Notes under the pieces: model-generated
What the model was told of the DNA's origin: nothing
The model's database searches: none
What the model saw: the letters and a program-made list of their open reading frames with translations, nothing else
Made by a program: the position numbers and the translations under genes
IMG/VR virus record: IMGVR_UViG_3300009703_002891
Span: 1 to 33,725 of that record
Source of the DNA: a virus
Direction: 5' to 3' (one strand)
Length of the DNA stretch: 33,725 nucleotides
Part shown: piece after piece, positions 1-33,725 of the stretch
How positions within the stretch are numbered: the stretch's first letter is position 1
Layout of the letters: each line of letters opens with the position of its first letter

Positions 1-348
1 CAGGCCCAAGTGGTCGAAGTTGCGCAGCATGTCGGACAGCTGGCGAGCGAACACCCGGCGCGCCATCGTGACCGAGGCGGTGTCCGAGGCGACGTCGAAG
101 ATCGTCGCGTTCGTGCCCTCGGTCGCGGCGACGAAGTTGTCGACGCCCCAGGCGACCGAGACGATGTTTTTCGCCAGGGCGCCGGCCAGGCGCTCACGCC
201 CGAGGAACCCCGAGGCGAGGACGGGGTTCGCCAGGATGCCGCCGGCCGATCGGTCGGCCAGGGTGAGCAGAAGGGCTTTGGTCAGGGACGCGACGAGGAG
301 GTCGGTTCCTGGTTCGGTCGTAGTTCGAAGCGGATCGTTGGCGCCCAT
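1..348 (-). CDS. Major capsid protein, 3'-truncated by window edge (left copy)
   Basis: This is the N-terminal 116 residues of the major capsid protein whose complete copy lies at 32559-33494. The ATG at 346-348 is preceded by a GGAGA ribosome-binding site. Compared with the complete copy, I see about 21 base changes in the shared coding part and only one amino-acid change (Ser versus Thr at residue 34). Both versions are therefore under purifying selection and represent real genes. The gene runs off the left edge. It is most likely the same locus as the right-hand copy, seen in another strain, rather than a second capsid gene. Confidence 0.85.
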   Translation of the reverse strand, partial: MGANDPLRTTTEPGTDLLVASLTKALLLTLADRSAGGILANPVLASGFLGRERLAGALAKNIVSVAWGVDNFVAATEGTNATIFDVASDTASVTMARRVFARQLSDMLRNFDHLGL

Positions 349-424
349 TTGGGGATCTCCAGCACGAGGAAGGTTCGTGGCCTGCGCTGGATTTCGGGGG
401 CGACCCGTGGCCTATGTATCCTCA

Positions 425-453
425 GCCATACGACAGGGCGCGGCCGATGTCAA
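425..453 (-). promoter_or_regulatory. Probable sigma70-type promoter of the capsid gene (left copy)
   Basis: Reading leftward, TTGACA (448-453) is a perfect -35 box, followed after exactly 17 bases by TATGGC (425-430) as a -10-like element, upstream of the capsid start at 348. The -35 box sits in the loop of the hairpin at 432-465. The whole element is unchanged in the right-end copy, although flanking sequence has diverged. The -10 match is only moderate. Confidence 0.55.
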
Positions 454-465
454 CCGCGCCCCGTC
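432..465 (-). terminator. 12-bp stem hairpin between scaffold and capsid genes
   Basis: The arms 432-443 and 454-465 form a 12-bp GC-rich stem with one G-T mismatch and a 10-base loop that contains TTGACA. It starts 10 bases after the scaffold stop codon. There is no following T tract, so it is not a classical intrinsic terminator. It could attenuate read-through, stabilise the 3' end of upstream mRNA, or be an operator over the capsid promoter. Confidence 0.45.
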
Positions 466-474
466 CTGGTCGGG

Positions 475-1170
475 TCAACCGCCCCGAACGGCCTTCAAGA
501 AGTCGCCCATGGTCCCGGCCGACTGCACGGCGTCGAGTTGCGTGTTCGTGCCCTCCTTTCGGACGATGTTCTGGTCGACCCGAAAGGCGCCTGCAGCGAA
601 CCCAGGAACGACCACGCCCCCGGTTCCCTGGTTGCCCTCGGTCTTCGGGGGCGGCGCCTTCGAGGGTTCGGGCAAGTAGGGCGACAGGGTGCGAGGCAGG
701 GCCGGGGCCTCGGCCGCTTTCGGGTCGGCCCGGTGCGCCTTGACGGCCTCGACCTGCGACTGCCACCAGGCAAGGGCCGAATCGCCCCGGGCGTCCTCGG
801 GCAAGCTGTTGCGGTGCGCGCGCAGGGCAGTCCGGCCGGGGCCGTCGAGGCCAGCGTCTACCAGGCCGAGGTCGATTTGATGCCGGCCCTGCAGCTGCGT
901 GGCCTGGTCGGCGGCCGCTGCTTTGATGCGGTCGACCTCGGCGGCCGCGTTCGTGCGCAGGGTGTCGAACTCGCCGCGCATGGCCTGCAGGGCCTCCTCG
1001 GCGGCCTTCCTGCGCTGGTTCGCTTTGAAAAACTGGCGATAGGGCACGGTCTGACCCGACCCCCCGCCCTCGTCGTCGAGGTCGTCGCCTTTCGGTGTCC
1101 GGTCGAGTAGCTGCGTGAACTTGGCCAGGAACCCGTCGAAGTCGGGGGTTTGCGGTTTCTCGTCACCCAT
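475..1170 (-). CDS. Scaffold-like protein
   Basis: This 231-residue protein is encoded directly between the portal and the capsid genes, the usual place of the capsid scaffold, which guides shell assembly and then leaves the prohead. The N-terminus is acidic, residues about 45-95 are a charged Ala/Glu/Arg-rich helix likely to form a coiled coil, and a Pro-rich linker near 150-175 leads to a short C-terminal segment. The ATG at 1170 follows CCTGAGGAGGA, a strong ribosome-binding site formed by the last codons of the portal gene, three bases upstream. No protease motif is visible. The assignment rests on position and composition; a tail-less minor head protein is the main alternative. Confidence 0.7.
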   Translation of the reverse strand: MGDEKPQTPDFDGFLAKFTQLLDRTPKGDDLDDEGGGSGQTVPYRQFFKANQRRKAAEEALQAMRGEFDTLRTNAAAEVDRIKAAAADQATQLQGRHQIDLGLVDAGLDGPGRTALRAHRNSLPEDARGDSALAWWQSQVEAVKAHRADPKAAEAPALPRTLSPYLPEPSKAPPPKTEGNQGTGGVVVPGFAAGAFRVDQNIVRKEGTNTQLDAVQSAGTMGDFLKAVRGG

Positions 1171-1173
1171 AGT

Positions 1174-2514
1174 CTATTCCTCCTCAGGATCGGGATCGGG
1201 TGGATTGTCGAGCGCCTGCGCGACCTCTTCGAGGTACAGCACCCCGGGCGCCCGTTCGGGGAGATTGAGAGGTTCCATGCCCTCGGTTGCTTCCGAGGCG
1301 CGGTTGGCAATGGCGGCCAGGCGGCGCAGCACGAGGCCGTCGTGCCCCCTGCAGTCGGGGAACGTCTGAGCGATGAGCCGTTCCATGGCCCGGCGCTCGG
1401 TCTCGGTCGGGTCGCCGCCGGTGCCTTCGAAGTCGACCGGGACCCCGAGGGCCGACAGCAGGCCGAGTTCGTACAGGCGGACGGCGCGGCCCGTGACCTC
1501 GACGTCGGCCCCGGGTTTGTCCTGCCAGTGGACCGGGGCCTGTGAGGGGTTGGTTCGCTGCCAGATCACCACGGTCGACGGGCCGGTGTAGATCCCTTTC
1601 GTGTTCGTCTCGGCGTCGCTCGACGTGCCTGAGACCTCGGCGCCCTCGACGTTCCTTTGCGGGTGTCCCGCATCCCGGACACCGGCGCCCCAGTGGGTGT
1701 AGAGGGCGGCTGTCCGCAGGGTGCCCTCGACGAGCTCGATGTTTTCGTACACCTCGCGAGGGTCGCCGCTGATCACGATGCGGTGAAAGGGTCGCCCGAT
1801 CGGGAACCGGTCGGTTGGGGCGTAGCGCCAGGGGTACGCGTCGCCCTCGAAGGTGCGGCCGGTCGCGGCCTGCGTGACGTCGGTTTTGCCCTCGAAGATC
1901 CGGTAAGACGGGTCGTCGATGTTCGTCAGGTCGTACACCTCGAGCACGTCGACCGCCTTCCCGTCGATGAGGCGCCGCCGTCGATGCCGGATGACCGTCG
2001 GGGCCAACGGGTCCTCGGACGCATACTCGACGTCGAGGTCGTCGGGCGTGACCAGCTGCGCGAACGGCCGGCGGGACCGGTCGCCCCAGCTGAGGAGGGT
2101 TCCTGCGAAGTTGCACCCGAGGCGGAACCGCAGAACCTCACGGGACACCGTGAGGAGGCGCGTCGGCAAGGGGCGGCCGTCGGCCTGCGCGTAGCGGTCA
2201 ACGGTCACACTGGCCGACATATCGCCGATCATGGCGGCCAGGCGGGGGTCGAGGTCGTCGACCAGAGGGGGTACGAGGTAGGCCTGCGCCAGGCGGCCTA
2301 CGTAGGCCTTCAACGGGTTCCGAGTGAGGTCGACCGGGCCGAGGGTCGCGGCGCCCTCGCCGAGTTCGGCCTGAATCCTTTCGAGGACGTCGACCACATG
2401 ACGGCCGCGCAGCATCCTGACGCGTAGCGCCAACTCCTCACGGGGCGACCGCTTGACGTTGCCCTTGTTGCCTGGCGCCGCGAACGCGCCCCCGACCTGT
2501 ACCAGTGCGCCCAT
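1174..2514 (-). CDS. Portal protein
   Basis: This 446-residue protein lies directly downstream of the large terminase and upstream of the scaffold and capsid genes, the standard portal slot. Portals form the dodecameric ring at one capsid vertex through which DNA passes and to which terminase docks. The sequence is a mixed alpha/beta protein with a long helical C-terminal part (after about residue 340) and an acidic tail ending DPDPEEE, consistent with the SPP1/HK97-type portal build, at typical length. The ATG at 2514 is preceded by AGGAGG seven bases away, overlapping the terminase stop. The family call comes mainly from gene order and overall character. Confidence 0.75.
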   Translation of the reverse strand: MGALVQVGGAFAAPGNKGNVKRSPREELALRVRMLRGRHVVDVLERIQAELGEGAATLGPVDLTRNPLKAYVGRLAQAYLVPPLVDDLDPRLAAMIGDMSASVTVDRYAQADGRPLPTRLLTVSREVLRFRLGCNFAGTLLSWGDRSRRPFAQLVTPDDLDVEYASEDPLAPTVIRHRRRRLIDGKAVDVLEVYDLTNIDDPSYRIFEGKTDVTQAATGRTFEGDAYPWRYAPTDRFPIGRPFHRIVISGDPREVYENIELVEGTLRTAALYTHWGAGVRDAGHPQRNVEGAEVSGTSSDAETNTKGIYTGPSTVVIWQRTNPSQAPVHWQDKPGADVEVTGRAVRLYELGLLSALGVPVDFEGTGGDPTETERRAMERLIAQTFPDCRGHDGLVLRRLAAIANRASEATEGMEPLNLPERAPGVLYLEEVAQALDNPPDPDPEEE

Positions 2515-2518
2515 GGGT

Positions 2519-3952
2519 CTACCTCCTCGTGCCCTCGGTCATGTCGATGACGACGTAACGCAGGGCGTCAAGGCCATCTTTGCACGGGTCCTTTGTAGAC
2601 CCCTGCCATTCCTGAATATCCCGGCGCAGGTGAACACAGGACGGGTCGATGCTGAACCGGTCGGGCCCGTCGGCCATCATGCCGTGAAGTTCTGCGAACC
2701 CTTCCCACATCGGGTGTAGGTGTTTGGCCGGTTGATACATGCGCTGCAGGGCTTTGGGCAACTTCTCGAGCCACCGGTGCCCCTTGCCGACTTTGTGCCC
2801 GAGGGCCGAGGCAATGGCGCGCTTGAGGAAGAGGTTCGACTGCCTCGGGCCGTATGACGATTTGGAGTGTGCCCGGTCGCCGATCCAGACGTCGATATCG
2901 CGCAGGTCGTAATCGCCTCCGAGGAGGGGGCCGGCCCGGTCGATCATGTCCAGGACACCCCGGGCGTGGTCCTCGGTTTTCGACGAGGTCGCTTTGTACT
3001 CGGCGACGACGTGCACGGGGGCGATCGGTTTGCGGCGGTTGCACGCGATGAGGGCGGCCCGGGTCGCGCCGGGTTTGTTGCCGTAGTCCAGGCCGATCCC
3101 GAGATCCCACCCGTTCGACACATCGCGGGTGCGGACCAGGTGAGGGCCCCAAACGCGCATGAAAAACGCGGTGTCTTTGACGGGGTAGCGACTGCGCCCC
3201 ATACGCATCTCTACGGACAAGGCCGATAGGCCGCCTTCGAGGTCGTCGATTTCTTGCTGCGTGACCCACGGAACCTCGACGATTCCCCCGCGGGGGGTCA
3301 CGGCATCGAGGGTCAGGGGAACGTGGATCTCACCGGCGAACGGCTTCGACTGGTCGTCGACGAGATCCCAGAGGTAGTCAAGCTTCGTACACGTTCCCAT
3401 CGTGGGCGTGAACCCGACATACATCCGGCCGCCCCGACCGAAGAGGCGCGGCCAGAGCTCGTCGTGCACGTCACGGGGCAGGGGCTCGTCGGTGATCACC
3501 ACTTCGGAGCGGGGGCCGGCCAGGGTCTCGGCGTTGAAGACGGCGCACACGAGGGTTGACCCCTTCCCGGGGCCGCCGACGATGTCGTACACGGTTTCGC
3601 GTTGGCCCTTTAGGGCGCCGTCCTCGAATCGGACTTTCGGCCTAAACCAGGATTTGTCGACCGACTTCCACAAGTATCCCAGGGTCGCCCCGATTTGCTT
3701 CCACGTTCGGCCGGCCAGGATGACGACCCGTGACCGGGAGTTCTGCCAGTGCAGGGTGCCCTCGATGGCCCGGCGCACGAGCTCGGCCAGGACGACGGAT
3801 TTCCCGATGCCGTTCGCGCCCCAGGCGACCGTGAGGCGGTAGTCGGATTCGAGGATCCGGCGTTGGGGGTTCGTCCAGCACCGGACAGGCACACCCCGGG
3901 CAAGCGCCCGACGGCGCCGCGCACCCGTGACCAGGGCGCGCCGCGCGTTCAC
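2519..3952 (-). CDS. terL: Terminase large subunit
   Basis: This 477-residue packaging motor combines an ATPase with a nuclease. Walker A is WGANGIGKS at residues 44-52, Walker B with the catalytic acid is VVITDE at 151-156, and GFTPT near 180-184 fits the coupling motif. The C-terminal RNase H-like nuclease has candidate metal ligands Asp289 (GLDYG), Asp359 (GDRA) and the Asp pair in the final KDGLDALRY segment. I place the start at the GTG at 3950-3952, which overlaps the upstream gene's stop as GTGA, because upstream residues look like read-through. The product cuts concatemers and drives DNA into proheads. The neighbouring TerS candidate and portal support this. Confidence 0.93.
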   Translation of the reverse strand: MNARRALVTGARRRRALARGVPVRCWTNPQRRILESDYRLTVAWGANGIGKSVVLAELVRRAIEGTLHWQNSRSRVVILAGRTWKQIGATLGYLWKSVDKSWFRPKVRFEDGALKGQRETVYDIVGGPGKGSTLVCAVFNAETLAGPRSEVVITDEPLPRDVHDELWPRLFGRGGRMYVGFTPTMGTCTKLDYLWDLVDDQSKPFAGEIHVPLTLDAVTPRGGIVEVPWVTQQEIDDLEGGLSALSVEMRMGRSRYPVKDTAFFMRVWGPHLVRTRDVSNGWDLGIGLDYGNKPGATRAALIACNRRKPIAPVHVVAEYKATSSKTEDHARGVLDMIDRAGPLLGGDYDLRDIDVWIGDRAHSKSSYGPRQSNLFLKRAIASALGHKVGKGHRWLEKLPKALQRMYQPAKHLHPMWEGFAELHGMMADGPDRFSIDPSCVHLRRDIQEWQGSTKDPCKDGLDALRYVVIDMTEGTRR

Positions 3953-4179
3953 CTCGGCGCCGTCGTCGTAAACCACCCGGAATCCCACCACCCGAACCGC
4001 GTGTCGACCATCCACCCCGACCCGCAATTGCGCTGCGACCGGATCGCTATGACCGACACGGGGCGGCCTTCCTGGCCGCGGGGCGGGCCGCCGGGATTGT
4101 CGACAACCCACCACACAGTCGCGCCGACCTTGAAGGGGGGCGACGGTTGCCGGGTGATCGGTAGGTTTTCAGCTGCCAC
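3949..4179 (-). CDS. Small hypothetical protein between terminase genes
   Basis: This predicted protein has 76 residues and is rich in Trp, Gly and Val (VGATVWWVVDN near the N-terminus, FGWWDSGW near the end), which suggests a small beta-barrel or SH3-like fold. The GTG at 4177-4179 is eight bases after GAGGGG; a TTG at 4183-4185 that overlaps the upstream TGA is the alternative start. The 3' end overlaps the terminase start by 4 bases, so translation is probably coupled. I do not recognise the family. Its position suggests a packaging accessory role, which is inference only. Confidence 0.6.
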   Translation of the reverse strand: MAAENLPITRQPSPPFKVGATVWWVVDNPGGPPRGQEGRPVSVIAIRSQRNCGSGWMVDTRFGWWDSGWFTTTAPR

Positions 4180-4181
4180 CG

Positions 4182-4592
4182 TCAATCCCCCTCGACCAGG
4201 CGCAGGCCCACACGGCGCAGGGTCGGCGGCGAGGTCGTCCCGTCGAAGGTGAGGCCGAGGCGCCGCGCCCACTCGATGACGTACCGTTCGAGGTCGTCAT
4301 CACTTGCCGCGGCCGCGTCCTCATCGATGAGGGTCCCCCACTCCTCGGGGGTCATGGCCTCGGGGGCGGCCTCGTCGGCCTCTTCGACGGCCGCGCGTTC
4401 GGCGGCGCGTGCGAGGTCGTATTCAAGGCGCAGGGATTGGCCCTGGCGATGCAGGGCGGCGACGGCCGACCACGATTCGCATTTGCGGGCCGCGCGGCAG
4501 TCGGCGGCGACCTGGCGTCCTGCCTTCTGCAGCCAGCGTTTCCGGGCCGGGTCGGGCGGGGGTAGGCCGCCGTGGCCTTTGCGGCGTGGCAT
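4182..4592 (-). CDS. Possible terminase small subunit
   Basis: This 136-residue protein has a basic N-terminal third (residues 1-60, many Arg/Lys, helical, plausible DNA-binding segment), an acidic Ala/Glu-rich middle and a C-terminal helical segment (EWARRLGLTF). Small terminase subunits bind the packaging site through an N-terminal helix-turn-helix and oligomerise through a helical centre. This size and order fit that design, and the gene lies two genes before the large subunit. The ATG at 4590-4592 overlaps the preceding TAA by one base (TAATG). No diagnostic motif is visible, so the call is by context. Confidence 0.4.
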   Translation of the reverse strand: MPRRKGHGGLPPPDPARKRWLQKAGRQVAADCRAARKCESWSAVAALHRQGQSLRLEYDLARAAERAAVEEADEAAPEAMTPEEWGTLIDEDAAAASDDDLERYVIEWARRLGLTFDGTTSPPTLRRVGLRLVEGD

Positions 4593-4819
4593 TAGCGGCC
4601 CCCGTCGAGGGTTTGGCGCAGCATGATGACGACATTGTCGGCCGCGGTGATCACGCGTTCGGCGGTCGCCCTGGCGACAAGATGACACCCCGGCGCCGCT
4701 GCCATCACACGCAACCCACACGAGGCCAGCGCCGTAGCGACGGCGCTCGGGTCGATCGGTTCACCGTCGCCGCGTTCGACCTCGAATGTGTAGCGGCGTG
4801 CGGTCGGCGGCCCGCTCAC
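4592..4819 (-). CDS. Small hypothetical protein
   Basis: This protein has 75 residues starting at the GTG at 4817-4819, which overlaps the stop of the upstream gene as GTGA. The sequence shows a beta-rich N-terminus (RRYTFEVERGDG) and an amphipathic C-terminal helix. No known domain is recognised. It belongs to the chain of overlapping small genes ahead of terminase and is probably co-translated with its neighbours. Confidence 0.6.
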   Translation of the reverse strand: MSGPPTARRYTFEVERGDGEPIDPSAVATALASCGLRVMAAAPGCHLVARATAERVITAADNVVIMLRQTLDGGR

Positions 4820-5283
4820 GATGCGCCCCCGTCGGGCGCCGCTTCGAGGGCGGCGACCAGGGCCGCGGCCTCGGTCGGGGCGATAGCTTCGACGCGCCAC
4901 CCATCCGAGCCAGGGTTGAGGCGTTGAACCAGCCAGTCTTTGTCTGCAGGGCAGAACTCGGTCGAAAGAAGCTGATCACTCCAAGCATCCCGAACCAGCG
5001 ACCGCAAGCATCCGACGGTCGCCGGGTCGGTGAGGTCGGGCAAGTAGGGAAGCCGGAGCCTTCCCCGACCCGAGGACACAAATACCAGTTTCCCGGCCTG
5101 GTCGCGCATCCCTCGCCACTCGCCCTCGACTCGGCCCCGCTGCTCGAGCAGGCGCACGCCAGGCAACCAGGATGTCAGAGGCACGCACGCAACGGCGCGC
5201 GCGCCGAGGGCGGCCAGGCCCCCGCGGGGACCCTCTTCGGGCGCGGTTGAGGCGACCCCATTTTTAGCATCGTTCACATCCAC
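4816..5283 (-). CDS. Hypothetical protein, 155 residues
   Basis: The GTG at 5281-5283 follows AGGAGG with eight bases between, so this start is well supported. The product looks globular: a beta-containing middle (residues about 65-82), then a helical segment starting DPATVGCLRSLV and an Ala-rich C-terminal helix. It has no membrane segment or recognised motif. It lies between the replication-side small genes and the terminase region; its function is unknown. The last bases overlap the next gene as GTGA. Confidence 0.65.
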   Translation of the reverse strand: MDVNDAKNGVASTAPEEGPRGGLAALGARAVACVPLTSWLPGVRLLEQRGRVEGEWRGMRDQAGKLVFVSSGRGRLRLPYLPDLTDPATVGCLRSLVRDAWSDQLLSTEFCPADKDWLVQRLNPGSDGWRVEAIAPTEAAALVAALEAAPDGGAS

Positions 5284-5296
5284 GGTATTACCCTCC

Positions 5297-5662
5297 TCAT
5301 GGAAATAGTAGACCCTCGGGGGGGTCGAGAATCGACAAGCTATCTACCACCGGGCTCCCTACCCCCCCCGGGGGGGGTCTATGGGCCTCGGGCCCGCCCT
5401 CGGCGCCCTGGTCGGCCCCTCGGCCTCGGGTCGCACCGTCGGGCGGCGACGGGGCGGCGCCCGGGGCCGGCGATGTGGCGGCCTCGTGGCGTGCGTGCTC
5501 CGTGTACTCTTCGAGAGTCAACTCTATGAACTCGGCCGCGTCGGCCATCCGGTGTTCGACCTGCTCTGCTAGGTGGTTGCGCAGCTTGAGGCGCGCCAGG
5601 GCGGCGCCGGCCTCGGCGATGCGTTGAAGGTGCCAGGCCGTTCGGTCGCGGGGTTCACCCAT
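5297..5662 (-). CDS. Hypothetical protein with disordered Pro/Gly tail
   Basis: This 121-residue protein has a helical N-terminal half (residues 3-62, with an amphipathic heptad-like pattern) and a low-complexity Pro/Gly/Ala tail. The tail is encoded by homopolymer-rich DNA, including a C8G8 palindrome. The ATG at 5660-5662 overlaps the upstream stop by 8 bases. The stop codon runs into the next gene's ribosome-binding site (TGAGGAGG). The homopolymers make a frameshift or assembly error in the tail possible, so the exact C-terminus is less certain than the N-terminal half. No function is recognised. Confidence 0.6.
   Translation of the reverse strand: MGEPRDRTAWHLQRIAEAGAALARLKLRNHLAEQVEHRMADAAEFIELTLEEYTEHARHEAATSPAPGAAPSPPDGATRGRGADQGAEGGPEAHRPPPGGVGSPVVDSLSILDPPEGLLFP
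5362..5377. repeat. C8G8 homopolymer palindrome
   Basis: Eight C then eight G form a 16-base perfect palindrome, 18 bases with the flanking A and T. A G7 run lies 38 bases away at 5318-5324. On the plus strand, 5370-5392 also fits a four-run G-quadruplex pattern (the G8 counted as two runs, then GGG and GGG with short loops). Such tracts are prone to slippage and to sequencing error. Confidence 0.8.
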
Positions 5663-5930
5663 CGGCGCCCCCAAACCGGCCCGCGATGGCCTCGCACTCG
5701 GCCCCGAGGGCAAGCGCAGGCCCCGGATCCCCTCGAAGCGACGTTGCCACGGCCCGCAGAATCCGCGACTGCATGGCCTGGTCGGCCGCGTCGATGGCCG
5801 GCGACGCGGCGACGGTGTCGAGGACCGTCGCTGCTCGCGCCGCGACCTGGCGACCGAGGTAGCCGCGCAGGTACGACCCGACGCCGAACGACACGCCGCA
5901 GGCACACAGCAAAAAACAGAGTTCACCCAC
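5655..5930 (-). CDS. Small membrane-anchored protein
   Basis: From the GTG at 5928-5930 the product has 91 residues. The first 25 are hydrophobic (VGELCFLLCACGVSFGVGSY), a likely single transmembrane segment, followed by a helical Ala-rich soluble part. Upstream in-frame starts (GTG 5939, ATG 5990) would lengthen the hydrophobic region but lack a clear ribosome-binding site and would overlap the preceding gene more. Function is unknown; an inner-membrane role such as superinfection exclusion or lysis control is possible but unsupported. Confidence 0.5.
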   Translation of the reverse strand: MGELCFLLCACGVSFGVGSYLRGYLGRQVAARAATVLDTVAASPAIDAADQAMQSRILRAVATSLRGDPGPALALGAECEAIAGRFGGADG

Positions 5931-6129
5931 GGCGCCACCCACAGCCAAGTTGAACCAGGGCCACGGTATCAACCGGGGTCCGGTCATCATCGAAGCATAG
6001 AATCGGTTCGCCTGGCCAGGGCCTCGACACTCGGCGCCCGAGGATCGTCGGCTTGCCCGGGTTCGCCTTGTCGTCGAGGCAGTCGAGGATCGCCTGCCTC
6101 ACCTGGCGCGCGCGTTCGGCGGTCGTCAT
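5923..6129 (-). CDS. Small hypothetical protein
   Basis: This 68-residue protein starts at the ATG at 6127-6129, eight bases after a strong AGGAGG. It is helical at the N-terminus (AERARQVRQAILDCLDD) and beta-rich at the C-terminus, ending VALVQLGCGWRRG. No family is recognised. The start overlaps the stop of the tiny upstream gene as ATGA, and the gene overlaps the next one by 8 bases, which supports translational coupling. Confidence 0.6.
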   Translation of the reverse strand: MTTAERARQVRQAILDCLDDKANPGKPTILGRRVSRPWPGEPILCFDDDRTPVDTVALVQLGCGWRRG

Positions 6130-6227
6130 CGTTTCGCCCTCCTCTTCGGACAGTTTGACCCGGCCTGGCGACCACATGCCGCACAACGGCCACCCCTGCT
6201 CGCCAGGGGGATGCAGGGCCACGTCAT
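6126..6227 (-). CDS. Tiny Cys-rich protein, possible zinc knuckle
   Basis: This 33-residue protein has four Cys spaced C-x9-C-x2-C-x8-C (residues 5, 15, 18, 27) and a basic C-terminus (CPKRRAKR), the look of a minimal zinc-binding nucleic-acid protein. The ATG overlaps the upstream stop and its own stop overlaps the next start, both as ATGA, and GAGGGG lies upstream of the start. It is short, so chance cannot be excluded. The alternative is a GTG-started extension of the following gene in another frame. Confidence 0.45.
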   Translation of the reverse strand: MTWPCIPLASRGGRCAACGRQAGSNCPKRRAKR

Positions 6228-6376
6228 CGCGACCCCTCGGCGCGGTTGCGCCTGCGCCGTTCTGCAGCTGCCTGGCGCACCGTCCACAGAGCGCTACAGA
6301 ACCACCCGAGGGAGAACACCCCGGCGGCCATGAGAGGCCACCATAGGGCGCCCCAGGGTGCGACGGGACCACTCAT
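6224..6376 (-). CDS. Small single-pass membrane protein
   Basis: This 50-residue protein has a clear hydrophobic stretch at residues 9-32 (ALWWPLMAAGVFSLGWFCSA) followed by a strongly basic tail (ERRRRNRAEGSR), so an N-out, C-in single-pass topology is likely. Both ends overlap neighbours as ATGA. The function is unknown. It is far from the amidase, so a holin role is less likely than a membrane-interference role, though neither can be shown here. Confidence 0.6.
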   Translation of the reverse strand: MSGPVAPWGALWWPLMAAGVFSLGWFCSALWTVRQAAAERRRRNRAEGSR

Positions 6377-6591
6377 GGGATCGCCTCGACCATGTGGTCG
6401 AAGGCTTTCACCTCGTCGACGAGCCAGCGGATACCGGCCTGTACCCGACGGCGGGTATGCCGGTTCTCTGACTGCTCTAGACATCGGCACGGGCCCGAGT
6501 GTCCCTGGCCTCGGGGCCGGCCAGGCACGAGCAGGACACAGGCGGCCGAGGCGCACCGGTGCGGGTTTTGTGGTCGTGTGGGGCCACTCAC
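6373..6591 (-). CDS. Small Cys/His-rich protein, possible zinc binder
   Basis: This 72-residue protein starts at the GTG at 6589-6591, overlapping the upstream stop (GTGA). The first half carries candidate zinc ligands: His12, Cys14, Cys19, then GHSGPCRC with a His and two Cys. The C-terminus is an amphipathic helix (RWLVDEVKAFDHMVEAI). A small zinc-binding protein that contacts nucleic acid or protein is plausible. No family is recognised. Confidence 0.5.
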   Translation of the reverse strand: MSGPTRPQNPHRCASAACVLLVPGRPRGQGHSGPCRCLEQSENRHTRRRVQAGIRWLVDEVKAFDHMVEAIP

Positions 6592-7046
6592 AACCACGCC
6601 CGCACAACCAGGCCGAGGAAGGCCAGGGCCAGCACCAGCACCCCGGCCCCGTGCATCAAAGCGGCCAGGGCGAGGAAGGGGCGGACGTCGAGGGGGCGAG
6701 GGGTGTCGATGGTGTCCGCCTCGGGGTCGGGTTGAAACGCTGGATCATGGGCTGGATCCCAGGCCAGGCGCGCCCCGATGCGGTCGGCGGCCGGGGCGAG
6801 AAAGGGGCGGTTTGTCGATTCGTTGTCGATTGGCGCCGCGGTTGCCGGGCCAACCTCACGGTCTGAGGCCTGCGCGGGACGGGCGGCGAGTTCGTGAAGT
6901 AGGTCGACGAGGTCGTCGCCTTTGTAGGTCGACCCCATCCACCCGCCCCCGGTCTGGTCTTCCCCGACCTCGAGCAGGATGGCCGCGGCCGCATTCAGGG
7001 CGGCCCGATCGGCGTCTGACACGAGCATGTAGCGGGGGCCGGTCAC
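6588..7046 (-). CDS. Hypothetical protein with C-terminal membrane anchor
   Basis: From the GTG at 7044-7046 (overlapping the upstream stop as GTGA) the product has 152 residues. A soluble N-terminal region, with a helical segment rich in Ala/Leu and a KGDDLVDLLHELAA helix, is followed by a Pro/Ala-rich linker and a C-terminal hydrophobic helix of about 22 residues (HGAGVLVLALAFLGLVVRAW). This is a tail-anchored layout. Function is not recognised. Confidence 0.6.
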   Translation of the reverse strand: MTGPRYMLVSDADRAALNAAAAILLEVGEDQTGGGWMGSTYKGDDLVDLLHELAARPAQASDREVGPATAAPIDNESTNRPFLAPAADRIGARLAWDPAHDPAFQPDPEADTIDTPRPLDVRPFLALAALMHGAGVLVLALAFLGLVVRAWL

Positions 7047-7348
7047 AGGGACGCCCCGATCTGGCACCACAAGCGATCCCCCGGGTTCTTCACTCGAAGG
7101 TCCGAGAACGGCCCTCCAAACTGGCGCAGGCTCCCGTCGAACTCGACCTCGACCACCTTCTCACCAGGCGGCAACATCGCAGGCAGCAGCCCATAGCGCC
7201 AGGGGCCGACCCGATGCGCAGCCATGCGCATAGCGACCTTGTCGGTATCTGCGTCGGTGTCGGTGTCGGTGTCCGTGAGGGCGACCGTCGCGTCGACGGC
7301 CGCCTCGACAAGGTCGGTCAAAAGGGTCTTGATCTCGTGGGGTTTCAT
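7043..7348 (-). CDS. Hypothetical protein with Thr-Asp repeat
   Basis: This 101-residue protein starts at the ATG at 7346-7348, close behind CCTGAGGAGGA. Residues 28-39 are a Thr-Asp repeat (TDTDTDTDADTD) encoded by 6-base units, separating an N-terminal helix from a C-terminal beta-rich part (VVEVEFDGSLRQFGG). The protein is otherwise unrecognised. The repeat could vary in copy number between relatives and act as a flexible acidic linker. Confidence 0.65.
   Translation of the reverse strand: MKPHEIKTLLTDLVEAAVDATVALTDTDTDTDADTDKVAMRMAAHRVGPWRYGLLPAMLPPGEKVVEVEFDGSLRQFGGPFSDLRVKNPGDRLWCQIGASL
7241..7276. repeat. Hexanucleotide tandem repeat (GTCGGT)
   Basis: There are six adjacent 6-base units; four are exact GTCGGT (7241-7246, 7253-7270) and two are variants. 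They lie in frame inside the gene at 7043-7348 and encode alternating Thr-Asp. Because the unit is a multiple of three, copy-number change would keep the frame. Confidence 0.8.
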
Positions 7349-7368
7349 GGGTTCCTCCTCAGGAATCG

Positions 7369-7647
7369 CTATCGTTGTGTGTGGTGCCTGCGTTCGCCTC
7401 GCCAGAATCCCCGCGGGTATTCGCAGGTCCCGACGTCCTCGCCGATCGGCCAGTCGAGCAGGAACCAGAGGCCGAGGGCTACCCGGATCTCGGCCAGGCA
7501 TCGGCGCGACCCGAAACGGCGGCGCAGGAAGGCGGCCGGGTCCATCCGCAGAAGTTCGTCGATCGTGGTGATCCGCATGTTCGTGAGCTCGTTGTGAGCC
7601 CGAACGGACAAATCGAGGACGTCGATCGGGGTCGTGGCGTCGGTCAC
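7369..7647 (-). CDS. RNA polymerase alpha-subunit C-terminal-domain-like protein
   Basis: From the GTG at 7645-7647 (GTGA overlap with the upstream stop) the product has 92 residues. Residues about 6-60 follow the alpha-CTD pattern: a PIDVLDLSVRAHNELT segment matching the LxLSVRxxNxLK helix, then ITTIDELL, then FGSRRCLAEI matching the G+KSLxEI helix. The Arg and Asn that in E. coli alpha (R265, N268) contact DNA are present. One extra residue lies before the final helix. Such a standalone domain could bind UP-element-like DNA or compete with host alpha for activators. A non-transcriptional helix-hairpin-helix DNA-binding role is the alternative. The domain resemblance is seen; its function is inferred. 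Confidence 0.65.
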   Translation of the reverse strand: MTDATTPIDVLDLSVRAHNELTNMRITTIDELLRMDPAAFLRRRFGSRRCLAEIRVALGLWFLLDWPIGEDVGTCEYPRGFWRGERRHHTQR

Positions 7648-7859
7648 ATCGACCCCGCAACGAGGGCGAGCACGCCCCCGAGGTCGGTCCACAGGATCGC
7701 CGGCAAGGGCCGGCGGCGAGGGACCGAAGGCACCGACACGAGGGTTCGGCGCTCGTGTTCGGCCAGGATGCGGCGCAGGTCGGCGGCCGCGCGCTTTGCC
7801 TCGGCCGGGGTCAGGTCAGGGATAGCGGCCAGGCCTGCGCGGTAGTCGTCGAGGTTCAC
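7644..7859 (-). CDS. Small hypothetical protein
   Basis: This 71-residue protein starts at the GTG at 7857-7859, overlapping the upstream stop as GTGA, and its own stop overlaps the next start the same way. The N-terminal half is a helical Ala-rich segment (TPAEAKRAAADLRRILAEHERR). The C-terminus is mildly hydrophobic (ILWTDLGGVLALVAGSM). It is not recognised. Confidence 0.55.
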   Translation of the reverse strand: MNLDDYRAGLAAIPDLTPAEAKRAAADLRRILAEHERRTLVSVPSVPRRRPLPAILWTDLGGVLALVAGSM

Positions 7860-8602
7860 GAGTCCATCCTGCGGATCGTCGGGAGGTCGAGCACGGCCCC
7901 CTCGGGGTTCGGGATCGCTTCGATCGCGGCCCGCGCGCTCCCCTGCAGGCGCCTGGCTGCGTGCAGCTGGACGACCCGGGGTTTCGCGCTCCGGTAGGCC
8001 CCTCGAAACGAGTGGCGCACCGTGGTGATCGGGTCCCGGTTGCCTCGCCAGTTGGCCGCGTCAAGCCAGGCCTGAGGGCCCCCGACCGCTTCGAGGGCCT
8101 GCAGGGCCGCCTCACGACGAGCAGGGGGCCCCGACAGGCGCGAGCCGATCAACTGGCGCAGGGCCGGGACGAGGCCGCCCCGGCGGCCCTCGGGGTCCTC
8201 CTCGACCCCCTCGGGAACCAGGGCGGCCCATTGCTCGGGGTTGCCGTGCAGGATCGTCACGGCGAGATCGTCGACGACCCGTTTCACGTCGCCCCATGCC
8301 TCGTCGGCGTCATCGACCAGGGGGTCGACCCGGCCAGGGACGCGCGCCAGGATGAGACCCGGTTGCGGGTAGCGGCTGCAGACCTTCGGATCGCGCAGGT
8401 ACGATCCCAGGGCCGAGGCCAGGCCCTCGTCCGACACGTCCTCGGTCAGACCGAGCCAGAGGTTCGCGACCCGCTGTTTCGCCAGGCGGCGCACGTCGGG
8501 CGAGTGGGCGTCGAGGGATTTCGGGGCGCCTTTGAAGGCGTCCATGAGGCCGGCCGCTTCGAGGCCGGCGAGGAATGCCAGGATTCCGGTTTTCGTGGTC
8601 AT
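7856..8602 (-). CDS. Possible replicative helicase loader-like protein
   Basis: This 248-residue protein begins with an ATG that overlaps the upstream stop (ATGA). Its middle has a segment of the form PQPGLILARV followed about 14 residues later by EAWGDVKRVV, and near residue 195 a WRGNRDPITTVRHSFRGAYRS block. This arrangement resembles helicase-loading or replisome proteins of phages, which couple an initiator to the host helicase. The gene lies two positions after the probable initiator. No Walker motif is present, so it would be an ATPase-independent loader. The resemblance is weak and the family name is inferred. Confidence 0.4.
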   Translation of the reverse strand: MTTKTGILAFLAGLEAAGLMDAFKGAPKSLDAHSPDVRRLAKQRVANLWLGLTEDVSDEGLASALGSYLRDPKVCSRYPQPGLILARVPGRVDPLVDDADEAWGDVKRVVDDLAVTILHGNPEQWAALVPEGVEEDPEGRRGGLVPALRQLIGSRLSGPPARREAALQALEAVGGPQAWLDAANWRGNRDPITTVRHSFRGAYRSAKPRVVQLHAARRLQGSARAAIEAIPNPEGAVLDLPTIRRMDS

Positions 8603-9354
8603 GTGGACACCTCGAAGGGGCCGCCCTCAAGCCACCATCCGGCGGCCATGGCGGCGCGGTCGGCGGCGGCTTTGCCGTGGTCGCCGGTTTCGGGGCCTTT
8701 CTCACGGGTCCACTCAGCCTGCCCGGCGTAGGCGTACCAACAATGCCACCCATCATCGTCGACCCCGTAAACGTCGCGTCCACCCTCCATACGCAGGTGA
8801 GGAAAGGAATTGGTCCCATTGTCGTCTACCCATGGAGCCATCGCCCCCAACACCGGCAACCCCCTCGCCACCCGCAACGCCGCCCACCGCAGCGCGGCGG
8901 GCTTGTCGCGGGCCCAGGCGATGTCAGCGGGCGGTCGGACTGCCGCAGCGATCGCGCTATGCCCCACCTGAGGGTGACTATCGGCGCATCGATGCTGCCA
9001 ACCATCGCACCAGCGCCACGTGCCGTCAGAGCCCGCAAGCGATCCGCACGCGGGGCAACTTGGATGGACCGTGCACGGTGAATCGCCCTCCTCGATGGTG
9101 CAGGCGCACCGCTCACCCTCAGCCGCCCACCGCACGATGCGGTCGCGGACCGGCGCCCACGCCAGGTTGATCGTGACCAGCTTCGGGATCGACACCCGAT
9201 AGCCGCTGGTTCCGTCAACAAACCGGAAAACCCCTGGTCCCTCGCGAGGGCACTCCAACCACAGGATCATAGGGCGCCCGTCGACGTTGACAGGGCCGAC
9301 CCATCCGGCCAGGATGCCCGGCAGATCGCCGGCTTGAATCGTCTTGATCGTCAT
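8599..9354 (-). CDS. Hypothetical protein with Cys/His cluster
   Basis: This 251-residue protein starts at the ATG at 9352-9354, seven bases after AGGAGG that overlaps the upstream stop. Residues about 83-125 hold a Cys/His cluster (Cys-Ala-Cys, CTVHPSCPACG, WCDGWQHRC), consistent with one or two zinc sites. The C-terminal part is Trp-rich (GWHCWYAYAGQAEW, AAGWWLEGG). The role is unknown; its place between initiator and loader candidates suggests a DNA replication or modification task. Confidence 0.6.
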   Translation of the reverse strand: MTIKTIQAGDLPGILAGWVGPVNVDGRPMILWLECPREGPGVFRFVDGTSGYRVSIPKLVTINLAWAPVRDRIVRWAAEGERCACTIEEGDSPCTVHPSCPACGSLAGSDGTWRWCDGWQHRCADSHPQVGHSAIAAAVRPPADIAWARDKPAALRWAALRVARGLPVLGAMAPWVDDNGTNSFPHLRMEGGRDVYGVDDDGWHCWYAYAGQAEWTREKGPETGDHGKAAADRAAMAAGWWLEGGPFEVST

Positions 9355-9366
9355 CGTGTGTCCTCC

Positions 9367-10785
9367 TCAGAACTTGACGTCGAACCACTCCGCAGGATCG
9401 CGGATCGGCGGTTTCCATCCCGGCGGGGGTCCGCCGTTCGGGGGTGTCATCGGGGCCGGCCAGTCGGCCGAGGGCTTCCCTGCCTCGGCCCACTGCAGGG
9501 CAACCCGAACTCGGTCTTCCCACCGCGTCGAGGCGGCCAGGGTCGACACGGATTGAGACCGATCGACGCCCTCGGGCCAGCCGACGGCCCGCACATCACG
9601 GGCGAATAGCGGGTGCGGGCATGTGTGCGCCGCCTCGGCGACCTGGCGCGCGTCCTGCGACCACTCGGCCAGGTCGGGCCACTCGAGGGCGCGCAGTAGG
9701 CTGCAGACGGCCCGCGCCGTGGTGCGAGGCACGACGTCGGGAAGGGTGCGGCCCTTGCCCTCGATGTGGCGCCAGGGGCGGCCGGTCACTCGGGCGGTGA
9801 ACTCGCCGACGGCCGAGGCGAGGTCGGCGCGGTCGATTCGTTTCGGCCAGGTTCCCCAGCTGGAAGGGGCGCGGGGGCGCTTTGGGCGGATGGTGGGGGC
9901 GACCTGCTCGCCAGGATCGCCAGGCGACGACGTCGGGCGCGGCGTTTGGCTGCCCCTGACCGCTTTCGCCTGGCCATCTACCGGCCCCGTCGGGCCTGGT
10001 CGGCTGCGGCGCGGCGGCGACGGTGGAGCTCCACCCGAGCTCTGGTTGCCCTCGGACGCATCGCCAGGGCTTCGAGCAGTCGGGCCTCGGCCTGCGCTGA
10101 ATCGTGGGCGCGCTGATTCTCGGCTGCGGTTCGGGGGGGCGTCGTGTCGATCGGGAGGGCTTTGTTCATCGGTCGGGCCTCGGGGGTGAACGGCGGGGGC
10201 TTCCCCCGGCGGTGTGTGTGTGTCTGGTGACTGGTGACTGGTGTCTGGTGTAAGGAAACGCGCGCGATCGGGACCCTGGCGGGACCCTGGCGGGACCCTG
10301 GCGGGACCCTGGCGGGACCCCCGACCTACATCCAACGCCGCAGATCGCGCAGTACGCGGGACCCTGGCGGGACCCTGGCGGGACCCTGGCGGGAACCTGG
10401 CGGGACCCTGATCGAAGGGGTCGCGCCACACATCCGACTTGACGAGGTTCCTGGCGACTTTCGCGCCGAGACCCGAGACCGCAACCAGCATTCGGCGACC
10501 CGGGGGCCTGGCCGACAACGCCGCGGCCTGCATCTTGACCGGCGCCGAGTCAGGCACCCAATAGGCCCGGCCCGCGGCCGAGGCGCGCATCGAGTAGCGG
10601 AGCCATGACAGGGCGGCGCCGAGGGGCCACGGCCGAGGCAGGGCCCCCCACATGGCCTGCAGCCACTCGTCCTCGACGCGTTCAAATCCCATCGACAGCG
10701 ATCCAGGGAACCACCCGCCCCGAGTTGCACCCCGGGACGGGTGGGCGGCCCACATCGTAGGGGCCGATTCGAGTAGCCGGTGCAA
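9367..10785 (-). CDS. Probable replication initiator carrying iterons
   Basis: This 472-residue open frame is used in full from a TTG at 10783-10785; later in-frame ATGs (10755, or before GFERVEDEW) are possible starts, as no ribosome-binding site is clear. Residues 32-125 look like a winged-helix replication domain (EDEWLQAMWGALP, then GLGAKVARNLVKSDVWRDPF). Residues about 125-200 are a low-complexity GSRQGPARVPP repeat region encoded by 11-base direct repeats. After a disordered Pro/Ser/Arg-rich stretch comes a folded C-terminal domain (residues about 310-470). An origin inside the initiator gene is the lambda O arrangement. The winged-helix call is by eye. Confidence 0.55.
   Translation of the reverse strand: MHRLLESAPTMWAAHPSRGATRGGWFPGSLSMGFERVEDEWLQAMWGALPRPWPLGAALSWLRYSMRASAAGRAYWVPDSAPVKMQAAALSARPPGRRMLVAVSGLGAKVARNLVKSDVWRDPFDQGPARFPPGSRQGPARVPRTARSAALDVGRGSRQGPARVPPGSRQGPDRARFLTPDTSHQSPDTHTPPGEAPAVHPRGPTDEQSPPDRHDAPPNRSRESARPRFSAGRGPTARSPGDASEGNQSSGGAPPSPPRRSRPGPTGPVDGQAKAVRGSQTPRPTSSPGDPGEQVAPTIRPKRPRAPSSWGTWPKRIDRADLASAVGEFTARVTGRPWRHIEGKGRTLPDVVPRTTARAVCSLLRALEWPDLAEWSQDARQVAEAAHTCPHPLFARDVRAVGWPEGVDRSQSVSTLAASTRWEDRVRVALQWAEAGKPSADWPAPMTPPNGGPPPGWKPPIRDPAEWFDVKF
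10211..10250. repeat. GT run plus four 7-bp direct repeats
   Basis: A short (GT)n tract (10211-10222) is followed by four adjacent heptamers of the form (T/A)CTGGTG at 10223-10229, 10230-10236, 10237-10243 and 10244-10250. They lie 19 bases from the 11-bp repeat array and within the initiator gene. They may be part of the same replication origin. Confidence 0.75.
10270..10320. repeat. Iteron-like array 1 (11-bp units)
   Basis: There are four perfect adjacent copies of GGGACCCTGGC (from 10270, 10281, 10292, 10303) and a partial fifth from 10314. The 11-base unit is not a multiple of three, so selection on the DNA itself, rather than on the protein, is suggested. An 11-bp period puts each unit on nearly the same face of the helix. 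Confidence 0.9.
10358..10411. repeat. Iteron-like array 2 (11-bp units)
   Basis: Three perfect copies of GGGACCCTGGC start at 10358, 10369 and 10380, a fourth (10391) has one mismatch, and a fifth (10402) diverges at its end. The spacing from array 1 is 37 bases. A GATC lies at 10266-10269, another at 10343-10346 and another at 10410-10413, flanking and between the arrays. Confidence 0.9.
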
Positions 10786-10801
10786 CGGCTTGAAGTCTCA
10801 T

Positions 10802-10828
10802 CGTGTACGACGCGGCCCCGGCTGTCAA
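10802..10828 (-). promoter_or_regulatory. Possible promoter of the initiator gene
   Basis: Reading leftward, TTGACA at 10823-10828 overlaps the end of the methyltransferase gene. It is followed by GTCGTACACGATGAG, which resembles the -10 region of the capsid promoter (GTCGTATGGCTGAG). The -10 match (TACACG at 15-base spacing or CACGAT at 17) is weak. The short gap before the initiator gene makes a promoter plausible. Confidence 0.35.
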
Positions 10829-11736
10829 CCGGTGCGCCTCGTCGTGTGAACCAGGATCTCGCCCACTGGCGCCCGCTTCGATGTGTCCGAGTTCACCGTC
10901 CCGGGCCGCTCGATGCGTGTCACGTGGAACGGTTCGACCGACCACATCGCGACCGCCTCAGGGCAACCCGAGTTCGACACGATGACGTGCACCCCTCGGG
11001 CGGCCAGGTCGAGGGCGATCGACCTCAGGCGCAAGTGGTCGTCGAAGCCGAACCCCTCGGGGGTGTAGCCGTCGAAGTCGCCGAGGTATGGCGGGTCGAA
11101 GTACACGAGGTCGCCGGCTTCTACCTTGTTGAACAAGGTCGACCGGGACGAGGCGAATAGCCCCAGCTGCGCGCGCGCGGTTGCCTGCTCGACAACGGGA
11201 ACCCCGTCGAGGGCGACACTGCAGGCGCGAATCAAGTCGGCGTCGACTTTGACCTCGAGCGGCGCACCGTTGGCCGACTTCCCGGCGGCGACGTTCGGCG
11301 CGCCGGCCTGGTTGACCCTCCACAGGCCATTAAACCCGAGTTGCTGGTGCGCGATGAGGGCGGCTGCGACCCTCGGCGAGGGGTGCGTAGCAGCGTCGGC
11401 CAGGAACGCGCGCAACGACTCGAAGAGGCCGGCGACGACCTCGTCGCGTTTCATCGTCGCGGCCAGCTTCAGGGGCCAAAGGTCGCGCAGCTGCCGAATC
11501 ACCTCCTCGGGGTCGTCCCGAATGCCCCGATAGGCCTGTACGACCGCCGGGGCCGCATCGGCGAGGACCGCGCCCCCTTCGAGGCGCCCCTGCGCGGCCA
11601 GGTCGAAGAACATCGCGCCCCCGCCGACGAACGGGTCGAAGTACCGCCCGAACTCAGCAGGGACGACTCGACGGAGCTCGGGGAGTAGGGCGCGCTTGCC
11701 CCCGACCCACTTCCACAAGGGAGCGGGGGCGGTCAT
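10825..11736 (-). CDS. DNA adenine N6-methyltransferase (Dam/D12 class)
   Basis: This 303-residue enzyme would transfer a methyl group from S-adenosylmethionine to adenine. The D12-class marks are clear: WVGGKRALLPEL at 10-21, the SAM-binding FDPFVGGGAMFFDL at 33-46, FNGLWRVN at 135-142, and the catalytic DPPY at 214-217. The length is normal for the family. There is no paired restriction gene, so it is a solitary methylase; likely roles are evading host restriction or marking the origin. The recognition site cannot be read from sequence; GATC is typical of Dam relatives. The ATG overlaps the stop of a 17-codon upstream frame as ATGA. Confidence 0.92.
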   Translation of the reverse strand: MTAPAPLWKWVGGKRALLPELRRVVPAEFGRYFDPFVGGGAMFFDLAAQGRLEGGAVLADAAPAVVQAYRGIRDDPEEVIRQLRDLWPLKLAATMKRDEVVAGLFESLRAFLADAATHPSPRVAAALIAHQQLGFNGLWRVNQAGAPNVAAGKSANGAPLEVKVDADLIRACSVALDGVPVVEQATARAQLGLFASSRSTLFNKVEAGDLVYFDPPYLGDFDGYTPEGFGFDDHLRLRSIALDLAARGVHVIVSNSGCPEAVAMWSVEPFHVTRIERPGTVNSDTSKRAPVGEILVHTTRRTG

Positions 11737-11786
11737 CGGCCGACCGGCGACGTCAGGATGCCCGAGGGCGGATTGCGGGTGTTCAT
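11733..11786 (-). CDS. Possible 17-residue leader peptide of the methylase gene
   Basis: This short frame (MNTRNPPSGILTSPVGR) starts at the ATG at 11784-11786, six bases after GGAGA, and its stop overlaps the methyltransferase start as ATGA. The methylase start itself has no strong ribosome-binding site, so reading the leader could deliver ribosomes to it. The frame is short enough to arise by chance. Confidence 0.4.
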   Translation of the reverse strand: MNTRNPPSGILTSPVGR

Positions 11787-11801
11787 CGTGTTCTCCGAAG
11801 A

Positions 11802-11818
11802 GGGGGCGAGGCGCCCCC
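11802..11818 (-). terminator. 7-bp hairpin after the J-domain gene
   Basis: GGGGGCG and CGCCCCC pair around a 3-base loop, 8 bases after the stop codon of the J-domain gene at 11827. On the minus strand the downstream side is TCTTCGGAG, with no run of T. It could act as a partial terminator or mRNA-processing structure. Confidence 0.35.
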
Positions 11819-11826
11819 GGGTTGAA

Positions 11827-12858
11827 TCAGGCCGCCGACGACTCGCCGCGCAACCCCGAGGCCATGCCCTCGAAGAGACGCAGCTGATCACCGCCGAGAA
11901 ACCCGAACTCGGCCAGGCGTTCGGGGGTGTCTTCCCGGCGCAGGGCTTCGACGACGACCTCGGCCACCTCGGGCGAGGTCACGCCGAACGCGGCCACCTC
12001 GGCCGCGAATGCTTCGACGTCGTGGGCGACCACGCGCAGGCGCAGGTCGACGACCTCGAAGTGATTCAACTCGTGGAAGATCATGCGCCGCCGTTCGTCG
12101 TGGGTCGCGGCCATCCACCACGACAGGGCGATGTCCAGCGTTCCATACGGCGGCGCGCCCCCGGCGCCGTTCATCCGAGCTCGGTCGCGGTCGGACACAC
12201 GGCGCGAGTGGCCGATCGCTACCCGCCCCTTCGACTTCCACGGATCCCTACGCCACGTCCACCCGATGCCCTCGGGGTGATCGTGCAACCAGGCGGCCAG
12301 GCGGGGGAAGTGGTCGCGGTAGTCCCGAACGACCTCGTCGAGGATCGACCACACATCGAGGGATTCCAGGCCCTTGACCTCGCGCAGGGCCTCACCGGCG
12401 AGGAACCGAGGCAGGCCGACGACCGACACGCCCTCGGATCGCTGCAGGGCGTCTTCCCCCTCGGCGGCCATGGCGTCGGCCAGGGAATCGCGCAGCAGGA
12501 TAACCGCGCAGGGTTCGACGGGCGACACGAACGGGCGCCGATCGTCTGACTTCAACCAGGCCTCGTGCTTCCCCCCGTCGGCTTCGAGGTACGCCCGATA
12601 TTCCCCACACGAGGACGGGTTGTAGAGGGTCCCGTATGCCTCCATCACGGAGCGAAAGCGCCGCTCTTTGCGGTCGCGTTCCTCGACGGTGCTGGCCGTC
12701 TCGGGGTGCGAGTCGGCGACACACTCGCGCCAGGCGCGGCGCACCTTGTCGGCGTCGGGGTAGTCGAACTTCAACGACGACTGATCGACGCCGATTTTGA
12801 GCCCGAGCACGCCGTAGAACGACGGCGCCTGAAGATATTGGGGTTTGTTCTTAGCCAT
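11827..12858 (-). CDS. J-domain / HExxH metallopeptidase fusion protein
   Basis: This 343-residue protein combines two recognisable parts. Residues 13-91 match a DnaJ J-domain: FYGVLGL opening, helix II (VRRAWRECVADSHPE) with HPE at 51-53 in place of the usual HPD, then FRSVMEAYGTLYNP and EYRAYL. Residues about 240-300 hold HELNH (262-266), a zincin HExxH, with His279 (AHDVEAF) as third ligand, resembling the putative phage metallopeptidase family. J-domains stimulate DnaK ATPase; the HPE change may weaken that. The protein could target a chaperone client or host factor for cleavage. The 8-base overlap with the RuvC-like gene indicates coupled expression. Domains are seen by eye; function is inferred. 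Confidence 0.7.
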   Translation of the reverse strand: MAKNKPQYLQAPSFYGVLGLKIGVDQSSLKFDYPDADKVRRAWRECVADSHPETASTVEERDRKERRFRSVMEAYGTLYNPSSCGEYRAYLEADGGKHEAWLKSDDRRPFVSPVEPCAVILLRDSLADAMAAEGEDALQRSEGVSVVGLPRFLAGEALREVKGLESLDVWSILDEVVRDYRDHFPRLAAWLHDHPEGIGWTWRRDPWKSKGRVAIGHSRRVSDRDRARMNGAGGAPPYGTLDIALSWWMAATHDERRRMIFHELNHFEVVDLRLRVVAHDVEAFAAEVAAFGVTSPEVAEVVVEALRREDTPERLAEFGFLGGDQLRLFEGMASGLRGESSAA

Positions 12859-13351
12859 TCACGGCCCTCCGGTTGTAGAAAAGGCGCCCATACAGGGCGA
12901 GGCAGGCCGCGTCGACGATCCCCTCGTGGGGGACTCGGCAGCGGGCCGGGATGAGTGGTAGCCGGGGCAGGGTCGCCTCGACGTGCGCCAGGGCGTCGGC
13001 CTTTGTTTGGCCGCCCTGCAGGGGCAGGCCGAGGCCGCGGCGCCATTCGTTCGGCGTGACCTCGAGGACGTCGAAGCCGGCGCACCGCAACACGGCGCGA
13101 ACCTCGCCGAATGACCGATGCATCCCGGCGACGGCCTTCGCCGACCTGGCGCCGCCGGGGCGCTCGATGAACGCGACGACGCCAGGGGAACCTGCAGGGG
13201 TCGATCGCCACCATCCGGCGACGAGGTCGCGCAGTCGTTCGGGGTGTTCGTGGTAGCCGTCGGGGCCGTCGGCCCTGGCCGCGAACATCCCGACGAACGG
13301 GTCGAGGCCCACGATCCCCCCGGCCGCGCCGGTGTCAACCCCGAGGATCAC
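12851..13351 (-). CDS. RuvC-like Holliday junction endonuclease
   Basis: This 166-residue protein starts at the GTG at 13349-13351, overlapping the repressor stop as GTGA, with VILGVDTGAAGGI holding the first catalytic Asp. FIERPG supplies a Glu, GFDVLEVTPNEWRRGLGL matches the conserved VTPxxW segment, and HEGIVDAACLALYG near the C-terminus gives the last Asp. This is the RNase H-fold RuvC-like family common in phages, which cleaves branched DNA before packaging and recombination. The length is typical. A longer frame upstream is open but lacks family similarity, so I prefer the GTG start. The partner for recombination is probably the RecT-like protein encoded rightward. Confidence 0.82.
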   Translation of the reverse strand: MILGVDTGAAGGIVGLDPFVGMFAARADGPDGYHEHPERLRDLVAGWWRSTPAGSPGVVAFIERPGGARSAKAVAGMHRSFGEVRAVLRCAGFDVLEVTPNEWRRGLGLPLQGGQTKADALAHVEATLPRLPLIPARCRVPHEGIVDAACLALYGRLFYNRRAVNG

Positions 13352-13560
13352 GTCGAGGCCTCGGCCGCCGGGGGCACGAGTTCGGCGGTCTCGACTCCGC
13401 AGTGTGCAGCGATGACCGGCAACCAGGACGCCCGACACGAGCTCGTCCCGGCTTCGATGCGGTGCAGCTGTTGACGAGTGATCCCCAGGACGCGCGCCAG
13501 GGCGACGACTGAGACTTCCGCGGTTCGGCGCGCGCGCCGTATTCGTTGGCCGGTGTGCAT
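13348..13560 (-). CDS. Xre/Cro-type helix-turn-helix repressor
   Basis: This 70-residue protein is essentially one DNA-binding domain: RIRRARRTAEVSVVALARVL, then GITRQQLHRIEAG, the Xre-family recognition helix pattern, at residues 6-41. It lacks any dimerisation or cleavage domain, so it is nearer to a Cro-like or minimal repressor than to a full CI. It sits first in the leftward unit, divergent from the rightward operon, and its predicted transcription start coincides with the ATG at 13558-13560. The likely target is the palindrome at 13591-13614. It is the main candidate for the regulator of the early switch. Confidence 0.8.
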   Translation of the reverse strand: MHTGQRIRRARRTAEVSVVALARVLGITRQQLHRIEAGTSSCRASWLPVIAAHCGVETAELVPPAAEAST

Positions 13561-13566
13561 GGCCTG

Positions 13567-13595
13567 ACGGTAGCGAGGGGGCGCCGATCCGTCAA
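13567..13595 (-). promoter_or_regulatory. Leftward promoter of the repressor gene
   Basis: Reading leftward, TTGACG (13590-13595), 17 bases, then TACCGT (13567-13572). The transcription start expected about 7 bases beyond falls on the A of the repressor ATG, giving a leaderless message like lambda cI from PRM. The -35 box is nearly consensus; the -10 box is weak. Confidence 0.55.
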
Positions 13596-13614
13596 GTCGG
13601 GCGGGACACTTGAC
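13591..13614. promoter_or_regulatory. Palindromic operator candidate in the switch region
   Basis: GTCAAGT (13591-13597) and ACTTGAC (13608-13614) are exact inverted 7-mers separated by 10 bases. They overlap the -35 boxes of both divergent promoters, so a repressor dimer bound here would block both. A similar half-site, GTCAAAT, follows at 13650-13656, at the rightward start codon. The most likely ligand is the adjacent Xre-type protein. Confidence 0.5.
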
Positions 13615-13638
13615 ACGCGGCGCGCGTCGCGTTCTATT
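13610..13638 (+). promoter_or_regulatory. Rightward promoter of the RecT operon
   Basis: A perfect TTGACA (13610-13615), a 17-base spacer and TCTATT (13633-13638, four of six consensus positions) precede the first rightward gene. The predicted start lies about 10 bases before the ATG at 13655, next to the GGAGG ribosome-binding site at 13646-13650. This is the strongest promoter match in the window. Confidence 0.7.
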
Positions 13639-13654
13639 CGTGGCCGGAGGTCAA

Positions 13655-13735
13655 ATGCGCGAACACATCGAAGCGGCGGCCGGGGTTGCCCTGCTCGTCT
13701 CGTCCTGGTTCCTTGTCATGTCGGTGCACCTTTGA
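13655..13735 (+). CDS. Tiny single-pass membrane protein
   Basis: This 26-residue frame starts 4 bases after a perfect GGAGG and directly behind the rightward promoter. The product has a short charged N-terminus (MREHIEAAA) and a hydrophobic helix (VALLVSSWFLVMSV), so it could insert in the inner membrane. The stop overlaps the next gene's TTG as TTGA. Tiny first genes of phage early operons often meddle with host membranes, but no family is recognised here. Confidence 0.5.
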   Translation: MREHIEAAAGVALLVSSWFLVMSVHL

Positions 13736-14001
13736 GCGCCCCGCAGATCCGGCCCCGAGGGGGCGGCCTGGTCGTCACTGTCTCGGGCACGATTAAGGGC
13801 TTCAAGTTTGAGGCCGGCGATATCCTGGCCTGCACGTCGAAACAGCGAACCCCCGTATCGATCGGGGTCATCACGGCCCCGGCGACGTGGCCATGCCTGG
13901 CGACGCCCGACGATACCGAGCAGGCGACCCTCGACGTCGTCGGCGTCATCCGGGGGCGCCGCTGGTTGACCCTCGACGACCTGGCCGGCGGCCAGCTTTG
14001 A
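13732..14001 (+). CDS. Small hypothetical protein
   Basis: This 89-residue protein starts at a TTG overlapping the previous stop (TTGA). The sequence has a beta-strand-rich pattern (GGLVVTVSGTIKGFKFEAGD, then VSIGVITAPATWPCL and DVVGVIRGRRWLTLDDL) and may be a small beta-barrel. There is no recognised family. It belongs to the rightward operon and ends with the stop 12 bases before the next ATG. Confidence 0.5.
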   Translation: MSAPQIRPRGGGLVVTVSGTIKGFKFEAGDILACTSKQRTPVSIGVITAPATWPCLATPDDTEQATLDVVGVIRGRRWLTLDDLAGGQL

Positions 14002-14012
14002 CCCCCCGCCCC

Positions 14013-14276
14013 ATGACCGACGGCGCCTTCGAGCTACGCGTTCGACGGTGGGTTCGCACCCGGGAACGGGTCGCCGAGGCCATCGAGCGGATCGCCGAGG
14101 CCGACGACGTCATCGCGCAACGGATCCGGCGCCGCCTCGCCAGGGTGCGCCGGGACGGCGAACGCGCCGTCGTGTCCCGCGACTGGCGCCTGCTCGAAGA
14201 GGTCGACGCCTACCTCGCCGGGGTGTGGCTTTGCCTCGAAGACCTCGGCCGCGTTCTGCACACGGCGCCGCAATGA
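14013..14276 (+). CDS. Small helical hypothetical protein
   Basis: This protein has 87 residues from the ATG at 14013-14015 (an in-frame TTG at 13998 overlapping the previous stop is the alternative). It is a long, highly charged helix rich in Arg and Glu (residues 10-55), suggesting coiled coil or nucleic-acid contact, with a second helix at the C-terminus. The stop overlaps the next start as ATGA. It may modulate the recombination functions that follow; this is inference. Confidence 0.5.
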   Translation: MTDGAFELRVRRWVRTRERVAEAIERIAEADDVIAQRIRRRLARVRRDGERAVVSRDWRLLEEVDAYLAGVWLCLEDLGRVLHTAPQ

Positions 14277-14407
14277 GGCGCGCCCCGACGGTCATCGTCG
14301 GGTGCGTCCTGGTCGCCGCCTGGTTCGGGTGGATCGTCTACCTCGTCGCGACGATGGCCCCCGAACTCGAATCACCTACACCCACCACCACCACGGATAG
14401 ACCATGA
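14273..14407 (+). CDS. Small single-pass membrane protein
   Basis: This 44-residue product has a hydrophobic segment at residues 7-28 (VIVGCVLVAAWFGWIVYLVA) and a Thr/Pro-rich tail (TPTTTT). Both ends overlap neighbours as ATGA, so it is translated together with the preceding gene and the RecT-like gene. Function unknown. Confidence 0.55.
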   Translation: MRRAPTVIVGCVLVAAWFGWIVYLVATMAPELESPTPTTTTDRP

Positions 14408-15573
14408 CGAACCACAGGAACCGCAACCAGGGCCGGCGCGACGGGCGCCAACTCACCGACCGAGAAGCGTTCGGGATTCGCGTCAACCAGCGCGCGCGGC
14501 CGCAGTGCGAGGAGCTTCTAGGGTCGAAGGCCGGGCGCCAGGTCGCGCAGCGCATCACGATGGCGATCCTTTCGTCGATGCAGGCGGCCCGGGACCCCTC
14601 GGGGTTCTTCCACTGCACTGACCTTTCCTTGTCGTCCTGCATCGCCTTGTCGGCTCAGACCCGACTCATGCCCGGCGGCCCCTACCCGGCCGTGTACCTC
14701 GTGCCCCAGGCGCCCCGGCGCGGCGCGCCGCCCGAGTTGCAGTGGCGGATCACCACCCGGGGGATCGCGATCCTCGCCGCCCGAAACGGGTTCGGGGTTC
14801 GGGCCGTGCCCGTCGGCGCTAACGACTTCCTGCAGGTGAGCCTCGGCGAGGTCGTCGAACACAACGGCGACCCCGGATACTGGCCGGTCGACCTGAGTGA
14901 GATCGCTGGCGTCGCCGTCATCGTGCGCGACCTCGAGCACGGGCACGACGTCATTCGGGCATGGGTCCCCCTCGACGTCATCGTGCGCCGCCGAGATATG
15001 GCGCGCACCGATAAGATGTGGCGCGAGTGGCCTATCGAAATGGCGCAGAAGACCGCTATCAAGTACGCCATGGCGCGCGGAATCATCCCCCTCGACTCGC
15101 CCGAGCTCGCGACCGCCCTCACCGAAGAGATCGGGGATGCGGTCATCGAGGGCACGGCCCGCGCGGTCGAGCAACTGCCCGAACGGGGGCGCGAACTTCC
15201 CCAGCGCCAGGCCCCGGCGCTGCCTGACAACGGGCCGACCTTCGACGAGTTCGAGCACGCGCGGCCCGAGGAACGGGAACGGGTCGCCGCCGGCGCGCCC
15301 CCAGTCGTCGACGCGCAGGTCGAGGCCCCCGTCGACCCTCAGGCCCCGACCGGCGACCAGACGCTCGCACAGGTCAAAGCCGACTGCGCCCGACTCGAAA
15401 GCCAGCTGCACGGGGCGGCCGTCTCGGACATTCGAGAGAAGTTCGGGCCGCCGGGAACCGAGTCGGTGACGTCGTGGAAGGGACGGATCACGGCCGCGAC
15501 CGAGTATCGCGACGCCCTGCAGTCTGAGCTCGACGCCGAGGCGAAGCGCATCGGGGCCGGGGGTGCTTCTTGA
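14404..15573 (+). CDS. RecT-like single-strand annealing protein
   Basis: This 389-residue protein matches the RecT/Bet-like annealing family. The segment around residues 70-165 has the expected AxxxxLxPGGxxPAVYLVP, then ITTRGIAILAARNG, and residues about 205-230 carry WREWPIEMAQKTAIKYAMARGIIPL, the RecT hallmark of a Trp-rich stretch before KTAIK. Its C-terminal third (after about 245) is an Ala/Pro/Glu-rich extension with a predicted helix, likely disordered. Such proteins anneal strands at replication forks and repair ends. No phage exonuclease partner is visible in the window, so it may work with a host nuclease or alone. Confidence 0.85.
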   Translation: MTNHRNRNQGRRDGRQLTDREAFGIRVNQRARPQCEELLGSKAGRQVAQRITMAILSSMQAARDPSGFFHCTDLSLSSCIALSAQTRLMPGGPYPAVYLVPQAPRRGAPPELQWRITTRGIAILAARNGFGVRAVPVGANDFLQVSLGEVVEHNGDPGYWPVDLSEIAGVAVIVRDLEHGHDVIRAWVPLDVIVRRRDMARTDKMWREWPIEMAQKTAIKYAMARGIIPLDSPELATALTEEIGDAVIEGTARAVEQLPERGRELPQRQAPALPDNGPTFDEFEHARPEERERVAAGAPPVVDAQVEAPVDPQAPTGDQTLAQVKADCARLESQLHGAAVSDIREKFGPPGTESVTSWKGRITAATEYRDALQSELDAEAKRIGAGGAS

Positions 15574-15995
15574 CTGCGCCCTGGATCGCGACCGACCTCA
15601 CCCAGGACGAGCAGGCCGCGCAGGCATTCACCGACCTCGACCGGGCCCTGCACGCCCTTGCCGACGTCCCGCACCGGTTCGTCGGCCCCTGGTTGGTCGA
15701 CCTGCGCTTCGACAGGCCCTCGATGACGCGTCGGGAACGGGACGGGGCGACGGTCGCCGAGGTCGTCGACGGGGGCTCGTCCTTTCGGTGGGTCGTCCGG
15801 TACGCCGGCGGCTGCATCGAGCGCACGGAGACCTCGGGCACGGCCGCGCGCCTCGACCAGGCCTTCAGGGTGTGCGACCTCCTTTTGACCACGGGCGGCG
15901 ACGTCCTGGTCGGGTCGCAACCGGGGCCAGAGCAGGTGAAACCGTTCGCCGACGCGGCCAGGGCCTACCGGAACGGCGTCGAGGCCCCAGGATGA
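15570..15995 (+). CDS. Hypothetical protein after RecT
   Basis: This 141-residue protein starts at a TTG overlapping the RecT stop (TTGA). It has a helical N-terminus (TQDEQAAQAFTDLDRALHAL), a beta-rich middle with FRWVVRYAGGC, and a C-terminal helical part. It has no nuclease or ATPase motif that I can recognise. Position suggests an accessory recombination or ssDNA function, but it could equally be unrelated. Confidence 0.55.
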   Translation: MTAPWIATDLTQDEQAAQAFTDLDRALHALADVPHRFVGPWLVDLRFDRPSMTRRERDGATVAEVVDGGSSFRWVVRYAGGCIERTETSGTAARLDQAFRVCDLLLTTGGDVLVGSQPGPEQVKPFADAARAYRNGVEAPG

Positions 15996-16453
15996 CCGGC
16001 CGCCCCCTCGACGCCCTGCGCGGCGCGATCTTGTCGGCCGTCGCCGTCGGGACAAACACCCGCGATGCGATGGCCCTCGACGGTCCCGTGCAGGCATTCG
16101 CCCGTCGCGCCGCCCTGCGCAACGGAACGACGATGTTCGACGAGTTCGACCGCGCCCTGCGCCAGTTGTGGCAGGGGGGGCACCTTGTCAGGGCCGACCC
16201 GGCCGTGCCCGGGGTGTGGGTCGTCGCCAGGCGGGAATACCCCCCGGGGCCGCTACAGTGCGCCCTGCTGGCCGCCCTGCGTCAGGGGCCCGGTACGTCG
16301 ACCGAGCTCGCAGAACGGACAGGGGGGCGCCGTCCGTCGATTTGGCGGGCCGCGAACCGCCTCTGCAGTCGGGGCCTGGTCGAGATCGTCGAACGACGGC
16401 CGGCCAGGCGAGGGAAGCCGGCGCCGGTGTTCGGTCTGGTCACACCTTCCTGA
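15992..16453 (+). CDS. Winged-helix regulator-like protein
   Basis: This 153-residue protein starts at the ATG at 15992-15994, overlapping the preceding stop as ATGA. Residues about 90-150 have the winged-helix form: LQCALLAALRQGPGTSTELAERTGGRRPSIWRAANRLCSRGLVEIVERRP, where a helix-turn-helix is followed by an RGLVEI strand and basic wing. The N-terminal part may hold a second, degenerate winged helix (FDEFDRALRQLWQGGHLVRA, then GVWVV). It is last in the rightward operon, so it is a candidate timing regulator, for example of the late promoters. The fold call is by eye. Confidence 0.55.
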   Translation: MTGRPLDALRGAILSAVAVGTNTRDAMALDGPVQAFARRAALRNGTTMFDEFDRALRQLWQGGHLVRADPAVPGVWVVARREYPPGPLQCALLAALRQGPGTSTELAERTGGRRPSIWRAANRLCSRGLVEIVERRPARRGKPAPVFGLVTPS

Positions 16454-16458
16454 CCAGT

Positions 16459-16501
16459 CGCGCGCCGGCGCACATGCGCGCGAACCTCAGGCCGGCGCGC
16501 G
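16459..16501. terminator. Convergent hairpin between rightward and leftward units
   Basis: Arms 16459-16469 and 16491-16501 pair perfectly over 11 bases around a 21-base loop, six bases past the rightward operon's last stop and directly beyond the leftward stop at 16507. It lies exactly where the two transcription units meet. No T tract is seen on either strand, so it may block transcript decay or need a factor. Confidence 0.5.
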
Positions 16502-16506
16502 CTTCC

Positions 16507-16863
16507 TCAAGTCGATCGATCTCGAAGTCGGTCCAACGCTTTCTCGGTCCTGCCGATCCCGTCGGCGACCCCTTCGAGGCGGACGTCGATCCCTGCGCGC
16601 CAGGTGTCGTGATCTCTGAGTCGTTCATGATAGCCGTCGAGGCGGTTTTGGGCATTCTGAGTATCCCGATTGGCGGCCGCTATGGCCACCTCGGCAGCGT
16701 CGACACGGCCCCCGACCGCGCCGATCTGGCTTGCGAACTCTGCCCGGAGTTCGGTGATAGCTGGCCTGACGACCAGTCTCACAAGGGCGGCCGCGCCTGC
16801 TACGGCCGATGACAGTCCAGATACGACGCCCACGACTGCACCGATGGCGGTCGAGTCGTCCAC
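16507..16863 (-). CDS. Membrane protein with coiled-coil tail (lysis region)
   Basis: This 118-residue protein starts at the GTG at 16861-16863, overlapping the upstream TAG by one base. Residues 6-36 are hydrophobic (IGAVVGVVSGLSSAVAGAAA, then LVRLVV), and residues 40-118 form a coiled coil-like helix. This layout resembles XhlA- or spanin-like proteins of phage lysis cassettes, which help disrupt the envelope after the lysin acts. The last gene of the leftward unit, it ends at the convergent hairpin. The role is inferred from context. Confidence 0.5.
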   Translation of the reverse strand: MDDSTAIGAVVGVVSGLSSAVAGAAALVRLVVRPAITELRAEFASQIGAVGGRVDAAEVAIAAANRDTQNAQNRLDGYHERLRDHDTWRAGIDVRLEGVADGIGRTEKALDRLRDRST

Positions 16864-17309
16864 TATTTGACCTTGTCGGCCAGGTCGCCCCGGCGGTCGA
16901 CACAGTCGGTATCGCCGTTGCACGCGAGTTCGCGCCGCTCGACGAGGTATTCGGCGACCAGCTGCGCGACCATGGACGTGTCGCACCGGCCGGCGGCGCT
17001 CTGTTGTGTCCGTTGGCAGGCCATCGCTATGCAGATCGGCTCCATCGACGCGGCCGCCTCACGACACCCGGCGGGCACGTCGCCGGCCAGGTTCGCCTTG
17101 ACCTCTTCGGACAACACCGCCGGCTTGTTCACCTCGGCGGCGAGGTCGGCTATCGCGGCCGTCTGATCGGCGATGGCCTGCGCCGTCTCGGCGGTCTGGT
17201 CCGGGGGCGTGTTGCGCTTGACGATGAACGCGCCGGCGCCCCCGCCAACGATGAGGCACCCGAGGCCGACGGCCACGACAAGGGAAACGGTCACGGCGCC
17301 GCGTTGCAT
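16863..17309 (-). CDS. Cys-rich membrane-anchored protein (lysis region)
   Basis: This 148-residue protein has an N-terminal hydrophobic anchor (residues 5-29), an Ala/Glu helix (residues 35-70) and a C-terminal part with six Cys (CREAAASMEPICIAMAC, GRCDTS, CNGDTDC). Paired Cys in a periplasmic part would fit a disulfide-stabilised, i-spanin-like or envelope protein. The ATG at 17307-17309 is four bases after GGAGG and overlaps the upstream gene by 19 bases. No homology is recognised. Confidence 0.5.
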   Translation of the reverse strand: MQRGAVTVSLVVAVGLGCLIVGGGAGAFIVKRNTPPDQTAETAQAIADQTAAIADLAAEVNKPAVLSEEVKANLAGDVPAGCREAAASMEPICIAMACQRTQQSAAGRCDTSMVAQLVAEYLVERRELACNGDTDCVDRRGDLADKVK

Positions 17310-17527
17310 CGGTCCTCCAGAGTGGCCACGCGATGCTCTAGCACGGCCAGGGCGATTTCAGTCGTCGCCGCCCGTTCGGCCTGCAGGGGCAGGTAGGCGA
17401 CCAGGCCGTCGACCTCGGCCGACTTCCCCGTCGCCTGCGACACGGCGCCGCCGGATAGGGCGGCCGTGACCGCGGCCGTCAGGATGAGGGCGGCCGGCTT
17501 TGCCCACCACGGGGCGTCGCCGCTCAC
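17291..17527 (-). CDS. Small membrane protein (lysis region)
   Basis: This 78-residue protein starts at the GTG at 17525-17527 overlapping the previous stop (GTGA). A hydrophobic segment at residues 8-30 (WAKPAALILTAAVTAALSGG) is followed by a helical tail with heptad-like leucines. It could be a holin partner or antiholin. It is one of four consecutive small membrane proteins downstream of the amidase. Confidence 0.5.
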   Translation of the reverse strand: MSGDAPWWAKPAALILTAAVTAALSGGAVSQATGKSAEVDGLVAYLPLQAERAATTEIALAVLEHRVATLEDRCNAAP

Positions 17528-17781
17528 GGGGCGCCCTCAGACGGCGCAGGGGCCGCGCCTGGCTTTCGCCACCCCTCGCCAAGGTGGCGCACCGCGTTGG
17601 CCCCAGCGCCCCCGAGGGACCCCCCGGCGCCCCACTTGGCGACAGTGGTGAGCAGGTCGAGATCCGACTGCGTCATGTCGACCTCAAAGACCTTGAAGAT
17701 CGTCCACGTCGCCAGGACAACCAGGGCCGCCCCGGGCGCCGCGGCGCCTAACATCGTCGTGTTCGACCCTTTGAACATCAC
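17524..17781 (-). CDS. Holin candidate
   Basis: This 85-residue protein directly follows the amidase gene with a 4-base overlap. Residues 10-32 form a hydrophobic helix (LGAAAPGAALVVLATWTIFK) and a second, weaker amphipathic region (WGAGGSLGGAGANAV) follows, ending in a Pro/Ala-rich tail. Holins time lysis by making membrane lesions so that lysin reaches the cell wall. Size, membrane segment and position fit, but holins lack sequence marks. The start is the GTG at 17779-17781 or the ATG three bases later. Confidence 0.5.
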   Translation of the reverse strand: MMFKGSNTTMLGAAAPGAALVVLATWTIFKVFEVDMTQSDLDLLTTVAKWGAGGSLGGAGANAVRHLGEGWRKPGAAPAPSEGAP

Positions 17782-18332
17782 GACACCCGGCGCAGGTACG
17801 CGTCGACACCCGAGGCCATCGCGCCCCCGAGGGTGTGCGACTGTTGAAGCCAGGACGCGTCAAGGCCGTCGAGGAACCCAGGCTCGAGCAGGACCGTCGG
17901 CGCCCGAACGCCGTCCATGGTCGCTTGAGTCCGGCTTGAGTCGGCCGGCTTGACCTCACACCGCCAGGGGGCGACCGCGGCGACGGCCTCGGCAATGGCC
18001 TGCGCAGCTGCGTGGCCGTTCGAGCTCTGCGGCCAGTGGTAGAACTCGCCCCGGTTGTAGGGCTTGCCCCCCATGCCTGCGTTGACGTGACAGGCCAGGT
18101 AGAGATCGGGGGCGAGGGCGTTCACGCGCTTGTGGCGGTCACCATAGTAGCCGTCTACGAGCAGGAAAACCTCGTGGCCGAGGTCGTGCAGGGCGCGCTC
18201 CATGGCCACGGCATAGCCGAGGGTCAGGTGAACCTCGACCAGGCCCGACCCGTCAGCAGGCCAGGCGGCGCCGCGGTCGCGCGGTTTGTTCGGCTTCCCG
18301 ATGTGCTGGACGTCGATGCAAACTCGGGCCAC
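17778..18332 (-). CDS. N-acetylmuramoyl-L-alanine amidase (endolysin)
   Basis: This 184-residue zinc enzyme cuts the bond between muramic acid and the peptide stem. It matches the Amidase_3 fold: IDVQH with zinc ligand His10, Glu33 (LVEVH), His82 in LACHVNAG, and Glu151 in VLLEPGF as catalytic base. There is no signal peptide and no separate cell-wall-binding domain, so it is a minimal lysin that needs a holin. The GTG at 18330-18332 lies just behind CCTGAGGAGGA. It heads the cassette of small membrane proteins, as expected for host lysis. Confidence 0.9.
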   Translation of the reverse strand: MARVCIDVQHIGKPNKPRDRGAAWPADGSGLVEVHLTLGYAVAMERALHDLGHEVFLLVDGYYGDRHKRVNALAPDLYLACHVNAGMGGKPYNRGEFYHWPQSSNGHAAAQAIAEAVAAVAPWRCEVKPADSSRTQATMDGVRAPTVLLEPGFLDGLDASWLQQSHTLGGAMASGVDAYLRRVS

Positions 18333-18352
18333 GGGTCCTCCTCAGGACGGAA

Positions 18353-18760
18353 TCAGGGCAAAAGGGCCGGGATATTGGCGTGTTGGAAGTGGGTCGCGAT
18401 CTGCACCAGAATGATCACGTTCGCGTCTTCGGTCCCGGCTACGCCCTCGCCGGTCCATTCGAGACGGCCGCCCCCGCCGAATGCGAGGGGGAACCCGTCA
18501 AGGGGCAGAAGCGACGAGCCGCCCCCCTGGTCGATCTGGTTCGCCATGAGCACCAGACCGGCGGCGCTCAGTTTCGCGCGGTTGCGCAGCCGCAGATCCT
18601 TGCCGGCGACGTCGGAGAACAGTTGCACGAGCACGCCCCCGAACGCGGACACGTCGACCGCCGTACCGGTCCAGGTGGCGCTACCGGCCAGGGTCGCCGT
18701 CGTGGAGTTGCCTGCGTCTGGTTTGTTCGGGGGAACGCCGCCCCCGCTTGTGCCTGCCAC
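18353..18760 (-). CDS. Hypothetical protein after tail genes
   Basis: This 135-residue protein starts at the GTG at 18758-18760, overlapping the preceding TAG by one base. It begins Gly/Pro-rich, then is beta-rich (TATLAGSATWTGTAVDVSAF, EDANVIILVQIATHF). This composition is typical of phage tail-tip or fibre-associated proteins. The family is not recognised; context suggests a virion part or fibre chaperone. Confidence 0.5.
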   Translation of the reverse strand: MAGTSGGGVPPNKPDAGNSTTATLAGSATWTGTAVDVSAFGGVLVQLFSDVAGKDLRLRNRAKLSAAGLVLMANQIDQGGGSSLLPLDGFPLAFGGGGRLEWTGEGVAGTEDANVIILVQIATHFQHANIPALLP

Positions 18761-19020
18761 TACCGCCCCCGTTCCGTCTTGAGCGCGGCGCGGATTGCGC
18801 GCATCGTCCGGGACCCGTCGATGCTGTCCGCGTCGGTGTCCACGTCGCCGGGGTCGTCGATCGCGACCACTACATACAGGCGCCCGTCAGGGTCCCGACA
18901 CGAGGCGGCCGAATAGTTGTCGTCGCGGGCGGGGGCCGCGACCGTGAACACGACGCCAGGCGCCGACGTGGCGCCGTCGGGACCGATAAGGGTCGACGCA
19001 CGAGGGGTGTTTGCTTTCAT
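18760..19020 (-). CDS. Small hypothetical protein
   Basis: This 86-residue protein starts at the ATG at 19018-19020 overlapping the upstream stop (ATGA). It contains strands (GVVFTVAAPARDDNYSA, GRLYVVVAIDDPGD) and a basic C-terminal helix (TMRAIRAALKTERGR). Position between fibre-like genes suggests a structural accessory. No family recognised. Confidence 0.5.
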   Translation of the reverse strand: MKANTPRASTLIGPDGATSAPGVVFTVAAPARDDNYSAASCRDPDGRLYVVVAIDDPGDVDTDADSIDGSRTMRAIRAALKTERGR

Positions 19021-20162
19021 TCGAACACCTGAAATCGGATTTTTTCGAGCGTCAAGGTGCGGTCGGTCGTGCTCGAGCCGTTCGACAAAACCTCAGACAC
19101 GATCCAGAACGCGTTCGGGATCGGTTTGGATGCGTCCACGGCCGCGGCGTAGCCATACAGGACGGCGCTGTAGAGGCTTCCCGCAACCGTGGGAATCCCT
19201 TCGAGGAACGCGGTCGCCCCCATCTCCCAAAACACGATCGCCGAATGACCGTTGAAAATCAGGATCCGCACCGCGACCGTCGTTCCCTGCGTGGTCTCGG
19301 CGTTGACCTCGCCGACTTCACCGGCGGCGCCGCCGAGGGTTCGGCGCCAGTATTCCTCGTAGTCGGTCCCGCTTGCTCGGTGGAGATAGATCCCGAAGTT
19401 ATTGTTGACCGAACTGTAGTCGTCCGTGTCGCAGATTCCGAGTTGCAACAGGTCGCCGTTCGCGACGTCGTACTTGAGGCCGCTGTAGAGGAGATCGACC
19501 GCCACGATGTGGACGGCCGCCATGTCGAAGCCGGGATCCTCCCATGCGTTGACACTGGCCGAATCGAACTTCACGGCGACAGAGGAGGCTTTGTTGCTGG
19601 TGTTGCCATGGCTGCCCAACGTGAGGCCGGTCCCGCTCGTCACATCGGCAATACCGACCGCGCCGACGATCCGCTCGTCGAATCGGACGGTAGCCTTTTC
19701 CGTCGTCCCGTCGGCCAGGTAGACGGTGTTCTCGGCGCCCTCGGTCAGGCTGGCGATATTCGTCACGTCGGCCGTGAAGTCGAGCCCGGTCCCCTGAGTA
19801 GCCCAGGAACCGGCCCCGGTCCCGGCCATCCCGACCGCTGTCTCGACGGAGTCGGTCAAGCTGTCCGGGTCGGTGTAGGTGGAGACACAGAGGAAGGAAT
19901 CCCCGGCGCCGGCCGATGCCGCGGTGAGGGTCGCCGTCGGCGTTGTCGTCGTCGGGTCGGTCACGGTCACGCTTGACGCGTCTGACGTCCTCGTGATGAC
20001 CGTGTTCCACGTACCGCCGGCCGTGCCCGAGTCGAGACTGAGGGTCGGCGCGAACGCGTAGGGCGATGTCGTGTCGATCGTCGTCGCGAGCGTCGAGGCC
20101 GCTACAGGTGAGGTTCCCCCACCGGTCGCCGCGCCCGAGGTCTCGCATTTGAACCCGGCCAC
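19017..20162 (-). CDS. Probable tail fibre/receptor-binding protein
   Basis: This 381-residue protein is Thr/Ser/Gly-rich. The first 110 residues look like an Ig- or collagen-like linker with PTTTTPTATLTA. The rest has the beta-rich, aromatic pattern of a lectin-like sandwich (VHIVAVDLLYSGLKYDV, AVRILIFNGHSAIVFWEMGAT). Such C-terminal domains commonly contact the host surface. The GTG at 20160-20162 follows GGGGAAC. It is placed between the tail-tip and amidase genes, where receptor-binding proteins often lie. The lectin-like call is by eye. Confidence 0.55.
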   Translation of the reverse strand: MAGFKCETSGAATGGGTSPVAASTLATTIDTTSPYAFAPTLSLDSGTAGGTWNTVITRTSDASSVTVTDPTTTTPTATLTAASAGAGDSFLCVSTYTDPDSLTDSVETAVGMAGTGAGSWATQGTGLDFTADVTNIASLTEGAENTVYLADGTTEKATVRFDERIVGAVGIADVTSGTGLTLGSHGNTSNKASSVAVKFDSASVNAWEDPGFDMAAVHIVAVDLLYSGLKYDVANGDLLQLGICDTDDYSSVNNNFGIYLHRASGTDYEEYWRRTLGGAAGEVGEVNAETTQGTTVAVRILIFNGHSAIVFWEMGATAFLEGIPTVAGSLYSAVLYGYAAAVDASKPIPNAFWIVSEVLSNGSSTTDRTLTLEKIRFQVFE

Positions 20163-20163
20163 C

Positions 20164-20526
20164 TCAGGTTCCCCGGCTTTCGCGCTCGTACACGATGTGA
20201 GCCACCGACGACACCCCGGTCGCGGTCAGGTAGAACGTCGGCGACGCGTCGAGGTTCCGACCGACCAGGGCCGTCGAGATACTGAAGGCCTCGCCCGAGG
20301 CGATCGGGAAATGGTCGGCGTCGATGGCCGCGCCGTCGGTGCCCTCGAATGCGAAATGCCCGTCGTCGTTCGCGTCGGCCGAGGTCTTGAACCGCACGGT
20401 CACACGAGCGGCCCACGGGGGCGGAGTGATCTCCGTCGAGTTCGCCGGGGTTGCGTCGAGGGTCGCGACCTTGATCGCCGATGTCGTGCCCCCCTGAGGC
20501 TGCACTGCGGAATGGTCTACTGCCAT
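20164..20526 (-). CDS. Small beta-rich tail protein
   Basis: This 120-residue protein starts at the ATG at 20524-20526 after GGGAGA. It is almost entirely beta-pattern (ARVTVRFKTSADANDDGHFAF, ASPTFYLTATGVSSVAHIVY) like a small structural domain of a tail tip or fibre base. The gene ends one base before the fibre-like gene's start. No family is recognised. Confidence 0.5.
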   Translation of the reverse strand: MAVDHSAVQPQGGTTSAIKVATLDATPANSTEITPPPWAARVTVRFKTSADANDDGHFAFEGTDGAAIDADHFPIASGEAFSISTALVGRNLDASPTFYLTATGVSSVAHIVYERESRGT

Positions 20527-20541
20527 GGTGTCTCCCGGGCG

Positions 20542-22242
20542 CTACCCATCGGTGAACGCGAGTGGATCGAAGAGTAGCAGGCCGACCTCGACCTGCCCCG
20601 TTTCAAGGGATGCGACGGCTTCAACGTGCGCGGCGCGGTTCGTCATCGACAAGGCTGCATCGGTGAACGCGACGACGTCGCCCGGGCGCAGCCACTCGAT
20701 CTCGGGGCCGGCGGTCACTGCGACCCGGCGAGGGGGCAAGGCCTCACGCCGTAACATGGCCTGGCCGATGGCCTCGACGGTCGCATCGTCGTACGCCCAC
20801 GGAACAGGGATCGTCTTCGAGCGTTTGTCGAACCATTGCTGCGACCGCCGGCCCCAGATCGACGGATGGTGAACCGTCGCGGCCTGGTCATCCCACACGG
20901 CCCCGAGGGTCTTCGACCTGGCGAATTGGCCAGTCGACGCGTCGAGGGCGAACTGCAGGGTGATTTCGTTGAACACGGCGCCCTCGTCGCCATACGTGAC
21001 CAGGGTGTCGATCGACCTCGAGCAGTTGCGGCCGACTTCAAGGTGCATCACGGCGTCGGCCGTGGTGGCGTCGTATTGCCAGGCGGCGACGTACAGGCCA
21101 TCAGGCCCGAACACGGCCGAGGCAGGTAGCAGGGGCAGCAGGGTATCGCGCACCCATGGCCACGGGGCCGCGGTCGGGTCGTTCAGGTAGGTGTCGACGA
21201 GGAACCCGTTCAACGCGGCCAGGCGCCCCAACTGCGACCGGTCGACGCGCAGGGTCGACAGGCCGAGGGCCCACCGGATGACGTCGCCGGCCCCTCGAAG
21301 GGCGCCGACGTCGAACGGGTTCTGCGTCGACCGGGACTCGATGACAGCCGCGGCGCGGTCGATCCAGATCGCCCACAAATTGTCCGACTTGGCAGGGATG
21401 CCCGGGGCGCCGTTCGGGTTGACATAGGTGTAGTCGCGGCCCTGGCGATCGATGCCCACAGCCATCGTGCCCGCGAAGTTCGACGAGGCCGCCGACGCGT
21501 TGACGATCTCGACCTTCGACCCGATGTCTCGGGCGACGCCCCTGCAGACCATGAGGCGATAATCGGTCGCCGTTCCGGTCGACGGTTCTTGCTGCTCGAC
21601 CAGTAGGGCCGGGGTCGCCGGGACGTCGAAGTATGTCAGGACGCCCCCGACGTCCTCGACGTGGCCGCCCCCGGGCGACCCGATGACGATCGGGTACGCG
21701 TTCCCCCAGAGGCCGTCGACGTCCTCGGACCCGGCAATGCCGCTGTTGGGCAGGCCGGCCGGGAAGGTGTCGCGCGACACGATCTCACCTGGCGCCCAAA
21801 ACCGCCCCCGGTCCTCGCCGAGGCTTTCCCGGATCGTGAACGTCAAGAGCTCGTCGGCGTCGCCGTATGCAGGCTCACGCAGGATGCCTTCGAGGACCCG
21901 GCGCCGGTCGTCGAAATCCTGGCCGGCCCACAGCTGCGCGAGCTCACCCGTCGCGCCGTGCAATAGGTGCCCCTGCTCGATGGCCTCGGCCACGTCGAAC
22001 GACACAGCAACCGCGAACGACGCGGCCCGCTCCGATGGCCCGTCGGCGAATATGTCGAGGGTCCGCGCCAGACCCTCGGTCGACAGGCCCGACAGATAGC
22101 GCAGGGTGCCCTCGGTTCTGCTCGTCACGTCGACGTCGGCGCCCGAGGTCAAGCGCACGTCACGGCCCGCGACCCTGAGTGTCAGGATCCACGACCAGTC
22201 GCCCGAGGCAACCGTCGACCATGGCAGGCGCAGGTCGGCCAC
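20542..22242 (-). CDS. Tail-tip / baseplate hub-like protein
   Basis: This 566-residue protein follows the large propeller protein in the tail-tip gene order. The first 110 residues resemble a tail-tip domain with repeated strands (WSWILTLRVAGRDVRLTSG), and residues about 330-560 have the phage hub style of long beta-rich repeats, ending IEWLRPGDVVAFTDAALS, a segment common in hub proteins. GTG at 22240-22242 follows AGGAGG. Hub proteins link the tail tube to fibres. The assignment depends on order and style rather than a named motif. Confidence 0.6.
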   Translation of the reverse strand: MADLRLPWSTVASGDWSWILTLRVAGRDVRLTSGADVDVTSRTEGTLRYLSGLSTEGLARTLDIFADGPSERAASFAVAVSFDVAEAIEQGHLLHGATGELAQLWAGQDFDDRRRVLEGILREPAYGDADELLTFTIRESLGEDRGRFWAPGEIVSRDTFPAGLPNSGIAGSEDVDGLWGNAYPIVIGSPGGGHVEDVGGVLTYFDVPATPALLVEQQEPSTGTATDYRLMVCRGVARDIGSKVEIVNASAASSNFAGTMAVGIDRQGRDYTYVNPNGAPGIPAKSDNLWAIWIDRAAAVIESRSTQNPFDVGALRGAGDVIRWALGLSTLRVDRSQLGRLAALNGFLVDTYLNDPTAAPWPWVRDTLLPLLPASAVFGPDGLYVAAWQYDATTADAVMHLEVGRNCSRSIDTLVTYGDEGAVFNEITLQFALDASTGQFARSKTLGAVWDDQAATVHHPSIWGRRSQQWFDKRSKTIPVPWAYDDATVEAIGQAMLRREALPPRRVAVTAGPEIEWLRPGDVVAFTDAALSMTNRAAHVEAVASLETGQVEVGLLLFDPLAFTDG

Positions 22243-22245
22243 TTG

Positions 22246-25200
22246 TCAGACCTCCTCGGACCACTGCAGGCCACTGATCACCGTCAACTCGTCGCGGCCC
22301 TCGTCGCCGAGGTTCACCGAGCTCTCCACGTTCGCGAGCAGGCGCCCGAGGACGTATTGTTCCCGGCCCGCAAGCTGCGTCTTGTCGCCGGCCGGGGCGT
22401 CGTCGATGCGAGCGATCAACACCCCGAGACGGCCGGCCAGGCGCCGCGTCAAGCCCTCGACGAGGGTTGGTTGATCGCCGAGGGCGGCCACGGGAACGCC
22501 GCCGGCTTTCATCGCGATGTAGCGGGGATCCGGCGAGGCGCCGTCAATGGTCCCCTGGTTGACCCCCTCAGTCCAGGCCGCCGAAATCACTCGGCGGTCA
22601 GGGGCGTCCTTTCGCACGCGTCGATGCCCGTCCCGGGTCTGAGACATCGTCAACGCGCGCTCGAGCGCCTGGTTTCGGCCCCAGCTGTAGCGTTGCCCAA
22701 AGAAGACGACGGGACCAATGATCGTCGACCCGGTCTCGAAGTAGCCGTCGACGGTCGAGTGTGTCAGGATTTCGAGGCTGTACCGCTGGTAGACCGCGGT
22801 GTTCTCATGGATGAGGGCGACGGCCGAGGTCGCCCAAATGACGCAATCCCCCGAGGCCGGTTCGGTCCCGTCGACCCCTTCGAGGATGAACGTCGGGCGC
22901 TTCGTCGTCGAGGTCACCCAGGCGCCTTCGGTGTTCGACCGGATCTTGCGCAGCTTCCCACTGCCGAGATCCATCGTGCCCCCGGCGAACTCGTCGTAAT
23001 GAATCCAGCGGCCGCCGCTGTTGAAGGGGCCGGCGCCGGTGTTCACCGTGATTCGGTTCCCGGTGCGGGTGTAGCTGCAGCTGGGGAAGTCGATCGCCGA
23101 GTCGAGGTCAACGATCGTGACCCAGGCGGCGCCGGTCCACCCGCGAAGGCGGCCGGTTTTCCAGTTGATCCCGTGGACGGCGATACCATACGACGAGTCG
23201 CCGAACGCGGTGTCATCGCCTGCATCGACGTTCCACACATAGCGGACAGTCCCGGTCCCGGTCGTCCTGGTCACGCGCCGGGGCGACCCTGACACGTCCG
23301 GCAGCATGACCTCGGCGGGGTAGTCCGAATGCGGTTCGACATCCCAGGTGTCGCCCACCACGAACGGACCACTCGACCCCTGCAGCTTGAGGCCCTGGTC
23401 GATGTAGAGGCGGTAGGGCGGCGCCGGGATCGGCGCGCCGGTGAACGTCAGGGGGGCGTGCGTCGTGATGTCGCGGCGCCAGTAGGCGTCTCGGTTGCCG
23501 GTGTCCCCTGCGTATTCGCCGTGGTGGAAGTAACCCCACCTCGACGTCTCGGTCGCGCTCGCGATGTTCCCCCACTCGACGAGGTTCCCCGACCCCGAGG
23601 CGGCCGCCGAGGCCCACGACGAAATCAGGATCGCCGTGTAGTCGTCCGACGTCGGCAGTCGCGAATAGAGCACGGCGTATGCCGTCCCGGACACCCACCC
23701 GAGGGCGAGGAGGTAGACCCGGGCGACGCTGGTATCGAGGGCCACCGTCGCCTTTTGCGAGGGCACCCCGGTCTCGTCGAAGATCGCGACCGTGTCGGAT
23801 TTGAACCGCACCGACATATCGAAGTCGACGGCGTTCACCTCGACCGCGCAGTTTTTGGCGAGGACCGACCCGGCCGTGTCGAGTTGCAGCTGCCAGGTCG
23901 CGCGGCGAACGACGTTCACCTTCGAGTAGCTGCGCGCGTTGGTCGTCGTGGTCAACACGACTTCCCAGGGCGACGGCGACGTGATGGCCTCGGCCCCAGC
24001 GCCGTTCCCGGTCCATCCTTGCGTGGTCGGCAGCTGGGGCGGGTACCACGTCGCCCCGACGATTGAGGCGCCCTGGTAGACGCCCCAGCCGGCATTTTGA
24101 GGGTAGTCGTCGATCGTGCGACTCGACCGAGGTTGCTCGACCGAACACCATCCACCCGACCCGACGATTAGATACCGCTCACCTGACGAATACGCGAAAG
24201 ACTCGTCGCAAATCGCCCACACGGCGCGGCCGCCGGCCTCGGCGATGGTGTAGCGGTTGAAGAGGGTCCCGCCCCCTTTCGCGACCGGGGTGAACCCGAA
24301 CTCGTGCCAGGTGACACCCCCGTCACGGGAATACCACATGTTGGCGCGGTTGAGTTCGAGATATGACAGGATCAACCTGCCTGTTTCGGATTCCCAGGCA
24401 GCGATATCCTGCACCTGCAGGCCCGACAGGGTCACGATGTCCGTTTGCGTGACGTTCGCCAGGATGTCGAAGGGCGACCCGATGCGCTTCGTGCTGATCG
24501 TGTTCGTCCCGGCGCCGGGGTCGTTCTCGAATACGACGGTGAAAATCCCGGTCGCGCGGTCGACGACGATCTCGGATCGGATCTGTTGGGGCGCCGCGTT
24601 CGGGTGGTTCCCCGTGACGTGGTCGAGGCCTGAGTCGACGAGTTGAAACGTCGCCCCTGCGTCATCGCTTGCCAGCTGCAGCCACACGTCGACGGCCGCG
24701 GTCACGGGTTCGACCTGGCCGTCGGTGTAGTCCGGCTGCCAGTGGAGCAGCATCAACACCTGGCCGTTGTGGTAGGCCGCGCGGAGGCGCGTGAAGACGA
24801 CCGTAGCGGCCCACGTGTCAGGCACCCGGGTGTTGACGACGTGCACGCCGCCGGTGCGCCAGTTGGCCCCGTTGTCGTCGCTGTAGGCCCAACCGATCCG
24901 AACCGTATCCGCGACGATCGGGTCGACCTGGCGCGTCAGGTAGTAGGCGAGCAGGCGACCGCCGGGGCCGAGGATGACGTCGACGCAGGGCGTCGGCTCC
25001 GGCATCGAAGCCTCATCGACGTTCGGGTCGGCGTCGAAGTCGGCGACCGTGACCGGCGACGTCAGGGTGTGCGCCTCGGGATCGTAGATGACGGACTCGA
25101 CGAGGTCGGTCGACTTCACATAGACCCAGCAGATCGTGTCGACCGCGGTTCGGCATGTGCCGATCTTCGTCGCCGAGGCCACCGAGGTCGATACCTCGAT

Positions 25201-25575
25201 GTGTTCGTCCTGCAGGAACCACTCGAGGACGTTCGCGGTGTTGTGGCCACGCCACTGCGCCGACGTGTCGAGCGATGGCCTCATGACGACCTGAGCGCGC
25301 CGTGAGGGCATTCCGGGTTCGACGGCCTTCACTGTGTACGACGTGTCGCCGTCCTGGTCCCCGAGGGCGTCGAGGCCAGCCAGGGGGCCGCGGTCAGGGG
25401 TCATCCCGGTTGCCACTGCGCCTCGGGCATAGACAGGGATTCCGGGCCGAGGGGTGTTTTCGGTGTAGTCCGAGTTCGACGCCGTCGCGTCGTTCGTCGT
25501 CAAGTTGTCGAGGTTCACCCGGTCATCGGCGATCAGGACGCCGATGTGCTGTTGTTCGTCGAATTCGTTCGCCAT
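22246..25575 (-). CDS. Large tail-tip protein with sialidase-type Asp-boxes
   Basis: This is the largest protein of the window, 1109 residues, directly downstream of the tape measure. Three Asp-box motifs, SDDNGANW (about residue 230), SDDAGATF (about 305) and SRDGGVTW (about 417), lie at roughly 75-110-residue spacing, as in BNR-repeat beta-propellers of the sialidase clan. Residues about 560-760 look like beta-rich jelly-roll or carbohydrate-binding domains. The C-terminus is helical. I see no sialidase arginine triad, so enzyme activity is not claimed. The probable role is cell-surface contact or tail-tip structure. The ATG starts one base after the tape-measure stop. Confidence 0.7.
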   Translation of the reverse strand: MANEFDEQQHIGVLIADDRVNLDNLTTNDATASNSDYTENTPRPGIPVYARGAVATGMTPDRGPLAGLDALGDQDGDTSYTVKAVEPGMPSRRAQVVMRPSLDTSAQWRGHNTANVLEWFLQDEHIEVSTSVASATKIGTCRTAVDTICWVYVKSTDLVESVIYDPEAHTLTSPVTVADFDADPNVDEASMPEPTPCVDVILGPGGRLLAYYLTRQVDPIVADTVRIGWAYSDDNGANWRTGGVHVVNTRVPDTWAATVVFTRLRAAYHNGQVLMLLHWQPDYTDGQVEPVTAAVDVWLQLASDDAGATFQLVDSGLDHVTGNHPNAAPQQIRSEIVVDRATGIFTVVFENDPGAGTNTISTKRIGSPFDILANVTQTDIVTLSGLQVQDIAAWESETGRLILSYLELNRANMWYSRDGGVTWHEFGFTPVAKGGGTLFNRYTIAEAGGRAVWAICDESFAYSSGERYLIVGSGGWCSVEQPRSSRTIDDYPQNAGWGVYQGASIVGATWYPPQLPTTQGWTGNGAGAEAITSPSPWEVVLTTTTNARSYSKVNVVRRATWQLQLDTAGSVLAKNCAVEVNAVDFDMSVRFKSDTVAIFDETGVPSQKATVALDTSVARVYLLALGWVSGTAYAVLYSRLPTSDDYTAILISSWASAAASGSGNLVEWGNIASATETSRWGYFHHGEYAGDTGNRDAYWRRDITTHAPLTFTGAPIPAPPYRLYIDQGLKLQGSSGPFVVGDTWDVEPHSDYPAEVMLPDVSGSPRRVTRTTGTGTVRYVWNVDAGDDTAFGDSSYGIAVHGINWKTGRLRGWTGAAWVTIVDLDSAIDFPSCSYTRTGNRITVNTGAGPFNSGGRWIHYDEFAGGTMDLGSGKLRKIRSNTEGAWVTSTTKRPTFILEGVDGTEPASGDCVIWATSAVALIHENTAVYQRYSLEILTHSTVDGYFETGSTIIGPVVFFGQRYSWGRNQALERALTMSQTRDGHRRVRKDAPDRRVISAAWTEGVNQGTIDGASPDPRYIAMKAGGVPVAALGDQPTLVEGLTRRLAGRLGVLIARIDDAPAGDKTQLAGREQYVLGRLLANVESSVNLGDEGRDELTVISGLQWSEEV

Positions 25576-25576
25576 G

Positions 25577-27748
25577 TCAGCGGCCCCGGTTGTAGACGTC
25601 GACCTGGCCAGTCGTCGCCCGACGGGACAACGCGCCGCCGTTCATCATGTTCCGGCGAAAAACCCGGTCGAGGCCGACGTGCCCGTCGACGATGTCGAGG
25701 CGGACAGCGCGCATACCGCCCCCGCCCCCGCCTGACGCGTTCGAGCTCGAAGCGCCCGAGGGTAGCCCCAGCTGAGCGGCGGCGCCTTCCCGGGACCGTG
25801 AGGCGACGACGATGTCGCCCGACCCGAAGTCGGCCCGCAAGCCCCCGGCCGGGACACGGATCGGCCCGGGGGTGTCCCCGAATGTTTTCGTCTTCTTGCG
25901 GCCGACGCTGCCGATCTCTTTCACGAGGTCTCGAAAGAACCCAAGGAGGGTCTTCAACCCGTCCCGGATGGCCTTGACGATGCCCTTGGCGAGGGCTTTG
26001 ATCATGGCCGGTAGATTGTTGATGATCGCGGCGACGGTCTCGGTCGCGAGCGTCACGGCCAGGACGGGGATCGATGAAACCAGGGATTCGATCAGCAGAG
26101 GGACGGCGTTGATCAGCCCGTGAATCAGACGGGGGACCCCGGCGATCAGGGCATCGAGGAAGATCGGCAAGTTGTCGACGAGGCCTTCGATAAAGGCGAG
26201 GCCCTGGTCGACAAGGGCCCCGGCGTCCTCGCCCTCGGCAGCGGCCCCCAGGATGCCCCCGACCGAAAGGTCGACCGCGCCCCCGGTCGCCTTCTCCAGG
26301 GCGCCGGTCACGCCCCCAGCCACCCCGGCGACCTTGTCGAACGTCGCCGACGCCGCGGCCGCGATGAGTTCGAAGCGTGAAGGCATCTGGTCGAGCAGCG
26401 GCCCGAGGTCTTCGACGGCCTGCGTCATCGACTCGGCCGCGTCGTCGACGAGGTCAGCCTGCGCTGTCCATGCGTCGCCGAGGGCCGTCGCCCGTTCTGC
26501 AGCTGCAGCGTCGACCGCGGCCAATACCGCCTCGGTCTCCCCGACGACGGCGGCGACCTTCGAGATCGCTTCGAGGCGAGCGTCGAACGCGTCCTCGATG
26601 GCCTGCGTGGTCGCTTCGATGCCTTCGAGGGCGTCGACCCGGATCGAATGCTGTACCGCGGCCAGGTCGGATTCTGCCTGCGCCTGGCGCGCGATCGTCT
26701 TGAGGAGGTTCGTCCTGGCCTTGTCGGCGTCGGCCTGCGCCTTCGTCAGGGCCTCGGCCGACTTCCCCCCGTCCCGTTCGGCGTCCTTCAACGTCTGCAG
26801 CTTGCCGACCAGGGCATCGACCCGGCCGTCGAGGTCGCCGGTCGCGGTGTCCAGCTGCTCGAAGCCATCGACCAGGCCGTCGACGGCCGACTCGGCGATG
26901 CCCCGGGTGAAGTTGTCGAAGCCCTCGTCGACCGACTGCAGCGCCTTGCCGACGTCCTCGAGCCCCAGGGCCTCGGCCAGGTTCCCCAGGCGGGCGATAT
27001 TGTTCGCCAGGGACGCGTACGGGCGTAGGAAGTTCTGGATCAGGGCGTCGCCGATGCGGATCACCCCTTCCCTGAAGAGGTCGCCGCCCTGCGCTGCCTT
27101 GTTGAGGGCGTCGATCGCGATGAGTCCGAACTTGACGAGCAGGCGAGACAGGCCCTCGACCGCGGGGGCGACCTCGGCGCCGAGGACCACGACGACCTGT
27201 TTCCCCAGGACGGCGACCGCGTCGAGGGAACGGTTCGCGCGTTCGATGTTCGCCACGGCCGCGCCCGACACCCCGAGGCCTTCGACCTTCGACAGGGCGT
27301 TCACCTCGGCGTGCAGGTCGCCGGCCGACCTGACCAGGCCGACCATGGCCACCCCGGCGGCCGTGACCCCGGCGGCGACCGCGGCGACGGCGACGACAAC
27401 CCCACCGACTGCAGCGGCCGCGGCGCCGGCGGGTACGGCGGTCGCTTCGAGGACCGAGTTCAATTTGTCGATCTTGTCGCCGCTGAATCCGGCGAGCTCG
27501 ACAACGCCTTTGAAGCCCTCCCGGGTCGCCCTCGACGAGGCCTCGGCCGCCTTCGATGCCGCCCGCGCCGCCCGCGCCGATTCCTTCGAGACCTTGTCGG
27601 CGACACGGCCGGCCGCTTTGATCGACTTGTTGAGGGCCTGCGTCGCCTTCCTCGCCTCGGCGGCCGTGATGTCGGGGATCGATGCAAGCTTCTTGCGGAG
27701 GTCTTTCAACTCCGCTGTATACGTCAGGGCGACGGTGTTCGCTGCCAT
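25577..27748 (-). CDS. Tape measure protein
   Basis: This 723-residue protein is helical and Ala-rich with many coiled coil-like stretches and two hydrophobic regions (about residues 95-135 and 520-615), the profile of a tape measure protein that sets tail length and crosses the host envelope. At about 0.15 nm per residue it would give a tail of roughly 110 nm. A poly-Gly linker precedes the C-terminus. It follows the chaperone-type genes, as is standard. The ATG at 27746-27748 overlaps the preceding TGA by one base. Confidence 0.9.
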   Translation of the reverse strand: MAANTVALTYTAELKDLRKKLASIPDITAAEARKATQALNKSIKAAGRVADKVSKESARAARAASKAAEASSRATREGFKGVVELAGFSGDKIDKLNSVLEATAVPAGAAAAAVGGVVVAVAAVAAGVTAAGVAMVGLVRSAGDLHAEVNALSKVEGLGVSGAAVANIERANRSLDAVAVLGKQVVVVLGAEVAPAVEGLSRLLVKFGLIAIDALNKAAQGGDLFREGVIRIGDALIQNFLRPYASLANNIARLGNLAEALGLEDVGKALQSVDEGFDNFTRGIAESAVDGLVDGFEQLDTATGDLDGRVDALVGKLQTLKDAERDGGKSAEALTKAQADADKARTNLLKTIARQAQAESDLAAVQHSIRVDALEGIEATTQAIEDAFDARLEAISKVAAVVGETEAVLAAVDAAAAERATALGDAWTAQADLVDDAAESMTQAVEDLGPLLDQMPSRFELIAAAASATFDKVAGVAGGVTGALEKATGGAVDLSVGGILGAAAEGEDAGALVDQGLAFIEGLVDNLPIFLDALIAGVPRLIHGLINAVPLLIESLVSSIPVLAVTLATETVAAIINNLPAMIKALAKGIVKAIRDGLKTLLGFFRDLVKEIGSVGRKKTKTFGDTPGPIRVPAGGLRADFGSGDIVVASRSREGAAAQLGLPSGASSSNASGGGGGGMRAVRLDIVDGHVGLDRVFRRNMMNGGALSRRATTGQVDVYNRGR

Positions 27749-28296
27749 CAGGTCGACCCCTGCGCCAGGCGTGCGAGGGCGGCGCGCTGCTCGTCGATGA
27801 ACGCCCGGGACGCCCGACGGCCTGGCGTGCGCACAAGGGCGACGAGGGCTTTGCGGCCGGTGATCTTCTCCTCAGGCGCGCCGCGGCCATGCCACCACGT
27901 CAGGGACCGGGGAAACTTCGGATTCAACAGGGCGGCCTCGACCTTGTCGGCCGCGGTCGGGCTGTTGGGCCGGCGCTCGCCTGCCTTCCTCGCCGCCTCG
28001 GCTTTGATGCTGCTTTCGAGGCGCACCGAGAACTTGACGAACGGCGCCGCAACCGCGGTGTTGACGACCGAAACCGAGATCGAATCCTCGCGCAGGGCCT
28101 CGACCATGCGAAACCCCCGGGCGAACGTGCCCCCGCCGTCGAGGTCGACAGGGGCGCGCCTGGCCGCGTCGGCCATGATCGGCCCGAGGACGCGTCGCGC
28201 GCCGGCCACGAACGACGAGAACGCGCCGCCCGTGACCGTGTCGATGTGACGCAGTAGGCGTTCGTCCTTGACGGCGATCTCGGCCCTATCGGCCAC
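27748..28296 (-). CDS. Hypothetical tail protein between chaperones and tape measure
   Basis: This 182-residue protein starts at the GTG at 28294-28296 after AGGAGG, overlapping the small gene upstream. Helical segments (RHIDTVTGGAFSSFVAGARR, VKFSVRLESSIKAEAARKAG) and basic patches occur; there is no membrane helix. In many siphoviruses tail-assembly genes sit here, so it may be a minor tail or completion protein. The position between the chaperone pair and the tape measure is not the commonest order. Confidence 0.5.
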   Translation of the reverse strand: MADRAEIAVKDERLLRHIDTVTGGAFSSFVAGARRVLGPIMADAARRAPVDLDGGGTFARGFRMVEALREDSISVSVVNTAVAAPFVKFSVRLESSIKAEAARKAGERRPNSPTAADKVEAALLNPKFPRSLTWWHGRGAPEEKITGRKALVALVRTPGRRASRAFIDEQRAALARLAQGST

Positions 28297-28447
28297 TGCC
28301 CCTCCTCAGCTTTGCCAGGCGCGCGGCCCGGTTGCGGTCGTCGCATTCGATGCGGTAGTCGGCGACGAGTTCGGCCTGCGTCTCCCGGGGCAACGCGTCG
28401 AAGGCACCCGGGAGGACGCCCCAGCGGCGCGCGACCGCAAGCATCAT
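28286..28447 (-). CDS. Possible frameshift partner of tail assembly chaperone
   Basis: This 53-residue frame starts ATG ATG at 28447, overlapping the stop of the preceding chaperone gene as ATGA. The sequence RRWGVLPGAFDALPRETQAE resembles small downstream partners of tail assembly chaperones. Its frame is -1 relative to the upstream gene and is open well into it, so a G-GT type fusion by -1 slippage is possible. Independent translation by the ATGA coupling is the simple alternative. Confidence 0.5.
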   Translation of the reverse strand: MMLAVARRWGVLPGAFDALPRETQAELVADYRIECDDRNRAARLAKLRRGSGR

Positions 28448-28857
28448 TCGGCGTTCCCGTCCTCGGGGGCCGCTTCGGAAAAATCCTCGGCGGCCGCGAC
28501 CTCGTTTTCGCCGAGGCGCTGCAGGGCGAACGTGTAGGCGTCGCCTGCCTTTTCCAGGATGTCGGCCACGGGGATGCCAGCATCGAAGAGGGCGTCGAAG
28601 ACCTCGGCCCCGAACTCGACCAGGGAGTCGCCCAGCTTCCACGGCCTGCCCGGGATGCCCGGGAATTTGCGCGTCGGCGGCCAGGTCAGGCGCAGGGCCG
28701 CGCAGGTGACGCCCATGGCGACCGAGTTGTCGGTCTGCAGCTGCGCGCGGTTTTTGGCCAGGGCCATGGCCACGAACGGCCGGGGCTTTACCAGGGTGGC
28801 GCTGCAGTCGTCTGACAACGTGATGTGTGGGGCCTCGGGGGCCGTCGTGGGTGCCAT
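28444..28857 (-). CDS. Tail assembly chaperone
   Basis: This 137-residue protein has an acidic, helical C-terminus (EVAAAEDFSEAAPEDGNAE) and sits between the tail tube gene and the tape measure gene, the position of the G-type assembly chaperone that keeps the tape measure soluble. Residues about 60-115 (PWKLGDSLVEFGAEVFDALF, EKAGDAYTFALQRLG) are predicted helical. The ATG follows CCTGAGGAGGA. A run of five T (28479-28483) near the 3' end could support slippage into the next frame. Confidence 0.6.
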   Translation of the reverse strand: MAPTTAPEAPHITLSDDCSATLVKPRPFVAMALAKNRAQLQTDNSVAMGVTCAALRLTWPPTRKFPGIPGRPWKLGDSLVEFGAEVFDALFDAGIPVADILEKAGDAYTFALQRLGENEVAAAEDFSEAAPEDGNAE

Positions 28858-28900
28858 GTGTCCTCCTCAGGATGGCAAGGGAGAGTCGGGCGAGGGCGAC

Positions 28901-29389
28901 CTACAGGCCGGAGCGGATCACCTGCGTACCGGCGGCGTTCACGACAGCGACGTACCCGATCGCCGTGTAGTTGTACGTGAACGTCGAGGGGTTCCCCTCG
29001 GACAGGTCGCGCGTCAAGTGGCAATCGTCGAGGACGAGTTGCCGGGTCTCGGCGCCGTACCCGAAATCGAACACGAGGTCGATCCGCTTGACGTCGCCGA
29101 TCGCGGCCGTTGTCGAGACATACCCGGCCGTGTCGCCGATCGACAGCTGCGCGAACGCGTCGCCAGGGTCCGAGGCGGACACCGAGAACGACCCGGTCAC
29201 GGGCACCCGGGGGCCGAGGCGGTCGCCGATGTAGACCCCTCGGGAGTCGACCAGGACCACTTCCTGGCCGTCGGGAGTGAGGGCCGAGGCCGTGAAATCG
29301 CCGGTCGCGTTCCCGAGGGTGGCGGAGTTGCCCCCGTCGTCGGATCCGGTGATCTGCCCGTCGTTGAGTACTGCAGGAACGCCGCTCAC
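28901..29389 (-). CDS. Major tail (tube) protein
   Basis: This 162-residue protein has the beta-strand-rich, Gly/Ser/Thr composition of tail tube proteins (SFSVSASDPGDAFAQLSIGD, KRIDLVFDFGYGAETRQLVL, TFTYNYTAIGYVAVV). It lies upstream of the chaperone and tape-measure genes and after the connectors, the expected slot. Tube proteins stack as hexameric rings. The start is the GTG at 29387-29389 overlapping the previous stop (GTGA). The previous gene's product is similar in size and composition and is the alternative tube. Confidence 0.6.
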   Translation of the reverse strand: MSGVPAVLNDGQITGSDDGGNSATLGNATGDFTASALTPDGQEVVLVDSRGVYIGDRLGPRVPVTGSFSVSASDPGDAFAQLSIGDTAGYVSTTAAIGDVKRIDLVFDFGYGAETRQLVLDDCHLTRDLSEGNPSTFTYNYTAIGYVAVVNAAGTQVIRSGL

Positions 29390-29886
29390 TTGGCACCTCC
29401 GAAGGACACTTCGACGATAGAGCCGCTACCGCCTGCGATGTCGGTGATATCGAACTTTGAGTTCGTGGTGACGTCGAGGCCAGCGGCCCCGAACTCGAGG
29501 CAGAGAACATGGTTCGCGCTCAGGTCGATCGCGTCGCCCGTCGCCTTGAAGAGGTCGAGGAAGCTCGTCGCGGGTGCGATGAACTCGACCTGCCCCGTCG
29601 TGACCTCGATGTAGAGCCACTTCAACTCATCGAGGTCGATCGTGTCGCCTGCGATGTCGGCGAGGGCCCCCGCGGCCAGGGTGTCGAAGTTCACCGTAGC
29701 GGCGGCCCCGATCGTGTGTTGCGCGCGGTAGACCTGGCCGATCTGGCCCGACCCTGTACCGTTCGTCCACGACTGGCCCTTCGACCCGTTGTTCGCGTCG
29801 CCTTTGATGATCCCTTCGAGCGGGGAATCGGGCGTCATTTCCGCCTTCACCGCGATCGTCAGGGTTGCGTATGCAGTCGTCGCCAT
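29386..29886 (-). CDS. Tail structural protein, tube-like
   Basis: This 166-residue protein is beta-rich (YATLTIAVKAEM, GQVYRAQHTIGAAATVNF, KWLYIEVTTGQVEF, SKFDITDIAGGSGSIVEVSF). It is either the major tail protein itself or a paralogue or decoration of the next gene's product. It begins at the ATG at 29884-29886, three bases after the upstream stop, and overlaps the next gene by 4 bases. Two tube-like proteins in a row is unusual for so small a phage. Confidence 0.5.
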   Translation of the reverse strand: MATTAYATLTIAVKAEMTPDSPLEGIIKGDANNGSKGQSWTNGTGSGQIGQVYRAQHTIGAAATVNFDTLAAGALADIAGDTIDLDELKWLYIEVTTGQVEFIAPATSFLDLFKATGDAIDLSANHVLCLEFGAAGLDVTTNSKFDITDIAGGSGSIVEVSFGGAK

Positions 29887-29889
29887 GGG

Positions 29890-30324
29890 CTACCTCGTCA
29901 CGTACAGTTGAAAATTCACGGCGATCAAGAGGTAATCCCCCTGATCGCGAAACGGGCCGTCGACGACCGACCGCACCGGGATGGCCCTCTCACCCCGATC
30001 CCCATGCCATTCGGCTAGGGCGAGCATGAGGGACGAGGCCGCGGCGAGGGCCGAGGCCTGAGAAAACGAGTCGTTGTCGGCGTTGTAGACGAACACGAAC
30101 TGCGCCGCCGCATCGTGTACCAGGAACCCCCGCTGCAGGTCGACGACGTCGCCGACCGCGATCCAGGTTTCCAGGTGATCGGAACCCCCGCCGACGGCGA
30201 CCATGCGCCGGGCCCGAGTCCATTTGTCCGAGTCGAGGACCCGATAGCCGTCGACGTTCTGGCCGGTCACGAGGTCGTACAGGCTGTCAAAGGCGGCCTG
30301 ATACGTGGCGCGGTTGCCTACCAC
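29890..30324 (-). CDS. Tail completion / terminator-like protein
   Basis: This 144-residue protein starts at the GTG at 30322-30324, overlapping the preceding gene by 7 bases. It has an N-terminal helix (YQAAFDSLYDLV), central strands and a C-terminal YLLIAVNFQLYVTR strand, which fits the alpha/beta tail-terminator fold used to cap the tail tube at the head. Order (after the connector, before tube) supports this. The fold call is by pattern, not by a named motif. Confidence 0.5.
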   Translation of the reverse strand: MVGNRATYQAAFDSLYDLVTGQNVDGYRVLDSDKWTRARRMVAVGGGSDHLETWIAVGDVVDLQRGFLVHDAAAQFVFVYNADNDSFSQASALAAASSLMLALAEWHGDRGERAIPVRSVVDGPFRDQGDYLLIAVNFQLYVTR

Positions 30325-31070
30325 AGGGGCCTACCCGCGGGCGCGAGGTTCGTGATCGGCGTCCCGCCTCGACGGTAGCCGGGGCCGTCGTCGCTGAATT
30401 GCAGCTTGAAATTGGCCTCGGCCGCTCGAAGCATGAAGTAGGCCGACCGGCGGCGTTCCTCGATGACCGAACCCGAAAGGGACTCGATGGCCTCGACGCA
30501 ATTCGACAGGGCCTTCGCAAGCAGCCATCCGTAATAGCCCTGCACTTCCCGGATCAACCAGGGTTTTCGCCCGTCGTCGAGGACCCGGCGCAGGAACGCG
30601 TAATAGGCGTCGTCGATCTGACGCTGCCACCCCGTCCCGTCGCCCCCGCGGTCGGTCCCGCCTTGGCGCTGGGGAATGCGCGCGGCCAGCCATGGCCACT
30701 TGCCATAGAGGTCGGTCGCCGAGATCACGTTGGCAGGCATGTACTCGGCCAGGTAGCCGGCCGTCCTGAATGCCGGGTAGGTCACGGCCGAAAAGACCAG
30801 GGTCCAGCGCACTTCGTAGCCGTCGCCCAGAGTCTCGGACGCGTCCGGCGTCAACGTGTACTGAGCGGTTGAGGAGGAAACCGTTACCGCCGCGCCCGAG
30901 ACAAGGTTGGTCCCGTCGGGCTTGACGATCGTGACCGTGCCCGAGTCGGGCGTGACCAGGGAACCCGTCGACCCGTGGCGCACCGGTGCCTCGATCGTCT
31001 GCTCGATTCCCCTCACGAGGAAGTAGGGCACACGACGGTCGAGAGCATAGGTGTCGTTCAGGACGGCCAC
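30318..31070 (-). CDS. Head-tail connector-like protein
   Basis: This 250-residue protein starts at the GTG at 31068-31070, seven bases after GGAGG. The first 100 residues are beta-rich, with an Ig-like pattern (DSGTVTIVKPDGTNLVSG, AQYTLTPDAS), and the rest is helical (WQRQIDDAYYAFLRRVLDDGR, RRSAYFMLRAAEANFKLQF). This fits an adaptor between portal and tail. Position between the capsid-side genes and tail terminator supports it. Confidence 0.5.
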   Translation of the reverse strand: MAVLNDTYALDRRVPYFLVRGIEQTIEAPVRHGSTGSLVTPDSGTVTIVKPDGTNLVSGAAVTVSSSTAQYTLTPDASETLGDGYEVRWTLVFSAVTYPAFRTAGYLAEYMPANVISATDLYGKWPWLAARIPQRQGGTDRGGDGTGWQRQIDDAYYAFLRRVLDDGRKPWLIREVQGYYGWLLAKALSNCVEAIESLSGSVIEERRRSAYFMLRAAEANFKLQFSDDGPGYRRGGTPITNLAPAGRPLW

Positions 31071-31084
31071 GGGGGCGCCTCCGC

Positions 31085-31765
31085 TTAGACGGCGATCGTC
31101 AGGTCATGGACCCGGTAGAACGTCCTCACGAGCAGCACCGAGTCGGCCGTCGCACCGGTGAACGCGGCCCCGTCGTTGCTGAGGACGAGGGCCTTGTTCG
31201 TGGCTGTCGCGATGTCGGCGCAGGGTTCGAGGACGTCGGCGTTTTTCGTGATCTTGTGGGCGTCGGCCACCGCGTCGATGAACCCGTCGGCCTCAAGCCC
31301 CCCGACCGACTCGCCGGCCAGGTTCGTATACGTGACGTCGAGGTTGCCATCGGCGGCCGCGTCATCGAATGCGATGGTGCCGAAGTCGAGAAAGAAGTGC
31401 GCCGAAATGAACTCGAGCCACTTCCCGGCGCCCGGGGTCGCGACGAGTTCGATCGGCGTCGTCTCGATGGCCCGGAGTTCGGTCGCGGTGATCGACACCG
31501 TGGCCGACTGAATCCCGCCCTCGTTGATCGATGCCCAGGTCGTACCGCCGTCCGTCGTGAACCAGAGGAGGTCGGACGAGTCTGACGCGTCCTGCTTCAG
31601 GTTCAGCGCCGTCTGAGTCGAGGCCATCGCCTGACCGCCGGGCACCAGGGTCCCCGAGGGGTCGCCGGTGCCTGCGAACACTGCGACCTCGGCGTCGCGT
31701 TCGGACGTGCCCGAGGTCTTGAAAAGCATCGAGTAGATGCGGCCGATGCTGGGGAAAAGAGACAT
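31085..31765 (-). CDS. Structural protein with one Asp-box
   Basis: This 226-residue protein is beta-rich, with FTTDGGTTW (a single Asp-box) near residue 70 and a final strand FYRVHDLTIAV. It sits just after the capsid-proximal genes and may be a capsid decoration or head fibre protein. The start ATG at 31763-31765 is preceded by GAGGAA. No family is recognised. The single Asp-box also occurs in the larger tail-tip protein. Confidence 0.5.
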   Translation of the reverse strand: MSLFPSIGRIYSMLFKTSGTSERDAEVAVFAGTGDPSGTLVPGGQAMASTQTALNLKQDASDSSDLLWFTTDGGTTWASINEGGIQSATVSITATELRAIETTPIELVATPGAGKWLEFISAHFFLDFGTIAFDDAAADGNLDVTYTNLAGESVGGLEADGFIDAVADAHKITKNADVLEPCADIATATNKALVLSNDGAAFTGATADSVLLVRTFYRVHDLTIAV

Positions 31766-31820
31766 TCAGGGTTCCTCACTTGGAGACAGGCAGCGCCTAC
31801 ACCCGGGGTCGGGGGTTGCG

Positions 31821-32483
31821 CTACGCGGGGGCGCCCTCGCCGATGTCGTCGAGGATCTTGTTCGCCACGTCGGCCGCGGCCGGCTGAGTCGCGGCCACTC
31901 GGGCATTCTGTCGGGCCGTCTTGCGGAGGGCCGTTTTCGAGCCCTTGACGACCTCAGGGTGCAGACCCTCGGGAATCAGGTCGGTGCAGTTGATACAGAA
32001 CTCGTCCCACCCTTCCCGGTCGAAGGTCGGGATAACCCGGTTTCCGACGACCGTTTTTCGGTCCCAGGGGGAGTGATAGTGGAAAATCTGCTTCCCGTTG
32101 CGGTCGGTCCCGACCAGCATACGGCGCAGGGTCCCGGCATCGTCCTGGCCGAACGCGCGCACGGGGGCGGACATCGGTACCGGGATGCGCCCGAGGTTCC
32201 GTTGATAGGCGTCCATGAGCACCGGGTCGGCGTTGTCGCCGATGCCCTGCGCGCCAGGGATGTAGGCGATCGCGATCGGGTTCGCGGCCGCCTTTCCTTT
32301 GATGAACCTGAGGCGAACGGGGTCGACCCAATACCGAAACGGCGAGTTCTCCGGGAGGGGAATCCGCTTGCGTTTCGTCGCCGCCGGTGAGGGCAGGGCG
32401 CCGAGGGATACCGACTCACCGACGGCGATGGCCGTCGAGGGGGTCGGGGATGCCGCGGGGGCGGGCTTGGGTCGGGTCGCCAT
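31821..32483 (-). CDS. Hypothetical structural protein downstream of capsid
   Basis: This 220-residue protein follows the capsid gene with a 75-base gap and has a strong ribosome-binding site (CCTGAGGAGGA). An unstructured Ala/Pro-rich N-terminus (residues 1-35) precedes a folded core (FRYWVDPVRLRFIKG, KQIFHYHSPWDRKTVVGNRV), and the C-terminus is Ala-rich and helical (VANKILDDIGEG). Genes in this slot encode head or connector components. The gap before the next gene (31766-31820) shows nothing I can identify. Confidence 0.5.
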   Translation of the reverse strand: MATRPKPAPAASPTPSTAIAVGESVSLGALPSPAATKRKRIPLPENSPFRYWVDPVRLRFIKGKAAANPIAIAYIPGAQGIGDNADPVLMDAYQRNLGRIPVPMSAPVRAFGQDDAGTLRRMLVGTDRNGKQIFHYHSPWDRKTVVGNRVIPTFDREGWDEFCINCTDLIPEGLHPEVVKGSKTALRKTARQNARVAATQPAAADVANKILDDIGEGAPA

Positions 32484-32558
32484 GGTTCCTCCTCAGGAAG
32501 GCGAGCGGGGCCGTCGAGGCACCCCGAGACAACCCCGGGACGCCTACAGCGGAGCGAA

Positions 32559-33494
32559 TCAGGTCAGGAAGGGCAGCTGGATTCCGGCGGCGTTCTGGAT
32601 GATCGACGCGCCAAAGTAGGACGAGCTCACCAGCTGGTCTTCATTCAGCAGGACGACGCGATCGATCTCGAGCATCCACAGCGGGGTAGCAACGACGACG
32701 TTGGTAGCCTGCGACGGGGTCGGCATCTGAGCGTCCCAGTTGATCGCGTTCATCCCGAACATCCCCGAGACGGTGTCGCCGCCGGACGTCGGGAGTTCGG
32801 TGGACGTGTAGACCCAGAGGTCGCCGTCCATGTAGATACCCTTGAAGCCGGGGTTCGTGGCCCCCTTCATCGCCTGCATTTCGGGGTCGTTCGCGACCGC
32901 GCCGCCGAGGGTGCGGGCGTCCTCGACCATGTTTCCCCAATCCTTCGGACGGGTCACCAAAATGTACGGGCCAGGAACCAGGGCCTCGCCGAGAGTGTTG
33001 AAGTCGGCGACCACGGTTGCCCAGGTCGCCGCGCCGCCGGTGTTGCCGCCGGTCGCCGAGAACGACGTGAAGAGGGCCGCGATCAGGTTGAGGACGCTCT
33101 GTTGCCAGGACACCGTGGTGTCCATGACGAAATTGACCATCTGAGTCAGGCCCAGGTGGTCGAAGTTGCGCAACATGTCGGACAGCTGGCGAGCGAACAC
33201 CCGGCGCGCCATCGTGACCGAGGCGGTATCCGAGGCGACGTCGAAGATCGTCGCGTTGGTGCCCTCGGTCGCGGCGACGAAGTTGTCGACGCCCCAGGCG
33301 ACCGAGACGATGTTTTTTGCCAGGGCGCCGGCCAGGCGCTCACGTCCGAGGAACCCCGAGGCGAGCACCGGGTTCGCCAGGATGCCGCCGGCGGTGCGGT
33401 CGGCCAGGGTGAGCAGAAGGGCCTTTGTCAGGGACGCGACGAGAAGGTCGGTTCCTGGTTCGGTGGTCGTTCTCAGGGGATCATTGGCGCCCAT
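32559..33494 (-). CDS. Major capsid protein
   Basis: This 311-residue protein lies after portal and scaffold once the ends are joined, and has the length and composition of a small HK97-fold capsid protein: a mixed alpha/beta core with a long N-terminal helix (DLLVASLTKALLLTLADR, then VFARQLSDMLRNF) and a beta-rich C-terminal half (GDLWVYTSTELPT, PLWMLEIDRVVLLNEDQLVS). The ATG at 33492-33494 is preceded by GGAGA. The stop is followed by a gap of 75 bases before the next gene. The partial copy at 1-348 is the same gene in another strain. The fold is inferred from context. Confidence 0.85.
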   Translation of the reverse strand: MGANDPLRTTTEPGTDLLVASLTKALLLTLADRTAGGILANPVLASGFLGRERLAGALAKNIVSVAWGVDNFVAATEGTNATIFDVASDTASVTMARRVFARQLSDMLRNFDHLGLTQMVNFVMDTTVSWQQSVLNLIAALFTSFSATGGNTGGAATWATVVADFNTLGEALVPGPYILVTRPKDWGNMVEDARTLGGAVANDPEMQAMKGATNPGFKGIYMDGDLWVYTSTELPTSGGDTVSGMFGMNAINWDAQMPTPSQATNVVVATPLWMLEIDRVVLLNEDQLVSSSYFGASIIQNAAGIQLPFLT

Positions 33495-33570
33495 TCGGGA
33501 ATCTCCAGCGCAGTGGGAAGTCGTGGCCTGCGCTGGATTTCGGGGGCGACCCGTGGCCTATGTATCCTCA

Positions 33571-33611
33571 GCCATACGACAGGGCGCGGCCGATGTCAAC
33601 CGCGCCCCGTC
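33571..33611 (-). promoter_or_regulatory. Capsid promoter and hairpin, right copy
   Basis: TTGACA (33594-33599) and TATGGC (33571-33576), 17 bases apart, with the stem arms 33578-33589 and 33600-33611. It is identical to the left copy at 425-465. It lies upstream of the complete capsid gene. Confidence 0.55.
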
Positions 33612-33621
33612 CTGGTCGAGG

Positions 33622-33725
33622 TCAACCGCCCCGAACGGCCTTCAGGAAGTCGCCCATGGTCCCGGCCGACTGCACGGCGTCGAGTTGCGTGTTCGTGCCC
33701 TCCTTTCGGACGATGTTCTGGTCGA
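33622..33725 (-). CDS. Scaffold-like protein, C-terminal fragment at window edge (right copy)
   Basis: The stop codon lies at 33622-33624 and the reading frame continues off the right edge, so only the last 34 or so residues are present. They match the C-terminus of the complete scaffold-like gene at 475-1170. This is the same gene cut by the window end, not a pseudogene. Confidence 0.8.
   Translation of the reverse strand, partial: DQNIVRKEGTNTQLDAVQSAGTMGDFLKAVRGG

Follow-up and report, generated by a model that had tools for sequence, protein, structure and literature searches.

What might a virus gain from encoding the C-terminal domain of the RNA polymerase alpha subunit (alpha-CTD) as a protein of its own, apart from the enzyme to which this domain belongs? 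The question is raised by an open reading frame (ORF) at 7369-7647, on the minus strand of a virus record of 33,725 bp that was analysed over its whole length and is referred to here as the window. The ORF runs from a GTG at 7647 to a stop at 7369-7371 and comprises 92 codons. The upstream ORF at 7644-7859 (minus strand, 71 aa, no family) has a stop that shares letters with this start (GTGA), an arrangement that suggests translational coupling between the two, and the G+C content of the codon positions in the frame of 7369-7647 (0.69/0.52/0.80 over 7369-7692) resembles that of the other minus-strand genes of the window.

According to a Pfam scan, the 92-aa protein matches PF03118 (RNA_pol_A_CTD) with 36.7 bits (E 3.5e-9; cut-off 23.8), and the domain is placed at residues 5-58 (7474-7635, minus strand). 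In the same protein no second Pfam family was found at E≤1, a threshold that the general helix-hairpin-helix (HhH) families did not reach either; likewise, Pfam returned no partner domain and no alpha N-terminal assembly domain (alpha-NTD), and the matches of full-length RpoA models to the protein lay far under the cut-off. All 20 sequences listed by phmmer in a search against solved structures were RNA polymerase alpha. When the window protein was withheld from an alpha-CTD HMM, this HMM scored it at 33.3 bits, compared to 8.3 bits for the best of 5000 shuffles of it and 2.8 bits for the best other among the 465 stop-to-stop frames of the window.

A structure model was obtained from a 54-row alignment that included alpha-CTD relatives, on which the prediction leaned; its mean pLDDT was 76.5, and for residues 1-60, taken in blocks of ten, the values were about 82-95. 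Helices were predicted at residues 15-23, 29-34, 37-42 and 48-58. The C-terminal tail (residues 64-92; 7372-7458, minus strand), with its basic end RGFWRGERRHHTQR, was modelled with low confidence. All 50 matches listed by Foldseek against the PDB were RNA polymerase entries, the best at E 1.9e-3 and none reaching 0.001. VIA-align superposed the model on a Streptomyces alpha-CTD with Z 9.2 (rmsd 1.7 over 57 residues), on many others with Z around 8-9 and on 3n97, an alpha-CTD/sigma-4/DNA entry, with Z 8.0; the first entry in the VIA list from outside RNA polymerase, a chain of a RAD51 complex, ranked 49th (Z 6.9). The superposition sets residues 1-63 on E. coli 250-312, which corresponds to a numbering offset of 249. 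A gapped alternative, placing RFG on N-L-G, was rejected, as the helix limits of the model and the structural alignment run ungapped. Profile and predicted fold thus identify the product of 7369-7647 as a true free alpha-CTD domain. A preliminary description of this DNA had proposed a standalone alpha-CTD-like phage protein, and this proposal is borne out by the profile comparison with the RpoA C-terminal family, by the modelled superposition and by the residues discussed below; an unrelated HhH protein as best match, lacking the Arg and Asn, which had been named there as the contrary case, was not obtained.

The gene is viral, because the record is essentially a complete circular map. Positions 1-300 overlap with 33147-33446 at 95%, 375-472 with 33521-33618 at 100% and 473-578 with 33620-33725 at 99%, and this imperfect end overlap of ~580 bp points to a map of about 33.15 kb that is circularly permuted and essentially complete. 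Host contamination was considered and rejected, given the overlapping ends and the finding that the gene at 7369-7647 is the sole PF03118 match in the record. The two ends, 1-578 and 33147-33725, look as if derived from slightly different variants.

The gene content of the window (68.4% G+C) includes a terminase, a tape measure, a tail protein, a Dam methylase, a metallopeptidase, an amidase, RecT, a RuvC-like resolvase and an Xre regulator. The alpha-CTD gene belongs to a leftward gene run, with DNA-metabolism genes on one side of it and the terminase on the other; the first recognised gene of this run is the Xre/HTH_31 regulator at 13348-13560 (minus strand). On the upstream side, beyond the overlapping ORF, lies a 248-aa ORF (7856-8602, minus strand), and downstream a 101-aa ORF (7043-7348, minus strand) whose ATG follows a ribosome-site-like stretch, GAGGAGG; neither has a family match of weight. 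Further along the run, an ORF without a family match (4182-4721, minus strand) stands just ahead of the terminase large subunit (TerL; 2519-4114, minus strand, assigned by phrog_2 and relatives), in what is probably the small-subunit position. Two other features of the window were recorded. Between the Dam gene and 8599-9354, about 12 copies of the 11-bp unit CGGGACCCTGG occupy 10269-10410 and adjoin a 7-bp array at 10211-10251, possibly representing iterons or a mobile repeat. The ORF at 11827-12858 (minus strand) joins a phage metallopeptidase domain to a DnaJ-like N-terminal part, the DnaJ match being under the Pfam cut-off.

With regard to DNA contact, Arg265, Asn268 and Glu302, which we take to be DNA-contact positions of E. 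coli alpha, correspond to R16, N19 and E53 of the window protein (codons of R16-N19 at 7591-7602, minus strand, by structural and sequence alignment). Apart from Arg265 and Asn268, the DNA-contact set takes in Cys269, Asn294, Gly296, Lys298, Ser299 and Glu302, residues that membership of the domain family does not call for; at these the window protein has E20, F45, S47, R49, C50 and E53, respectively; of these six Glu302 alone is identical, and the change of Lys298 to Arg is conservative. The second hairpin, RFGSRRCLAE (residues 44-53; 7489-7518, minus strand), holds both the altered equivalents of Asn294, Gly296 and Ser299 and the retained Glu302.

These positions can be compared with those of other viruses. 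A scan of viral contigs with the window protein alone returned no relatives; a scan with three alpha-CTDs gave 116 candidate stretches, of which 91 were confirmed and 80 kept. Sixty of these loci and the window protein constitute alignment A4 (61 rows; 20 near-copies or cut frames were dropped), and alignment A6 comprises 53 relatives, seven more having been left out (five with domain length changes, plus L014 and L053). In A6, Arg265, Asn294 and Glu302 are each present in 53/53 viral relatives, Gly296 in 52/53, Ser299 in 51/53, Cys269 in 42/53 and Asn268 in 39/53, counts that are inflated because the 80 loci were found with two alpha-CTD motifs; the motif-independent counts are 38/38 for Arg265, 24/38 for Asn268, 13/13 for both Asn294 and Glu302, 12/13 for Gly296 and 11/13 for Ser299. 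Judged by these alignments, the window protein conserves the DNA-contact surface in its first half but not in its second. The alpha-CTD pattern with the DNA-contacting Arg and Asn, as put forward in the preliminary description, therefore stands as regards R16 and N19, and fails at E20 and in the second hairpin (F45, S47 and C50). Since the DNA-contact set is partly changed, the domain alone would be expected to bind DNA weakly and to rely on a partner or on the basic tail.

All 61 A4 proteins match PF03118, while 14/61 match Sigma70_r4 (E≤0.01) and 5/61 match HTH_3; RpoA N-terminal families are absent among the best 25 of the 34 families listed for these proteins. Ten viral proteins picked by eye as fusions were examined closely, and nine of them (which owing to this choice is not a rate) combine sigma region 4 with an alpha-CTD, both over the Pfam cut-off, whereas the tenth combines an alpha-CTD with a weak Mor-like match. 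Some of the fusions carry an Xre domain ahead of sigma region 4. Fusions of sigma region 4 and alpha-CTD were observed at L012:3527-4198, L013:3569-4201, L014:2946-3806, L017:3329-4201, L018:3071-4309, L019:3542-4189, L023:2939-3709, L029:3605-4270 and L034:1763-2494, and one viral protein (L072:3575-4285) shows two tandem matches to the alpha-CTD profile. Sigma region 4 and alpha-CTD sit on the -35 and UP DNA (3n97; PMC2613000). A promoter-related role is supported because viral relatives fuse the alpha-CTD to sigma region 4; a literature search found no paper on such viral fusions.

The position of the gene bears on which promoters could be concerned. In the window, 3.36 kb separate it from the TerL gene that follows downstream in the same orientation. 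Among 50 records, taken as the longer members of a set of 79, 17 had a recognisable TerL, or 16 once the near-copy G037 was dropped; a same-strand alpha-CTD gene at most 4 kb upstream of TerL occurs in 3/16 of these other records, compared with 0.78 expected if random, with the 4-kb limit having been chosen after the distances were seen, and the gene is on the opposite strand from TerL in 6/16. In two of the three (L096:2674-3294 and L097:7691-8077) the alpha-CTD gene is followed by a small-subunit-like ORF and then by TerL. The position leans towards a late-operon regulator role, the statistic being weak (3/16). By position such a regulator would resemble phage late-gene activators of the ArpU/RinA kind; the window protein has no Pfam or PHROG match to an ArpU/RinA-like family.

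We favour, at a probability of roughly 0.45, the reading that the protein is an accessory phage alpha-CTD working with a partner, be it host RNA polymerase, sigma region 4 or a phage regulator. The free domain would bind upstream DNA in the company of one of these partners, its own affinity for DNA being presumably low and dependent on that partner or on the basic tail, and would thereby help the host polymerase to initiate at promoters of the phage, in the first place at those of the packaging or late genes that come after the alpha-CTD gene. The window protein is perhaps a late-gene activator. Several results speak against this reading: other records of the terminase lineage are without PF03118, the position statistic is weak and includes opposite-strand cases, A/T-rich targets and an excess of sigma-70-like promoters are missing, the equivalents of Asn294, Gly296, Ser299 and Cys269 are altered, and Pfam returned no partner domain. 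If such proteins redirect host RNA polymerase, phages would be using a domain-sized part of the polymerase in trans.

In another, unlikely, explanation the fold would serve purely as an HhH module for binding DNA in replication, recombination or packaging and would have no part in transcription: the alpha-CTD genes of L096 and L097 adjoin terminase genes, the gene of Mycobacterium phage Marley1013 gp51 comes after a helicase gene, and the fold is reused outside RNA polymerase in PglW of BREX (PMC12839542), the PglW model NF033442 matching the window protein at E 3.4e-4. However, PF03118 outscores the general HhH families, none of which reaches E 1 for the window protein, and fusions with sigma region 4 and with Xre domains are frequent among relatives.

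A free domain without an alpha-NTD, in which Arg265, Asn268 and Glu302 are retained, could also act as a decoy or dominant-negative protein that takes activators, sigma region 4 or UP DNA away from the alpha-CTD of the host and so lowers host transcription, which would turn the proposal of the preliminary description into one of inhibition. This we consider rather improbable, as positions 259, 261, 285, 286 and 288, which we take to be sigma and CRP contacts in E. coli, are mostly altered (D259V, E261D, T285D, E286P and E288A), and as the gene is embedded in a long run of genes and not in an evident host-takeover block. The promoter side was addressed within the window itself. Over 24 bp, the A/T content peaks at 0.67, compared with a mean maximum of 0.68 in 20 Markov-1 simulations, so that no A/T-rich UP-like stretch beyond random expectation is present in the window, a hint against A/T-rich UP targets, which were set aside; sigma-70-like promoters in 1-18000 amount to one found versus 0.8 expected, although a G+C-rich host may use other sequences. 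The earlier suggestion that host activators or UP-element promoters are diverted to phage promoters is consequently unsupported by the sequence, A/T content being no higher than simulated, the activator and sigma contacts being mostly altered and the DNA contacts partly so.

How the gene came to be in this virus was approached through the terminase lineage. When TerL was used as a single query, neither viral contigs nor genome contigs yielded a relative, and isolate phages gave no tblastn match to TerL or portal. With the window, the alpha-CTD records G033 and G024 have seven proteins in common, at identities of about 19-32%: TerL, portal, a capsid-like protein, two proteins of the tail region and two others. 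A scan with three TerL proteins yielded 110 relatives, of which 80 were kept; the 30 tested for PF03118 were the longer ones of these 80 loci, some of them fragments, and 2/30 carry it, namely the already known G033 and G024. PF03118 was absent from the 28 other records (0/28; 18/28 of these negatives at least 24 kb long), and the search is sensitive enough for a copy like that of the window because it finds the window's own divergent copy. A conserved core role in the lineage is thereby rejected, and the gene is accessory in it, as none of the 28 other records carries it. The alpha-CTD gene has probably been gained more than once, since the partner regions differ (a 114-residue leader in L071, an HTH in L077). 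A further reading, under which the alpha-CTD gene came in by horizontal transfer and persists as a decaying or neutral leftover that does little, might be drawn from its absence from 28/28 other lineage records tested and from the changes at DNA-facing positions that are near-invariant in relatives; it is quite improbable, the frame being intact, the composition coding-like, start and stop overlapping and the fold core confidently predicted. Alongside the favoured reading of an accessory alpha-CTD acting at phage promoters, a broader proposal seems possible if somewhat doubtful: the alpha-CTD alone, with Xre domains or fused to sigma region 4 may form a portable toolkit for redirecting RNA polymerase, made of promoter-reading pieces detached from the host enzyme. 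Of this toolkit the window protein would represent the smallest version, and its altered DNA face would direct it, in a genome of 68% G+C, to promoter sequences that are not A/T-rich UP elements.

Among isolate phages, tblastn with the window protein returned nine weak records (E 0.3 or worse) and no close relative; one of these, AlanGrant gp89, was dropped as it is without PF03118. Many isolate "phage" records that gave strong alpha-CTD matches (Listeria, Staphylococcus, Enterococcus, Salmonella, Acinetobacter and fecal scaffolds) were host rpoA-like or unannotated and were not used as phage evidence. PF03118 is present in Bacillus phage Goe8, in Microbacterium phage Morrill (gp24) and in Marley1013 (gp51). 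No PHROGs alpha-CTD family was returned for any of the 11 viral alpha-CTD proteins scanned, that of the window included, and one of the 10 others matches an unnamed PHROGs family outside the domain; the group is thus easy to overlook in phage annotation. In the literature searched, no functional study of a phage alpha-CTD protein was found.

Compared with RNA polymerase alpha, the window protein shares the profile, fold and helix boundaries of the alpha-CTD, together with Arg265, Asn268, Glu302 and an Arg for Lys298, but it is without alpha-NTD or linker, has an extra C-terminal basic tail and differs at the equivalents of Asn294, Gly296, Ser299 and Cys269. With the viral sigma region 4 fusions it has the alpha-CTD in common, whereas sigma region 4 and, in some, the Xre domain are theirs only. 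In BREX PglW the alpha-CTD-like domain likewise lies outside RNA polymerase, but within a multi-domain defence protein of 1400-1600 residues. Morrill gp24 and Marley1013 gp51 are small actinophage proteins that, like the window protein, carry PF03118; by alignment, the N-x-G hairpin is retained in them and the Glu302 position changed, and they have extra regions. The Goe8 "RNA polymerase subunit alpha" is by sequence a phage-borne alpha-CTD, longer (210 aa) than that of the window, and the BFVD rows named alpha-CTD (Mycobacterium phage Mithril and Rhodococcus phage Finch), alike by fold match and name, are longer as well (98-240 aa). ORF40 of Erythrobacter phage vB_EliS-L02, alike by name, is called an alpha-CTD protein in a genome report (PMC9127768). 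The kind of protein is therefore already named in databases and in one genome report, and the window protein adds a member to it.

Follow-up and report, generated by a model that had tools for sequence, protein, structure and literature searches.

A single gene of this phage encodes a protein in which an N-terminal J-domain is joined to a C-terminal metallopeptidase domain of the PF18894 (PhageMetallopep) family. The window, by which we mean the whole stretch of DNA analysed here, is an entire virus record of 33,725 bases from a high-GC phage, and the fusion gene occupies positions 11827-12858 on its minus strand, with the ATG at 12858 and the stop codon ending at 11827. The first-pass annotation had given exactly this span, leaving the strand unstated, and its reading of the gene as a fusion of a J-domain with a zincin stands: both domains lie in one intact open reading frame and both score far above 20,000 shuffled sequences. 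The features of the gene and its surroundings are:

10825..11736, minus strand: D12-class adenine DNA methyltransferase (Dam-like), next gene downstream
11827..12858, minus strand: J-domain/PhageMetallopep fusion gene, 343 aa plus stop
11956..12366, minus strand: PF18894 PhageMetallopep domain, residues 165-301, minigluzincin-like model, Pfam match at 185-301
12007..12024, minus strand: HDVEAF, residues 279-284, with His279 the likely third zinc ligand by alignment
12061..12075, minus strand: HELNH, residues 262-266, predicted zinc-binding and catalytic motif
12367..12579, minus strand: linker, residues 94-164, low-confidence helices, no family match
12580..12822, minus strand: J-domain, residues 13-93, Pfam match at 35-87, predicted helices at 36-49, 58-79 and 81-93
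12700..12708, minus strand: HPE (CAC CCC GAG), residues 51-53, in place of HPD, by codon reading
12851..13438, minus strand: RuvC-like Holliday junction resolvase, directly upstream (phrog_1770, phrog_159)
12866..12870, minus strand: GGAGG ribosome-binding site, 7 nt 5' of the fusion-gene ATG
14404..15573, plus strand: RecT-family single-strand annealing protein, divergent from the fusion gene

The frame runs through 343 codons without an internal stop or a change of phase, GC3 stays between 0.79 and 0.89 in each of five segments, and the three-position GC pattern is like that of other genes of the same phage. The start of the gene overlaps the end of the upstream resolvase gene by 8 nt. The single open reading frame, the uniform GC3 and a GGAGG of its own thus show the gene to be genuine and rule out a reading-frame artefact as the source of the fusion. 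As to the record itself, the contig ends (1-578 and 33147-33725) overlap by ~579 bases at 94.8% identity, and this overlap spans the start of one and the same gene, a putative capsid gene. The record therefore probably represents a full, circularly permuted genome of ~33.1 kb whose closure joins two strain variants. A defence-system library gave no match.

The fusion gene sits between the resolvase and the methylase, ~8 kb from the terminase gene. Together with RecT, these neighbours point to DNA metabolism instead of the host-takeover or assembly role that had been suggested for the protein, and the resolvase and methylase context also fits DNA roles other than the one that we propose. No Hsp70 gene was found within the window, so any partner of the J-domain must be supplied by the host.

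The N-terminal half matches PF00226 (DnaJ) at residues 35-87 with an E value of 7.7e-5 and 23.2 bits, just below the cut-off of 27.8 (hmmscan, Pfam); at genome level the DnaJ match reached 24.7 bits alone and 29 bits with in-frame neighbours, where it was flagged as above the cut-off. As a control, models of the J-domain and the metallopeptidase were rebuilt without the fusion protein and scored against 20,000 shuffles. Against the rebuilt J model the fusion protein scores 27-30 bits and against the rebuilt metallopeptidase model 59-61 bits; the highest-scoring shuffle reached 11.6 bits with either model. These scores, close to the Pfam cut-off on either side but far above the shuffles, make the proposed N-terminal J-domain probable over residues ~13-93. 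Its first ~34 residues diverge from the family: there is little support for helix I, and ~10 extra residues stand between it and helix II. AlphaFold, run with an alignment, predicts helices at 36-49 and 58-79 on either side of the HPE, and a third helix at 81-93. A structure search against solved J-domains gave weak matches (2dmx, Z 2.9; 2qsa, Z 2.8), so the J-domain call rests mainly on sequence.

HPE, HELNH and His279 all occupy the positions first reported, and the canonical HPD tripeptide is absent from the protein. All of the 103 other viral J-domain ORFs, fetched by patterns admitting both D and E, have HPD, and an HPE is thus out of the ordinary for a phage J-domain. Two apparent HPE matches among these ORFs were discarded on finding that the HPE lies upstream in the ORF and that the true motif reads HPD. 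HPE is the sole replacement of HPD that is apparently tolerated, as in E. coli DjlB and DjlC, and the documented HPE proteins pair with HscC rather than DnaK (PMC13254874). This tolerance speaks against a dead J-domain, and the idea that HPE marks a decoy that lures DnaK is not borne out. DjlB and DjlC resemble the fusion protein in their HPE J-domain with an Hsp70 partner (HscC), but they are tail-anchored membrane proteins that lack a protease. Type IV (pseudo) J-domains have a non-conservative replacement of HPD, and the D-to-E change here is conservative. In DnaJ, D35 touches R167 of DnaK (PMC13012618; PMC8215388), a contact that the Glu of HPE could in principle make as well. HPE weakens membership of the J-domain proteins (class C) in the strict sense, and leaves the possible mode of action intact.

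The C-terminal half matches PF18894 at residues 185-301 (E 4.9e-8) with 33.6 bits, above the curated Pfam cut-off of 23.7. Across 33 aligned sequences (the fusion protein and 32 relatives), H262, E263, L264, H266, H279, D280, E282, F284 and G292 are invariant; most of the relatives were picked by a pattern demanding the first eight of these residues, and G292 was never selected for. The lineage of Acinetobacter-type relatives (L006) carries HDVEEF though it was not selected for HDxExF. In the AlphaFold model made with an alignment, ten-residue means of pLDDT lie at 88-95 over residues 171-280, with one at 85, and at 75-81 on to residue 310. The model comprises an active-site helix (253-264), a hairpin (267-276), a helix at 281-291 and further helices and strands; a fold prediction from the single sequence was of too poor quality to be read. 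The first seven ranks among PDB matches to the protease model are all held by minigluzincins (selecase, jannalysin and abylysin) at Z 6.6-7.8, followed by Acel_2062 at Z 6.2 and then SPRTN at Z 5.5-5.7, all values below Z 8, where a match may reflect merely a common arrangement. The model puts HExxH on the helix that corresponds to that of the minigluzincins. The best viral structure match was a putative phage metallopeptidase (E 7.9e-5). Profile matches to the minigluzincins in the PDB were marginal (E 0.026-0.07), and HtpX gave 0.0019.

These archaeal minigluzincins differ from the fusion protein in standing alone, at ~110 aa, without a J-domain. Four archaeal control genomes also match PF18894, among them that of Methanocaldococcus jannaschii. 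Because minigluzincins fill ranks 1-7 and PF18894 occurs in M. jannaschii, the source of selecase and jannalysin, the two groups are likely, but not proven, to be related. The literature yielded no published assay or activity for any PF18894 member. In many phages PF18894 proteins are labelled 'transposase' (for example matches H2, H9, H41, H43, H54 and H57), a widespread mislabel apparently carried by phrog_513.

What is new in the protein is the fusion, for which we found no earlier description in the open-access literature searched; the protease half belongs to a common phage family. A DNA pattern for HELxH...HDxExF retrieved 38 viral loci and a looser pattern extended the set, in which at least 158 ORFs fit the metallopeptidase model, or at least 155 loci once the window and its copy (L001) are subtracted. 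Among the matches listed, we found no J-domain fused in the 155 other PF18894 loci, and no PF18894 domain fused in the other 103 viral J-domain ORFs. Three candidates were set aside: L074, a DNA-pattern match with no metallopeptidase ORF on inspection, whose genome was negative for PF18894; L004, an out-of-frame chance match; and L225, a weak match of 18.9 bits. At the sensitivity used, the whole fusion protein gave no tblastn match in 50,697 phages and 72,556 plasmids, and exact-peptide scans retrieved neither the fusion protein from IMG/VR and GTDB genomes nor the terminase of this phage from IMG/VR. The fusion is thus apparently singular in the collections searched, both of its parts being known separately.

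Elsewhere, counts of neighbouring genes place PF18894 beside RusA, RuvC, DUF1064, DNA methylase, ParB-like, terminase and head genes, and in two phages the separate gene stands in a cluster with a J-domain gene:

L232:218-2505, minus strand: J-domain, PF18894 and RusA-like cluster, co-directional
L319:3230-5573, plus strand: J-domain, PF18894 and RusA-like cluster, co-directional

In L232/L287 the genes run in the row ERF, YqaJ, J-domain (phrog_9210), PF18894 and RusA-like, the last label having been given to the short ORF of L232 by eye and by no library, and in L319 the order is PF18894, RusA-like ORF and J-domain. L232 and L319 are unrelated phages that differ in gene order, and their separate-gene clusters are a two-gene counterpart of the fusion. 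In a further phage (L013), PF18894 lies near a J-like gene and YqaJ- and RecT-like genes, the last two named by eye. The two genes seldom adjoin (2 of 80 J loci), so we treat their adjacency as a pointer and not as a statistic, and claim no enrichment over background.

Phage J-proteins of phrog_9210 ('DnaJ-like chaperonin') are often found near RecT, Bet, ERF, YqaJ or Cas4 genes. In Gordonia phage Bunnybear the adjacent or nearby genes include RecE/RecT; in Synechococcus phage Ssp-JY39, Bet; in Caulobacter phage Sansa, one resembling SSB; and in Microbacterium phage Gazebo, a recombinase along with a Cas4 exonuclease. Among the nearest neighbours of 80 loci of this type in IMG/VR, DNA methylases, integrases, RecT, ERF, YqaJ and RusA recur by count. 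The phrog_9210 proteins differ from the fusion protein in having a C-terminal J-domain with HPD present or lost, another N-terminal domain and no protease. The HPD segment has been lost from the J-like proteins of Erythrobacter phage R6L (L280:4001-4606) and Caulobacter phage Sansa (L282:3980-4597), and relatives keep it.

The reading that we tentatively favour, at somewhat less than even confidence, is that the protein acts as a J-domain protein of class C through which host DnaK would be led to a protease of minigluzincin-like type at phage DNA complexes. The N-terminal J-domain, HPE included, would bind the host's DnaK, or a relative of DnaK, and set off ATP hydrolysis; DnaK would then locally unfold a protein bound in a nucleoprotein complex, or pull it apart, and the tethered HELNH/H279 centre, if it binds zinc as predicted, would cleave the exposed chain. 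That the J-domain delivers DnaK clients to the protease is plausible. Minigluzincin-like proteases are small, and exposed chains should suit them best. Hsp70 is known to dismantle nucleoprotein complexes, for example lambda O-P-DnaB (PMC8215388). Because the fusion gene sits among DNA-processing genes, we propose that the target would most likely belong to the phage's own complexes for recombination, replication or the steps before packaging, or else be a host protein trapped on the phage DNA.

The likeness to the PF18894 (phrog_513) family at large lies in the domain itself, its HELxH-HDxExF motifs and its DNA-metabolism surroundings, with the difference that the members found here have no J-domain. 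A functional parallel may be drawn with Wss1 and SPRTN, minigluzincin-like zincins paired with an ATP-driven unfoldase, and would be a parallel and not an established homology. Wss1 is minigluzincin-like and works with Cdc48 (PMC4559962), and SPRTN has three His ligands and binds p97 (PMC5128726). The His that follows the first HExxH His lies 17 residues on in the fusion protein, against 19 in SPRTN (H111 to H130). These enzymes use short motifs to recruit p97/Cdc48, where the fusion protein would call on Hsp70 by way of its J-domain; the fold match to SPRTN is also low, and we recognised no DNA-binding module in the fusion protein.

Among the other accounts, the J-like half may be a docking or DNA-complex module that makes no use of Hsp70, after the manner of type IV J-like proteins, the fusion merely localising the protease. 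HPE in place of HPD, the weak helix I, a Glu (Glu45) at the position of DnaJ R27 in a manual alignment and the complete loss of HPD from some phrog_9210 J-like domains would agree with this, but HPE is reported as tolerated (PMC13254874) and R40 and R44 retain the positive charges of helix II in the same alignment; we consider it doubtful. We hold it unlikely that the protein is a takeover protease, led by its J-domain to host DnaK or to DnaK clients (sigma-32-like factors or the DnaJ network, for instance), so that such clients would be destroyed during infection. J-domain and protease do share one chain, and the available part of one report describes a phage-encoded J-domain protein, RB43 gp057w, that acts on host DnaK and sigma-32 (PMC3486835), although that protein has HPD and the same part reports no protease domain in it. 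Against this account, the fusion gene is surrounded by DNA-processing genes and not by a takeover block, and relatives without a J-domain adjoin RusA, RuvC, DNA methylase, ParB-like and terminase genes.

A chance fusion of adjacent genes of a DNA-metabolism operon, with halves that work uncoupled or have decayed separately, would agree with the solitary occurrence of the fusion among the PF18894 and J-domain loci counted above and with the adjacency of unfused J and PF18894 genes in other phages. With one example found, no case for selection on the fused form can be made; still, the motifs (HPE aside) and the coding signal are kept in both halves, and we judge an accident of this kind quite unlikely. 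A protease of assembly or virion maturation, with the J-domain recruiting DnaK to the head, would suit those PF18894 genes that adjoin terminase or head-morphogenesis genes, but the distance from the terminase and the flanking resolvase and methylase leave it very improbable.

Returning to the recruitment of host DnaK to a protease at phage DNA complexes, a more specific form, for which we see only a slim chance, is that host Hsp70 serves as the unfoldase that lets a small minigluzincin clear tightly bound or crosslinked proteins off phage DNA; if true, this would be the Hsp70 counterpart of Wss1-Cdc48 and SPRTN-p97. If the J-domain recruits DnaK, the protein would provide a bacterial-virus parallel to the eukaryotic protease-unfoldase pairs that clear DNA of proteins. 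Nature has also provided here a way to ask whether an HPE motif can activate Hsp70. Phages commonly carry PF18894 proteases, which have no function on record as far as we found, and the fusion, with the neighbouring J-domain, protease and resolvase-like genes in other phages, is a testable clue that the family may work on proteins of phage DNA complexes once a chaperone has remodelled them.
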